In this document: in pieces, positions 1 to 40,795 of the stretch | Layout of the letters: each line of letters starts with the position of its first letter | Position numbering within the stretch: the stretch's first letter is position 1 | Assembly: GCA_021792795.1 (NCBI GenBank) | Contig: JAJYUB010000033.1 | Coordinates: 1 to 40,795, forward strand | Direction of reading: 5' to 3' | From: Acidobacteriota bacterium | GTDB lineage: Bacteria; Acidobacteriota; Terriglobia; Terriglobales; Acidobacteriaceae | Length of the DNA: 40,795 bases | Program-made: the position numbers and the translations under genes | Notes under the pieces: generated by a model | What the model saw: only the letters and a program-made list of their open reading frames with translations | Database searches by the model: none | What the model was told of the DNA's origin: nothing

Positions 1-127
1 AATCCCTCGCTGATGTCTTTCCTCCGCTCGCTCTGAATAGTTATGTGGTGGACGTTTACCCGTCCACCGCATTCTTTACTGCTCTCTTGCTCTCCAGCCG
101 CGCATAAATGCGAGCAAGACGTAAGCT

Positions 128-153
128 GGCTTATGTTGGCGACAACATAAGCC
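128..153. repeat. 11-bp perfect hairpin with GCGA loop
   Basis: Arms 128-138 (GGCTTATGTTG) and 143-153 are perfectly complementary around the four-base loop GCGA. As RNA this would be a GNRA-type tetraloop, which is unusually stable. No T-tract follows, so it is not a typical intrinsic terminator. It is one of the strongest stems in the leader. Confidence 0.75.
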
Positions 154-264
154 GCTGAACGCATGATAAGAATTCACACCAGGATCGCCGCAAAGCGGTC
201 CTCGCGCAGTTCCGGGGTTTCGCCTCAACTCGCCAGATAAAACACCTTCCATAAGTACGCCGCT

Positions 265-394
265 CATTCCCACCTTACGGTGAGTGTGCCCGCGTGCCCG
301 CCGCGCATCAAGGCGACCTTTCTCCTGAGTTGTGATTCCCGCAACCTTGACCCGCGGCGGGCACGCGAATTGCTTGCCTTTTATGGTGGGAATG
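265..394. repeat. Nested long-range inverted repeat (about 130 nt)
   Basis: Three sets of arms nest inside each other. The outer arms are 265-274 and 385-394 (CATTCCCACC and its complement). The middle arms are 291-305 and 353-367, 15 bp and perfect. The inner arms are 308-313 and 345-350 (TCAAGG/CCTTGA), separated from the middle ones by two mismatched bases on each side. Together they would form one long imperfect stem with a terminal loop of about 31 nt. Such a fold suggests a structured RNA, a cruciform binding site or an origin element. It matches no class I can name. Confidence 0.65.
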
Positions 395-506
395 CGCATC
401 TCCGCGCAGCCTGCGCGGGAAACTGACGGCTTCCCACATCCCTCCTAGAATTCGCTTGTCCAGCTTCGAATGCCGACTCCTCTTTACCACGGTTCCGGCA
501 TCGTCT

Positions 507-545
507 CGGTGTCCATTTTGGACACCGCGTGGAAAATTTTTCCAC
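507..545. promoter_or_regulatory. Paired inverted repeats upstream of virB2
   Basis: Two inverted repeats sit side by side: 507-514/520-527 (CGGTGTCC, 5-nt loop, GGACACCG) and the nearly continuous 17-bp palindrome 529-545 (GTGGAAAATTTTTCCAC). They lie about 85 bp before the virB2 start. Position and symmetry suit operators for a dimeric repressor of the transfer operon. The T-run in the second could also act as an attenuator. No -35/-10 pair could be assigned with confidence. Confidence 0.45.
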
Positions 546-629
546 CCTGAACCGTCCGTCTCAGCCCTAACTTCACTCCATGACGTGCGACGGGGAGCAG
601 TGCTCCGCCAAACGCACAGAAAGGAGCAC

Positions 630-965
630 ATGGAACTATTCAAACTCTCGAAACATCCGCGTCTTCCGGCGGCGCGATGGTGCTGGCGAAAGTGGGCCGC
701 CCCGTCGCTGCTGTTGCTGGCGGCACTGCCGGCCAATGCCCAGGTGGGGGGCGGCAGTCCGTGGGAGAACGCCGTCGGCGTTCTCGAACAGGCGTTCACC
801 GGGCCGATCGCCACCGGCCTCTCTCTGGTCGCCATTGTGGTTGGCGGGCTGATGTTCGCCTACGGCGAAGGCCAGTCGAAACGCATGCTCGCCGGGATCG
901 TCTTCGGCATCGGCATGGCCATTGGCGCGGTGAACTTCATGGCGTGGCTCTTTCCGGGCGGATGA
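630..965 (+). CDS. virB2: VirB2/TrbC-like conjugative pilin
   Basis: Predicted major pilin of the type IV secretion system, 111 residues. The ATG at 630 is preceded by an AAGGAG site. It gives a long basic N-terminus and a hydrophobic signal stretch (about 24-37) ending in a typical ANA cleavage site. Two further hydrophobic segments are separated by a short polar turn (EGQSKR), the usual hairpin topology of VirB2 pilins. It is first in the virB series. The open frame extends upstream, but the extension lacks a ribosome site and would bury the signal peptide. Family assignment rests on size, topology and position. Confidence 0.85.
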   Translation: MELFKLSKHPRLPAARWCWRKWAAPSLLLLAALPANAQVGGGSPWENAVGVLEQAFTGPIATGLSLVAIVVGGLMFAYGEGQSKRMLAGIVFGIGMAIGAVNFMAWLFPGG

Positions 966-1050
966 CGATTCATTGTCAACGACTTGGCAGGAACTATACC
1001 ACCAGTAACACAACATAAAACACCACGATGAGCGGAAAGGAGGTTAGCAG

Positions 1051-1362
1051 GTGACGGTGGGCGATTCACGACAGAACAAAGTCCATAAAGCGATGAACCG
1101 CCCGCTGACCATTCTCGGCGCGGAGCGGCGGCTGTTCTTCGTGGCGTTGATCGCAGGCGGGGCCATCTTCTCGCTGATGCATTCGCTGCTGGGAGGCATT
1201 CTGCTGTTCGTCGTTGGAGTCGTCATCGCCCGCATAGCCACGAAGCACGATGTCGAAATCCTGCACGTGCTGTTCAATTCCGGCAAGTTCCGCCGCCACT
1301 ATGACCCGATGCAGTGGGAACCGACAGAAATCCAGATCAGGAAACGCCATGTTCAGGATTGA
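1051..1362 (+). CDS. virB3: VirB3/TrbD-like inner-membrane protein
   Basis: A 103-residue protein, close to the usual size of VirB3/TrbD, with a hydrophobic hairpin at about residues 28-62 followed by a polar tail. In other systems VirB3 partners the VirB4 ATPase in the inner membrane. The GTG start at 1051 follows a strong AAAGGAGG site. The stop overlaps the next gene's start by 14 bp, which suggests translational coupling to virB4. A short 85-bp spacer separates it from virB2. Confidence 0.85.
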   Translation: MTVGDSRQNKVHKAMNRPLTILGAERRLFFVALIAGGAIFSLMHSLLGGILLFVVGVVIARIATKHDVEILHVLFNSGKFRRHYDPMQWEPTEIQIRKRHVQD

Positions 1363-3853
1363 CACCATCACGAAGGACTGGAAGGAAGCCGGGGCGTTCA
1401 TGGCGCAGGTGAACCTGTACGGCTTCTGGGATGAGCACTGCTTCCTGACGAAATCGGGCGACCTCGGCTGTGCCCTGAAGATTGGCGGCATCGATGCCGA
1501 GGGCCTCGACCATGCAGGGCGGGATTATGTCGTGAAACGTCTCGAAGCCGCGCTGCGCTCGCTCGACGAAAAAACCCGGCTGTATCAAATTCTCTTTCGC
1601 CACAACCGGCCCCCTATTCCGCACGCGGAGTACACGAACCCACTGGTCCGTGCTGCAGTGGAGCAACGCGCCGATTTTCTCGCGGCGAAAGCAGACCGGC
1701 TGTACTCAGTAGAAATCTTCTGGATCGTCATGGTCGATGGCAGATACGCCCGGACTGGGCTACTGCACGCCATGTCGCAGTTGCCGCAACATCCGCGCTC
1801 GTCCCTGCGGGACTTGCGCGCGCTCTTGTCCGCAAGTAAGGAACGCACCTTGTTGTATGAGCAGATCGAACGGGACAGGATGCGTTTACAGCAGAAAGTC
1901 CAGAGTTTGAGTGGGCAGCTCAGCGATCTCACCCGGATCGAGCTGCTAGGGGCGGACTCACCCCAGCACGCAAGCGTGTTGGGGACCCCGAGCGAGACAG
2001 CCTTGCGCATGCTGCGCCGCCTCGTCAACGTCCGCCCCTCCAAGATTGAAAACAGTAAACTGCGCGGCGCTTGCTGCCTCGACTGGCAGATGTGCGATTC
2101 GGAGCTGGAAGCTCATCGCGGTCATCTACGCTTGGATGATTTCTACGTTCGCGTGCTGACGCTGAAAGAACTGCCGAGCGAGACGCGGCCCTTGCTGTTG
2201 CATGGCGTGCTCGATGTCCCGGCCAACTTCCACGTCGTGACGGAATGGCATCCCGTAGAGAACGCGCGGGCACGCAAGGAAATCAACAAGCGCCGCCGTC
2301 ATCACCACAACTCGAAAACCAGCTTTCTCTCGAACTTACAGGAGCAGAAACACTCCGGCCCGCGTGAAGAGTTGGTCGACGACTCGAAAGAGGCCGCCGT
2401 CGCGGAACTGGGTGAAGCGCTGACCGCCCTCGGCATGGAGGGAAAGTCCTTCGGCGAATTCACCCTGACGGTGGTGATTTACGACGAAGACCGCGCCAGG
2501 GTCGAGCACGCCGTGGCGGAGTTCCAGAAATTGTTCACCCAGCACGACGGATTGCTCTATGAAGAGCGCTACAACCTGCTGAACGCCTTCTTCGCGACCA
2601 TCCCCGGCAACAAACAATTCAATCTGCGCAAGCAATGGGCACTGAACTCGAACTACGCAGACCTATCATTTTTGTTCGGCATCGATTCCGGGCAACAGTG
2701 GAATGTGCATCTCGAACGCGAACATCTCGCCATTCTCCAAACCGCGCACGCGACTCCCTATTATTTAAATCTGCACTCTGGCGATGTCGCGCACACCCTG
2801 CTGCTTGGTGCAACTGGATCTGGTAAAAGTTTTCTGCTGAACTTTCTGCTGGAATCGCTCCAGAAATACGACCCGCTGACCTTCATCTTCGACCTCGGCG
2901 GCAGCTATGAGACGCTGACCCGCGTCTTCGGCGGGACCTATCTCAATGTGGGCCTGAAGAACCCCGGCTTTTCGATCAATCCATTTTCGCTCACGCCGAC
3001 ACACGAGAACCTTAATTTTCTCTACCTGTTCACCCGGGTTCTGATCGAAGCCCAGGGTAAGTATGCGCTAATTCCAGAGGATGAGAAATCCCTTTATGCC
3101 GCTGTCGAGCGCGTGTACCAGTTGCCCCGGGAGATTCGGACGCTGACCAACTTTGCTTCGATCCTGGGACCGCTGGGAGAGCGGCTGCATAGATGGACGC
3201 AAGCCGGACAGTTCGGCCACCTCTTCGACAACGCCGACGACACGCTGACCTTCGCACGCTTCCAGACCTTTAACTTCGATGGCTGGGGTGACGCTTCCGA
3301 TGTGCTGGAGCCATTGCTGTTTTACGTGCTGCACCAGGCGTCATCTGAAATTGAGAAGTCGGAGAACACCGCGAGTTTCAAGTGCTTCGTCATCGACGAG
3401 GCGTGGATGTTCCTGAAGAACGCTACCATCCGCGAATGGATCGCGCGCGCGGAACGAACGTGGCGCAAAAAGAACGCCGCGATGGTGCTGGCCACGCAGT
3501 CCGTGGTCGAACTCGCAGCGTCGGAGATGCTGCACATCGTCCACGAGTCCTGCCCCACGAAGATATTTCTCGCTAACCCGAACATGGACCGCAAGCTGTA
3601 CGCCGAAGTCCTCCAGTTGAACGATACGGAACTTGAACTGCTGGAATCGCTCGTTCCCAAACGCGATCTATTGCTGAAGCAGCCCGGTCACACGAAGAAA
3701 CTGGTGCTTGAAGTCGATGCGCTGACCTACTGGATCGCCACTAACAACTCGCGCGACAACCTGCGTAGGCAGAAATATTTCGCCCGCTACGGGCCGGAGC
3801 AGGGACTGCTGCATCTGGCAAACGACCATCCCAACCCACCTACTACGCAGTAA
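1349..3853 (+). CDS. virB4: VirB4/TrbE-like conjugation ATPase
   Basis: The 834-residue inner-membrane-associated ATPase that powers pilus assembly and substrate transfer. The Walker A motif GATGSGKS is at about residues 487-494 and the Walker B motif CFVIDEAW at about 679-686, followed by a conserved ATQS segment. The N-terminal half carries the family-typical CagE/TrbE/VirB4 region. The ATG at 1349 is chosen because it overlaps the virB3 end; the open frame reaches back to 1250, inside virB3. Length and motif spacing are normal for the family, and the frame appears intact. Confidence 0.95.
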   Translation: MFRIDTITKDWKEAGAFMAQVNLYGFWDEHCFLTKSGDLGCALKIGGIDAEGLDHAGRDYVVKRLEAALRSLDEKTRLYQILFRHNRPPIPHAEYTNPLVRAAVEQRADFLAAKADRLYSVEIFWIVMVDGRYARTGLLHAMSQLPQHPRSSLRDLRALLSASKERTLLYEQIERDRMRLQQKVQSLSGQLSDLTRIELLGADSPQHASVLGTPSETALRMLRRLVNVRPSKIENSKLRGACCLDWQMCDSELEAHRGHLRLDDFYVRVLTLKELPSETRPLLLHGVLDVPANFHVVTEWHPVENARARKEINKRRRHHHNSKTSFLSNLQEQKHSGPREELVDDSKEAAVAELGEALTALGMEGKSFGEFTLTVVIYDEDRARVEHAVAEFQKLFTQHDGLLYEERYNLLNAFFATIPGNKQFNLRKQWALNSNYADLSFLFGIDSGQQWNVHLEREHLAILQTAHATPYYLNLHSGDVAHTLLLGATGSGKSFLLNFLLESLQKYDPLTFIFDLGGSYETLTRVFGGTYLNVGLKNPGFSINPFSLTPTHENLNFLYLFTRVLIEAQGKYALIPEDEKSLYAAVERVYQLPREIRTLTNFASILGPLGERLHRWTQAGQFGHLFDNADDTLTFARFQTFNFDGWGDASDVLEPLLFYVLHQASSEIEKSENTASFKCFVIDEAWMFLKNATIREWIARAERTWRKKNAAMVLATQSVVELAASEMLHIVHESCPTKIFLANPNMDRKLYAEVLQLNDTELELLESLVPKRDLLLKQPGHTKKLVLEVDALTYWIATNNSRDNLRRQKYFARYGPEQGLLHLANDHPNPPTTQ

Positions 3854-3861
3854 GGAGAACT

Positions 3862-4614
3862 ATGCATACAAAATCGTATCTGACCGGATTGCTGGCGCTG
3901 GCGGCGCTGGCCGCGCACGCCCAGCAGACCGCCCGCATCGTGCATTTTCACGCCAACGACATCGTTGCGATTCGCGCGAAGATGCATTACACCACGCTGA
4001 TCGCGCTGCCGCCGTCGGAGAAGATTCTGGAAGTCGCCACCGGCGACAAGGACTTCTGGATCTTGGATGCCGTCCAGAACTACTGCTTCCTCCATCCGGC
4101 GAAAGTTGGCATCCACTCCAATCTCAACCTGATTACCGACAAGGGCAACGTCTACTCCTTCACCCTCGACGACGATGAGACACAGGCGCCGGATTTGAAA
4201 GTCGTCGTTGAGCCGAGCGATCCGTCAACTCTCGCCAGCGTGCGCGGCCCGGAGAAGTTCGTGCCGGCGTCTGAAGTCGCCGCTGCGCGCATACAGGCCC
4301 AGGCCACAGAGTTGCACGCGCAGCAAGCAGTGGAGGCGTTCCGCGCCAATTATCCGGTCGAGCATCTGGCCTTCGATTACAAGTACAAAAACAAACCGCC
4401 CTTCGATATCGAGGCCATCTATCATGATGACCATTTCACTTACATCAAATCGTCGGCCCCGGAGAAGTTCGCCGTCTACGAACTGAAAGACGGCAAGCCC
4501 GATCTCATCAGCTTTCAGTTGAAAGACAACACCTACGTGATCGCGCAGGTCGTCGACAAGGGCTATCTCCAGATCGGCAAGAAAAAACTTGCATTCGCGC
4601 GCAAAGGAAAGTAG
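3862..4614 (+). CDS. virB9: VirB9/TrbG-like outer-membrane core protein
   Basis: A 250-residue periplasmic protein of the outer-membrane core complex. A signal peptide (cleavage after the AHA near residue 20) is followed by an N-terminal beta domain with the typical iLEVATGDKDFW segment. The C-terminal CagX-like domain begins near residue 165 and contains a YKN..PF pattern and a ...FAVYELKDGKPDLISF stretch. The start has a TAAGGAG site seven bases upstream. It directly precedes virB10, its usual structural partner. Confidence 0.9.
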   Translation: MHTKSYLTGLLALAALAAHAQQTARIVHFHANDIVAIRAKMHYTTLIALPPSEKILEVATGDKDFWILDAVQNYCFLHPAKVGIHSNLNLITDKGNVYSFTLDDDETQAPDLKVVVEPSDPSTLASVRGPEKFVPASEVAAARIQAQATELHAQQAVEAFRANYPVEHLAFDYKYKNKPPFDIEAIYHDDHFTYIKSSAPEKFAVYELKDGKPDLISFQLKDNTYVIAQVVDKGYLQIGKKKLAFARKGK

Positions 4615-5919
4615 GTGACGTCGATGGCAGAGGAAAAACTGATCCAGGAAGTGGAGACACCAGCAGCTCCGCCGAGTGCGCAACTTCCGAACGCGCAGTT
4701 GCGCGACCAGCGTACGCAGCCTCCCGGTGTGGTCGCGAAGCAGAGCCAGAGCTACCTGATCGTCGGGTTGGCGGTGGTGATCCTGTTGGCCGTGTTGTTC
4801 TCGAAGAACCACGCCAAGCCAGCGGCGAAGCCGCTCGCGCCTGCGTCCACTGCCCCATCAACGGAAGCCAACCAGCGCGATATCGAGCGCTTCCAGGAGG
4901 ACCTGACAGCGGAGCAGCGACAGGTAGAGGCACAGCGACAGCAGGCAGCAGCCAGTACGAATCTCCCGCCGGACGGACAGAATGCAACAACGACTGCCAC
5001 AAATACGCAGAGGCCGCCGGATACCCAGCCGCCCCGCGATCCCATCGCGGATGCGGAGAAGGCGTTGGCCTTCAAGTCGCGCTTCGCCTCGAATCTCGTG
5101 ACACCGAATGTCGCGCCGTCGCATGACAACATGGCGCGGAGTCCGTGGGAGCAGAACTCTGGGACCAGCGAGGGCAGTGAGCGTGCATCCTCACCAGCGT
5201 TGCCACAACCGTCGATGACCGGTTCCGGCACGGCCCTGCCGTTGGGCCTGCCGCGCAATGCAAACTCATCTGCCACCTCTGCGGCAAATGACAAGCATCC
5301 GCCCAAAGTGAATCTGAACTCCGCTCACGGCCAGCCGTATGTTTTGTTTGAAGGAACCGTCCTCGACACAGCATTACTGAATAGGCTCGTCGGCGATTTT
5401 GCCGGGCCAGTGAAGGTCATGGTCACGAACCCCGTGTACAGCCAGGACCGGCAGCATGTCCTGATCCCCGCTGGCACCTTCCTGTTGGGCGATGTCCAGA
5501 AGGTCTCGGGCTTCGGCCAGCGGCGGCTGGCCGTCCGCTTCCATCGCATGCTGATGCCCGATGGTTATTCGGTCGATCTCGACCAGTTCCAAGGTCTCGA
5601 TCAGGCAGGGGCGACAGGGTTAAGCGATCAGGTGAACAACCATTATTTGCAAATCTTCGGGGCCTCGATTGCACTCGGCATCATCTCGGGCGCTGCGGAG
5701 GCGACTACCTACGGCAGCGGCTACAACATCAGCGGCCCGGCGATGTATGAGCAGGGCGTGGCCTCGAGCCTGTCGCAGTCCGGCGCCGATGTGCTGGACC
5801 GTTTCATCAACATCCTGCCAACGATCACCATCCGCGAAGGCCATCGCATCAAGGTGTATCTGACCCAGGACATGCTGCTGCCCGCGTATGAAAACCACAC
5901 CATGCCGGGAGATTTCTGA
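4615..5919 (+). CDS. virB10: VirB10/TrbI-like core complex protein
   Basis: A 434-residue inner-membrane-anchored protein that spans the periplasm and inserts in the outer-membrane pore. One transmembrane helix at about residues 43-61 is followed by a long Pro/Gln/Ala-rich periplasmic linker to about residue 235. The C-terminal TrbI/VirB10 beta domain contains LFEGTVLDTALLNRL, IPAGTFLLGDV and a short hydrophobic antenna-like segment (FGASIALGIISG). The GTG at 4615 abuts the virB9 stop; an ATG three codons later is a possible alternative start. Confidence 0.92.
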   Translation: MTSMAEEKLIQEVETPAAPPSAQLPNAQLRDQRTQPPGVVAKQSQSYLIVGLAVVILLAVLFSKNHAKPAAKPLAPASTAPSTEANQRDIERFQEDLTAEQRQVEAQRQQAAASTNLPPDGQNATTTATNTQRPPDTQPPRDPIADAEKALAFKSRFASNLVTPNVAPSHDNMARSPWEQNSGTSEGSERASSPALPQPSMTGSGTALPLGLPRNANSSATSAANDKHPPKVNLNSAHGQPYVLFEGTVLDTALLNRLVGDFAGPVKVMVTNPVYSQDRQHVLIPAGTFLLGDVQKVSGFGQRRLAVRFHRMLMPDGYSVDLDQFQGLDQAGATGLSDQVNNHYLQIFGASIALGIISGAAEATTYGSGYNISGPAMYEQGVASSLSQSGADVLDRFINILPTITIREGHRIKVYLTQDMLLPAYENHTMPGDF

Positions 5920-6116
5920 TGCGAACCATTCTTGTCATTCTCTGCGCGTGCTGTCTTGCAACCGGCTGCGGCGACACCCCACAACCAACGAAACCATCGC
6001 CGCTGCATTATGCACGCGTTGGCCCCAAGCAATGCAAGTTGGGCTGCTGTCGGTGCAAGCACCGGCCAGTCGCCCGCGCCGTCCCAGCCAGAAAACACCA
6101 ACCGCATTCGCATTGA
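5919..6116 (+). CDS. Small Cys-rich lipoprotein, VirB7/TrbK position
   Basis: A 65-residue protein starting inside the virB10 stop (TGATG overlap), so probably translationally coupled. A hydrophobic signal ends in the lipobox LATGC, predicting lipid attachment at Cys 17. A VirB7-type lipoprotein stabilising VirB9 or a TrbK-type entry-exclusion lipoprotein would both suit this place; sequence alone does not decide. The C-terminal half is odd: KQCKLGCCRC is followed by a basic, His-ending tail, which could bind metal or form disulfides. Confidence 0.65.
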   Translation: MRTILVILCACCLATGCGDTPQPTKPSPLHYARVGPKQCKLGCCRCKHRPVARAVPARKHQPHSH

Positions 6117-6141
6117 CGGAGTGCAGAAGAGGAAGTTTGTC

Positions 6142-6972
6142 ATGAAGCCAATTAAGATTCTTTGTCTTGTTTTCTCGCTCGCCACGCTGCTCGCGCCTGC
6201 GGCGCATGCGCAGTTTGCCGTCTTCGATGCCTCGAATTTCGCCGAGGCCGTCCAGGAATTCGGCCAACTGGAGCAGATGTACACCACGGCGGTCGAGACC
6301 CGCGACCAGGTCATCTCCGCCTACAACCTCGCCTATCAAATGTCCCAGATGCCGCAGGACCTGGCCTTGCGGTATGGGTCTCAGTTTTCTTCCTGGACCG
6401 ACCTCGCCGCGCCGGATGCTTACGGCAACACGGCGGCATGGATCGATGCGCTGAACCTCGGCGGACAGACGCAAGCCCTGGCCGCATACATGAACTCTGT
6501 CATTCAGGCCCAGCCGTATCCTGCAAGCGGTCTCGCAATGCAGGACGCCAATACGCAGTCTGTTATCCAGAACCAGGTTGCGACGTCGGAACTCGCGCAG
6601 GGTACGACGACCAGCACGCTTTCGACGCTCGGCGCCATTCGCTCGAATTCTGAAGCATTGGCGCAGAAGCTCGCGAACCTCGAAGCGGACACTTACTCCA
6701 CCGATCCGACCCAGCAGAGCGAGATGGCCGTGCTGGGCAAGATCAATACGGCGACACTGCTGCAGATTCACTCGCAGCAGGACACCAACCAGATTCTTGC
6801 TGCTTCGGTCCAGCAGCAACTCGTCACGCAGAAGCAACAGATCGATGCCCAGAACCGGGCCATCAACGAAGCCATTTATTTCCAGCAAAACTTTCCCAAC
6901 ATGATGCAACAGATCACAGGCGGCGTGAGCGATTCCTTGCACGCGATCTCACTCAGCCCGACAGGACATTGA
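6142..6972 (+). CDS. virB5: VirB5/TrbJ-like minor pilus protein
   Basis: A 276-residue secreted protein. The signal peptide ends at the AHAQ near residue 24. The rest is mostly helical and Gln/Ala-rich, with a long C-terminal coiled stretch (residues 195-255), as in the TrbJ/VirB5 family. The ATG at 6142 follows AGAAGAGGAA; the frame is open back to 5932, but that part overlaps the lipoprotein gene and would mask the signal peptide. Its position between virB10 and virB6 matches trbJ in Trb operons. Confidence 0.8.
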   Translation: MKPIKILCLVFSLATLLAPAAHAQFAVFDASNFAEAVQEFGQLEQMYTTAVETRDQVISAYNLAYQMSQMPQDLALRYGSQFSSWTDLAAPDAYGNTAAWIDALNLGGQTQALAAYMNSVIQAQPYPASGLAMQDANTQSVIQNQVATSELAQGTTTSTLSTLGAIRSNSEALAQKLANLEADTYSTDPTQQSEMAVLGKINTATLLQIHSQQDTNQILAASVQQQLVTQKQQIDAQNRAINEAIYFQQNFPNMMQQITGGVSDSLHAISLSPTGH

Positions 6973-6975
6973 TCT

Positions 6976-7797
6976 ATGGACCCGAACCCTTTTACCTTTC
7001 TCAACCAGGCAATCGGCCAATTGCTCGCGACCAACAGTCCCGCGATCCAGACGATGGGCCTGGACCTCTTTCGTGGCCTCGCCGTCATCATGATTGCCTG
7101 GTTCGGCATCCAGAACGCGCTCTCAACCGCCCAGGGATTTTACGGCAGCTTTCACTTCGGCCAGTTCGCCAACCTGCTGCTAGTAATCTCCTTCGGCCTC
7201 GGCATGCTGACGTGTTATTCCTCGCCCATTCCCGGCATGGGGTACAGCTTCAGCGAGCTGATCACCCAGGAAGCGTTGCAGTTGTCCGGGCAAATCGAGT
7301 CGAACCAGACGCAGGTCATTGCCGACGCGGTCACGCATGCCGAGGAGCAACTCGGCCAGCCTCCCGGCGAGTTCGACTTCCACGAGACCCTGACGTTTCT
7401 GGTGATTGCGATTGCGCTGGCCGCGATGCAGGCCGTGGCTTTCGCCGTCATTGCCTATGGGCTGGTGGCCAGTGCCGTCTGCGTGCTGATTGGGCCGATC
7501 TTTATTCCGTTCTTCATCGTGCCCAAACTCGACTGGCTCTTCTGGGGATGGTTCAAGGCATTCCTTGGCTTCAGCTTCTATCAGGTCATCGCCAGCGCTT
7601 TCATCTTCATCTTCGCCAAGGTATTGCTGGGCCTGCTCGGCGTCATCGGCCCAATCTCCATCTCGAATGCTTTCACCGTCCTGCCCGCGCTGATCGTGAC
7701 TCTGTTTGTTTGCATCTTTGGGCTGTTCAAAATCCCGGAGTTGACTGGGGCCATTCTGAGCGGACGCACCGGAACGTGGGTCAATCCACTGGGGTAG
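6976..7797 (+). CDS. virB6: VirB6/TrbL-like polytopic channel protein
   Basis: A 273-residue inner-membrane protein with about six hydrophobic segments (roughly 33-47, 60-78, 130-150, 155-178, 195-222 and 232-256). A periplasmic loop rich in Gln and Glu lies after the second segment. The central FIPFFIVPKLDWLFWGWF block is typical of TrbL/VirB6 proteins, which contact the substrate during transfer. It starts four bases after the virB5 stop. Confidence 0.88.
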   Translation: MDPNPFTFLNQAIGQLLATNSPAIQTMGLDLFRGLAVIMIAWFGIQNALSTAQGFYGSFHFGQFANLLLVISFGLGMLTCYSSPIPGMGYSFSELITQEALQLSGQIESNQTQVIADAVTHAEEQLGQPPGEFDFHETLTFLVIAIALAAMQAVAFAVIAYGLVASAVCVLIGPIFIPFFIVPKLDWLFWGWFKAFLGFSFYQVIASAFIFIFAKVLLGLLGVIGPISISNAFTVLPALIVTLFVCIFGLFKIPELTGAILSGRTGTWVNPLG

Positions 7798-7803
7798 CGA
7801 ATT

Positions 7804-8481
7804 ATGACGAAGAACAATTATCCAATTACCGACGCTGGGCAAAAATATCTCGAGCTGTACGCCGAGCCGGTGGTGACCAACACCTACCTCAAAGTGGCGT
7901 TGCTGGTGCTTTCGGTCGTCGCGCTCGCTCTGCTGGCGCTCTTCTATCGTACCGAGACTGCTGCTTTGCGGCTAAAGCCGCTCATCATCTCGGTCTCCGA
8001 TTCTGGCCGTGGACAGGTGATGCAGTATGACGATTTTGCCAAGATTCCAATCGACCGCGTCAGCAAGTATTACCTCGCGCAGTGGGCCGAGTTGTACTAC
8101 GGTCGCAATCGCGCGACCGTGCAACGCGATTTTGCCAAGTCGGTGAGCTTCTTCTCGAACCAGCTCCAGAGCGCGACGATACAACGCTTCCAGAAGCAGA
8201 AAATACTCGAATCGTTCTTACTCGACCCTTCGCAGCCGAACATCGATATCGAAATCCGCTCGGTAGTGCTCGAAGACCTGCGCCAGCCACCCTATCGCGC
8301 CGAGATCGAGTTCGACAAAATCTTCCGCGCTCCCGGAAACATCGACGAACAACGGCGCGAACGCTGGACAGCAAATGTCGTGTACGGATTTCGTGACGAA
8401 GTGCCCAATGCGATGCTCTTGACCAATCCGCTCGGCCTCGTCATCACGTACTGCCGCGAAGACCAGTCATTCGGGAGATAA
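7804..8481 (+). CDS. virB8: VirB8/TrbF-like inner-membrane assembly factor
   Basis: A 225-residue protein with a short cytoplasmic N-terminus, one transmembrane helix at about residues 28-48 and a periplasmic NTF2-like domain. VirB8 links the inner-membrane parts to the core complex. The run LAQWAELYYGRNRATVQRDF and the closing NPLGLVITYCREDQSFG are characteristic of the TrbF/VirB8 family. It follows virB6 by six bases and is the last gene of the first T4SS block. The next genes are on the other strand. Confidence 0.9.
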   Translation: MTKNNYPITDAGQKYLELYAEPVVTNTYLKVALLVLSVVALALLALFYRTETAALRLKPLIISVSDSGRGQVMQYDDFAKIPIDRVSKYYLAQWAELYYGRNRATVQRDFAKSVSFFSNQLQSATIQRFQKQKILESFLLDPSQPNIDIEIRSVVLEDLRQPPYRAEIEFDKIFRAPGNIDEQRRERWTANVVYGFRDEVPNAMLLTNPLGLVITYCREDQSFGR

Positions 8482-8507
8482 CCATGCGTGCCTGTGAACT
8501 TGTTTTG

Positions 8508-8816
8508 CTATTTTCCGCTCAACACATCGACGCGCACCGAGCCATCGGGAAACACGGCCCGGATCTCCAGACTCCCGCCCATGGCCTCGACATAGCTCCG
8601 CAGCGTGCTCAGGTACATATCGGTGCGCTTCTCGATCTTGGAGACCGCGCTCTGGTTGACACCCAACGCCTGCGCCATGTTGGTCTGGGTCAGGCTGCGC
8701 GCGGAACGCAGTTGTTCCAGCGGCAACTCCGCAAGCAGCTTCGCGCTGCGAGCCTTGATCTCGGCCCGGTCCTTTGCGCTCATCCTCCTGGTCAGTTCAC
8801 TGAATTTACGCGCCAT
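8508..8816 (-). CDS. higA: HigA-like XRE antitoxin
   Basis: A 102-residue antitoxin of a HigBA-type pair. A helix-turn-helix of the XRE/Cro fold lies at about residues 40-62 (SLTQTNMAQALGVNQSAVSKIE), followed by RTDMYLSTLRSYVEAMGG, which is conserved in partners of Gp49-type RelE toxins. It is downstream of the toxin frame by 15 bp, the normal higB-higA order, and probably represses its own promoter. It runs against the surrounding transfer genes, so the pair is an insertion into the operon. The frame is intact although the toxin is not. Confidence 0.88.
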   Translation of the reverse strand: MARKFSELTRRMSAKDRAEIKARSAKLLAELPLEQLRSARSLTQTNMAQALGVNQSAVSKIEKRTDMYLSTLRSYVEAMGGSLEIRAVFPDGSVRVDVLSGK

Positions 8817-8831
8817 GATTCTTCTCTCCTG

Positions 8832-9179
8832 TTATGTAGCTTGGCCGCTCTCTTTGAGGTACACCGCAAACAGCTTTTCCGCCTTCGGAACGTGCGTGTC
8901 GTACCAGCGGTCGTTGCCCGTTTTGTTTCCACCCAGCAGCAGGACCGCGTTGCGCCTGGGGTCGAAGGCATAGAGCACCCGGTACGGTTTGCCAGCGTGT
9001 TGCACGCGAAGCTCGCGCAACTTCGTGGAACCGGCAATGCTGGAGCTGTAGGGAAACGGAAGCGCTGTCCCTCTCTCTTCCAGCAGGGCAACCACGACCG
9101 CCACACTCTTCTGTTCCTCGACGGCAAGCGTGTCCCATCAGCGTTCAAACTCCGCTGTCACCAGCATCTCGGTCGCCAT
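8832..9179 (-). pseudogene. higB: HigB/Gp49-type toxin with in-frame stop at codon 14
   Basis: Read from the ATG at 9179, the frame encodes MATEMLVTAEFER, then TGA (9140-9138), then WDTLAVEEQKSVAVVVALLEERG and a complete Gp49/RelE-like domain ending at 8832. Members of this family have two aromatic residues at this spot, so the stop most simply replaces a TGG Trp codon. Conserved family features downstream are intact (YSSSI, RELRVQH, PYRVLYAFDPRR, GNKTGNDRWY). A shorter 90-residue product from the GTG at 9104 would lack the first helix. It is probably inactive, unless read through or the base is a sequencing error. Confidence 0.8.
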
Positions 9180-9259
9180 GACCCAAGTATTCCATATCGA
9201 GACTATTCCGTCAAAGGACTAATGAGGATTGCACGGTCAGAAAGGCATGGCCTGTACGC

Positions 9260-10810
9260 ATGAAATATCTTTCCGTATGTTCGGGCATCGAAGCCGTAAC
9301 GGTGGCATGGCAGCCGCTGGGCTGGCAGCCCGCAATGTTCGCCGAGATCGATCCCTTCTGCTGCTGGCTGCTGCGCTCGCGCTACCGCGCATCGCGTCCG
9401 CTGTATATGCCCAGCCCACATGACGCGCTCACGCTCCAGGAAGCGAAGCAACGCGCGGCGGCCATTCGCAACATCGTTGCTCTGCCTGCCGATGGCGCGA
9501 TTGTGAACGCTGGAGACTTCACTAGGATTGGAGCGGACGATGTGGGAACAATCGACCTTCTGGCCGGAGGAACACCTTGCCAGTCTTTCTCCATCGCCGG
9601 GAAACGAGCGGGACTGGATGATGCGCGTGGCAACCTCACCCTTGAGTTTGCTCGACTTGCTGATCGAATTCGGCCCCCTTGGCTGGTGTGGGAGAACGTG
9701 CCCGGTGTCCTGTCGATTGACAATGGACGGACGTTTGGAACCTTCCTTGGGCTTCTGGTCCAGCTCGGGTATGGGATCGCCTACCGAATTCTGGACGCTG
9801 AGTATTTCGGAGTACCCCAGCGACGGCGTCGCGTCTTCGTTGTCGGATGTGCTGGAGACTGGCGAGCTGCAGCAGCGGTATTACTTGACCAGTCGAGCCT
9901 GTCGGGGCATCCTTCGCCGCGCCGCCAAGCGCGGCAAGGAACTGCCGTTGGCGTTGCAGTCGGCCCTGCGGGCGGTCGCTTCACAGACGCCGCACCCACC
10001 ATCGACGCTGGATGCAAAGACGGTTTCATCCGCAATCAATTAGGCCTCGGCGTTCTTTCATCGGCGGACGAAATATCCCATTGCCTGAATGCCGGTGGCA
10101 TGGGCAGGCAGGATTTCGAGACGGAAACCCTCATTGCGCATTCGCTCTCCGCCGATGGCTTCGATGCCAGCGAGGATGGCACGGGACGCGGCACGCCGAT
10201 GATTCCTGTCGCTATCTGCACAGCGCACACACAGTCGAACGGCAGCGGATTTTCTGACAATATCGCGCACACGTTGGAGCAGAACAACAGCCAGGCCATC
10301 GCATTCAACCTGCGTGGCCGCGAGTGCGGATCATGGCCGCACCTTTCCGACACGGCCAGTCTGTGCGCGGCATCCGGTGGCAGCACGAACAGCTATCTCG
10401 CGTTCTCCGCGAAGGATTACGGAGCTGATATCGGCGGCATTGCCCCGACGCTGCGCGGCATGGGGCATGACGGAAGTCATGCGAACGGTGGCGGCCAACT
10501 CGCCATTGCCGCACCGCTGACCGCTTCCTACGGCAAACAGCTCGATAGCTCCGACACCGGCAGTGGGCCTCCGAATCTATTGCATTCCGGGATGGCCGTG
10601 CGCCGTTTGACTCCGCGTGAGTGCGAACGCCTGCAGGGATTCCCCGACGATTACACCCTGGTGGAGTATCGCGGCAGGCTGGCCGCCGACGGTCCGCGTT
10701 ACCGGGCGCTCGGCAATTCGATGGCGGTCCCGGTCATGCGCTGGATCGGGGAACGCATCGCAGCGGTCGATGCCATCCTGCGTGAGACCGGCATGCGGAG
10801 TTTGCTGTGA
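9260..10810 (+). CDS. C5-cytosine DNA methyltransferase
   Basis: A 516-residue cytosine-5 methyltransferase with all core motifs: SAM-binding motif I (SVCSGIEAVTVAW, residues 5-17), catalytic PCQ (106-108), ENV (145-147), QRRRR (187-191), the RLTPRECERLQGFP motif near 449 and the GNSMAVPV motif near 485. The 240-residue target-recognition region between motifs VIII and IX has degenerate beta-repeat units (…HCLNAGG…, …AHTLEQN…, …APTLRGM…). No restriction enzyme lies beside it, so it is an orphan enzyme. In a conjugative element it likely protects incoming DNA from recipient restriction. It is divergent from higBA. The start has only a weak ribosome site. Confidence 0.93.
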   Translation: MKYLSVCSGIEAVTVAWQPLGWQPAMFAEIDPFCCWLLRSRYRASRPLYMPSPHDALTLQEAKQRAAAIRNIVALPADGAIVNAGDFTRIGADDVGTIDLLAGGTPCQSFSIAGKRAGLDDARGNLTLEFARLADRIRPPWLVWENVPGVLSIDNGRTFGTFLGLLVQLGYGIAYRILDAEYFGVPQRRRRVFVVGCAGDWRAAAAVLLDQSSLSGHPSPRRQARQGTAVGVAVGPAGGRFTDAAPTIDAGCKDGFIRNQLGLGVLSSADEISHCLNAGGMGRQDFETETLIAHSLSADGFDASEDGTGRGTPMIPVAICTAHTQSNGSGFSDNIAHTLEQNNSQAIAFNLRGRECGSWPHLSDTASLCAASGGSTNSYLAFSAKDYGADIGGIAPTLRGMGHDGSHANGGGQLAIAAPLTASYGKQLDSSDTGSGPPNLLHSGMAVRRLTPRECERLQGFPDDYTLVEYRGRLAADGPRYRALGNSMAVPVMRWIGERIAAVDAILRETGMRSLL

Positions 10811-11373
10811 GTCGGCGTGCACGAATCCGGACGATGCAGACGCGTATCTCCCAATCCCAAAAGGAGCGTGGCGTCTTCCGCCGTGCCGACCGAAAGCGTG
10901 CGCTGTGCGTCCCGCGTTCCACTCCGTCGCCCAGAGCATACCCTTCGCATGGCACGACAGCGGGAGCGATGCGGACCATCGGAGAGCATGGTTCACCCAC
11001 CCCCTGCCTGTTGCAGCCGGGAAAGTGGCAGGCGACTTGGTATGGTTTTCCTGCTGTCCGGTTGCACGGGCGTCTTTATTCAGATGCCCTTCAGAGGGAA
11101 GTTTCCATAGAGGGCCAATTCTCCCATATTTTCCCTGCTCACCTCCGGTCACTCGCTCGGTGCTTGTCCCGCGCCCGGCGGGAACTGCGCGGCTCTGCTT
11201 CCAGCCCTGCGGGTTTCGGTTTCCAGAAAATCTTTTGCGTACAGAACGCGCAAAACATTTTCCAGACCCTCCGAAAAAGCGCCGCTTGCCCTTGGGAGCG
11301 GGGCACACTCGCGTCGCTTCGCGCAGGAGTGTCCCGGAGGCAATCCGGGCAAATACAAACAGGAGAAACCATC
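10811..11373. other. Hairpin-rich spacer before ssb
   Basis: A 563-bp stretch without a believable gene. An open frame runs through it into ssb, starting with a GTG that overlaps the methyltransferase stop, but its 189-residue product is Arg/Ser-rich, has no family look and would be fused ahead of a normal ssb start. The spacer holds four inverted repeats: 11167-11172/11178-11183, 11226-11239/11249-11262, 11305-11310/11327-11332 and 11333-11338/11344-11349. In the leading regions of some plasmids such folds act as promoters in single-stranded DNA (Frpo of F). That role here is inference. Confidence 0.5.
11226..11262. repeat. 14-bp imperfect inverted repeat, 9-nt loop
   Basis: Arms 11226-11239 and 11249-11262 pair at 13 of 14 positions around the loop 11240-11248. 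The core is TTTTGCG/CGCAAAA with an outer GAAAAT/ATTTTC. It lies about 110 bp before the ssb start. The palindrome 529-545 before virB2 shares the string TGGAAAAT with its complement, a weak hint of a common regulator. Confidence 0.55.
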
Positions 11374-11781
11374 ATGGCACTCTACGAAAACAAAATCACT
11401 CTGAAAGGCTACATCGGCAAGAACGCCGAGAGCTTTGCAACCAAACAGCAGAACACCCTGGTGGTCCTGTCGCTGGCCACCAAGTCCGGCTACAAGGACA
11501 AGCAGAACAAGCAGTGGGTGAACCACACCGAATGGCACCGCATCGTGGCTTTCGGCAAGCCCGCCGACTATGCGAAGGGCCTCAAGAAAGGCGACTACGT
11601 CGAGGTCGAAGGCGAGTTGCGCTCGACCGAGTTCGATGCCGAAGTCGGCGACGGCAAGAAGAAGGCCACAGTCAAGCGCCGGGGTTGGGAAATACGCGCC
11701 AGCATCGTCAGAAAGCTGGCGCAGCCTGAACCCAACGGCAGTTCCGATGCCGAATCCATCTCCGAGGAGGACGCCGCGTGA
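11374..11781 (+). CDS. ssb: Single-stranded-DNA-binding protein, copy 1
   Basis: A 135-residue SSB with an OB fold (residues 1-112: NKITLKGYIGKNAE, NHTEWHRIVAFGKPADYA, GDYVEVEGELR). It would coat transferred single strands. The ATG at 11374 has an AGGAG site nine bases upstream. The acidic tail ends in SEEDAA rather than the DDDIPF-type tip that recruits host repair and replication proteins, which suggests a specialised role. It overlaps the following ssb-like frame by GTGA but is followed by a better internal start for that gene. Confidence 0.9.
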   Translation: MALYENKITLKGYIGKNAESFATKQQNTLVVLSLATKSGYKDKQNKQWVNHTEWHRIVAFGKPADYAKGLKKGDYVEVEGELRSTEFDAEVGDGKKKATVKRRGWEIRASIVRKLAQPEPNGSSDAESISEEDAA

Positions 11782-11813
11782 GCGGCGTTCCTTCTCCGAA
11801 AGGAGGCGCCATT

Positions 11814-12203
11814 ATGAACATCTTCCGCAACACCGTGACCCTGCGCGGATTTCTCGGTCGCAACGCCGAGGTTCCCACCTCCGATGGGATCAAGTTCGAC
11901 TCCTACGCGGTGCTCACGCTCTGTGTTGAATCCGGCACATGGAACAAAGCCGCCAACGAGTGGGTTCCACGGACTGCGTATCACCGGATCGTCTGCCCCG
12001 GTCCGTATTTCTGCGGTTTCACGCGAGGTATGGAGCAAGGCGACTATCTCGAAATCGAGGGAGAGCTTCGCATCGACCTTGTGGTGGACAGCGCGGCTCC
12101 GAAAAATCCACATCAGGAATGCCGGGTATACGCAACACAGATACGCCGGCTGGAAATCCCCGCTCTCGGCGTCGAAGAAGGGGCCGGGCGCGAGGACACC
12201 TGA
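11814..12203 (+). CDS. Single-stranded-DNA-binding protein, copy 2
   Basis: A 129-residue second OB-fold protein (NTVTLRGFLGRNAEV, TAYHRIVCPGPYF, GDYLEIEGELR), divergent from copy 1. The ATG at 11814 is preceded by GAAAGGAGGCGCC; the GTG at 11778, overlapping copy 1, is a weaker alternative. Its tail (VEEGAGREDT) also lacks an IPF tip. Two adjacent, divergent SSBs may form hetero-oligomers or act on different strands or stages. A terminator-like hairpin follows. Confidence 0.85.
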   Translation: MNIFRNTVTLRGFLGRNAEVPTSDGIKFDSYAVLTLCVESGTWNKAANEWVPRTAYHRIVCPGPYFCGFTRGMEQGDYLEIEGELRIDLVVDSAAPKNPHQECRVYATQIRRLEIPALGVEEGAGREDT

Positions 12204-12222
12204 CTCCCGCTGCTTGCAATCC

Positions 12223-12252
12223 TGCGGAGAGGAGAAATTCTCTCCGCATTTT
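12223..12252 (+). terminator. Rho-independent terminator after the ssb pair
   Basis: Nine-base stem (12223-12231 with 12240-12248, TGCGGAGAG/CTCTCCGCA), eight-base loop, then TTTT at 12249-12252. It would separate the methyltransferase-ssb unit from the downstream genes, at least partly. Confidence 0.6.
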
Positions 12253-12303
12253 CTCTGGAATTGCCGCTCACGCCATAACAGGAACGCGGCGGAAAGGATA
12301 CCG

Positions 12304-12612
12304 ATGATTGCCAATGCCGTCTTTGTCGCCACGCTGATCTTTCTTGCGCTTGGCTTTGGGTTGATGCACGAGCTGCGCTTCCTCGCGCCGTGGCGCAGCC
12401 TGATCGTGCATGCGTACTTGCAGCCGATCGCAACCTACTGCGCGCTGCTGTTCGCCAACATTCTCGGTCTCACCATCTGGATCGAGCGCAAGTTCTTTCT
12501 CCGCGACACAGGCCGGAAGCTCCGGCACTTTGACCGGGAAATCCACACTGGCCAGAGCGAGTTGTCGGAAGAAATCCTTTCCCGCTTCGGGAAAGAAGAG
12601 GAGGAACGGTAG
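12304..12612 (+). CDS. Small two-helix membrane protein, unknown
   Basis: A 102-residue protein with two hydrophobic helices (about 4-20 and 38-58) and a charged, probably cytoplasmic helical C-terminus rich in Glu, Lys and Arg. The ATG at 12304 follows GGAAAGGA. I do not recognise the family. Its position among the DNA-processing genes suggests a membrane-linked accessory of conjugation, such as surface exclusion or relaxosome tethering, but nothing in the sequence proves it. Confidence 0.65.
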   Translation: MIANAVFVATLIFLALGFGLMHELRFLAPWRSLIVHAYLQPIATYCALLFANILGLTIWIERKFFLRDTGRKLRHFDREIHTGQSELSEEILSRFGKEEEER

Positions 12613-12614
12613 CC

Positions 12615-12917
12615 ATGCTGCATGACGACCAATTTATGGAGCGCACGCCCGATCTTGTCGCCAAAATCCGCAAACTGCGGGAGGCGGCGGAGAAAGAGAT
12701 GAACAAATTCACCCGCGTGGCCGACTACGACGTGCGTCGCGTAGCCGGCCAGAAGCTGAAAACTTCATCGGTCTCTGGAGAAACCGGCACACCTCCTCAG
12801 GCAAAGGGATGCGTGGAATTGCCTGCCCCGGTACCCGCCGCCATCCGATCCTCGATCAAACTTTTGCCTGCTCCTGCTCCTGCGGAACGCCGGAATGACC
12901 CGGAGACCTCCCAGTGA
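12615..12917 (+). CDS. Small hypothetical protein with N-terminal helix
   Basis: A 100-residue product starting three bases after the membrane-protein stop. Residues 10-45 form a charged amphipathic helix; the rest is Pro/Ala/Ser-rich and probably disordered. The stop overlaps the next start (GTGA), so the two are probably co-translated. No family is recognised. It may be a short adaptor in the DNA-processing complex. Confidence 0.55.
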   Translation: MLHDDQFMERTPDLVAKIRKLREAAEKEMNKFTRVADYDVRRVAGQKLKTSSVSGETGTPPQAKGCVELPAPVPAAIRSSIKLLPAPAPAERRNDPETSQ

Positions 12918-13972
12918 GAATCGATATCCACCAGGATGAGCCTCGGCGCAGAGAGGTCGTGCCGGACGAGCTGCTGTCGCCGGACACGAGAAAGATTCCA
13001 CCCCGTCCCGCACCGGAGACGCCGGTGCAGCGCCGGCTCGAATCGCTGTGGGAACGCGCCGACAACCGCCAGCCCGTCCACCCACACTCCCGCAGGGAGC
13101 ACCCTGCCGTTTCCCTCGATCGGCCACGAAAGCAACGTTCTCGCAGTGTAGAGGCGGATGACCGGCGTCCGGCCCGTCCTGTCGCATCGGACGCCTCCAG
13201 CATCGAGTTGCGCACGGAAGAGAAGAAACTGTTGACCGAGGCCGGACGCTTTCGCGTCGTCCGCGTCGAGGACCTGAGTAAAACGATCTATGACGGCAAA
13301 TCCAGGAAACTCGCAAACGACCTGAACTATCTCCGGGAAAAAGGCCTGGTCGAGACCCGGCGCGTGAACCTGCGTCACGATGGAAAGCGGCGCGCCATCG
13401 AGCGGGTCGAAGTAGTCACGCTGACCAAAGAGGGTCGCAGCCTGCTGGTCCACCAGGGTGATTTGCCTCGTGATCAAAGAGTGTATGCCGGACTGGTCAA
13501 GCCGCGCGAGGTGGAACACGATTCGCAGATTTACCGCGCCTACCGAAAGGAAGCGGAAAAAATCGTCGAAAAGGGCGGCACGAATCTGCGTGTGCGTCTC
13601 GATTTTGAGATCAAAGCGGAGGTCCAAAAAGCGATTTACGCCCACCGTAAGGCCGATCCTGCACGCGACATGGCCGAAATCAAACAGCAGGTCGCGGAGC
13701 GGTTCGAGCTGCCATTTGTCGATGGAAAGATTCAGATCCCCGATGCGCGCATTGACTACGATCTGCCTCGCGAAGCAGGTCACGACATCGAACAGGGGTC
13801 CCGCACTGGCCATGAAGATATCGAAGTGCTGACCGCCGCGTATCACGCCGGGCACCTGCGCTCGAAAGCCAGGGCCGGTTTCCGCAACTATGCGTCAGCC
13901 TCCGATCGCGCCACCCTGACCGCCAGGATTGAGGACGACCACAATCTCATGGAAAGCATTTTGGATCTGTAG
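12914..13972 (+). CDS. Winged-helix protein with possible nuclease-like C-domain (A)
   Basis: A 352-residue basic protein. Residues 1-95 are Pro/Arg-rich and disordered. A winged helix follows at about 97-175 (KKLLTEAGRFRVVRVEDLSKTIY ... VTLTKEGRSLL). The C-terminal half has RLDFEIK, then LPFVDGKIQIPDARIDYD, then a DIEVLTAAY segment and KARAGFRNY. The order winged helix, then PDARIDYD and a later acidic beta strand, recalls plasmid replication-relaxation proteins and PD-(D/E)xK-type folds, but I cannot confirm homology and see no HUH motif. The GTG start overlaps the preceding stop; the next gene begins three bases after its stop. Confidence 0.6.
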   Translation: MRIDIHQDEPRRREVVPDELLSPDTRKIPPRPAPETPVQRRLESLWERADNRQPVHPHSRREHPAVSLDRPRKQRSRSVEADDRRPARPVASDASSIELRTEEKKLLTEAGRFRVVRVEDLSKTIYDGKSRKLANDLNYLREKGLVETRRVNLRHDGKRRAIERVEVVTLTKEGRSLLVHQGDLPRDQRVYAGLVKPREVEHDSQIYRAYRKEAEKIVEKGGTNLRVRLDFEIKAEVQKAIYAHRKADPARDMAEIKQQVAERFELPFVDGKIQIPDARIDYDLPREAGHDIEQGSRTGHEDIEVLTAAYHAGHLRSKARAGFRNYASASDRATLTARIEDDHNLMESILDL

Positions 13973-13974
13973 CT

Positions 13975-15015
13975 ATGGATTACGATCCCATTCCGTTGCT
14001 TGAAAATGCCGGGTACACCGAGCAGGAAGCCGCCTTCCTCTACCTGGTTGCCGTCCATTCCGGTTACTTTCTGCGCCGGCAGTTTTGTCGCTTCATTGCC
14101 CGCGACCGGGGCAAACTGGCTGACCGGTTCATCCAGAAGGGCCGCCAACTCGCCCACCTCCAGGTGATCGAATGCGGCCAAGCCCGTCATGTGTACCACC
14201 TGACATCGCGGCCTGTGTACCTTGTCGCTCTTCGTAAGGACTCGCAGCACCGGCGCTTCAAAGGTTACGGCTGCATGCAGTCTCGGCTGCTCATTCTGGA
14301 TTTCGTGCTCGACAATCTTGCCGAAACCGTCCTCGAAGATGAATCCGCGAAGGCCGCATTTTTCACCGCGCGGTACTCCATTCCCGCCGAGCTGCTACCC
14401 CACGGTGGACTGGCCGGGGCACAGTTCTTCCCCGACGGCTATCCAGTTTTCGTTTCCCCGGACGGCAAACCCCGCTTCACCTTCTTTGAAGACGGGTCGG
14501 TCACTGTCGCCCGGTTCGAGCGGTATCTCGATCGGTACCGTCCGCTTTTCTCCGCACTGGAGGCCTTTGAACTGATTTACCTATCCGATGTCGAAAAGAG
14601 TTTTCCCTTCGCGCGGGACGCGTTTGCCTCGCGCTTTACCGAGACGGAGACCGTTGGCGTCACGGAGCGGACGCCTCTCGGTGTTGAACACTTTCTCCAC
14701 TTCCTCGCGGTCAAGCATCGTTCAGAGACCGGCGGCGGTGGCATTCCCACTACCGATCTTCAAGTGCTGCGCCAGGGAGAATCGCTGTACACCACGCTCG
14801 AACACCAGGCGCTCTATGCGGCGTGGAAGATGGGAAGCGCCACCGCCGCCAGGATTCGTCAGCGGTTTATCACTCCAGGGCCGCAGGCAAAGTTCACAAC
14901 GCTTCGGCTGCCGTACATCTATCCGCTGTTCCATCTGAAGCGGGAGCGGAACCCAAAGCAAAAACACGGGTCACGAGTGTGGTCACCGGAGCGGTCACTG
15001 CGAGAGGAGGGCTGA
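13975..15015 (+). CDS. Winged-helix protein with possible nuclease-like C-domain (B)
   Basis: A 346-residue protein. Residues 10-85 look like a winged helix (YTEQEAAFLYLVAVHSGYF, RQFCRFIAR, HVYHLT). The middle and C-terminal parts contain FFPDGYPVF, RFTFFEDGSV and FERYLDRYRPLFSALEAFELIYLSD. This resembles the acidic-strand-then-helix layout of replication-relaxation proteins and mirrors protein A. A and B together may supply the missing relaxase or replication initiator. The family is not recognised with certainty. It ends beside the probable oriT spacer. The start codon at 13975 follows the upstream stop by two bases. Confidence 0.6.
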   Translation: MDYDPIPLLENAGYTEQEAAFLYLVAVHSGYFLRRQFCRFIARDRGKLADRFIQKGRQLAHLQVIECGQARHVYHLTSRPVYLVALRKDSQHRRFKGYGCMQSRLLILDFVLDNLAETVLEDESAKAAFFTARYSIPAELLPHGGLAGAQFFPDGYPVFVSPDGKPRFTFFEDGSVTVARFERYLDRYRPLFSALEAFELIYLSDVEKSFPFARDAFASRFTETETVGVTERTPLGVEHFLHFLAVKHRSETGGGGIPTTDLQVLRQGESLYTTLEHQALYAAWKMGSATAARIRQRFITPGPQAKFTTLRLPYIYPLFHLKRERNPKQKHGSRVWSPERSLREEG

Positions 15016-15289
15016 GGATGCAGAGACAACGAGTTACCCAGATACATGGGGTCAGGAAGAGGTGTATGGCGGAGGCGGGAGCGACGGCATTGCTTCGCAA
15101 TTCCCGCGTCGGCTGCGCCGCGCTGGTCGCTCCCGCCTCGGCACGCAACGTATCCAGAAAATATCGGCTGCGGATATTCCATAGATCGGCGCTGGATACA
15201 AGTCAGATCAAGTCAGCATCCATCGCTGATCCATATCGCAACCGGGACAGATGCACAACCGATTCCAACTTCATCCACAGGAGAATTCC
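15016..15289. other. Candidate origin of transfer (oriT) region
   Basis: Non-coding. It contains a perfect 14-bp inverted repeat (15072-15085 and 15126-15139, GAGGCGGGAGCGAC and complement) whose 40-nt interior holds a small hairpin (15089-15093/15097-15101). It also has a second inverted repeat (AATATC at 15160-15165, GATATT at 15173-15178) and two CAAGTCAG direct repeats at 15199-15206 and 15209-15216. These repeats are 10 bp apart, one helical turn, as for ribbon-helix-helix binding sites. It lies between the winged-helix pair and an RHH-like gene followed by virD4, the usual setting of oriT. No known nic consensus was identified. Confidence 0.5.
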
Positions 15290-15607
15290 ATGAGCAAACT
15301 GAAACTGGAACACGGCGTCAGCAGGATTCGGCGCGCCAAGCTGCAATCCTCCATCGACCAGACCATTGCCGACGACGTCGAACTGTTGGCGCAGTGGTCG
15401 AACAATGAAACGAACTATGTCGTCAACGAGCTACTGCGTTTCGCTCTCATGCAGGAAGAGGAGTTTCAGAGATACAAGGGAAGCCCTGCTGCGAGCACTG
15501 CGCGATCAGCCGTAGCCGCGAAGTCGTCTCCATTTCCAATCAACAAAGTATCCGACCCTGCTGCGAAACCGAATACAGCGACGCCGAGCGCGGCAGCCCA
15601 CACATAG
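15290..15607 (+). CDS. Ribbon-helix-helix-like relaxosome accessory protein
   Basis: A 105-residue protein. Residues 1-58 look like a ribbon-helix-helix module: basic N-terminal strand, IDQTIADDVELLAQWSNNETNYVVNELLRFAL helices. Residues 65-105 are Ala/Pro/Ser-rich and flexible. The ATG at 15290 follows CAGGAGAATTCC. RHH proteins of this size commonly bind oriT and recruit the coupling protein, and virD4 starts 15 bases after its stop. An alternative is a simple autorepressor. The RHH assignment is by pattern, not by search. Confidence 0.6.
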   Translation: MSKLKLEHGVSRIRRAKLQSSIDQTIADDVELLAQWSNNETNYVVNELLRFALMQEEEFQRYKGSPAASTARSAVAAKSSPFPINKVSDPAAKPNTATPSAAAHT

Positions 15608-15622
15608 GAAAGGCATCGACAC

Positions 15623-17671
15623 ATGCGCTATGGAGTTGCACTTCAGAACATCATCCGTTCATTGGTCGAGTACCGCATCGCGCTTTCGCTGGGACTGAGC
15701 GCAGCGTGTGGCATCGTCCTCAACAGCTTGTTTCCGATCAACACAAGCAATTCTCTGCTCCGCCTGATGACGCTCGAACGGCCTCCGGTCTTTCAGGGCC
15801 TGGTCTGGAGCTATGACATATTTTTGTACAGCACGCCCTTTCTGGCTTTCTCCATGATCTTCTCGCTTCTGTACGTCCATCTATATAGGAAGGATACGGA
15901 GCAGGCCGCTGGAGCGTTGCCGCCCTATCCCGATCCTCGTGCCCGTAGGTACTTATCTCTGGTGCTGGGCGAAGTCCATCGCCAGCTTTTGCCATTGCCC
16001 AGTCCGGCCCCGCAGTGGCTCTCGATCCCGGAGCGCGGTCTCTATACCGGCATCGCATCGTTCGGCTCCATCGGCTCCGGAAAGACCTATGGATTGATCC
16101 TGCCTGCCATGCGCCAGTTGTTCGCGTACCGTGCCAACGACCCGATACGCAAACTCTCCGGCATTGTGCTCGAAGTCAAGGGCGATCTCTGCCGCCAGCT
16201 CCAAAGCATCCTGAAATGGTGCGGACGGGAACAGGATTACATCGAGATTTCGCTCGATGGCGACCTCCGTTATAACCCGCTGAACAATTCGCTCGACCCT
16301 TACGCCCAGGCATTCAATATTGCTTCGATCATCACCAGCATCTGGGGCAAAGGCCGTGAACCGTTCTGGCAGCAGTCCTACACGGATCTGGTCCGATATG
16401 TCATCCTGCTGCACCGCATCCGCGACGGATACCTGACGATGGTCGATCTCTTCCGTACCGTCATCAGCGCGGGGTGCCTCGAAGAGATGTTGACCGAAGT
16501 TGGCGCGCGCTTCAGCACTGCCAGCTATATCGGCATCGGCAAAGAGGCGTACCGCGATCACGAATCGCTTCTCGCCCCACTGGGATGCGAGTGGAACCAA
16601 GCTGCCGGTCTGTATGTGATCGCGTGGACGGAGGAGTTGGAACGGTTGCTGATCGAGGAAACCTCCGCAGGCTTCGATGTCTTCACTCGCAAGGGATACC
16701 AGCCGGAACAGCGCGACCGCTATGCAAGCATCGAGTATTGGTACTGGGAGCATTGGAAGTTCTTTCGCTCCGAAGTCAAGACGTCCATCGTCCAGGGCAT
16801 CGTCGTCTTCCTGTCGTTGTTCGAGACCGATCCCCAGGTGCGCCGCGTCTTCTGCCCACCGAAAGAACTCTATGAAGGCAAGTCCTGTTGTTCCGATCCT
16901 AACGGTCGCATCCTACCGCCCTTCGAGGACTTGATCGAATCTGGTAAAGTTGTCGGTTTGAACTTTCCAGTGGCCCTGAACCCGGCGCTGGCCAAAACCA
17001 TCGGTACCATGATGAAGATCGACTATCAGCGGGCCGTGCAACTGCGTATTCCGAAGATGGATGCACACCCGGAGAAGCATTTCCGCCCGACTGTTTTTAT
17101 CTGCGACGAGTACCAGAACTTTGCCACCGTCGGCGGCGACAATCCGACGGGCGATGAAAGATTTTTGTCCATCTCGCGCCAACCGAAGTGCATCCCCATT
17201 GTCGCGTCGCAGAGCATCTCCAGCCTGACCGAGGCCCTGCCCAACGAAGGCGTAAAAACGTTGCTACAGGCATTTCGCACGAAAGTATTCCTTACTACTT
17301 CTGACCCGGAAACGGCACGCTACGCCTCCGAGCTTTGCGGTAAATCCGACCGCACCCGCATCAGCTATACCGTATCGGAATCAAGCTCAAATGCCAATGT
17401 GGGCTGGCTTTCGGGTCGCACATCCTCCAGTAAGGGATCCGTCTCCGCTTCCAAGCAGTACCAGAAACATAAAGAGCCACTGTTTGAGGAAAAGACTTTT
17501 TTCGATCTAAAGAACGCGCAGGCCGTGGTGGTAGCTTTCGACGGCGTCAGTCCGCTGCCTCCCACTTTTTGCTATCTAAAGCCCGACTTCCTGCCCGTCA
17601 CCATGACCTGGTTCGAGCAAGAAAAGATTGGCTTCGACCCTGGGTTGATCCAGAAGGAGGCACAGTCGTGA
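15623..17671 (+). CDS. virD4: VirD4/TraG-type coupling protein
   Basis: The 682-residue inner-membrane ATPase that delivers the DNA-protein substrate to the T4SS channel. Two N-terminal transmembrane segments (about 17-36 and 54-79) precede the motor domain with Walker A GSIGSGKT (148-155) and Walker B FICDEYQNF (DE at 495-496), followed by the SQSISSL segment typical of TraG/VirD4. The C-terminus is acidic and lacks obvious extra domains. The stop overlaps the virB11 start (GTGA). It is complete and likely functional. Confidence 0.93.
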   Translation: MRYGVALQNIIRSLVEYRIALSLGLSAACGIVLNSLFPINTSNSLLRLMTLERPPVFQGLVWSYDIFLYSTPFLAFSMIFSLLYVHLYRKDTEQAAGALPPYPDPRARRYLSLVLGEVHRQLLPLPSPAPQWLSIPERGLYTGIASFGSIGSGKTYGLILPAMRQLFAYRANDPIRKLSGIVLEVKGDLCRQLQSILKWCGREQDYIEISLDGDLRYNPLNNSLDPYAQAFNIASIITSIWGKGREPFWQQSYTDLVRYVILLHRIRDGYLTMVDLFRTVISAGCLEEMLTEVGARFSTASYIGIGKEAYRDHESLLAPLGCEWNQAAGLYVIAWTEELERLLIEETSAGFDVFTRKGYQPEQRDRYASIEYWYWEHWKFFRSEVKTSIVQGIVVFLSLFETDPQVRRVFCPPKELYEGKSCCSDPNGRILPPFEDLIESGKVVGLNFPVALNPALAKTIGTMMKIDYQRAVQLRIPKMDAHPEKHFRPTVFICDEYQNFATVGGDNPTGDERFLSISRQPKCIPIVASQSISSLTEALPNEGVKTLLQAFRTKVFLTTSDPETARYASELCGKSDRTRISYTVSESSSNANVGWLSGRTSSSKGSVSASKQYQKHKEPLFEEKTFFDLKNAQAVVVAFDGVSPLPPTFCYLKPDFLPVTMTWFEQEKIGFDPGLIQKEAQS

Positions 17672-18597
17672 GTTTTGAGATTATTGTTCCGTTTCTAAAA
17701 CCCATCCGTCATCTGCTAGAAGCAGAGACCGTCAGCGAAATCATGGTCAACCCGGATTCTTCGGTCTGGATGGAGGAGGAAGGAAAGATTCAATTGCTGC
17801 ACGGCGTCCGCTTTGAAGACGGCACGTTGCTGACCGGTCTCGAAGTCATCGCCAACCGCTTCGGCAAGAAGCTCGACGCCGACAGCCCGCTCTTGAATCT
17901 GCGGCTGCCCGATGGCAGCCGTCTGGCGGCGGCCATCCCGCCCCTTGTCCACCCGCAGCCGCTCGTGACCATTCGCAAGTTCACTTCGCAGAGCTTCACG
18001 ATGAATGACCTGATCGAACGAAAGATGCTGACGTCGGAACAGGCTGCCACATTAATCGATGCGGTCGTGCGGGGCGACAATCTACTCATCTCAGGCGGAA
18101 CCTCGACGGGAAAAACAACACTCCTCAATGTTCTCGCCGACGCCATCCCAGACTCCGAGCGCATCCTGGTCATCGAAGACACGGCGGAACTGTATCTCCG
18201 CAAGCGGCACGTAGTGTCGGCGGAGACCCAGACCGATACTCATAGGACCTCCGTCACATTCGACGACCTGTTGAAGGCCGCGTTGCGTCACCGGCCCGAC
18301 CGGATCATTCTCGGGGAAATCCGTGGGAAGGAAGCACGCACATTCCTCGATGCTCTGAACACTGGCCATCGCGGATCGCTTTCCACTATCCACGCCAATA
18401 GCGCCGGAGATGCGCTAAGGCGGCTGGCGCAGCTTGCCGTGCGAGGTGCAGGAGGCGGAATCCCTCTGCAGGATGTCGAGGAGGAATGCGTGAGATCCAT
18501 CGACGTGATCGTCCATGTGAGAAATCAGGACGGATGTCGCCACATTGCGGAAATCCGCGCATCATCTGAATTCGACGCTAATCGACACACATCTTGA
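17668..18597 (+). CDS. virB11: VirB11/TrbB-type hexameric ATPase
   Basis: A 309-residue traffic ATPase. Walker [10 protein letters not shown] is at residues 143-151, an Asp box (VIEDTAEL) follows, Walker B with [12 protein letters not shown] lies near 207-218 and the His box ([12 protein letters not shown]) near 233-244. The GTG at 17668 overlaps the virD4 stop; the frame is open upstream, but only within virD4. Its location after virD4, far from virB2-virB8, splits the T4SS into two blocks. It is the last gene of the conjugation module. Confidence 0.93.
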
Positions 18598-18616
18598 ATC
18601 TCTTAGATAGAGGAAT

Positions 18617-19249
18617 TCATGGGCTCTGAACTTCCCAGCCCTTATTGGTTAACTGCAGCCTTGCCATCATGTCCGTCTTTGATGCTCCGGTTACCGTTGT
18701 TCGAATGTCGGGAAATGCATGCTGAATGTCCGAGCGTTGCGCCCAGCTTGCCAGATTCACGATCCTGTAAGTGTATGTGACCTCGGTCTGAGAGGAAGCT
18801 CCCGCCGTCACTGGCTCCGTCCATTTAACGATCAAATCGACAGTCCTTCGTCCGTAGCAGAACCCGTTTGTCTGAAGAAAGATATCGGGGACCTGTTGGA
18901 AATACTTCGTTCCTTCGCCGGTGAGTTCGTAGCGCCTTACCGGTTGCGGCGGAGTTGACCCTTGGAATGCGTCCAACATCCCATGGACAACCGCTGTTGT
19001 GTCGCTTCCACGCACCAGACCAGCCTGTTCCAGAGCTGCCAACTCGGGAGCAATGCCATATGCATCGTTTTGCTCCGTCTTCGGAACATCGATCGGAAAT
19101 TGGCGACCGATCACCGTACAGGCTGCACCCTGTTTCGCCAGATACTGGTTGATCGCATTTGTGAAATTTACGTCATTCGGTTTCTTGACATCGTTGCAAG
19201 CGGCGAGCAAGAGCACACCCGCGATGGAAACCAGATATGAGCTGCGCAT
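18617..19249 (-). CDS. Secreted lipoprotein, unknown function
   Basis: A 210-residue predicted lipoprotein. The signal ends in the lipobox LLAAC near residue 18, followed by DVKKPNDVNFTNAINQYLAKQG. The mature part is globular, without motifs I can name. The ATG at 19249 has a clear AGGAGG site. It is convergent with virB11, with only a 19-bp gap, and faces away from the conjugation genes, so it marks the edge of that module. Confidence 0.75.
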   Translation of the reverse strand: MRSSYLVSIAGVLLLAACNDVKKPNDVNFTNAINQYLAKQGAACTVIGRQFPIDVPKTEQNDAYGIAPELAALEQAGLVRGSDTTAVVHGMLDAFQGSTPPQPVRRYELTGEGTKYFQQVPDIFLQTNGFCYGRRTVDLIVKWTEPVTAGASSQTEVTYTYRIVNLASWAQRSDIQHAFPDIRTTVTGASKTDMMARLQLTNKGWEVQSP

Positions 19250-19305
19250 GAATCATCCTCCTGGGTCGATGGATTGAACTTTTACGTGGCAATCGATTGG
19301 CTAGG

Positions 19306-20229
19306 TCAATGTGGATGTGTTCGCAAAATCGCAGTCTCCACCCATGCCCTGTCGATAAATCGCCGGATGGTGTTATCTGGCTGGTCGTGCTCCCGTCGGA
19401 TGAATACGCCGCTCTTTACAGTCAGCAGGCGGTCCGCCAATGGCCTCATCACAATATCTGTGCGCGATATTTCCGCAGCGGAGCGGGTCATCAGGGCGAC
19501 CCCGATACCTCGGCTCACCTGCCAAGGAGCTTCCCTTGACAAATAGGCATCCGCGACGAACCTCAGTGACACGCCCAGGCTCTCGAAGTGGGCCACAATT
19601 TCGTCGTGTCTGCCCGGAACCGCCTTGCGGCCCACTGCGATTATCGGTTCGTTCCTCAATTCTTCAGGCTGAATGGCGCGCTTGGCGCTAAGGCGGTGGG
19701 CTGCTGGCAAGCACACCATGAGAGGTTCTTCCATGAGTTGCCTCGAGAGAAGATCGGCTTCCCAAATGGGCAGGAAGCCGAATCCTACATTCAGCTTGCT
19801 TTGAAGAACACTGGCAATCACCTGGGAGGTCAACATGCTCTCGCTTCTGATTTGAAGGGAGTCATTCGGTCGCAACTGAAGCTGGGCGATGATGGCCAGA
19901 AACTTTGTATTGAGTTGGCTGGAGTAGCCGATCCGCAGATCGTTCGTCTTCACTCTCACGAATGCTCGGACGCGATCGACGCCAAGCGAGGCTTGCCTGA
20001 CGGATTCACGCGCCACGGGCAGGTAAATGTTGCCAGCTTCCGTCGGTACCATTCCCTTTCCAATGGTCCGAAACACTGGCGTTCCCAGTTCACTGTCGAT
20101 ACTGCGGACTCGTTTGCGGACTGCGGATTTCCCGACACCAAGATATTGACCCGCCGCTTCAAAAGAGCCTTTCTCTGCTACGGCGAGAACCGCAACCTGC
20201 CCGTCCATCGTGACCTTGAGCCGACGCAT
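19306..20229 (-). CDS. LysR-type transcriptional regulator
   Basis: A 307-residue regulator. The N-terminal winged helix (residues 9-68: VAVLAVAEKGSFEAAGQYLGVGKSAVRKRVRSIDSELGTPVFRT) is followed by a LysR effector domain (about 95-290) with NDLRIGYS, FGFLPIWEADLLSR and EPLMVCLPAAHRLS. No divergent target gene is adjacent, so its regulon is unknown. It may act on the lipoprotein downstream. Confidence 0.9.
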   Translation of the reverse strand: MRRLKVTMDGQVAVLAVAEKGSFEAAGQYLGVGKSAVRKRVRSIDSELGTPVFRTIGKGMVPTEAGNIYLPVARESVRQASLGVDRVRAFVRVKTNDLRIGYSSQLNTKFLAIIAQLQLRPNDSLQIRSESMLTSQVIASVLQSKLNVGFGFLPIWEADLLSRQLMEEPLMVCLPAAHRLSAKRAIQPEELRNEPIIAVGRKAVPGRHDEIVAHFESLGVSLRFVADAYLSREAPWQVSRGIGVALMTRSAAEISRTDIVMRPLADRLLTVKSGVFIRREHDQPDNTIRRFIDRAWVETAILRTHPH

Positions 20230-20421
20230 AGCTGGCCCCTTGAATGCAAGTACAGGCCAACCACGGGCTGAACGTGAGGAGCGCCCGACATGCCCTTTCT
20301 TCTACTTAGAGCAATAGATCCGTTTTACAAGTGTCATGCCAAGACTTTTAGGGCGCTCTCCAATTTCAGCGTCTTTCTTATCTACTGGCACATTTATTTT
20401 GCTGGCCTCCAGTTTGATAGT

Positions 20422-21129
20422 CTACTGAGCAACCGTTCCGTCCGACCATTTGCCGACCGGAACCATGAACACCGTCACTGGCTCTGGAGTACCCGCAAAT
20501 TGCGCATTCAGCATAATTGGCGATCCGGGCAGATCCGCACCCCAGTCTACTTTGAGTGGGGTATAAAACATCAGGTGAGGAATCCAGTGACCCGCAGAAC
20601 TGCCAATATGGCCTTCCCTAGAAATCATGTAGCACATTGCCCCAGGCTCCAGCATTGGTAACTGCTTCTTTTCTAAAGAAGCTTTGATACTATTCATTAT
20701 TTCGGTTCTTGATTGCTCCGCCAACACCAACTCTGTACTTTTGAGAGTCATAGGCAGAATCGAACGCGTCGCCTCCGGATTGAAGCAGATAGGGCCTCGA
20801 ATTTTCGGATTTCAGAACTGCGTGGAATCGAATCCCGACATCCAAGCTCGCTCCACAACGCACACAAAACCGTTCTTGCCTTCGACTGCGGTTTCATATC
20901 CGTTACGGTCAAGGACCAGAACCTTGGCACCGTGTGAGATAGCTGGTGAGGCGGCACTTCGCGCCAACGCAATCTCGGCGTTTCGATCAGCCATTAGGTA
21001 CTGCTCAAGTGGGGCCATGTTGGGATACGCCACTTTGGCGTCCCGCCCCTGTGCTGACCAAAGGGCGCTGAGCGCGACAGCCAGTACGAAGCTTGGCAAT
21101 GCGATTGTCTTAACCGTTTTTCGCTTCAT
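20422..21129 (-). pseudogene. Secreted protein of unknown function, interrupted by TGA
   Basis: The frame opens at ATG 21129 (GGAGGAG just upstream) with a signal peptide and runs to DSTQF, where TGA occupies 20814-20812. The same frame then continues without shift as NPKIRGPICFNPEATRSILPMTLK through a well-behaved sequence (AMCYMISREGHIG, VTVFMVPVGKWSDG) to the stop at 20422. No frameshift is needed, so a single nonsense change, most simply TGG to TGA, has split it. The family is not known to me by name. The unbroken product would be about 235 residues. Confidence 0.75.
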
Positions 21130-21302
21130 TGACTCCTCCAAATCGTGGTTCATATCAAGATATTTGACGATTTACACCGCCCTCCGATTGAACTCTGTAC
21201 CTGACCATACGACCCTGTATCGATTCTTGACACGATTGCACAAAGATAAACGTGGCGTGGGTGCTCGAGGAGCCTATACGGCGCATGCGTGACTGGTTCT
21301 AG

Positions 21303-21758
21303 TCATTTCCTAAGTGCGTATTTAGCTTTATGCCCACTTCTGGGCGCAATGGTCTTGATAACGATTGTGTGCGTTCCATTGCGCGTATACACGATGCCAG
21401 ATGCCCTGACGTATGACCCCACAAAGGGCATTAATTTGTCTCGCTGGCTGGAATCGGGCATTTCATCCGAAATAGGGAAATACATATCTCCATTGTTTGT
21501 GAGAATTATGAGCGGCGATCCGCGTCTTGCACATGCCAAAGCACATTTCAAGTTGAAATCCGTCGCGGTACTTTCATGGTTCTGGATCGGACAAGCCACA
21601 TCTCGCACCAGACCCTCGATCGCCATCGAAACACCCTTATCTGTCGAATTGTTTGTTGAGACGGACGTGGCTTGTTGCGCGAGCCCCGAACCTGTCGATA
21701 CAGACATGGTGATCACGGCAGTAACGATGATGCCGAGAAAGTGCTTGCGTGAGTTCAT
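21303..21758 (-). CDS. Small secreted protein with conserved Cys motif
   Basis: A 151-residue protein with a signal peptide (to about residue 27) and a compact beta-type domain: MAIEGLVRDVACPIQ, LKCALACARRGSPLIILTNNGDMYFPIS, VRASGIVYTRNGTHTIVIKTI. The pattern of a Cys before CALAC suggests a structural or metal-binding cysteine cluster. Similar small periplasmic domains occur in Acidobacteria without a known job. A GGGGGAA ribosome site precedes the ATG. Confidence 0.7.
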   Translation of the reverse strand: MNSRKHFLGIIVTAVITMSVSTGSGLAQQATSVSTNNSTDKGVSMAIEGLVRDVACPIQNHESTATDFNLKCALACARRGSPLIILTNNGDMYFPISDEMPDSSQRDKLMPFVGSYVRASGIVYTRNGTHTIVIKTIAPRSGHKAKYALRK

Positions 21759-21914
21759 GTATATTCCCCCAAGTTTTCAACAGTCGTGTTCTTGGATAGT
21801 GTCTTGCTGGATATTACTTTCGCGGTCTCAGCTTCGCTTCGGACCAAACTAAAAATAGCTCTGCAAGCTACCTGCTATGACACGAAATATAAGGGTATTG
21901 CACCCGATTCCAAC

Positions 21915-21964
21915 AAATTGCTGGACACAGCAATTTTCCAAACTGTCCCACATAATGATGGGAC
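21915..21964 (-). terminator. Two hairpins after the MerR gene
   Basis: A perfect 9-bp stem with a 4-nt loop (21915-21923 and 21928-21936, AAATTGCTG/CAGCAATTT) and a 6-bp stem (21945-21950 and 21959-21964, GTCCCA/TGGGAC). They lie just beyond the MerR-type gene end on its strand. A short T-run flanks the first stem on the + side. Either may end transcription; neither has a long U-tract in the MerR direction. Confidence 0.4.
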
Positions 21965-21973
21965 GCGCTCCAG

Positions 21974-22477
21974 TTATACTTCGGACTTGCCCTCCTCTTT
22001 CATACCTCCTTGAATGTAGAATTTCTTGAAGGATTCCGGGTCTCTCAGAGATTGGATGGCTTCAACCACTAGACCAAGATAATGCCAGTCGGCGGATTCA
22101 GGATCGCGATTGACCTGCTCGGCATACTCCATGAAATAGATCGCCCGATTCAACCGTCTGCGCTTTTCGAGAAGTATTTCTCTCTGCAACCGCAACTCGT
22201 CCCGCAGGTCGCGCTCTTCTTTGTGCAGGCAATCTTTGATCTCAGAGCGTGAAAAGCCCAACATCTGCATTACCGCGAGGCGCTCCAGTTGGATCAGATC
22301 GTGACGCGTATAGAAATGGCGACCCGAATCCAGCCTCACCTCGGGATGCAGCAAGCCTATTCGATCATATCGGCGCAGCGCGCGCTTTCTGAGACCGGAA
22401 AGCTGCGACATCTCGCTCACCTTGCACAAGGTGAGCGAGATGTCTTCTGCCGGCTCGATGCACTGGGGATTGGTCAT
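21974..22477 (-). CDS. MerR-family transcriptional regulator
   Basis: A 167-residue regulator. A MerR-type DNA-binding domain spans about residues 15-90 (KVSEMSQLSGLRKRALRRYDRIGLLHPEVRLDSGRHFYTRHDLIQLERLAVMQMLGFSRSEIKDCL), followed by a dimerising coiled coil (RDLRDELRLQREILLEKRRRLNRAI) and a short C-terminus without a Cys metal site. The ATG at 22477 follows GGAG at good spacing. An alternative start at 22513 would leave no gap from the receptor gene. It is downstream of and co-directional with the Oar-like receptor, so it may be co-transcribed. Confidence 0.85.
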   Translation of the reverse strand: MTNPQCIEPAEDISLTLCKVSEMSQLSGLRKRALRRYDRIGLLHPEVRLDSGRHFYTRHDLIQLERLAVMQMLGFSRSEIKDCLHKEERDLRDELRLQREILLEKRRRLNRAIYFMEYAEQVNRDPESADWHYLGLVVEAIQSLRDPESFKKFYIQGGMKEEGKSEV

Positions 22478-22513
22478 CGTAGTCACTCCAGTCTGTGATG
22501 CTCTGGCAAGCAT

Positions 22514-25500
22514 CTAAAAAAGCAGCCGTCCCTGCACCACCAGCACGCGGCCTGCTACCGTTGGCTCCTGGCTGGAACCATAAGGGCTGGTTGGCGCATT
22601 GATGTCCGATGCAATGCGGCCGAGTGTGTTCAGACTGGATGCATTGTTTCCCGGCTGGCCAAAGTTCACATGGTTCAGCACGTTGTAGCCCTGTGCACCG
22701 ATCTGGAAGGCAACGTCGCCTCTCTTATAGATATCTTTCAGCAGGGTCATGTCCACATCCGCATAATGCGGCCCGTAGAAAGCGTTTCGCGGAACATTGC
22801 CGAAGATTGTTTGAACCGGCTGCACCAATGAGTTCCCAGATGGCAGCGTGGGATAGGCGGGAACCGCTGCCCCGGTGGCAGGGCTGATCGTCAGGCCAGT
22901 TCCATTGAAGTCGCCGAAGCTTTGGAAGCATGGCCTGGAATACGAGGTGCAGCGATGGCTGAAGTTGTTGTTCAACACCTGCGCCAGAACCAGGCCTCCG
23001 CCGGTTGCATTGGACCCGAGTGCATTGGACGCGTTTATATTCAGCACGCTGAACGGCTCTCCGGAACGCCAGTATGCCTTGGCGCCCACCGTCCAACCGG
23101 CGGCGACTGCGTTCACTACTTTGTTGGCGAAGTGGTTTGGTTCCGCATAGACCAGATCCATCACAAAGTTATGCCGAATGTCGTAGTCGGAGTTCGAGTA
23201 CATCAGCCTTGAAGGGCTATTGGGCGTGATCTGGAAGCCGATACTCGGGCCGTTGTAAGGGAGCTGCGGATTGCCTCCGTTGGAGATATCGTCCAACGCA
23301 TGGGAGTACGTGTAGGAGATATCGGTGGTCAGTCCCCGCTGGTCAATGTGCTTGTACTCTATGGAAGCGCCGTGATAGTTCGAAACAGCATTGTTCGTAA
23401 ACCCTGTGACCGCCGCGAAACGCGGATCCGGTGATGCTACCGGTAAAACGTCGAAGGTCCCATTCCCATAGCTGCCATAAAGAGACGTGCCAACATTCTC
23501 GTTCCGGTTGCCTTGCGGCATATACAGGTCATATCCATGATTGCCCGCATACGAGAGGATCACAGCATCGGTTGGGGTGATCTGTCGCTGCAGTTGCAGA
23601 CTGTATTCGAGGTATCTCGGGCTGTGGAATGTCTGTGCGGTCGTTGCATAGTCCGGGGGCGCAAAGGGGAACCCAGTCTGGGCAAGCACTTCCGCATTGA
23701 TCTGGTTATAGTTCGCTCCCTGGCTAAACCCGTTGAGCACAGCGGCGGCTGAACCGGCTGCCACGGACTGAGCGCTACCCGGGCCCTCGGCCACCGTTCC
23801 ACTGGCGACTCCGGCAAAATACCGGTTGGGGAATCCCGTCTGGGTCTGCTCCAGAATCAGGCCGGGAAAGAGGTCGGAAAACAACCCCACGCCGCCACGG
23901 AGAACGGTCTTTCCGTCGCCCCTGGTGTCCCAATTGAACCCGACACGTGGCTGCACAACAGCTTTCTCCATCTGCGGAACAAAGTTCGCTTGTCCGGCTG
24001 AAATCGTCGCATTGTAGGGGGTGTTCAGCGTTGCGGACGTATCGGGGAATCCCCCGAGGTAATGAGAGTAGCAGTGATTGACGCAGAGAGGATTTCCCGT
24101 GCGATCTACCCGCAGTCCATAATCGAGGACAAGGTTGGGCCGGATACGCCACTCGTCCTGGGCATAGAAACCCAGGTTATACACAGCATCGTAAAGATTG
24201 CCCAGGCGGGGGAAGCCCTGTGCGAACGTCGAGCCGGCGCCTCCTGGTAGCACCCCGCCCATTTCATCCGCGATCTGGCCGAACCCGTAAAACCCTCCAT
24301 AGGCGGCGGTCTGCAAGGCGATGTCCGTGATGTCGTACCGTAGAAAATCAACACCGCCTTTGATGCTGTGGGTCCCTTTCAACCAGGAGAGATCGTCCAC
24401 GATCTGATACTGCGTGTTGTTGGTGCCTCCGGGAAAATCATCCCAGATCGCGCCCAGCACCGTCGACGCAGCAAAAAAACTGGACTGCCCGACGCCGGTC
24501 AGCGAATTCGTTCCGCCATCCGCAGCTTCATTGAACTCTGTCGGCGAAGAGGCGAGCGTCGCCTGCAAATTCGCCGGCGCGAATATACCGCTGTAATAGT
24601 AGCCTCCGGCGATAAATTGATTCACGACGTTCGGAGTAAAGCTGTACGTGTCGTTGAGCTGACCCGTATTGATCGGCTGTATGCTGATGTCATTCCACAA
24701 TGGATTGATCAGGCTGACAAAGGAAGGCTGTTCCCCTCGATCTTGCGTAACGCGGAAAAAGATCTTTTGCTTCTCGCTGATGTTCCAATCCAACCTTCCC
24801 GTCGCCAGCCACTCCCGGTTCAGAGCTATCTTGTTGACGAATGCTGAGTCAATACAGCTTTCCGCAGCGCTTGTGCCCAGCGTGCCGCCGGTAGCATAGT
24901 CTGGAGTTCCGGCGAGACTTCCACAGCCGTAGCTCCCTGTCCCATCCTGTTGCGGGCCAGACCCCGGAACGACGGGTACAGCCGTGGCATAAGCGGACGA
25001 AGTATTTGTGCTGGCAAACATGGTGCCGTACAGGCTTTTGCTGGCCGCCGTCAAATTAGGATTGGCCAGAACACTCGCTTGCAACGCTTTGGACGGCAGG
25101 TTCACAAATCCTGTCGACGGTTGCACATACCGAATCCCTTCCGTATCGACGAACCAAAACAGCTTGTTTCTCTTGAACGGGCCGCCGATCTGGGCCGCAT
25201 ATTGGTTCGACACTGCCTTTGATCGGGGAATGCCCGCCTGCTTGTTGAAGAAATCATTCGCGTTCAGTCCGTCGCTGTTGTATTGCCACTGTAGCAGCCC
25301 ATGGACGCGGTTGGCTCCTGACTTGGTCGCGTAGGTCTCGATCAGACCAGCCTGACGCCCATACTCTGTGCTGTAGCCGTTTTGCACCACCGACGCCTGC
25401 GCGATTTCCTGTTGGCCAATCGCAAGATTCGAGGAACCGGTATTGGCGACCCCTCCGTACAGCGAGATATTACTCTGAATGCCGTTGATAATCACCATGT

Positions 25501-26098
25501 TCGACAGTCCGGGTAGGCCGTCGGAGACGATTTCACCGAAACCAAAGGTGCCGGCGCCCACCACCACGCCTGGGATAGTGAACGCGATCGTCGTGATGTC
25601 GCCGCCCGGAGCCGGCAGTACGTTGAACTGCTGCGTAGTGAACGTTGTGACCAGGTTCGATGTCTGCGTATCCAGCAGTTGAGCGTTATTGGCGCTGACT
25701 CGCACGGTTTGCTGGCTCGCAGTTGGGACAAGCGTCACCGTCACCCCCGACTGCTGGCCGACCAGTATCTGCACCGTGGTCGTTGCGGACTGCAAACCTA
25801 ATCCAGGGGCCGAGACTGACACGGTGAACTTGTCGGGCGGCAAAAATGGAGCCGTGAAGCGCCCGTCGCTGTTCGAGGTCAGCTTGACGATCGCTCCCGT
25901 TGCTTCATCTTTCACCGTTACGGCCGCGTTCGGGACAATCGCGCCAGTCGAATCCACCACTCTTCCATTGATCGACCCGGTGACCGCGTTCTGGGCGAAG
26001 GCTTCCGGCAAAACACACGCAAACAGAGCCACCGTCAAGCTGACCTCTACAAAGCGGCGGACATTTTTCAACACTTTTGAATGAATCGACTGCTGCAT
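22514..26098 (-). CDS. Oar-like TonB-dependent outer-membrane receptor
   Basis: A protein of about 1,194 residues. A signal peptide (cleavage after AFAQ) is followed by a carboxypeptidase-regulatory-like beta-sandwich (GSINGRVVDSTGAIVPNAAVTVKDEATG), a plug domain (about 120-260) and a long outer-membrane beta-barrel ending in a terminal Phe. Such receptors are abundant in Acidobacteria and probably import polymer-derived or otherwise bulky substrates; the ligand cannot be predicted. The ATG at 26098 is chosen for its GAGAGG site; the frame is open to 26122. No SusD-like partner is adjacent. A LytS-type kinase gene lies divergently upstream. Confidence 0.92.
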   Translation of the reverse strand: MQQSIHSKVLKNVRRFVEVSLTVALFACVLPEAFAQNAVTGSINGRVVDSTGAIVPNAAVTVKDEATGAIVKLTSNSDGRFTAPFLPPDKFTVSVSAPGLGLQSATTTVQILVGQQSGVTVTLVPTASQQTVRVSANNAQLLDTQTSNLVTTFTTQQFNVLPAPGGDITTIAFTIPGVVVGAGTFGFGEIVSDGLPGLSNMVIINGIQSNISLYGGVANTGSSNLAIGQQEIAQASVVQNGYSTEYGRQAGLIETYATKSGANRVHGLLQWQYNSDGLNANDFFNKQAGIPRSKAVSNQYAAQIGGPFKRNKLFWFVDTEGIRYVQPSTGFVNLPSKALQASVLANPNLTAASKSLYGTMFASTNTSSAYATAVPVVPGSGPQQDGTGSYGCGSLAGTPDYATGGTLGTSAAESCIDSAFVNKIALNREWLATGRLDWNISEKQKIFFRVTQDRGEQPSFVSLINPLWNDISIQPINTGQLNDTYSFTPNVVNQFIAGGYYYSGIFAPANLQATLASSPTEFNEAADGGTNSLTGVGQSSFFAASTVLGAIWDDFPGGTNNTQYQIVDDLSWLKGTHSIKGGVDFLRYDITDIALQTAAYGGFYGFGQIADEMGGVLPGGAGSTFAQGFPRLGNLYDAVYNLGFYAQDEWRIRPNLVLDYGLRVDRTGNPLCVNHCYSHYLGGFPDTSATLNTPYNATISAGQANFVPQMEKAVVQPRVGFNWDTRGDGKTVLRGGVGLFSDLFPGLILEQTQTGFPNRYFAGVASGTVAEGPGSAQSVAAGSAAAVLNGFSQGANYNQINAEVLAQTGFPFAPPDYATTAQTFHSPRYLEYSLQLQRQITPTDAVILSYAGNHGYDLYMPQGNRNENVGTSLYGSYGNGTFDVLPVASPDPRFAAVTGFTNNAVSNYHGASIEYKHIDQRGLTTDISYTYSHALDDISNGGNPQLPYNGPSIGFQITPNSPSRLMYSNSDYDIRHNFVMDLVYAEPNHFANKVVNAVAAGWTVGAKAYWRSGEPFSVLNINASNALGSNATGGGLVLAQVLNNNFSHRCTSYSRPCFQSFGDFNGTGLTISPATGAAVPAYPTLPSGNSLVQPVQTIFGNVPRNAFYGPHYADVDMTLLKDIYKRGDVAFQIGAQGYNVLNHVNFGQPGNNASSLNTLGRIASDINAPTSPYGSSQEPTVAGRVLVVQGRLLF

Positions 26099-26462
26099 TG
26101 TATGACCTCTCATAAAAGGCACAATTGCTGTGCTGTTGATATCGTTCTTTACCTGTCTCTGATGAAGCTTTCAAAAAGCAATACCTGGCCCTTTGCAATT
26201 CTCGTCACTGGCCTCCAACGAAGACTGAGCCTCACAAAGGTAGATTCAATAGAAGCGAAGAAATCAGTTCACATCGTCGGAACGATCTTCGCGGAGCGCC
26301 TCGAAGATGCAGCAAGATGGTCGCGACCAAAGAACCCTGTTCGGAAGCTACTACTCGTTGGGTATGGTCGATCAAGCGATTCCGTGAACTCCCGGAAGTT
26401 TGCGACGAGCCGCAGGTTTTACGCGCCAGACCGTGGGTTTCCAACCCCGCCGGTGGGCTAGA
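26099..26462. other. Divergent intergenic region, receptor and sensor kinase
   Basis: A 364-bp stretch between the divergent receptor and kinase genes. It has lower coding character than its flanks and must hold promoters for both directions. I see no strong inverted repeat, terminator or RNA gene. The open frames inside it have no family likeness. Confidence 0.5.
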
Positions 26463-27551
26463 ATGGGGTTCATGGCACGCGGGCACTCGATACGTCTAGA
26501 CCCATTGTGGCGTCTGCAGATTTTGGGATGGAGCTGTTTTTATGTGTGGGCCCTTTTGTGGAACGCACCTGACCTTTTAAAGGAACCTGGGGCGTTTCGC
26601 GAGCAAACAGTGTCAACGGTGTATCAGTTTCTGATAACTTCCGCTCTCTACCCTGTTTGCCAGCGGATGCTTCAAACTTCTCAATCCTGGCTGGCGTTCG
26701 AATGGAAAGCCGGTGTAGCCTCAGTGTTTGCGGGAGGTCTCAGCATCTTCGCGACCGAGCGAACGCTCCACGGCTTCGCAAAGCTAGACTGGTTCGGTCT
26801 GCTACCCGACGCTTTGAGTTACTGGTTCGTCATTTTCATGTGGTGCAATCTCTATTTCAGCATTAAGCAATGGCAGCAAGTAGGATTGGAAAAGGAACGA
26901 CTGCTTCGCGCGGAGTCTGAGGCCAGAGAAGCGCGTCTGCTTGCGCTTCGCTACCAGTTAAATCCTCACTTTCTGTTCAATTCGCTGAACTCGGTTTCCA
27001 CTCTCGTTCTGGATGGAAAAACCCAGACTGCAACCCGAATGTTGGCAGAGATTGGCGATCTTCTCCGCGCGAGCCTCGATTCCGGAATCCTGACGGAAGT
27101 GCCGCTCTCTCAAGAGATTATGGTGAACGAACAATATCTCTCCATTGAGAAGACACGCCTGGGTGATCGATTGACCTACATGATCGCGATTTCTCCGGAT
27201 ACGCTGGATGCGAGGGTGCCGAGTATGTTGCTTCAGCCGCTGGTTGAGAATGCGGTACGCCATGGCGTGGCACCGCTTACAGAAGGAGGCACGATTGCAA
27301 TCAAAAGTACCCTTCACGCGGGCCGCCTGCGCATTTTGATCGAAAATTCCGGAAGACAATGTAAGGAGATCCATCAGGAGTCAACTGGAGGAATTGGCCT
27401 TAAGAACACGACAGCACGTCTCAATGCGCTTTTCGGAACAGATTACGGTTTCTCACAGGATTGGCCGGAAAGCGGCGGTTGTCGGGTCACAGTGGAACTG
27501 CCATACCGAAACGTCATATCCCGGCAGGAGGTCGTACCGTGCGCGCAATGA
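26463..27551 (+). CDS. LytS/YehU-type sensor histidine kinase
   Basis: A 362-residue membrane sensor. Four hydrophobic segments lie in residues 17-135, followed by a helical linker, the His-kinase motif LRYQLNPHFLFNSLNSVS (phospho-acceptor His about 169) and the ATPase part with LLQPLVENAVRHGV and GGIGLKNTTARL. It phosphorylates the response regulator whose gene overlaps its stop. The ATG at 26463 or 26472 is the likely start; ribosome sites are weak. The input signal is unknown. It is divergent from the Oar-like receptor and may control it. Confidence 0.88.
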   Translation: MGFMARGHSIRLDPLWRLQILGWSCFYVWALLWNAPDLLKEPGAFREQTVSTVYQFLITSALYPVCQRMLQTSQSWLAFEWKAGVASVFAGGLSIFATERTLHGFAKLDWFGLLPDALSYWFVIFMWCNLYFSIKQWQQVGLEKERLLRAESEAREARLLALRYQLNPHFLFNSLNSVSTLVLDGKTQTATRMLAEIGDLLRASLDSGILTEVPLSQEIMVNEQYLSIEKTRLGDRLTYMIAISPDTLDARVPSMLLQPLVENAVRHGVAPLTEGGTIAIKSTLHAGRLRILIENSGRQCKEIHQESTGGIGLKNTTARLNALFGTDYGFSQDWPESGGCRVTVELPYRNVISRQEVVPCAQ

Positions 27552-28321
27552 TTGTGGACGACGAGCCATTGGCCCGGCGCGGCGTGGCCCTAAGGCTCAG
27601 AAAATTCAGAAATATAGAGATTGTTGGCGAATGCGGGGACGGTTCAACTGCGGTGAAACAAATTCTGGAATTGGCACCTGACCTTGTATTTCTGGATGTC
27701 CAGATGCCAGAAATGGACGGCTTTGATGTTCTCCGTGCGTTACCGCGGGAAAACCTTCCAGGCGTTATTTTTCTGACAGCATTCGAAAAACATGCAGTAC
27801 AGGCATTTGAATTTCATGCGCTGGATTATCTCTTGAAACCGGTGCACGATCTGCGTTTCGCCGCTGCCATTGGCAGAGCCCAAAAATTGGTGGATTCAAC
27901 TCTGAAGTCTGCGATGGCTGCGCGTGTCATAGAAATGCTCGACCGGAGATTGGAGACCTGGGCCCCTCGCTTTACTGTAGAAATTGGTTCCCGCATTCAG
28001 GTCGTGCTTGCAGAGGATGTCGAGTGGATTGGGGCTGCAGGTGATTATGCGGAACTGCACGCCAGTGGACGAAGCTACCTATTGCGCGAAACGATGGCCT
28101 CCTTGGAGAGGAGACTTGATCCATCGAAATTCCTTCGTATCCATCGTTCCAGAATTATCCAGACAACGAGCATTCGTGAGTTGTATCCCATAGAAAACAG
28201 AGAATTCAAAATCAAGCTTTCCGATGGAAGCGAACATCGCTCCAGCCGGACATACGCTGACAATCTCGAACGCTGGTTGTCCTCTGGCCGCAGACCAACT
28301 ATGCCGCCAGCGATCGGCTGA
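27539..28321 (+). CDS. LytTR-type response regulator
   Basis: A 260-residue regulator with an N-terminal receiver (acidic pocket VDDEP at 6-10, phospho-acceptor Asp 53 in VFLDVQMPEMDG, Lys 100 in DYLLKPV) and a C-terminal LytTR DNA-binding domain (about 155-250: RFTVEIGSRIQVVLAEDVEWIGAAGDYAELH, FLRIHRSRIIQ, EFKIKLSDGSEH). The GTG at 27539 sits seven bases after AGGAGG and overlaps the kinase stop. The ATG at 27548, which forms an ATGA overlap, is an alternative. Targets are not visible in the window. Confidence 0.9.
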   Translation: MRAMIVDDEPLARRGVALRLRKFRNIEIVGECGDGSTAVKQILELAPDLVFLDVQMPEMDGFDVLRALPRENLPGVIFLTAFEKHAVQAFEFHALDYLLKPVHDLRFAAAIGRAQKLVDSTLKSAMAARVIEMLDRRLETWAPRFTVEIGSRIQVVLAEDVEWIGAAGDYAELHASGRSYLLRETMASLERRLDPSKFLRIHRSRIIQTTSIRELYPIENREFKIKLSDGSEHRSSRTYADNLERWLSSGRRPTMPPAIG

Positions 28322-28432
28322 ACGGGATCAAGAGCAAATTTTCGGCATCAACGTACTTGACCCACCAAGCGCCCACACCGTCGAACTGTTGGATATTTGC
28401 TTTTGGCAACTAGTTGCGTTTAGAGTGTTTTC

Positions 28433-29344
28433 ATGGCGGCCAGCAACATCAAGGAAGAGGAACAAATCTCTGCAGTGCGGGAGTTCAATCGCTTCTAAAC
28501 GGCGCGGCTCGGGCTGTTGCGCAAGCGGCACCTTGACGGGGATTTTTCGCTCACAGAAGCTCGCATCTTGTATGAGATCGGAGCTAGTCCCAGACTGACG
28601 GCTTCCTCCTTACGGAACACACTTGGCCTGAATGCCGGATACGTCAGTCGAAGCCTTGCGCTGTTAACCAAGCGAAAGCTGGTGCGCCAGACGTCATCCA
28701 AGCAGGACGGGCGTGAGAAGTTGCTTACGCTCTTGCCTGCGGGAGATCGAACCGTAGTGTGGCTGAACGAACAATCGGCACTCCAGATACAAGGGCTGCT
28801 GGCGAACGTCAATGCAACGGACCGCGATGCGCTGCTTGATTCGTTTGCGAAGATTCGCTCCATCCTGAGTGAACCAAAAGAGCGCCCAGTTCGGATCGTT
28901 CGCTTGTCAAAATCCAATTACGACGCGATTCAATTGCTGCAGGAGTATTACGAGGCCGTGAGCGTTGTCCAGAGGGACACCGCCGAAGCGATCCAGAAAA
29001 TCATCGATAACCCCGATTCGGGCATGTGGCTCGCCTATCTGGATGAAAAGGCTGTTGGGTGTGTCGTGCTGAGAAAGCTCCGCTCCCTTCCGTTCGCTGG
29101 GGAGTGCAAGCGTCTCTATGTACAGCCCCTAGCCCGGGGGTATCGTATTGCAGACAAGCTGCTCGACGCACAGGAGGAGTTCGCCCGCACCAAGGGTCTG
29201 CGTTGGATCTACCTTGATAGCTATGATGATCTGAAAGTTGCCATCGCTTTGTATCGGAAACGTGGGTACGTTTCATGCGAACGCTTTAACGACAACCCAC
29301 AGGCAACTGTCTTCCTTCGCAAAAACATCGAGCCCCAGTCGTGA
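28433..29344 (+). pseudogene. MarR-GNAT fusion regulator with in-frame TAA at codon 22
   Basis: From ATG 28433 the frame reads to REFNRF, then TAA (28496-28498), then TARLGLLRKRHLDGDFSLTEAR and a full MarR winged helix (to about residue 140) joined to a GNAT acetyltransferase domain with ERLSKSNYDA-like start, GECKRLYVQP and RIADKLLDAQ. In this common bifunctional family a Tyr normally stands where the stop is (FNRFYT). A single base change therefore explains the break. A TTG at 28517 could restart translation, but the product would lack the first MarR helix. It probably no longer regulates normally. Confidence 0.75.
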
Positions 29345-29422
29345 AACGCTCGGATGCATCTCGGCACAACTGTGACCTTGGTGAATCAAGTATGCTATTG
29401 TGCGCAATAGCTTCGCGAACAC

Positions 29423-29530
29423 TCATTCCGCGCTCCGGTGCTGCATGTAGTAGAGCCGCGCCTTCGCGCGATTGCAGCAATCGCGCATGCTGCACCAGCG
29501 ACGGTTGTTCTGACGCGAGAACCTCTGCAC
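29423..29530 (-). pseudogene. CGNR zinc-finger regulator remnant
   Basis: Only the C-terminal finger survives: RQNNRRWCSMRDCCNRAKARLYYMQHR, ending at a stop at 29423. The pattern matches CGNR zinc fingers of ABATE-type regulators, but the namesake Gly is replaced by Cys (CCNR). The first Cys pair and the ABATE domain are missing upstream, where the frame turns unrelated. The rest of the 29345-29620 gap shows no gene. Confidence 0.6.
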
Positions 29531-29620
29531 AGGGTCCTGATTTTTCAAAAGCGAAACGACACAGCAGTTGAAAGCTAGATCGCCACAAGCGATTGACGGA
29601 AAATTCATAGGAGGCGCAGA

Positions 29621-32071
29621 GTGGCCGATTTCTGGTGCGATGTTCGACATGCATTTCGTCTGTTTGTGAAAACCCCAGGCTTTACGATCACTGCGGTCAC
29701 CGCGCTAGCCCTAGGAATTGGAGCCAACACCGCGATCTTTTCGGTCGTGAACGCTGTCCTGCTGAAGCCCTTGGGATACCGGAATGCGGACAGGCTTGTG
29801 GTGCTCATGCTGACGACACCGGACGAGGGTGAGGTTCCATACGCCTCGATTCCCAACTTTTTTCTATACCAGCGGCAGAAGAAGATCTTTCAGGATGTGG
29901 GTGCATACGACTTGGGCGGGCCTGGCTTCAATCTCACGGGCGGAGAGCCTGAGCAGGTGCCAGGCCTGCACGTAAGCGAGGGGTATTTTCGCGTCTTCGG
30001 CGCGCCGGTGCTCCTGGGGCGGACATTCACAATGCAGGAAGACCGGCCGCACGGTGGCCGCGTGGTGGTGCTGAGCTACGGTCTGTGGGAGCACCGTTAC
30101 GGCGGCAATCCGAGCATTGTGGGCAGAACGATTTCGCTGGGCAATGAGCCGTACACGGTCGTCGGGGTGTTGGGGAAAAAATTTGTCTCTGATCCGCAGG
30201 CCGATCTCTGGGTTCCCTTCCAGTTCGATCCCAACAGCATCGATCAGGGGCATTATTTCGAGGTCGCCGGAGTGTTGCGGCCCGGCGTGACGCTGGCGCA
30301 GGCCGACTCGCAAATGAAAGTAGCGGCAAGCGAGTTTCATCGCATGTATCCCCAGACATGGACGCAACTTGGTTTTGCCGTGGAACCGCTGCGAAAGACG
30401 ATTGTGGATAATGTGCGCCCGTCGCTGCTTGTTCTGTTGGGCGCGGTGGGGTTGGTGCTGCTGATCGCGTGCGCGAATGTGGCCAACCTACTGCTGGTGC
30501 GGGCGACCGGGCGCGAGCGCGAGTTTGCGATCCGCCTCGCGCTTGGAGCGCAGAGGAGGCGGATTGTGTGGCAACTGTTGACGGAGAGTGGGCTGCTGGC
30601 GGTGGCTGGCGGCGTGGCCGGCCTCGCTCTCGGATTCGCCGGAGTAAAGGCGCTGCTGGCGATGATTCCCGCCGGATTGCCGCGAATCGGAGAGAACGGC
30701 GCGGGAGTCGGCGTGGATTGGCGGTTGTTGGGATTCACGCTTTGCGTCTCCGCGATGACGGGCATCGTATTTGGGCTGTTTCCGGCGCTGGCTGCATCCA
30801 GGGCCGACCTGAACCTGGCGCTTAAGGAGAGCGGCAGCCATCACGGAACGGGACTCCGGCAGGGAAAGGCGCGATCAGTGCTGGTGGTGAGCGAGGTTTC
30901 GCTGGCCGTGGTGCTGCTGATCGGAGCGGCGCTGCTGATTCGCAGCTTCATCGCGCTTCGCGGGGTCGATCCGGGTTTCGATGCGCACCATGTGCTGACC
31001 ATGGAGATGTCGCTGAACGGCAGCCGCTTTGAGAAGGCATCTGGCGTTGCGCAGTTGGCGCGGGCGGGACGCGACCGGCTGAATAGGATTCCCGGCGTGG
31101 AGGACTCGGCGTTCACCTGCTGTCTGCCGATCCAGTCGGAGTTTGCGCTGCCATTCACAATTGTGGGACGGCCTCAGCCGAACGACAAGGACATGCTTGG
31201 AGCGGGATGGACGGAGACCTCGCCGGGATACTTCCATGTGTTTCAAATTCCGCTGCTGCGCGGGCGAAGCTTTAAGGACGACGACGATGCCGGTGCGATG
31301 CCGGTGGCGATCATCAACGAGGCGGCGGCCCGGAAGTTCTGGCCGAATCAGGATCCGCTCGGTCAGCAGATTGTTATTGGGAAAGAGGACGGTCTTCCCG
31401 ATCCAACGCGCGTCATCGTCGGAGTGGTGGGAAATACACACGAAGGTGGGCTCAATCGCGCGCCGGGGCCGATGATTTTTGTGCCGGTTGCGCAAATCGG
31501 CGATTCCATGGCCGCGGTGATCCTGAAGTCGGCTCCGGGACGCTGGGTGGTGCGCACCCACGGCGATCCGCATTCCTATATAGCGGCGGTGAAGGAAGAG
31601 TTGCGCGCGGCTAGCCGTGGATTTGCCGTGGGAAACGTGCGCACGATGGAGGAAGTAAATGGCAGATCGACGGCGCGGCAGAGCTTCAATATGCTGCTGC
31701 TGACGATCTTTGGCGCAATTGCGCTGATTCTGGCGGCCATCGGGATCTACGGGTTGATGGCATATTCCGTGGCGCAGCGCAGGCAAGAGATGGGAATTCG
31801 CATGGCCCTGGGCGCGGACGCGTCTTCGATCCGGAATATGGTTGTGCTGCAGGGCATGCGGCTGACCCTGGTGGGATTGACCACTGGACTGGTAGCGGCC
31901 TTCGGGCTGTCGAGATTCCTTTCAAGCTTTCTGTTCGGCGTCAGAATCTGGGATCCGGTGGCTTTTGTCGCCGTACCGATAGTGCTGGTCGGGGTGGCGC
32001 TGGTTGCCCTCTGGCTGCCTGCGACGCGCGCGTCTCGAGTGAATCCGGCGCGTGCGCTTCGCGAGGAGTAG
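29621..32071 (+). CDS. ADOP-family duplicated orphan ABC permease
   Basis: An 816-residue MacB-like permease. A first transmembrane helix near residue 20-45 is followed by a periplasmic MacB core domain (about 50-240) and an FtsX segment (about 268-400). A second core domain (about 430-660) and a second FtsX segment (about 690-800) follow. The double layout without an adjacent ATPase gene marks the acidobacterial duplicated orphan permeases. The substrate is unknown; MacB relatives drive peptide, lipid or macrolide export. The GTG at 29621 follows ATAGGAGG. The frame is intact and no partner gene is adjacent. Confidence 0.93.
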
Positions 32072-32208
32072 TTGCAAATCTCCGGCGCTTTTCCTCAGCC
32101 CTACATATCAATTGCCGGGACTATATATCTAGTCAGTTCTGTGCGGATTTTCGGGGGCTGCTCAAAAGCACACCACCGGTGGGTTGGTTGCTGCATCCAG
32201 TGAAATAG

Positions 32209-32334
32209 CTAAATAGCGCCAAGTTTTGTACGCCATGCGAATCCACCGTCGAAACAAAGGTGATTGGCTGCGGAACCTATCATCAGCTTATAGATATCTT
32301 CCGAGGCTTTCGTTGACGGATCAATCGAGAACAT
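32209..32334 (-). pseudogene. Flavin-reductase-like gene, 5' fragment
   Basis: From ATG 32334 the frame encodes MFSIDPSTKASEDIYKLMIG, the typical first strand of flavin-reductase-like (FMN-binding split barrel) proteins, then diverges after about 21 residues into unrelated sequence and stops at 32209. Only the gene start remains. It is on the same strand as, and just beyond, the DoxX-like gene, with a 14-bp gap. Together with the nearby IS110 fragment it suggests deletion or rearrangement here. Confidence 0.5.
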
Positions 32335-32348
32335 AGGATCGCCTAAAG

Positions 32349-32930
32349 TTACTGCGGTGGCGCGCCTTTCGGCAGGGTGAAGAACGCAAACACCAGCATG
32401 ACGGCAACCATGAGTACCGTAACCGACCATGTAACGATGCGCATCTCCTTGGCTGGAGCAATTCCAGAAAGCCGCCGCGAGGCCGGACGCAACGCCCGCG
32501 AAGCCAGCGTGAACGCGGAAAACACCAGCGGCCCGATCCATTGGCCGCCACGGTCTCCGGCCAGCAGGTGAGAAGCCGCCGCGCCTGCGTAATCGAAGAA
32601 CGCACCGGCGTAGGCCCATTCCTTAAGCCTGGGAAATCTTGGCGCGAGCAGCGCCAGCGCGCACGGAATCCTCGGCACTCCGAGGATGTACAGCAAATAG
32701 AGCGGATAGCCGAGATGTGTAAGCACCACACGGACATATTCGATGCGCAGAAGGTCCCATAATCCACCGGCAGCCATTTCAAACGCCACCGGGAGCGTGA
32801 GCAGCCAGTACGCAGTTGTGAGCATCCACGCCTTGCGCCCTTGCGGTGGAGCATCTTCTTCGTGCCGTGTCGCAAACACGCCTGCCGTTGTCATGATTGC
32901 TATCAGAGCAATTAGAATCGCAGCCGTCAT
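32349..32930 (-). CDS. DoxX-like membrane protein
   Basis: A 193-residue protein. A short N-terminal helix is followed by a DoxX-like four-helix bundle (about 38-140: AYWLLTLPVAFEMAAGGLWDLL, VVLTHLGYPLYLLYILGVPRIPCALALL, FPRLKEWAYAGAFFDYAGAAASHLLAGD) and a final transmembrane segment. DoxX-like proteins are small quinone- or redox-linked membrane proteins of mostly unknown role. The ATG at 32930 is preferred for the GGAGG ten bases before it; 32939 is possible. It is downstream of the multicopper oxidase operon but separated by the IS110 remnant. Confidence 0.75.
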   Translation of the reverse strand: MTAAILIALIAIMTTAGVFATRHEEDAPPQGRKAWMLTTAYWLLTLPVAFEMAAGGLWDLLRIEYVRVVLTHLGYPLYLLYILGVPRIPCALALLAPRFPRLKEWAYAGAFFDYAGAAASHLLAGDRGGQWIGPLVFSAFTLASRALRPASRRLSGIAPAKEMRIVTWSVTVLMVAVMLVFAFFTLPKGAPPQ

Positions 32931-33055
32931 AAAGAGCATGCCTCCGCATTTATTTTGCTCGTGGCCCGTCTGATGTGATAAGGCCGAAGGCTTCTACGAT
33001 GGATCTGTGGTTTTTGGTTGAGGACCAGGAACTGCGGGAGCAAGGAGAAGCCTTC

Positions 33056-33184
33056 ATGAAAATTATAGGTTGTGATTTTCATCCGGCATGGCAACAAGTA
33101 GCGGTTTTCGATGATGAGACAGCGGAGATTGCGGCTCTGCCGGGGGATACTTACTTTCTGTTCGCTCAAGACGTTACGTACTGA
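33056..33184 (+). mobile_element. IS110-family transposase remnant (N-terminus)
   Basis: MKIIGCDFHPAWQQVAVFDDET is the hallmark start of IS110-type (DEDD) transposases, with the first catalytic Asp. About 25 residues in, the frame continues into unrelated sequence overlapping the multicopper oxidase 3' end and stops at 33184. The remaining transposase and the right end are gone. An upstream in-frame extension to 32975 is probably transposon leader. Confidence 0.6.
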
Positions 33185-34542
33185 ATCAGTTGCATGAAGC
33201 CGCCGTCCATGTGCATCTGCTGATGGCAATGGAACAAAGTAGGTCCTGGGTTGTCGGCGACAAAGTCCACTTCCGCAGTGCCGTATGGAGTCATGCTGAT
33301 GACATCTTTGATTAAGCCAGACGTAGGTTGACCGTTGATGCTGACAACTTCAAAGCTGTGTCGATGCAGGTGGACTGGATGGGGACAGCCACTGGCATCG
33401 TAGAAACCGAGCCGATAGCGTTGGCCCTGCTTCACCTTTAACGGCGGGATATTGGGAAAGGAGCGGCCGTTGATGGTCCACGCATCCGGCGCGCCGTTCG
33501 GCATCGTGATTCTCTGAAACACCATTGGAAACGTCTCGTCAGGAGGCAACGCAGCGTCGGTCCCGCCGAAGATGCGATAGTTCCATTCGCTCACCGGAGG
33601 ATCGTTCCAGGTCGGCTGGCCCGAAGAACCAACGTACTCAATCGGAATGCCGAGGCCGATCTCGCGCTCTTTCCTGTTTGTTGAGCCAAGTATCCAGACA
33701 CCCGGAGTATTCATTTCGACCACGGCGTCGATTCGCTCGGCCACGGCGAGCGAAAGCACCGCGACTTCCTTCGGATGCGGTATAGGATTACCGTCGAGCG
33801 CGATGACTTTGAACTGATGCCCGGGGAGCGCGAGAACAACATTCTCAGTCGCGCTGGCATTCAGGAATCGAAACAGGACTCGGTCTCCCTGGTGTACTTT
33901 GATGGGCTCGGCGGCAGAAAGGACTTTGTCATTGAACGAGGCGTGTTTGTAGCTCACCTCACAGGGCTGCCCGGGACCCATCGGCATGAACGTCGGTTCC
34001 CAATGATGCACCGCGAGTAATACTTCGCGGTCATAGTTTCCGGCATCGCCTGCTCCCTCGACGATCAGAAAACCAAATTGTCCGGTATAAGTGGAGAGGG
34101 AAAAGTCCATTCCTGCACTCGTATGCGTGTGATACCACCTTGTTCCCGCTGGCTTTGGTGTAAAGCTGTAGCGGAGGCGACCCTGAGAAGGAATCATTGG
34201 AGAGCCTTCTTCCATGGCTCCGTCATTCAGAGAATCGATATGCAATCCATGCCAGTGAACGAGTTCTGCGTTGGCCGAATCGTTGAATACGTCGATCTCA
34301 ACTGGCGAACCTTCTTTCAAGCGAAAAACAGGGCCGGGAACAGTTCCGTTGTACCCAACTGTGCGGATCTGAATTCCGCTTCCTAAATCGAGTGTCATTG
34401 GCCTGATATGCAGGGTATGTTCAGCGGGTTCAAGGGAGTGGTCCTGAGCCGTTTGCGTGGTGCGCTGCAATGACCATAATCTTTGCGCGATGCCGCCCAT
34501 TAGTGTCGATCCAAACTTGACTGCAAATTCTCGACGATTCAT
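33166..34542 (-). CDS. Tat-exported multicopper oxidase
   Basis: A 458-residue three-domain multicopper oxidase. A Tat signal (NRREFAVKFG) is followed by all four copper motifs: HWHGLH (96-101), WYHTH (136-140), HPVHLHRH (388-395) and FHCHQQMHMDGGFM (437-450). The type 1 ligands are His 388, Cys 439 and His 444. The axial position (Cys+10) is Phe 449, not Met, with Met 450 next to it; a non-coordinating residue here is linked to high redox potential in fungal laccases. It is last in a four-gene operon and probably accepts electrons in the periplasm from metal ions, organics or the neighbouring cytochrome, reducing O2. Confidence 0.9.
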   Translation of the reverse strand: MNRREFAVKFGSTLMGGIAQRLWSLQRTTQTAQDHSLEPAEHTLHIRPMTLDLGSGIQIRTVGYNGTVPGPVFRLKEGSPVEIDVFNDSANAELVHWHGLHIDSLNDGAMEEGSPMIPSQGRLRYSFTPKPAGTRWYHTHTSAGMDFSLSTYTGQFGFLIVEGAGDAGNYDREVLLAVHHWEPTFMPMGPGQPCEVSYKHASFNDKVLSAAEPIKVHQGDRVLFRFLNASATENVVLALPGHQFKVIALDGNPIPHPKEVAVLSLAVAERIDAVVEMNTPGVWILGSTNRKEREIGLGIPIEYVGSSGQPTWNDPPVSEWNYRIFGGTDAALPPDETFPMVFQRITMPNGAPDAWTINGRSFPNIPPLKVKQGQRYRLGFYDASGCPHPVHLHRHSFEVVSINGQPTSGLIKDVISMTPYGTAEVDFVADNPGPTLFHCHQQMHMDGGFMQLIQYVTS

Positions 34543-34583
34543 TCGTGTTCCTCACATACGGCTTTGGTCAAACAGTGCTTGTA

Positions 34584-35141
34584 TCAACGCTTTGCCATGG
34601 CATGCACATCAGGTCTTGGGTCGGACACAAAACCATTTCGATTCGGCATTCGGACCTTCGGTAGCGTGATCTGGTTCATGACCTCATCTCTCGCAATGAT
34701 GTGATTGAGATAGAGAATGTAGGCAGTCACCGAATAGGTTTCGTCCACTGACAGCGTTCCGGGGTTCGGATAGTACGGCATGGCGCGATGAATGTAGTCC
34801 CAGACCGAGGTGCTGTATGGCCAATAGCTCCCAACCGTAAGCACGGGATTTGGAGTTCGCAGACTGCCGATCCCGCCTACAAGCTGCGGCCCTACCGGAT
34901 CGTGGCCCTCTCCGTGCATGCCGTGGCACCCGCCGCACTTGTTCACGAAGATGATCTCGCCGTGGGCTGCTGTGCCGCTGCCAATCGGCATGCCAGTGCC
35001 GTCGGGAAGTATGGGAGACTTCCATTTACGAAGCTCTTCTGCCGTGGGAACGCGCCCGATGTGCCCGACCGTGCTTTGGGCAAAAAGAAATGACAGGCCG
35101 GACACAGTCAGCAATGCCAGGAGAGCGCCTGCCTTACGCAT
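34584..35141 (-). CDS. Periplasmic c-type cytochrome, SoxD/SorB-like
   Basis: A 185-residue protein with a signal peptide (cleavage after LFAQ) and one haem c site, CGGCH at residues 69-73, followed by a typical class I fold. A candidate distal Met lies in the AMPYYPN segment. It starts eight bases inside the end of the molybdoenzyme gene, so the pair is translationally coupled, as in SoxCD or SorAB, where the cytochrome takes electrons from the molybdenum centre. Loss of the signal or haem site is not seen. Confidence 0.88.
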   Translation of the reverse strand: MRKAGALLALLTVSGLSFLFAQSTVGHIGRVPTAEELRKWKSPILPDGTGMPIGSGTAAHGEIIFVNKCGGCHGMHGEGHDPVGPQLVGGIGSLRTPNPVLTVGSYWPYSTSVWDYIHRAMPYYPNPGTLSVDETYSVTAYILYLNHIIARDEVMNQITLPKVRMPNRNGFVSDPRPDVHAMAKR

Positions 35142-36372
35142 AGGTCAGCTCCCCAGTGCGCTTCACGCGCCACCATTTGATTCCGTTGTAGTGGTTGTAT
35201 CCATCAGGGCCGGCCGTCAGACCACGGACGGCTACAAGTTCGTCTCGCGTCGGTTGCCAATAACCGGTGTCATCCTGGCAGCGCGAGGCGATGGTCGTCT
35301 CCTGTCCATCCCAGGTCCAGGGAAACCGAAAGCGGGTAAGTGCTTTGGTGAGGATCGGCTTCTGCAAATCAGCTTCCTTCCAGTCCCGTCCGCCGTTTAC
35401 GGAAACTTGCACGCGTTGAATACGCCCTCTGCCAGACCACGCTAACCCGCTGATCTCATAAAATCCGCGTCCGTCGAGAACTTGACCGCCAGCAGGTCGC
35501 GTGATGACGGATTTGGCTTCCATCACAAACGTGAACTGGCGAGCTTTCCCGTTCGGAAGGAGGTCGGTATAGCTGGCGGCCTCATCTTTTGTCATCGCTG
35601 GCTGATCAATGAGAGTCAGCCTTTGCAGCCATTTGATGTTGATATTTCCTTCCCAACCAGGCACTACCAGACGTAGGGGATATCCCTGCTCGGGACGTAA
35701 GGCTTCACCATTCTGGCCATAGGCCACGATGATGTCCTCCATTGCTTTTTCCAGAGGAATGCTTCGCGCGAGACGGCAGGCGTCAGCCCCTTCTGCATAA
35801 ACCCATGTCGCCTTCGTCTTCACGCCAACATCCTTGAGAAGTGTGGAAAGTGGCACACCTGTCCACTCCGCACAACTCACAAGACCATGGCTTTTCTGAG
35901 GAGTATCGCCCGGCTCACCCGCCTGTTCAGAGCCGCTGTTGCCAGCGCATTCGATGAAATGAACGCGCGAAACAGATGGCATTCTTTCGAGGTCTTTCAT
36001 TGAGAAAATCAGCGGAGTCTCCACAAGGCCATCGATCAAAAGTTGGTGCTGCGCAGGATCGATGGATGGCACGCCAGCATGTAACCGCTCGAAGAACAAT
36101 GCAGAAGGCGTAATGATTCCATACAAATCCTGAAGCGGGGTTCGAGCTGACCCAGTTCCGCCGTAGGCTCCGGGATTGAAATATCTTCCTGCCTTTTCGA
36201 AGCTCGACCGCTCACCATAGCTTCGTCGCGGCTGGCCTACCTCGTGGATGACCTCCTGGCCAATTGCTGGAGCTGCCAGAGAGGACATTGCGCCCAGCCT
36301 GACAAATTGCCGGCGTGAAAGAGCGCCCAAAGGTCGAATCCCACTTTGGCCAGATGTCACGTTACCTCTCAT
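35134..36372 (-). CDS. SoxC/sulfite-oxidase-like molybdopterin enzyme
   Basis: A 412-residue periplasmic molybdoenzyme. The Tat motif SRRQFVRLG is at residues 19-27. The molybdopterin domain has the ligand Cys 142 in HFIECAGNSGSEQAGE, as in SoxC, then ...CAEWTGVPLSTLL, EGYPLRLVVPGWEGNINIKWL-like and a C-terminal dimerisation domain (RVQVSVNGGRDWKEADL, FRFPWTWDGQ). SoxC members oxidise sulfur-level substrates and SorA members oxidise sulfite; the substrate here is uncertain given the arsenic context. ATG 36372 overlaps the preceding gene by 11 bp (a TTG at 36378 would be the ORF limit). Confidence 0.88.
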   Translation of the reverse strand: MRGNVTSGQSGIRPLGALSRRQFVRLGAMSSLAAPAIGQEVIHEVGQPRRSYGERSSFEKAGRYFNPGAYGGTGSARTPLQDLYGIITPSALFFERLHAGVPSIDPAQHQLLIDGLVETPLIFSMKDLERMPSVSRVHFIECAGNSGSEQAGEPGDTPQKSHGLVSCAEWTGVPLSTLLKDVGVKTKATWVYAEGADACRLARSIPLEKAMEDIIVAYGQNGEALRPEQGYPLRLVVPGWEGNINIKWLQRLTLIDQPAMTKDEAASYTDLLPNGKARQFTFVMEAKSVITRPAGGQVLDGRGFYEISGLAWSGRGRIQRVQVSVNGGRDWKEADLQKPILTKALTRFRFPWTWDGQETTIASRCQDDTGYWQPTRDELVAVRGLTAGPDGYNHYNGIKWWRVKRTGELTYA

Positions 36373-36907
36373 TTGCAACCTGCTTCTTCATCGCAATCGC
36401 AAAGGTAGAGCAGCCACCGCTCCACTGAACAGTAGAGCGAATAGAGGAAGGCGCTTGATTGCGACCAATCTCTGCGAACCCATGCCGCCGCCAATATGAA
36501 ATCGCATCGGTTGTCAGCAAATACACCGTCGAGACATTATGCCCGGCTGCCCAGCGGAGGCGGTCTTGCGTCAACTGCCGGGCGAGTCCTTGAGAGCGGA
36601 ACGATGGCACAACAGCAACCGATCTGAGAAGCGCATTGTCTCCATAAACCTCAAGTCCCGCAACCCCGACCAGTCGGTCTTTGGCATCATGGGCAACGAC
36701 GTATTGCGGACCAAATTGCGATGCCGGATCGAGTGCTGCCAGATTGGAAGCCGACAAGAGAGCGGATACGGCGTCGTGATCCGAATCCATCGCTGTTCGC
36801 ACTTGGAATTCGCCGAACGGCGCCACCGATTGGGGAATCGGCTCAGACTTGCAGCAGGTCGGACCGCAACATGCTTTGGGAGCGCTGGTAGTAGCGTGAT
36901 TTGCCAT
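36362..36907 (-). CDS. arsN2: ArsN2-like N-acetyltransferase with Cys-rich head
   Basis: A 181-residue GNAT protein. The acetyl-CoA motif VVPSFRSQGLARQL (RxxGxA) and the late block APSSIRSTVQWSGGC match arsenic-associated ArsN2 proteins. ArsN-type enzymes acetylate toxic amino-acid arsenicals or phosphinothricin-like compounds; the exact substrate of ArsN2 is not settled. The head ACCGPTCCKS is an unusual vicinal-cysteine cluster that could bind As(III), which is inference. The ATG at 36907 follows GGGGGAG. It is first in the operon and divergent from arsR. No arsenic efflux or reductase gene is nearby. Confidence 0.75.
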   Translation of the reverse strand: MANHATTSAPKACCGPTCCKSEPIPQSVAPFGEFQVRTAMDSDHDAVSALLSASNLAALDPASQFGPQYVVAHDAKDRLVGVAGLEVYGDNALLRSVAVVPSFRSQGLARQLTQDRLRWAAGHNVSTVYLLTTDAISYWRRHGFAEIGRNQAPSSIRSTVQWSGGCSTFAIAMKKQVANER

Positions 36908-36936
36908 TGAAGGACTCCCCCTTCCATAAACATCCG

Positions 36937-36954
36937 CTAATCCGAATATATTAG
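36937..36954. promoter_or_regulatory. Candidate ArsR operator
   Basis: Inverted repeat CTAAT (36937-36941) and ATTAG (36950-36954) around an 8-bp AT-rich centre, between the divergent arsN2 and arsR starts. Together with the AT alternation at 36979-36990 this would place a repressor over both promoters. Its spacing and AT-rich arms resemble ArsR/SmtB operators. Individual -10 boxes are not clear. Confidence 0.45.
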
Positions 36955-36994
36955 TTTGCATTGCATTCGTCAAAACGTATATATATATGGGATC

Positions 36995-37411
36995 ATGACA
37001 ACGAAGGAGGGGTTCTGCTTCGAAAGATTCTTCCAGGCATTAGGAGACAATACCCGGCTTCGTCTCTTGAACCTAATGGGCGATCAGGATCTCTGTGTCT
37101 GTTATTTCGTCGAAGTGCTCAATCAACCGCAACCCAAAATCTCCCGGCATCTTGCCTATCTACGAAGCGCCGGGCTCGTTCACGCGAGGCGCGATGGCAA
37201 ATGGATGCACTATCGCATCGTGATGCCTCGCAATGAATGCGCAAGAAGGGTTCTGCAAGAGCTTTTTCGGCATTTCAAAGAAGAGAAGGTCATGCTGGCC
37301 GATCACGCAAAACTGACCAAGGCGTGCAGCGCGCCAGAGAAGTTTGTGACTTTGCAGGGTGCGCCTATACCGACACCTGTTGCATCATCCCCGGTTTTCG
37401 CTTCGAGGTAA
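36995..37411 (+). CDS. arsR: ArsR-family metalloid-responsive repressor
   Basis: A 138-residue winged-helix repressor. The helix before the recognition element carries CVC (Cys 34 and Cys 36, in DLCVCYF), the As(III)/Sb(III) sensing pair of classic ArsR proteins; a further Cys lies near residue 110. The recognition helix is QPKISRHLAYLRSAGLV. The ATG at 36995 has only a weak ribosome site. It probably represses itself and the arsN2-soxC-cytochrome-oxidase operon until a trivalent metalloid binds. Confidence 0.9.
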   Translation: MTTKEGFCFERFFQALGDNTRLRLLNLMGDQDLCVCYFVEVLNQPQPKISRHLAYLRSAGLVHARRDGKWMHYRIVMPRNECARRVLQELFRHFKEEKVMLADHAKLTKACSAPEKFVTLQGAPIPTPVASSPVFASR

Positions 37412-37505
37412 TTTATGTCCAGCGTCTCATATACCAAGGAAGGAGACCTCCTCCCGTGTGGCAAAGGTCAGTAGTAACTTACTCTTCAAAGGGAAGGAAA
37501 CTGAC

Positions 37506-37712
37506 GTGAGGAACCTGGCTGAACCGCGAAAGAAGACCATTGCGACGGGAGCGTCCCGGATCGTGGAGCGCATTCGTGTGGCAGGAAGAAACGAGCAGCC
37601 GGTGGTGGAAGGCTTCGACCAGGAAGAAATCGCTCCCAAGCGGATGGGGCAGTTGATGGTGGGTAATTTAGAAGAGATTCTCCAGCGCTTTCACATCAAG
37701 ATGGCTGTTTGA
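37506..37712 (+). CDS. Small hypothetical protein
   Basis: A possible 68-residue soluble, charged protein starting with GTG after AAGGGAAGG. It contains IVERIRVAGRNEQPVVEGFDQEEIAPKRM and a helical end. I recognise no family. It could be a real small gene or the remnant of a larger one. No function can be stated. Confidence 0.35.
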   Translation: MRNLAEPRKKTIATGASRIVERIRVAGRNEQPVVEGFDQEEIAPKRMGQLMVGNLEEILQRFHIKMAV

Positions 37713-37791
37713 CAGAACGACAGTTCGACATAACGAAATTGATCTGTTGACTCAATTCTTACACTATGGAAGGCAAAGTGGACGGGGCCTT

Positions 37792-37957
37792 ATGCGAATT
37801 GTGTCCTCCCCTGCCGTTCGCGTCACTGCCGGTTTGCTCGTTGCCGCCGCTCTTGGCGGGGTTGGATATCGTATTGTCCACCGCGGAAACCCAGATTCAC
37901 CAGAGTTGCTGCTGAAGCGAGCCGACGAGATGTCGTGGCTCAAAAGCTGGATCCACG
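37792..37957 (+). pseudogene. TPR/CHAT-type protein gene, 5' fragment
   Basis: From ATG 37792 the frame encodes a membrane-anchored N-terminus (VTAGLLVAAALGGVGYRIVH) and the start of a TPR-like repeat (NPDSPELLLKRADEMSWLKSWIHA), as in large acidobacterial CHAT or TPR proteins. It then breaks directly into metallopeptidase sequence in another frame. The rest of the gene is missing. The join marks a deletion or recombination point. Confidence 0.45.
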
Positions 37958-38587
37958 CCCGCGCCAAAGATTTTCTGCCGGCCATGAGCTTGGTCATTGG
38001 ATGAGAGATCGGGGCCAGTTAGCATTCCAGTGCAAGAGTGAAAACTTTGTGCGGGAATGGTCGGCTGAGAACCCGGAGACATGTGCTAATCGCTTCGCAA
38101 GCGATCTCCTTCTACCCGCAGAGATGTTTCGGGCGCGCCTGCACAGGCAGCCGGTGACCTTCGACACGGTTCGCCAACTTGCGGAGATTTTCTGCACGAG
38201 TGTTACAGCTACGGCAATCCGGCTCGTTGAATATGGCGAACTGCCTGCGATCCTGATCTGTAGCGGTCCACGAAAGAGAGAGTGGTTCGTCCCAAACGGC
38301 GAAGTCAAGGGCAAGATATTTCTCGAAAACAGACCAGGTAAAGGAAGCATTGCCGAGGCGCGCTCCGCGGCGATCGATCCGACATGTCGCCTTGCGAGGT
38401 GAGATCGGACGCATGGTTCACTCACCGCAAAGCGACCAACCATTGGATGCACGAGGATTCGATTCCTGTCTCAGATGGTTCCGTTTTGTCGCTTCTTTGG
38501 TGGAAAAATGAGACGCAATTGATCGAAATTGATAATGAAATTGAAGCCATAGGAGCTTGGAGGGGCGACTTTCGGAAGGAAGAATAA
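37958..38587 (+). pseudogene. ImmA/IrrE-type metallopeptidase remnant, frameshifted
   Basis: The fragment starts at RQRFSAGHELGHW, which carries the zinc-binding HELGH motif, and continues through CANRFASDLLLPAEMF and LAEIFCTSVTATAIRLVEYGELP to a stop at 38402. The expected C-terminus (SDAWFTHRKATNHW, VLSLLWWKNETQLIEID) continues in another frame to 38587, so a small insertion or deletion lies near 38384-38400. The N-terminus, and so any start, is lost at the join with the preceding fragment. Intact relatives cleave phage or ICE repressors. Confidence 0.65.
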
Positions 38588-38690
38588 TTTGAACTCGCGG
38601 CGCAATAGAATTACTATTGACCACGGGCACTATGAATGCTCCGAAACTATATCACTAACAATGCACCCGATTGTGTGACTCGATCTGAGA

Positions 38691-38836
38691 GTCCAACAAG
38701 GGTCCAGTAACAGCGTTTTTCCGTGTAATCAGTAGCGCACAGTGCGGTCTGTGGCATTCAGTTTCAATGATTTGCGTTACGTTGCAGAAATGGCATGGAA
38801 GAAGAGGTCGCCGGTTCGATTCCTGCGTTCACGCCA
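38691..38836. repeat. Direct repeat copy 1 with decayed tRNA 3' end
   Basis: About 135 bp (38691-38825) closely match 39002-39133, with roughly one difference in eight to ten bases and a 3-bp insertion. It ends in GGTTCGATT and a damaged arm, followed by a degenerate acceptor-like tail to 38836. This looks like a worn copy of the attachment junction in copy 2. The gap from 38588 to 38690 and the 165 bp between the copies hold no gene that I can support. Confidence 0.65.
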
Positions 38837-39001
38837 AGAATTCAGCCAACGATCTCTCGAATGGAATCACGAGTAAATTCGAGACGTTGCAGGCCCCAGC
38901 AACCACTCGAATCGACCGTGACGGGCCATCAAATTTATCCAGTTCGCCACCGAGTTGGTCCCACCTAATCCGGTCACCTGATTCAGGAACTTGATCCGAG
39001 G

Positions 39002-39145
39002 GTCCAATAAGGGTCCAATAACGGCGTTTTTCTGTGTAATCCGTAGCGCACAGTGCGGTCTGTGGCATTCCGTTTCAATGAGTTGCGTTACGTTGCCGAA
39101 ATGGCATGGAAGAGGTCATCGGTTCGATCCCGATCAGGTCCACCA
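39002..39145. repeat. Direct repeat copy 2: attachment junction with tRNA 3' end
   Basis: The second copy of the repeat ends in an undamaged tRNA 3' part (39113-39145): T-stem ATCGG/CCGAT with loop TTCGATC, acceptor strand CAGGTCC, discriminator A and encoded CCA. The 5' half of the tRNA is absent, so this is a duplicated att core, not a tRNA gene. The acceptor would pair with GGACCTG, compatible with a tRNA-Met type, but that is a guess. The integrase gene ends 92 bp to the right. Confidence 0.7.
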
Positions 39146-39237
39146 ACAAATCCTTCAAAATAAGCGATTTAGGATGGTATACCCCTACCTGGTATCCCAA
39201 CTTTTGGTAGCATTTGGTAGCAAATTCCAAAACTTTG

Positions 39238-40365
39238 CTACAAAGTAGCTGCCAAAGTGTCCTGCATCGCGACTGTTTTCGGAGCGCTCGTCGGACTTTT
39301 TTTCGCCGCCAGTCGCTCCCTGGATTTCAGCGACGCTTGCGCTCGCTGATCTGCTGTCCATGCCTTCGCTCTCCGAGGGGACGGCTTTCCCCTTAGTTCG
39401 CTATGGATGGAGTTGACCGTTGCCTGCACGCTTTCGGGAATCTCCTGCATGTAGACATCGGTGGTGGTTGCCGTTCTGGAGTGCCGGAGAACACCCTGCA
39501 CGTCCTTTACTGTGCCTTTCTTCTGAGCGAGCGTCGCAATCGTTCGCCGGATGACCTGAAACGTCAGCTTTGGCAGCCCCAGGTCTTTCGCCAGTTTGTG
39601 AAGCACCCGCTTCCGGTAGTTGTCCGTGTCCAGAAATCCCCCGGATTGATTCGGGAAGATGAAGGCTTCAGGAGACGGATCGGGAGCCTGCTGTCTCCAC
39701 GCTGCAAGTTGCTTCGCCAGGTCTCTCGGTAGATGCACCGTGGCGAGGCTTCTTTGAGTTTTGCCCCAGGGGCGAATTTTGCCCTTGTAGACAGTCTCTG
39801 TGACGCTCATGGAGCAAGCGGCTTCGTTGAAGCACTTCCACCGGAGCCCAAACAACTCGCTGGGACGGAGTGCATTTGTCATGTCCAGTTCGAGCAGCAG
39901 GCGATCCCGGTCATCCAACTCGGACAGTGCCTTCCTCAACTGATCCCACGTCAAGGTCGTCTTATCCGTCTCGCGTAGCTGTGTTGGAACCTTCACCTTA
40001 CGCGCGGGGTCTTTAGCGAGGAAATCCTGATCGGCGGCCTCGGCGAAGATGTCCCGCATGTATGCCCTCATCTGAAGCACTCTGTCTCTGGATTGGGTTT
40101 TGGCCAGTTTGTTGAGGTGGACCTGCAACGTGAATTTGTCGAAGTTCTCCAGCAGGACATCCTCGAAATCATCGATGAGGTCTTGCTGGATCAGCATCGT
40201 CTTCACCTTTGCAGTTTCTTCTTTCCAACTCGCCTCCTTCAAAGGAAGGAAGCGATTGCGAACGAACCATCCGAAGGTGACAGAGCCATCGTTAACAGCT
40301 TTGCCGCCCAGAGACTGTCCGGTCAGTTTGGCGATCTCTCGTTCCAGCGATTCGCGCGCCACCAA
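39238..40365 (-). CDS. int: Tyrosine recombinase/integrase, N-terminus truncated by IS66
   Basis: At least 375 residues of a phage-type integrase. Catalytic set: Arg 167 (ALRPSELFGLRW), Lys near 202 (GKTQR), the HxxR box as QVIR (Gln 270 and Arg 273), His 295 (LRHSR) and Tyr 305 (TTDVYMQ). The Gln in the HxxR box occurs in some relatives. The frame opens with a TTG at 40365 and hits a stop six bases into the IS66 end; the usual N-terminal arm-binding part is missing. Strand-exchange residues remain, but attachment-site binding is probably lost. Confidence 0.85.
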   Translation of the reverse strand: MVARESLEREIAKLTGQSLGGKAVNDGSVTFGWFVRNRFLPLKEASWKEETAKVKTMLIQQDLIDDFEDVLLENFDKFTLQVHLNKLAKTQSRDRVLQMRAYMRDIFAEAADQDFLAKDPARKVKVPTQLRETDKTTLTWDQLRKALSELDDRDRLLLELDMTNALRPSELFGLRWKCFNEAACSMSVTETVYKGKIRPWGKTQRSLATVHLPRDLAKQLAAWRQQAPDPSPEAFIFPNQSGGFLDTDNYRKRVLHKLAKDLGLPKLTFQVIRRTIATLAQKKGTVKDVQGVLRHSRTATTTDVYMQEIPESVQATVNSIHSELRGKPSPRRAKAWTADQRAQASLKSRERLAAKKSPTSAPKTVAMQDTLAATL

Positions 40366-40428
40366 CTTCGGTGAGCGTTATGCAAAGCCCATCTTGTGCG
40401 GCGCCTCCGGTGGTAGCACTCTTATGCA

Positions 40429-40752
40429 ATGAGTCGGCGTCGAGCGGAGGAGTGGGCAAAGTGGCGTGGTTTGGTTTCCGAGCAGGGGCAGAGCGGTCGA
40501 AGCGTGGCGACGTTTTGTCGTGAGCGGGGGCTGCGGGATTCACAGTTTTTCGCGTGGAAGAAGCGGCTGCGCCATGCCGAGGCGGCGCAGTTCGTGGAAG
40601 CAAGACCAGCTGCGGAGCCGGTGCAGTCGTCAGCGGCTGGCAATCATGCGATCGAGGTCCGGCTTGCGGGAGGGCGGAGCCTTGTGGTTGCTCCTGGATT
40701 CGACGCGGGCCATTTGCGCGCATTGCTTTTCGTGCTGGAGCCTGGTGCGTGA
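40429..40752 (+). CDS. tnpA: IS66 accessory protein TnpA
   Basis: A 107-residue protein with an N-terminal helix-turn-helix (WAKWRGLVSEQGQSGRSVATFCRERGLRDSQFFAWKKRLR), typical of the first gene in IS66 elements, and a beta-rich C-terminus. It is needed with TnpB for transposition in this family. It is complete and overlaps the following tnpB start (GTGA). Confidence 0.88.
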   Translation: MSRRRAEEWAKWRGLVSEQGQSGRSVATFCRERGLRDSQFFAWKKRLRHAEAAQFVEARPAAEPVQSSAAGNHAIEVRLAGGRSLVVAPGFDAGHLRALLFVLEPGA

Positions 40753-40795
40753 TCGGGCTGCCGAGTTTGCGCGCGCTGGACCAGGCACAAGCAAC
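40749..40795 (+). CDS. tnpB: IS66 TnpB, N-terminal fragment at window edge
   Basis: A GTG start overlaps the tnpA stop and opens MIGLPSLRALDQAQA before the window ends. The MIGLP beginning and the position fit IS66 TnpB. The first residues after it are not fully typical, so identity is partly by context. Confidence 0.5.
   Translation, partial: MIGLPSLRALDQAQA

Follow-up and report, generated by a model that had tools for sequence, protein, structure and literature searches.

The window, the whole stretch of 40,795 nucleotides that was analysed, contains an ArsR/SmtB-family repressor gene and, on the opposite strand, an operon for an ArsN2-like acetyltransferase, a SoxC-like molybdoenzyme, a cytochrome c and a multicopper oxidase (Table 1). 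Recomputation reproduced the coordinates and the order of the five genes given in the preliminary description, and returned exactly its overlaps of 11 and 8 bp and its gap of 41 bp, which support the reading of the operon as a single transcription unit. The motifs it listed (the CVC of ArsR, the Tat signals, CGGCH, the copper motifs and the molybdenum-ligand Cys) are present in the translations, and the Tat-like sequences SRRQF of SoxC and NRREF of the oxidase support its claim that the oxidation enzymes are exported. Conserved-neighbourhood tests showed that the observed arrangement is more than chance. However, the proposed conservation of the four operon genes as one set is not supported: no other locus was seen with all four, an outcome that agrees with part of what the preliminary description had named as refuting its reading. 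The recurring unit is smaller and consists of soxC, the cytochrome gene and an ArsR gene.

Table 1. Genes and regulatory elements of the operon region (positions in the window)
Feature	Position	Strand	Basis
arsR, ArsR/SmtB-family repressor, 138 aa	36995..37411	+	PF01022 45.5 bits; HTH_metalloreg 83.5 bits (cut-off 55)
ArsN2-like GNAT acetyltransferase, 181 aa, Cys-rich N-terminus (CCGPTCC)	36362..36907	-	NCBIfam ArsN2 118.9 bits (cut-off 125)
soxC-like periplasmic molybdoenzyme, 412 aa, Tat signal	35134..36372	-	TIGR04555 531.6 bits (cut-off 420); 2XTS chain A, E 4e-100
SoxD-like one-haem cytochrome c, 185 aa	34584..35141	-	PF00034; 2XTS chain B, E 5e-41
Laccase-like three-domain multicopper oxidase, 458 aa, Tat-like signal	33166..34542	-	PF07731/PF07732/PF00394; 4F7K
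Operator-like element ATACGTTTTGACGAAT, overlapping the -35 box	36965..36980	-	Exact pattern match here and at the C94 ars locus
Promoter-like site TTGACG-17-TATATT, directed into arsN2	36945..36973	-	Consensus scan; C94 locus

Mobile setting and companion genes

The contig also bears conjugation genes, an integrase and an IS110-like remnant, and the operon is probably cargo of a conjugative element. A tblastn panel of ArsB, Acr3, two kinds of ArsC, ArsH and ArsM (AioA lay outside the panel) gave no match in the window. The earlier statement that acr3 and arsC are absent stands for the window but not for the organism, which carries acr3, arsM and arsC on another contig, C94. The window operon itself encodes no efflux pump or arsenate reductase; both types are found on C94.

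The acetyltransferase scores just below the cut-off of the ArsN2 model, a relative in genome G468 reaches 114.6 bits, and 28 of the 30 plasmid relatives among the matches listed are annotated arsN2. The oxidase has the copper motifs HWHG, WYHTH, HPVHLHRH and HCHQQMH. Its nearest PDB chain is the laccase 4F7K, and it falls under the cut-offs of the copper-resistance models CopA (141.6 of 479 bits) and CueO (96.1 of 525 bits). The Phe at the presumed axial position of the type-1 copper is a family trait, occurring in all 34 readable rows (of 36, window included). Relatives of the oxidase have ars neighbours at 0 of 18 loci in the phylum versus 2 of 5 plasmid loci viewed, counts too weak for a conserved arsenic partner. 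At the plasmid locus L154 the oxidase lies on the same strand upstream of arsR-arsC-arsB-arsH, and at L152 it is tail-to-tail with arsH and apparently broken.

Arsenic-type regulator and operator-like element

The CVC motif of the window ArsR lies in DLCVCYF (Cys34 and Cys36), a cysteine pattern that we take to be an As(III)-responsive site. The classical arsenic locus on C94 (acr3, arsR, arsM, arsC) encodes an ArsR paralogue of the same CVC type (ICVCY) with 63% identity to that of the window. A 16-bp element overlapping the promoter is common to the arsR intergenic regions of the two loci, and the rest of the 4.04 Mb genome contains no further exact match to its pattern. Among 300 shuffled pairs, 1 showed as much similarity. 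The element is also found, with 3 mismatches, between arsR and arsN2 of G468. Both promoter hexamers and their spacing recur at the C94 locus, although the consensus scan finds sites in the window region no more numerous than in shuffled sequence.

The operator-like site common to the acr3/arsM locus, together with the arsenic-type ArsR genes that adjoin relatives of the window SoxC, supports the assignment of the regulator as an As(III)-type ArsR. Arsenic control of the window operon is likely, and the predicted shared operator would give it an ArsR control like that of the C94 acr3/arsM/arsC genes.

The SoxC-cytochrome pair and its clade

Judged from sequence, the molybdoenzyme and the cytochrome are a SoxCD-type pair corresponding to chains A and B of PDB 2XTS, which we take to be SoxCD of Paracoccus (listed there as 'sulfite dehydrogenase' and 'cytochrome'). 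Both subunits match, and the gene order, the export signal, the presumed molybdenum-ligand Cys (in IECAGN) and haem c are alike. The molybdoenzyme exceeds the cut-off of the SoxC model and stays below those of SorA (144.2 of 600 bits) and SorT (124.7 of 570 bits). However, full SoxD is di-haem, whereas the window cytochrome has a single haem motif, CGGCH, as the one CxxCH in its 185 residues. The window pair also differs in its ArsR control and in having arsN2 and multicopper oxidase genes as neighbours, and its genome has no SoxB over the cut-off. The cytochrome gene adjoins soxC in 115 of 118 loci. An AlphaFold prediction of SoxC from an alignment of 9 rows had a mean pLDDT of 57 and was set aside.

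The model score and the pocket resemble those of ordinary SoxC. An Arg/His pocket motif, HFERHH, is present in most relatives and altered in the window, L262, L261 and L040. A comparison that left out L107 and L229 and added three other SoxC rows showed loss of the pocket Arg in L261, L262 and L040 (3 of 9 clade members vs. 12 of 75 others, p 0.2). Adaptation of the pocket to a neutral substrate was dropped, since Arg loss is not enriched in the clade and the window enzyme retains the Arg.

In a tree of 46 rows, chosen by score from 83 and leaving out the long-branch rows L107, L229, L027 and L029, the window SoxC belongs to a nine-member clade with support of 98/98. Arsenic-type ArsR or ars genes lie within 2 kb of soxC in 3 of the 8 other clade members vs. 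0 of 74 outside (Fisher p 6e-4), where the 74 include those long-branch rows, perhaps wrong-frame reading frames, and 63 of them are flanked by 1 kb or more on each side. The ArsR search model was built from nine ArsR proteins, among them those of the window, L043, L261 and L262, and hence includes some that it found; the arsenic-type label rests on cysteine patterns, which we presume to be diagnostic. Five of the nine clade members have no arsenic-type ArsR beside soxC. In Rhizobacter the pair is located within a complete ars operon, arsR-arsC-soxC-cytC-arsC-acr3-arsH. The ArsR beside soxC has the CVC layout in the window and L261 and a C-terminal CC...C layout in L262 and Rhizobacter. Because two cysteine layouts occur, the linkage looks repeated rather than inherited once. 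Acr3 was found over the cut-off in both tested genomes with ars-linked soxC vs. none of five with unlinked soxC of the same clade. Two further ArsR genes were not counted: the one downstream in Massilia (L041), which by eye appears zinc-type with a CzcD-type gene next to it, and the Cys-rich ArsR of L172.

A search for clade members in the family of L262 gave 3 of 89. Further members were found neither on plasmids (49 records, all below 60%) nor on viral contigs, nor in Burkholderiales, where 23 of 399 genomes matched at E <= 1e-120, all at 59% or less except Rhizobacter itself. SoxB exceeded the cut-off in none of the nine clade genomes (completeness of G000, 98%) and in none of 14 control genomes, so that the search has no positive control. 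The first guess, a thiosulfate pathway with SoxCD, received no support from it. AioA over the 359-bit cut-off was found in none of the nine, the window's genome included; each of them shows weaker matches, and the control genomes all stay below the cut-off as well. With no SoxB or AioA over the cut-offs in the nine clade genomes, the pair is explained neither by a full Sox cycle nor by Aio.

Arsenic or sulfur as a possible substrate

We propose, with a probability of about 45% for the whole reading including the substrate, that As(III) induces the operon, that the operon serves detoxification and that its SoxCD-type pair acts on an arsenic substrate. In the absence of arsenic, ArsR would occupy the site overlapping the -35 box; binding of As(III) to the CVC cysteines would release it. 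The operon would then yield a cytoplasmic ArsN2-type acetyltransferase, the exported molybdenum-haem pair and the laccase-like oxidase. In the periplasm the pair would most likely oxidise a reduced arsenic species that has a lone pair, taking up two of its electrons and adding an oxygen; the candidates are arsenite exported by Acr3 and methylarsenite formed by ArsM. The electrons may pass first to the cytochrome and from there either to a terminal oxidase or to the multicopper oxidase. Arsenite or methylarsenite is the first-choice substrate at somewhat less than even odds, with sulfite or sulfane sulfur as a close rival.

The pair could instead be a sulfite or sulfane-sulfur dehydrogenase placed under arsenic control, in which the signal is arsenic and the substrate sulfur: arsenic stress would raise sulfur assimilation and disturb thiols, and the pair would oxidise periplasmic sulfite or reduced sulfur. 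The SoxC score, 2XTS as the nearest structure and the many soxC-cytochrome pairs without arsenic genes (five plasmid loci viewed) argue for this explanation, which we hold to be possible but somewhat doubtful. The published data on Herminiimonas point the same way: sulfur assimilation, soxC and soxD are all induced by As(III), in a phase in which no As(III) oxidation was seen (PMC3022917). However, a sulfur substrate alone leaves the tie of the clade to ArsR and the location within an ars operon unexplained. The absence of SoxB over the cut-off speaks against a full Sox cycle, though plain sulfite oxidation is compatible with it, and the altered pocket residues of the closest members, which would also count against sulfur, are not significant. 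It is improbable that the operon is a patchwork of mobile-element cargo, in which a copper oxidase and a soxC-cytochrome pair unrelated to the arsR-arsN2 module were inserted behind it, the modules having separate functions and being co-transcribed by accident. The divergent arsR/arsN2 pair of G468 (L196) does occur with different cargo, namely AhpD-like genes and genes of the PEP mutase family, the oxidase family is wider than its few ars-linked loci, and the contig has mobile genes. The overlaps between the operon genes argue against an accident, however, as do the ArsR-soxC pairings that occur separately in L261, L262 and Rhizobacter.

On the arsenic reading, the few related SoxC enzymes beside arsenic switches elsewhere may represent an unrecognised arsenic detoxification step. 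A broader proposal holds that ArsR-linked pairs constitute a second type of arsenite (or methylarsenite) dehydrogenase, with the sulfite-oxidase fold in place of the DMSO-reductase fold of Aio and Arx, that they would detoxify Acr3-expelled arsenic, and that gene transfer has carried them between Acidobacteriota and Burkholderiales; as a whole it is unlikely. Even with sulfur as the substrate, the linkage would show how arsenic stress is coupled to sulfur oxidation in the periplasm.

Literature searches of open-licence PMC papers found no description of soxC inside an ars operon. The window operon resembles arsN2-containing ars operons (NCBIfam ArsN2; excerpts of PMC6465285) in its ArsR, its ArsN2 and the divergent or same-operon layout, but has oxidation enzymes instead of an efflux pump or arsenate reductase; G484 has arsN2-arsM-arsC-acr3. 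If the arsenic reading holds, the pair would share with Aio and Arx the reaction, molybdenum and a cytochrome c acceptor. However, those belong to the DMSO reductase family according to excerpts of PMC6620896, whereas the window SoxC is of the sulfite-oxidase family. The same paper reports As(III) oxidation by Thioalkalivibrio thiocyanoxidans, which lacks any known arsenite oxidase, and a SoeABC-like enzyme of Thioalkalivibrio was proposed from expression as an alternative arsenite or thioarsenate oxidase (PMC6620896). This candidate is likewise a sulfur-type molybdoenzyme, but it is cytoplasmic, of the DMSO reductase family and encoded by other genes. The SoxC-cytochrome clade tied to arsenic-type ArsR is a testable candidate for As(III) oxidation of this kind. 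As for Herminiimonas arsenicoxydans, compared here by its published expression, PMC3022917 reports soxC up 312-fold after 15 min of As(III), with soxD induced. No As(III) oxidation was seen in this early phase, and in the late phase aox but not soxC was induced. These data cut both ways for the arsenic reading. The authors attributed the soxC induction to sulfur metabolism, and the SoxC-ArsR clade offers another reading of it.

Operon layout and probable mobile setting

All five genes reported in the preliminary description were found in their places by gene calls and domain and NCBIfam matches, and the overlaps of 11 and 8 bp and the gap of 41 bp match its values, confirming the observation of an arsR gene divergent from a four-gene operon. 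Directly beyond the oxidase stop codon lies the short frame MKIIGCDFHP..., which has no family match and which we take to be the beginning of a transposase of the IS110 type; the DoxX-like gene was therefore excluded from the operon. The contig is probably an integrative conjugative element or a plasmid, and the operon is probably cargo of a conjugative element, because type IV secretion genes and a tyrosine recombinase lie on the same contig. A C5 DNA methylase gene and an SSB gene are also present.

Features of the window contig
Feature	Position	Strand	Remarks
VirB4, VirB9, VirB10, VirB6, VirB8, VirD4, VirB11-type genes	1250-18597 (1.2-18.6 kb)		
DoxX-like gene	32349-32939		beyond oxidase gene
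Frame MKIIGCDFHP...	33056-33183		ends after 42 residues
Operon and arsR	33166-37411		
Laccase-like multicopper oxidase		minus	last of four; Tat-like signal
Cytochrome c		minus	after soxC; one haem
SoxC-like molybdoenzyme		minus	after arsN2-like gene; Tat signal
ArsN2-like acetyltransferase		minus	first gene left of arsR
arsR		rightward	138 aa; CVC motif
Tyrosine recombinase	39238-40365 (39.2-40.4 kb)		

The SoxC-cytochrome pair and its clade

The window SoxC scores well over the NCBIfam SoxC cut-off and far under those of the SorA and SorT models. A PDB search matched SoxC and the cytochrome to chains A and B of a single complex (2XTS; E = 4e-100 and 5e-41). A cytochrome relative accompanies soxC in 115/118 loci, the window's own included (two exceptions are at contig ends and one is a weak remote match), and stand-alone pairs without adjoining arsenic-operon genes are common on plasmids (five loci viewed). 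Thus, the pair taken alone is an ordinary enzyme type. Across the phylum, 44/396 genomes have SoxC matches at E <= 1e-60. Genome G056 has seven at this threshold, with several soxC-cytochrome pairs near each other on contig C163 (L005, L007). Among 61 relatives, a match was found only in the window's genome and in one genome from another family of the class; its absence from all 36 other same-family genomes in this search suggests that soxC was acquired.

Conservation of the four genes as one set was not borne out, since no other locus combined the arsN2, soxC, cytochrome and oxidase genes in the sequence stretches searched with gene panels (166 in one search, some overlapping). The oxidase family lacks ars neighbours at 18/18 phylum loci and has them at two of five plasmid loci viewed. 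The lack of joint conservation that the preliminary description would have counted against its reading thus applies to the four-gene set and not to a smaller ArsR-linked unit of soxC and cytochrome genes.

In a tree of 46 SoxC proteins, the window protein lies inside a nine-member clade (support 98/98), which recurs in a quick tree of 83 rows (support 98); its named members are Acidobacteriota and two Burkholderiales (Rhizobacter, Massilia). An ArsR of arsenic type, as labelled from its cysteine pattern, or an ars gene lies within 2 kb in 3/8 clade members vs 0/74 others (all 82 rows except the window; Fisher p = 6e-4). The closest member (L262, genome G1011; 69% over the aligned part) has a divergent ArsR with CCTRGVAC in its C-terminal part, and L261 (G1177; 65%) has a CVC-type ArsR immediately upstream on the same strand. 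The pair of Rhizobacter sp. Root1238 is embedded in arsR-arsC-soxC-cytC-arsC-acr3-arsH, all on a single strand. Two rows outside the clade (L172, L282) and the Massilia member (L041) have an ArsR not classed as arsenic-type, and the remaining four members have none within the 2 kb examined. At L172 (genome G061) this ArsR is Cys-rich (CCDATGTCECPGDEAMCVGDL; 9177-9518) and immediately precedes a SoxC pair that is less closely related. Acr3 exceeds its cut-off in the window's genome and Rhizobacter and in 0/5 genomes of unlinked members, in a search that left out G1011 and G1177.

In one of the four members with no ArsR, from an Acidobacteriota genome, a gene for a Cys-rich MarR lies 5' of soxC (L040:5495-6040), and the gene after arsH in the Rhizobacter operon (L260:13639-14127) encodes a MarR whose CC-TQC motif is similar. 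The resemblance is suggestive only; such regulators are perhaps arsenic sensors of another family. After this MarR gene, an ArsN2-like N-terminal stretch (L260:14070-14257), perhaps a broken arsN2, appears by eye to continue into a histidine-kinase-like frame.

A classical ars locus and a shared operator-like element

The window's genome carries its Acr3 on another contig, C94, where acr3 and arsR run leftward and arsM and arsC rightward. The ArsM scores above the arsenite methyltransferase cut-off (285.3 bits vs 263), and the ArsR is 63% identical to that of the window. Both intergenic regions contain ATACGYYTTGACGAAT, overlapping a promoter-like TTGACG-17-TATATT site on the enzyme side; the pattern was derived from these two sites, so its presence there is circular. 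No further exact match occurs in the 4.04-Mb genome, and up to two mismatches give six sites vs three when the pattern is reversed as a control. The best 16-mer common to the two regions agrees at 14/16 positions, which was equalled in 1/300 shuffled pairs. The element may have been copied together with the arsR gene. Genome G468 was scanned over 12.46 kb, and the sole match with up to three mismatches sits between its arsN2 and the likely start of arsR (0.23 expected per whole stretch; 41/200 shuffles had one somewhere). There (L196:5215-7623) the divergent arsR/arsN2 genes precede one gene of the PEP mutase family (PF13714) and one resembling carboxymuconolactone decarboxylase; together these may be a further set of arsenic cargo genes. 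In G484, arsN2 is the first gene of an arsM-arsC-acr3 operon.

Substrate of the SoxC pair

SoxCD-type enzymes and ars operons are each already known; no description of a SoxC clade associated with arsenic regulators was found in the open-licence PMC literature searched. Enzymes of the sulfite oxidase family, including those of SoxC type, oxidise a lone-pair substrate by two electrons, add an oxygen to it and pass the electrons to haem. Arsenite and methylarsenite are lone-pair substrates that would be expected in the window's cell, because Acr3 and ArsM are present. SoxB exceeds its cut-off in 0/9 clade genomes (weaker matches in 3/9) and AioA likewise in 0/9 (weaker matches in 9/9), and no control genome passes for either; thus, soxC is explained neither by a complete Sox cycle nor by Aio. 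Since the lone-pair chemistry fits and these two explanations fall away, we favour a putative periplasmic oxidation of reduced arsenic species (probability roughly 0.45), in which the pair would pass two electrons to haem. A sulfur substrate for the pair follows close behind, and the SoxC pocket residues do not decide between the two. The preliminary interpretation, a metalloid-responsive route with oxidation outside the cell, is partly supported overall. The bolder proposal of a candidate arsenite dehydrogenase is doubtful; if true, it would place such an enzyme in the sulfite-oxidase family.

Herminiimonas arsenicoxydans bears on arsenic oxidation from two sides. A 312-fold increase in soxC mRNA was reported 15 min after As(III) exposure, with soxD also induced, and in the late phase soxC was not induced while the aox genes were on; for the early phase the authors report As(III) only, with no oxidation (PMC3022917). 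The data support arsenic induction of a soxC and speak against fast arsenite oxidation by its product.
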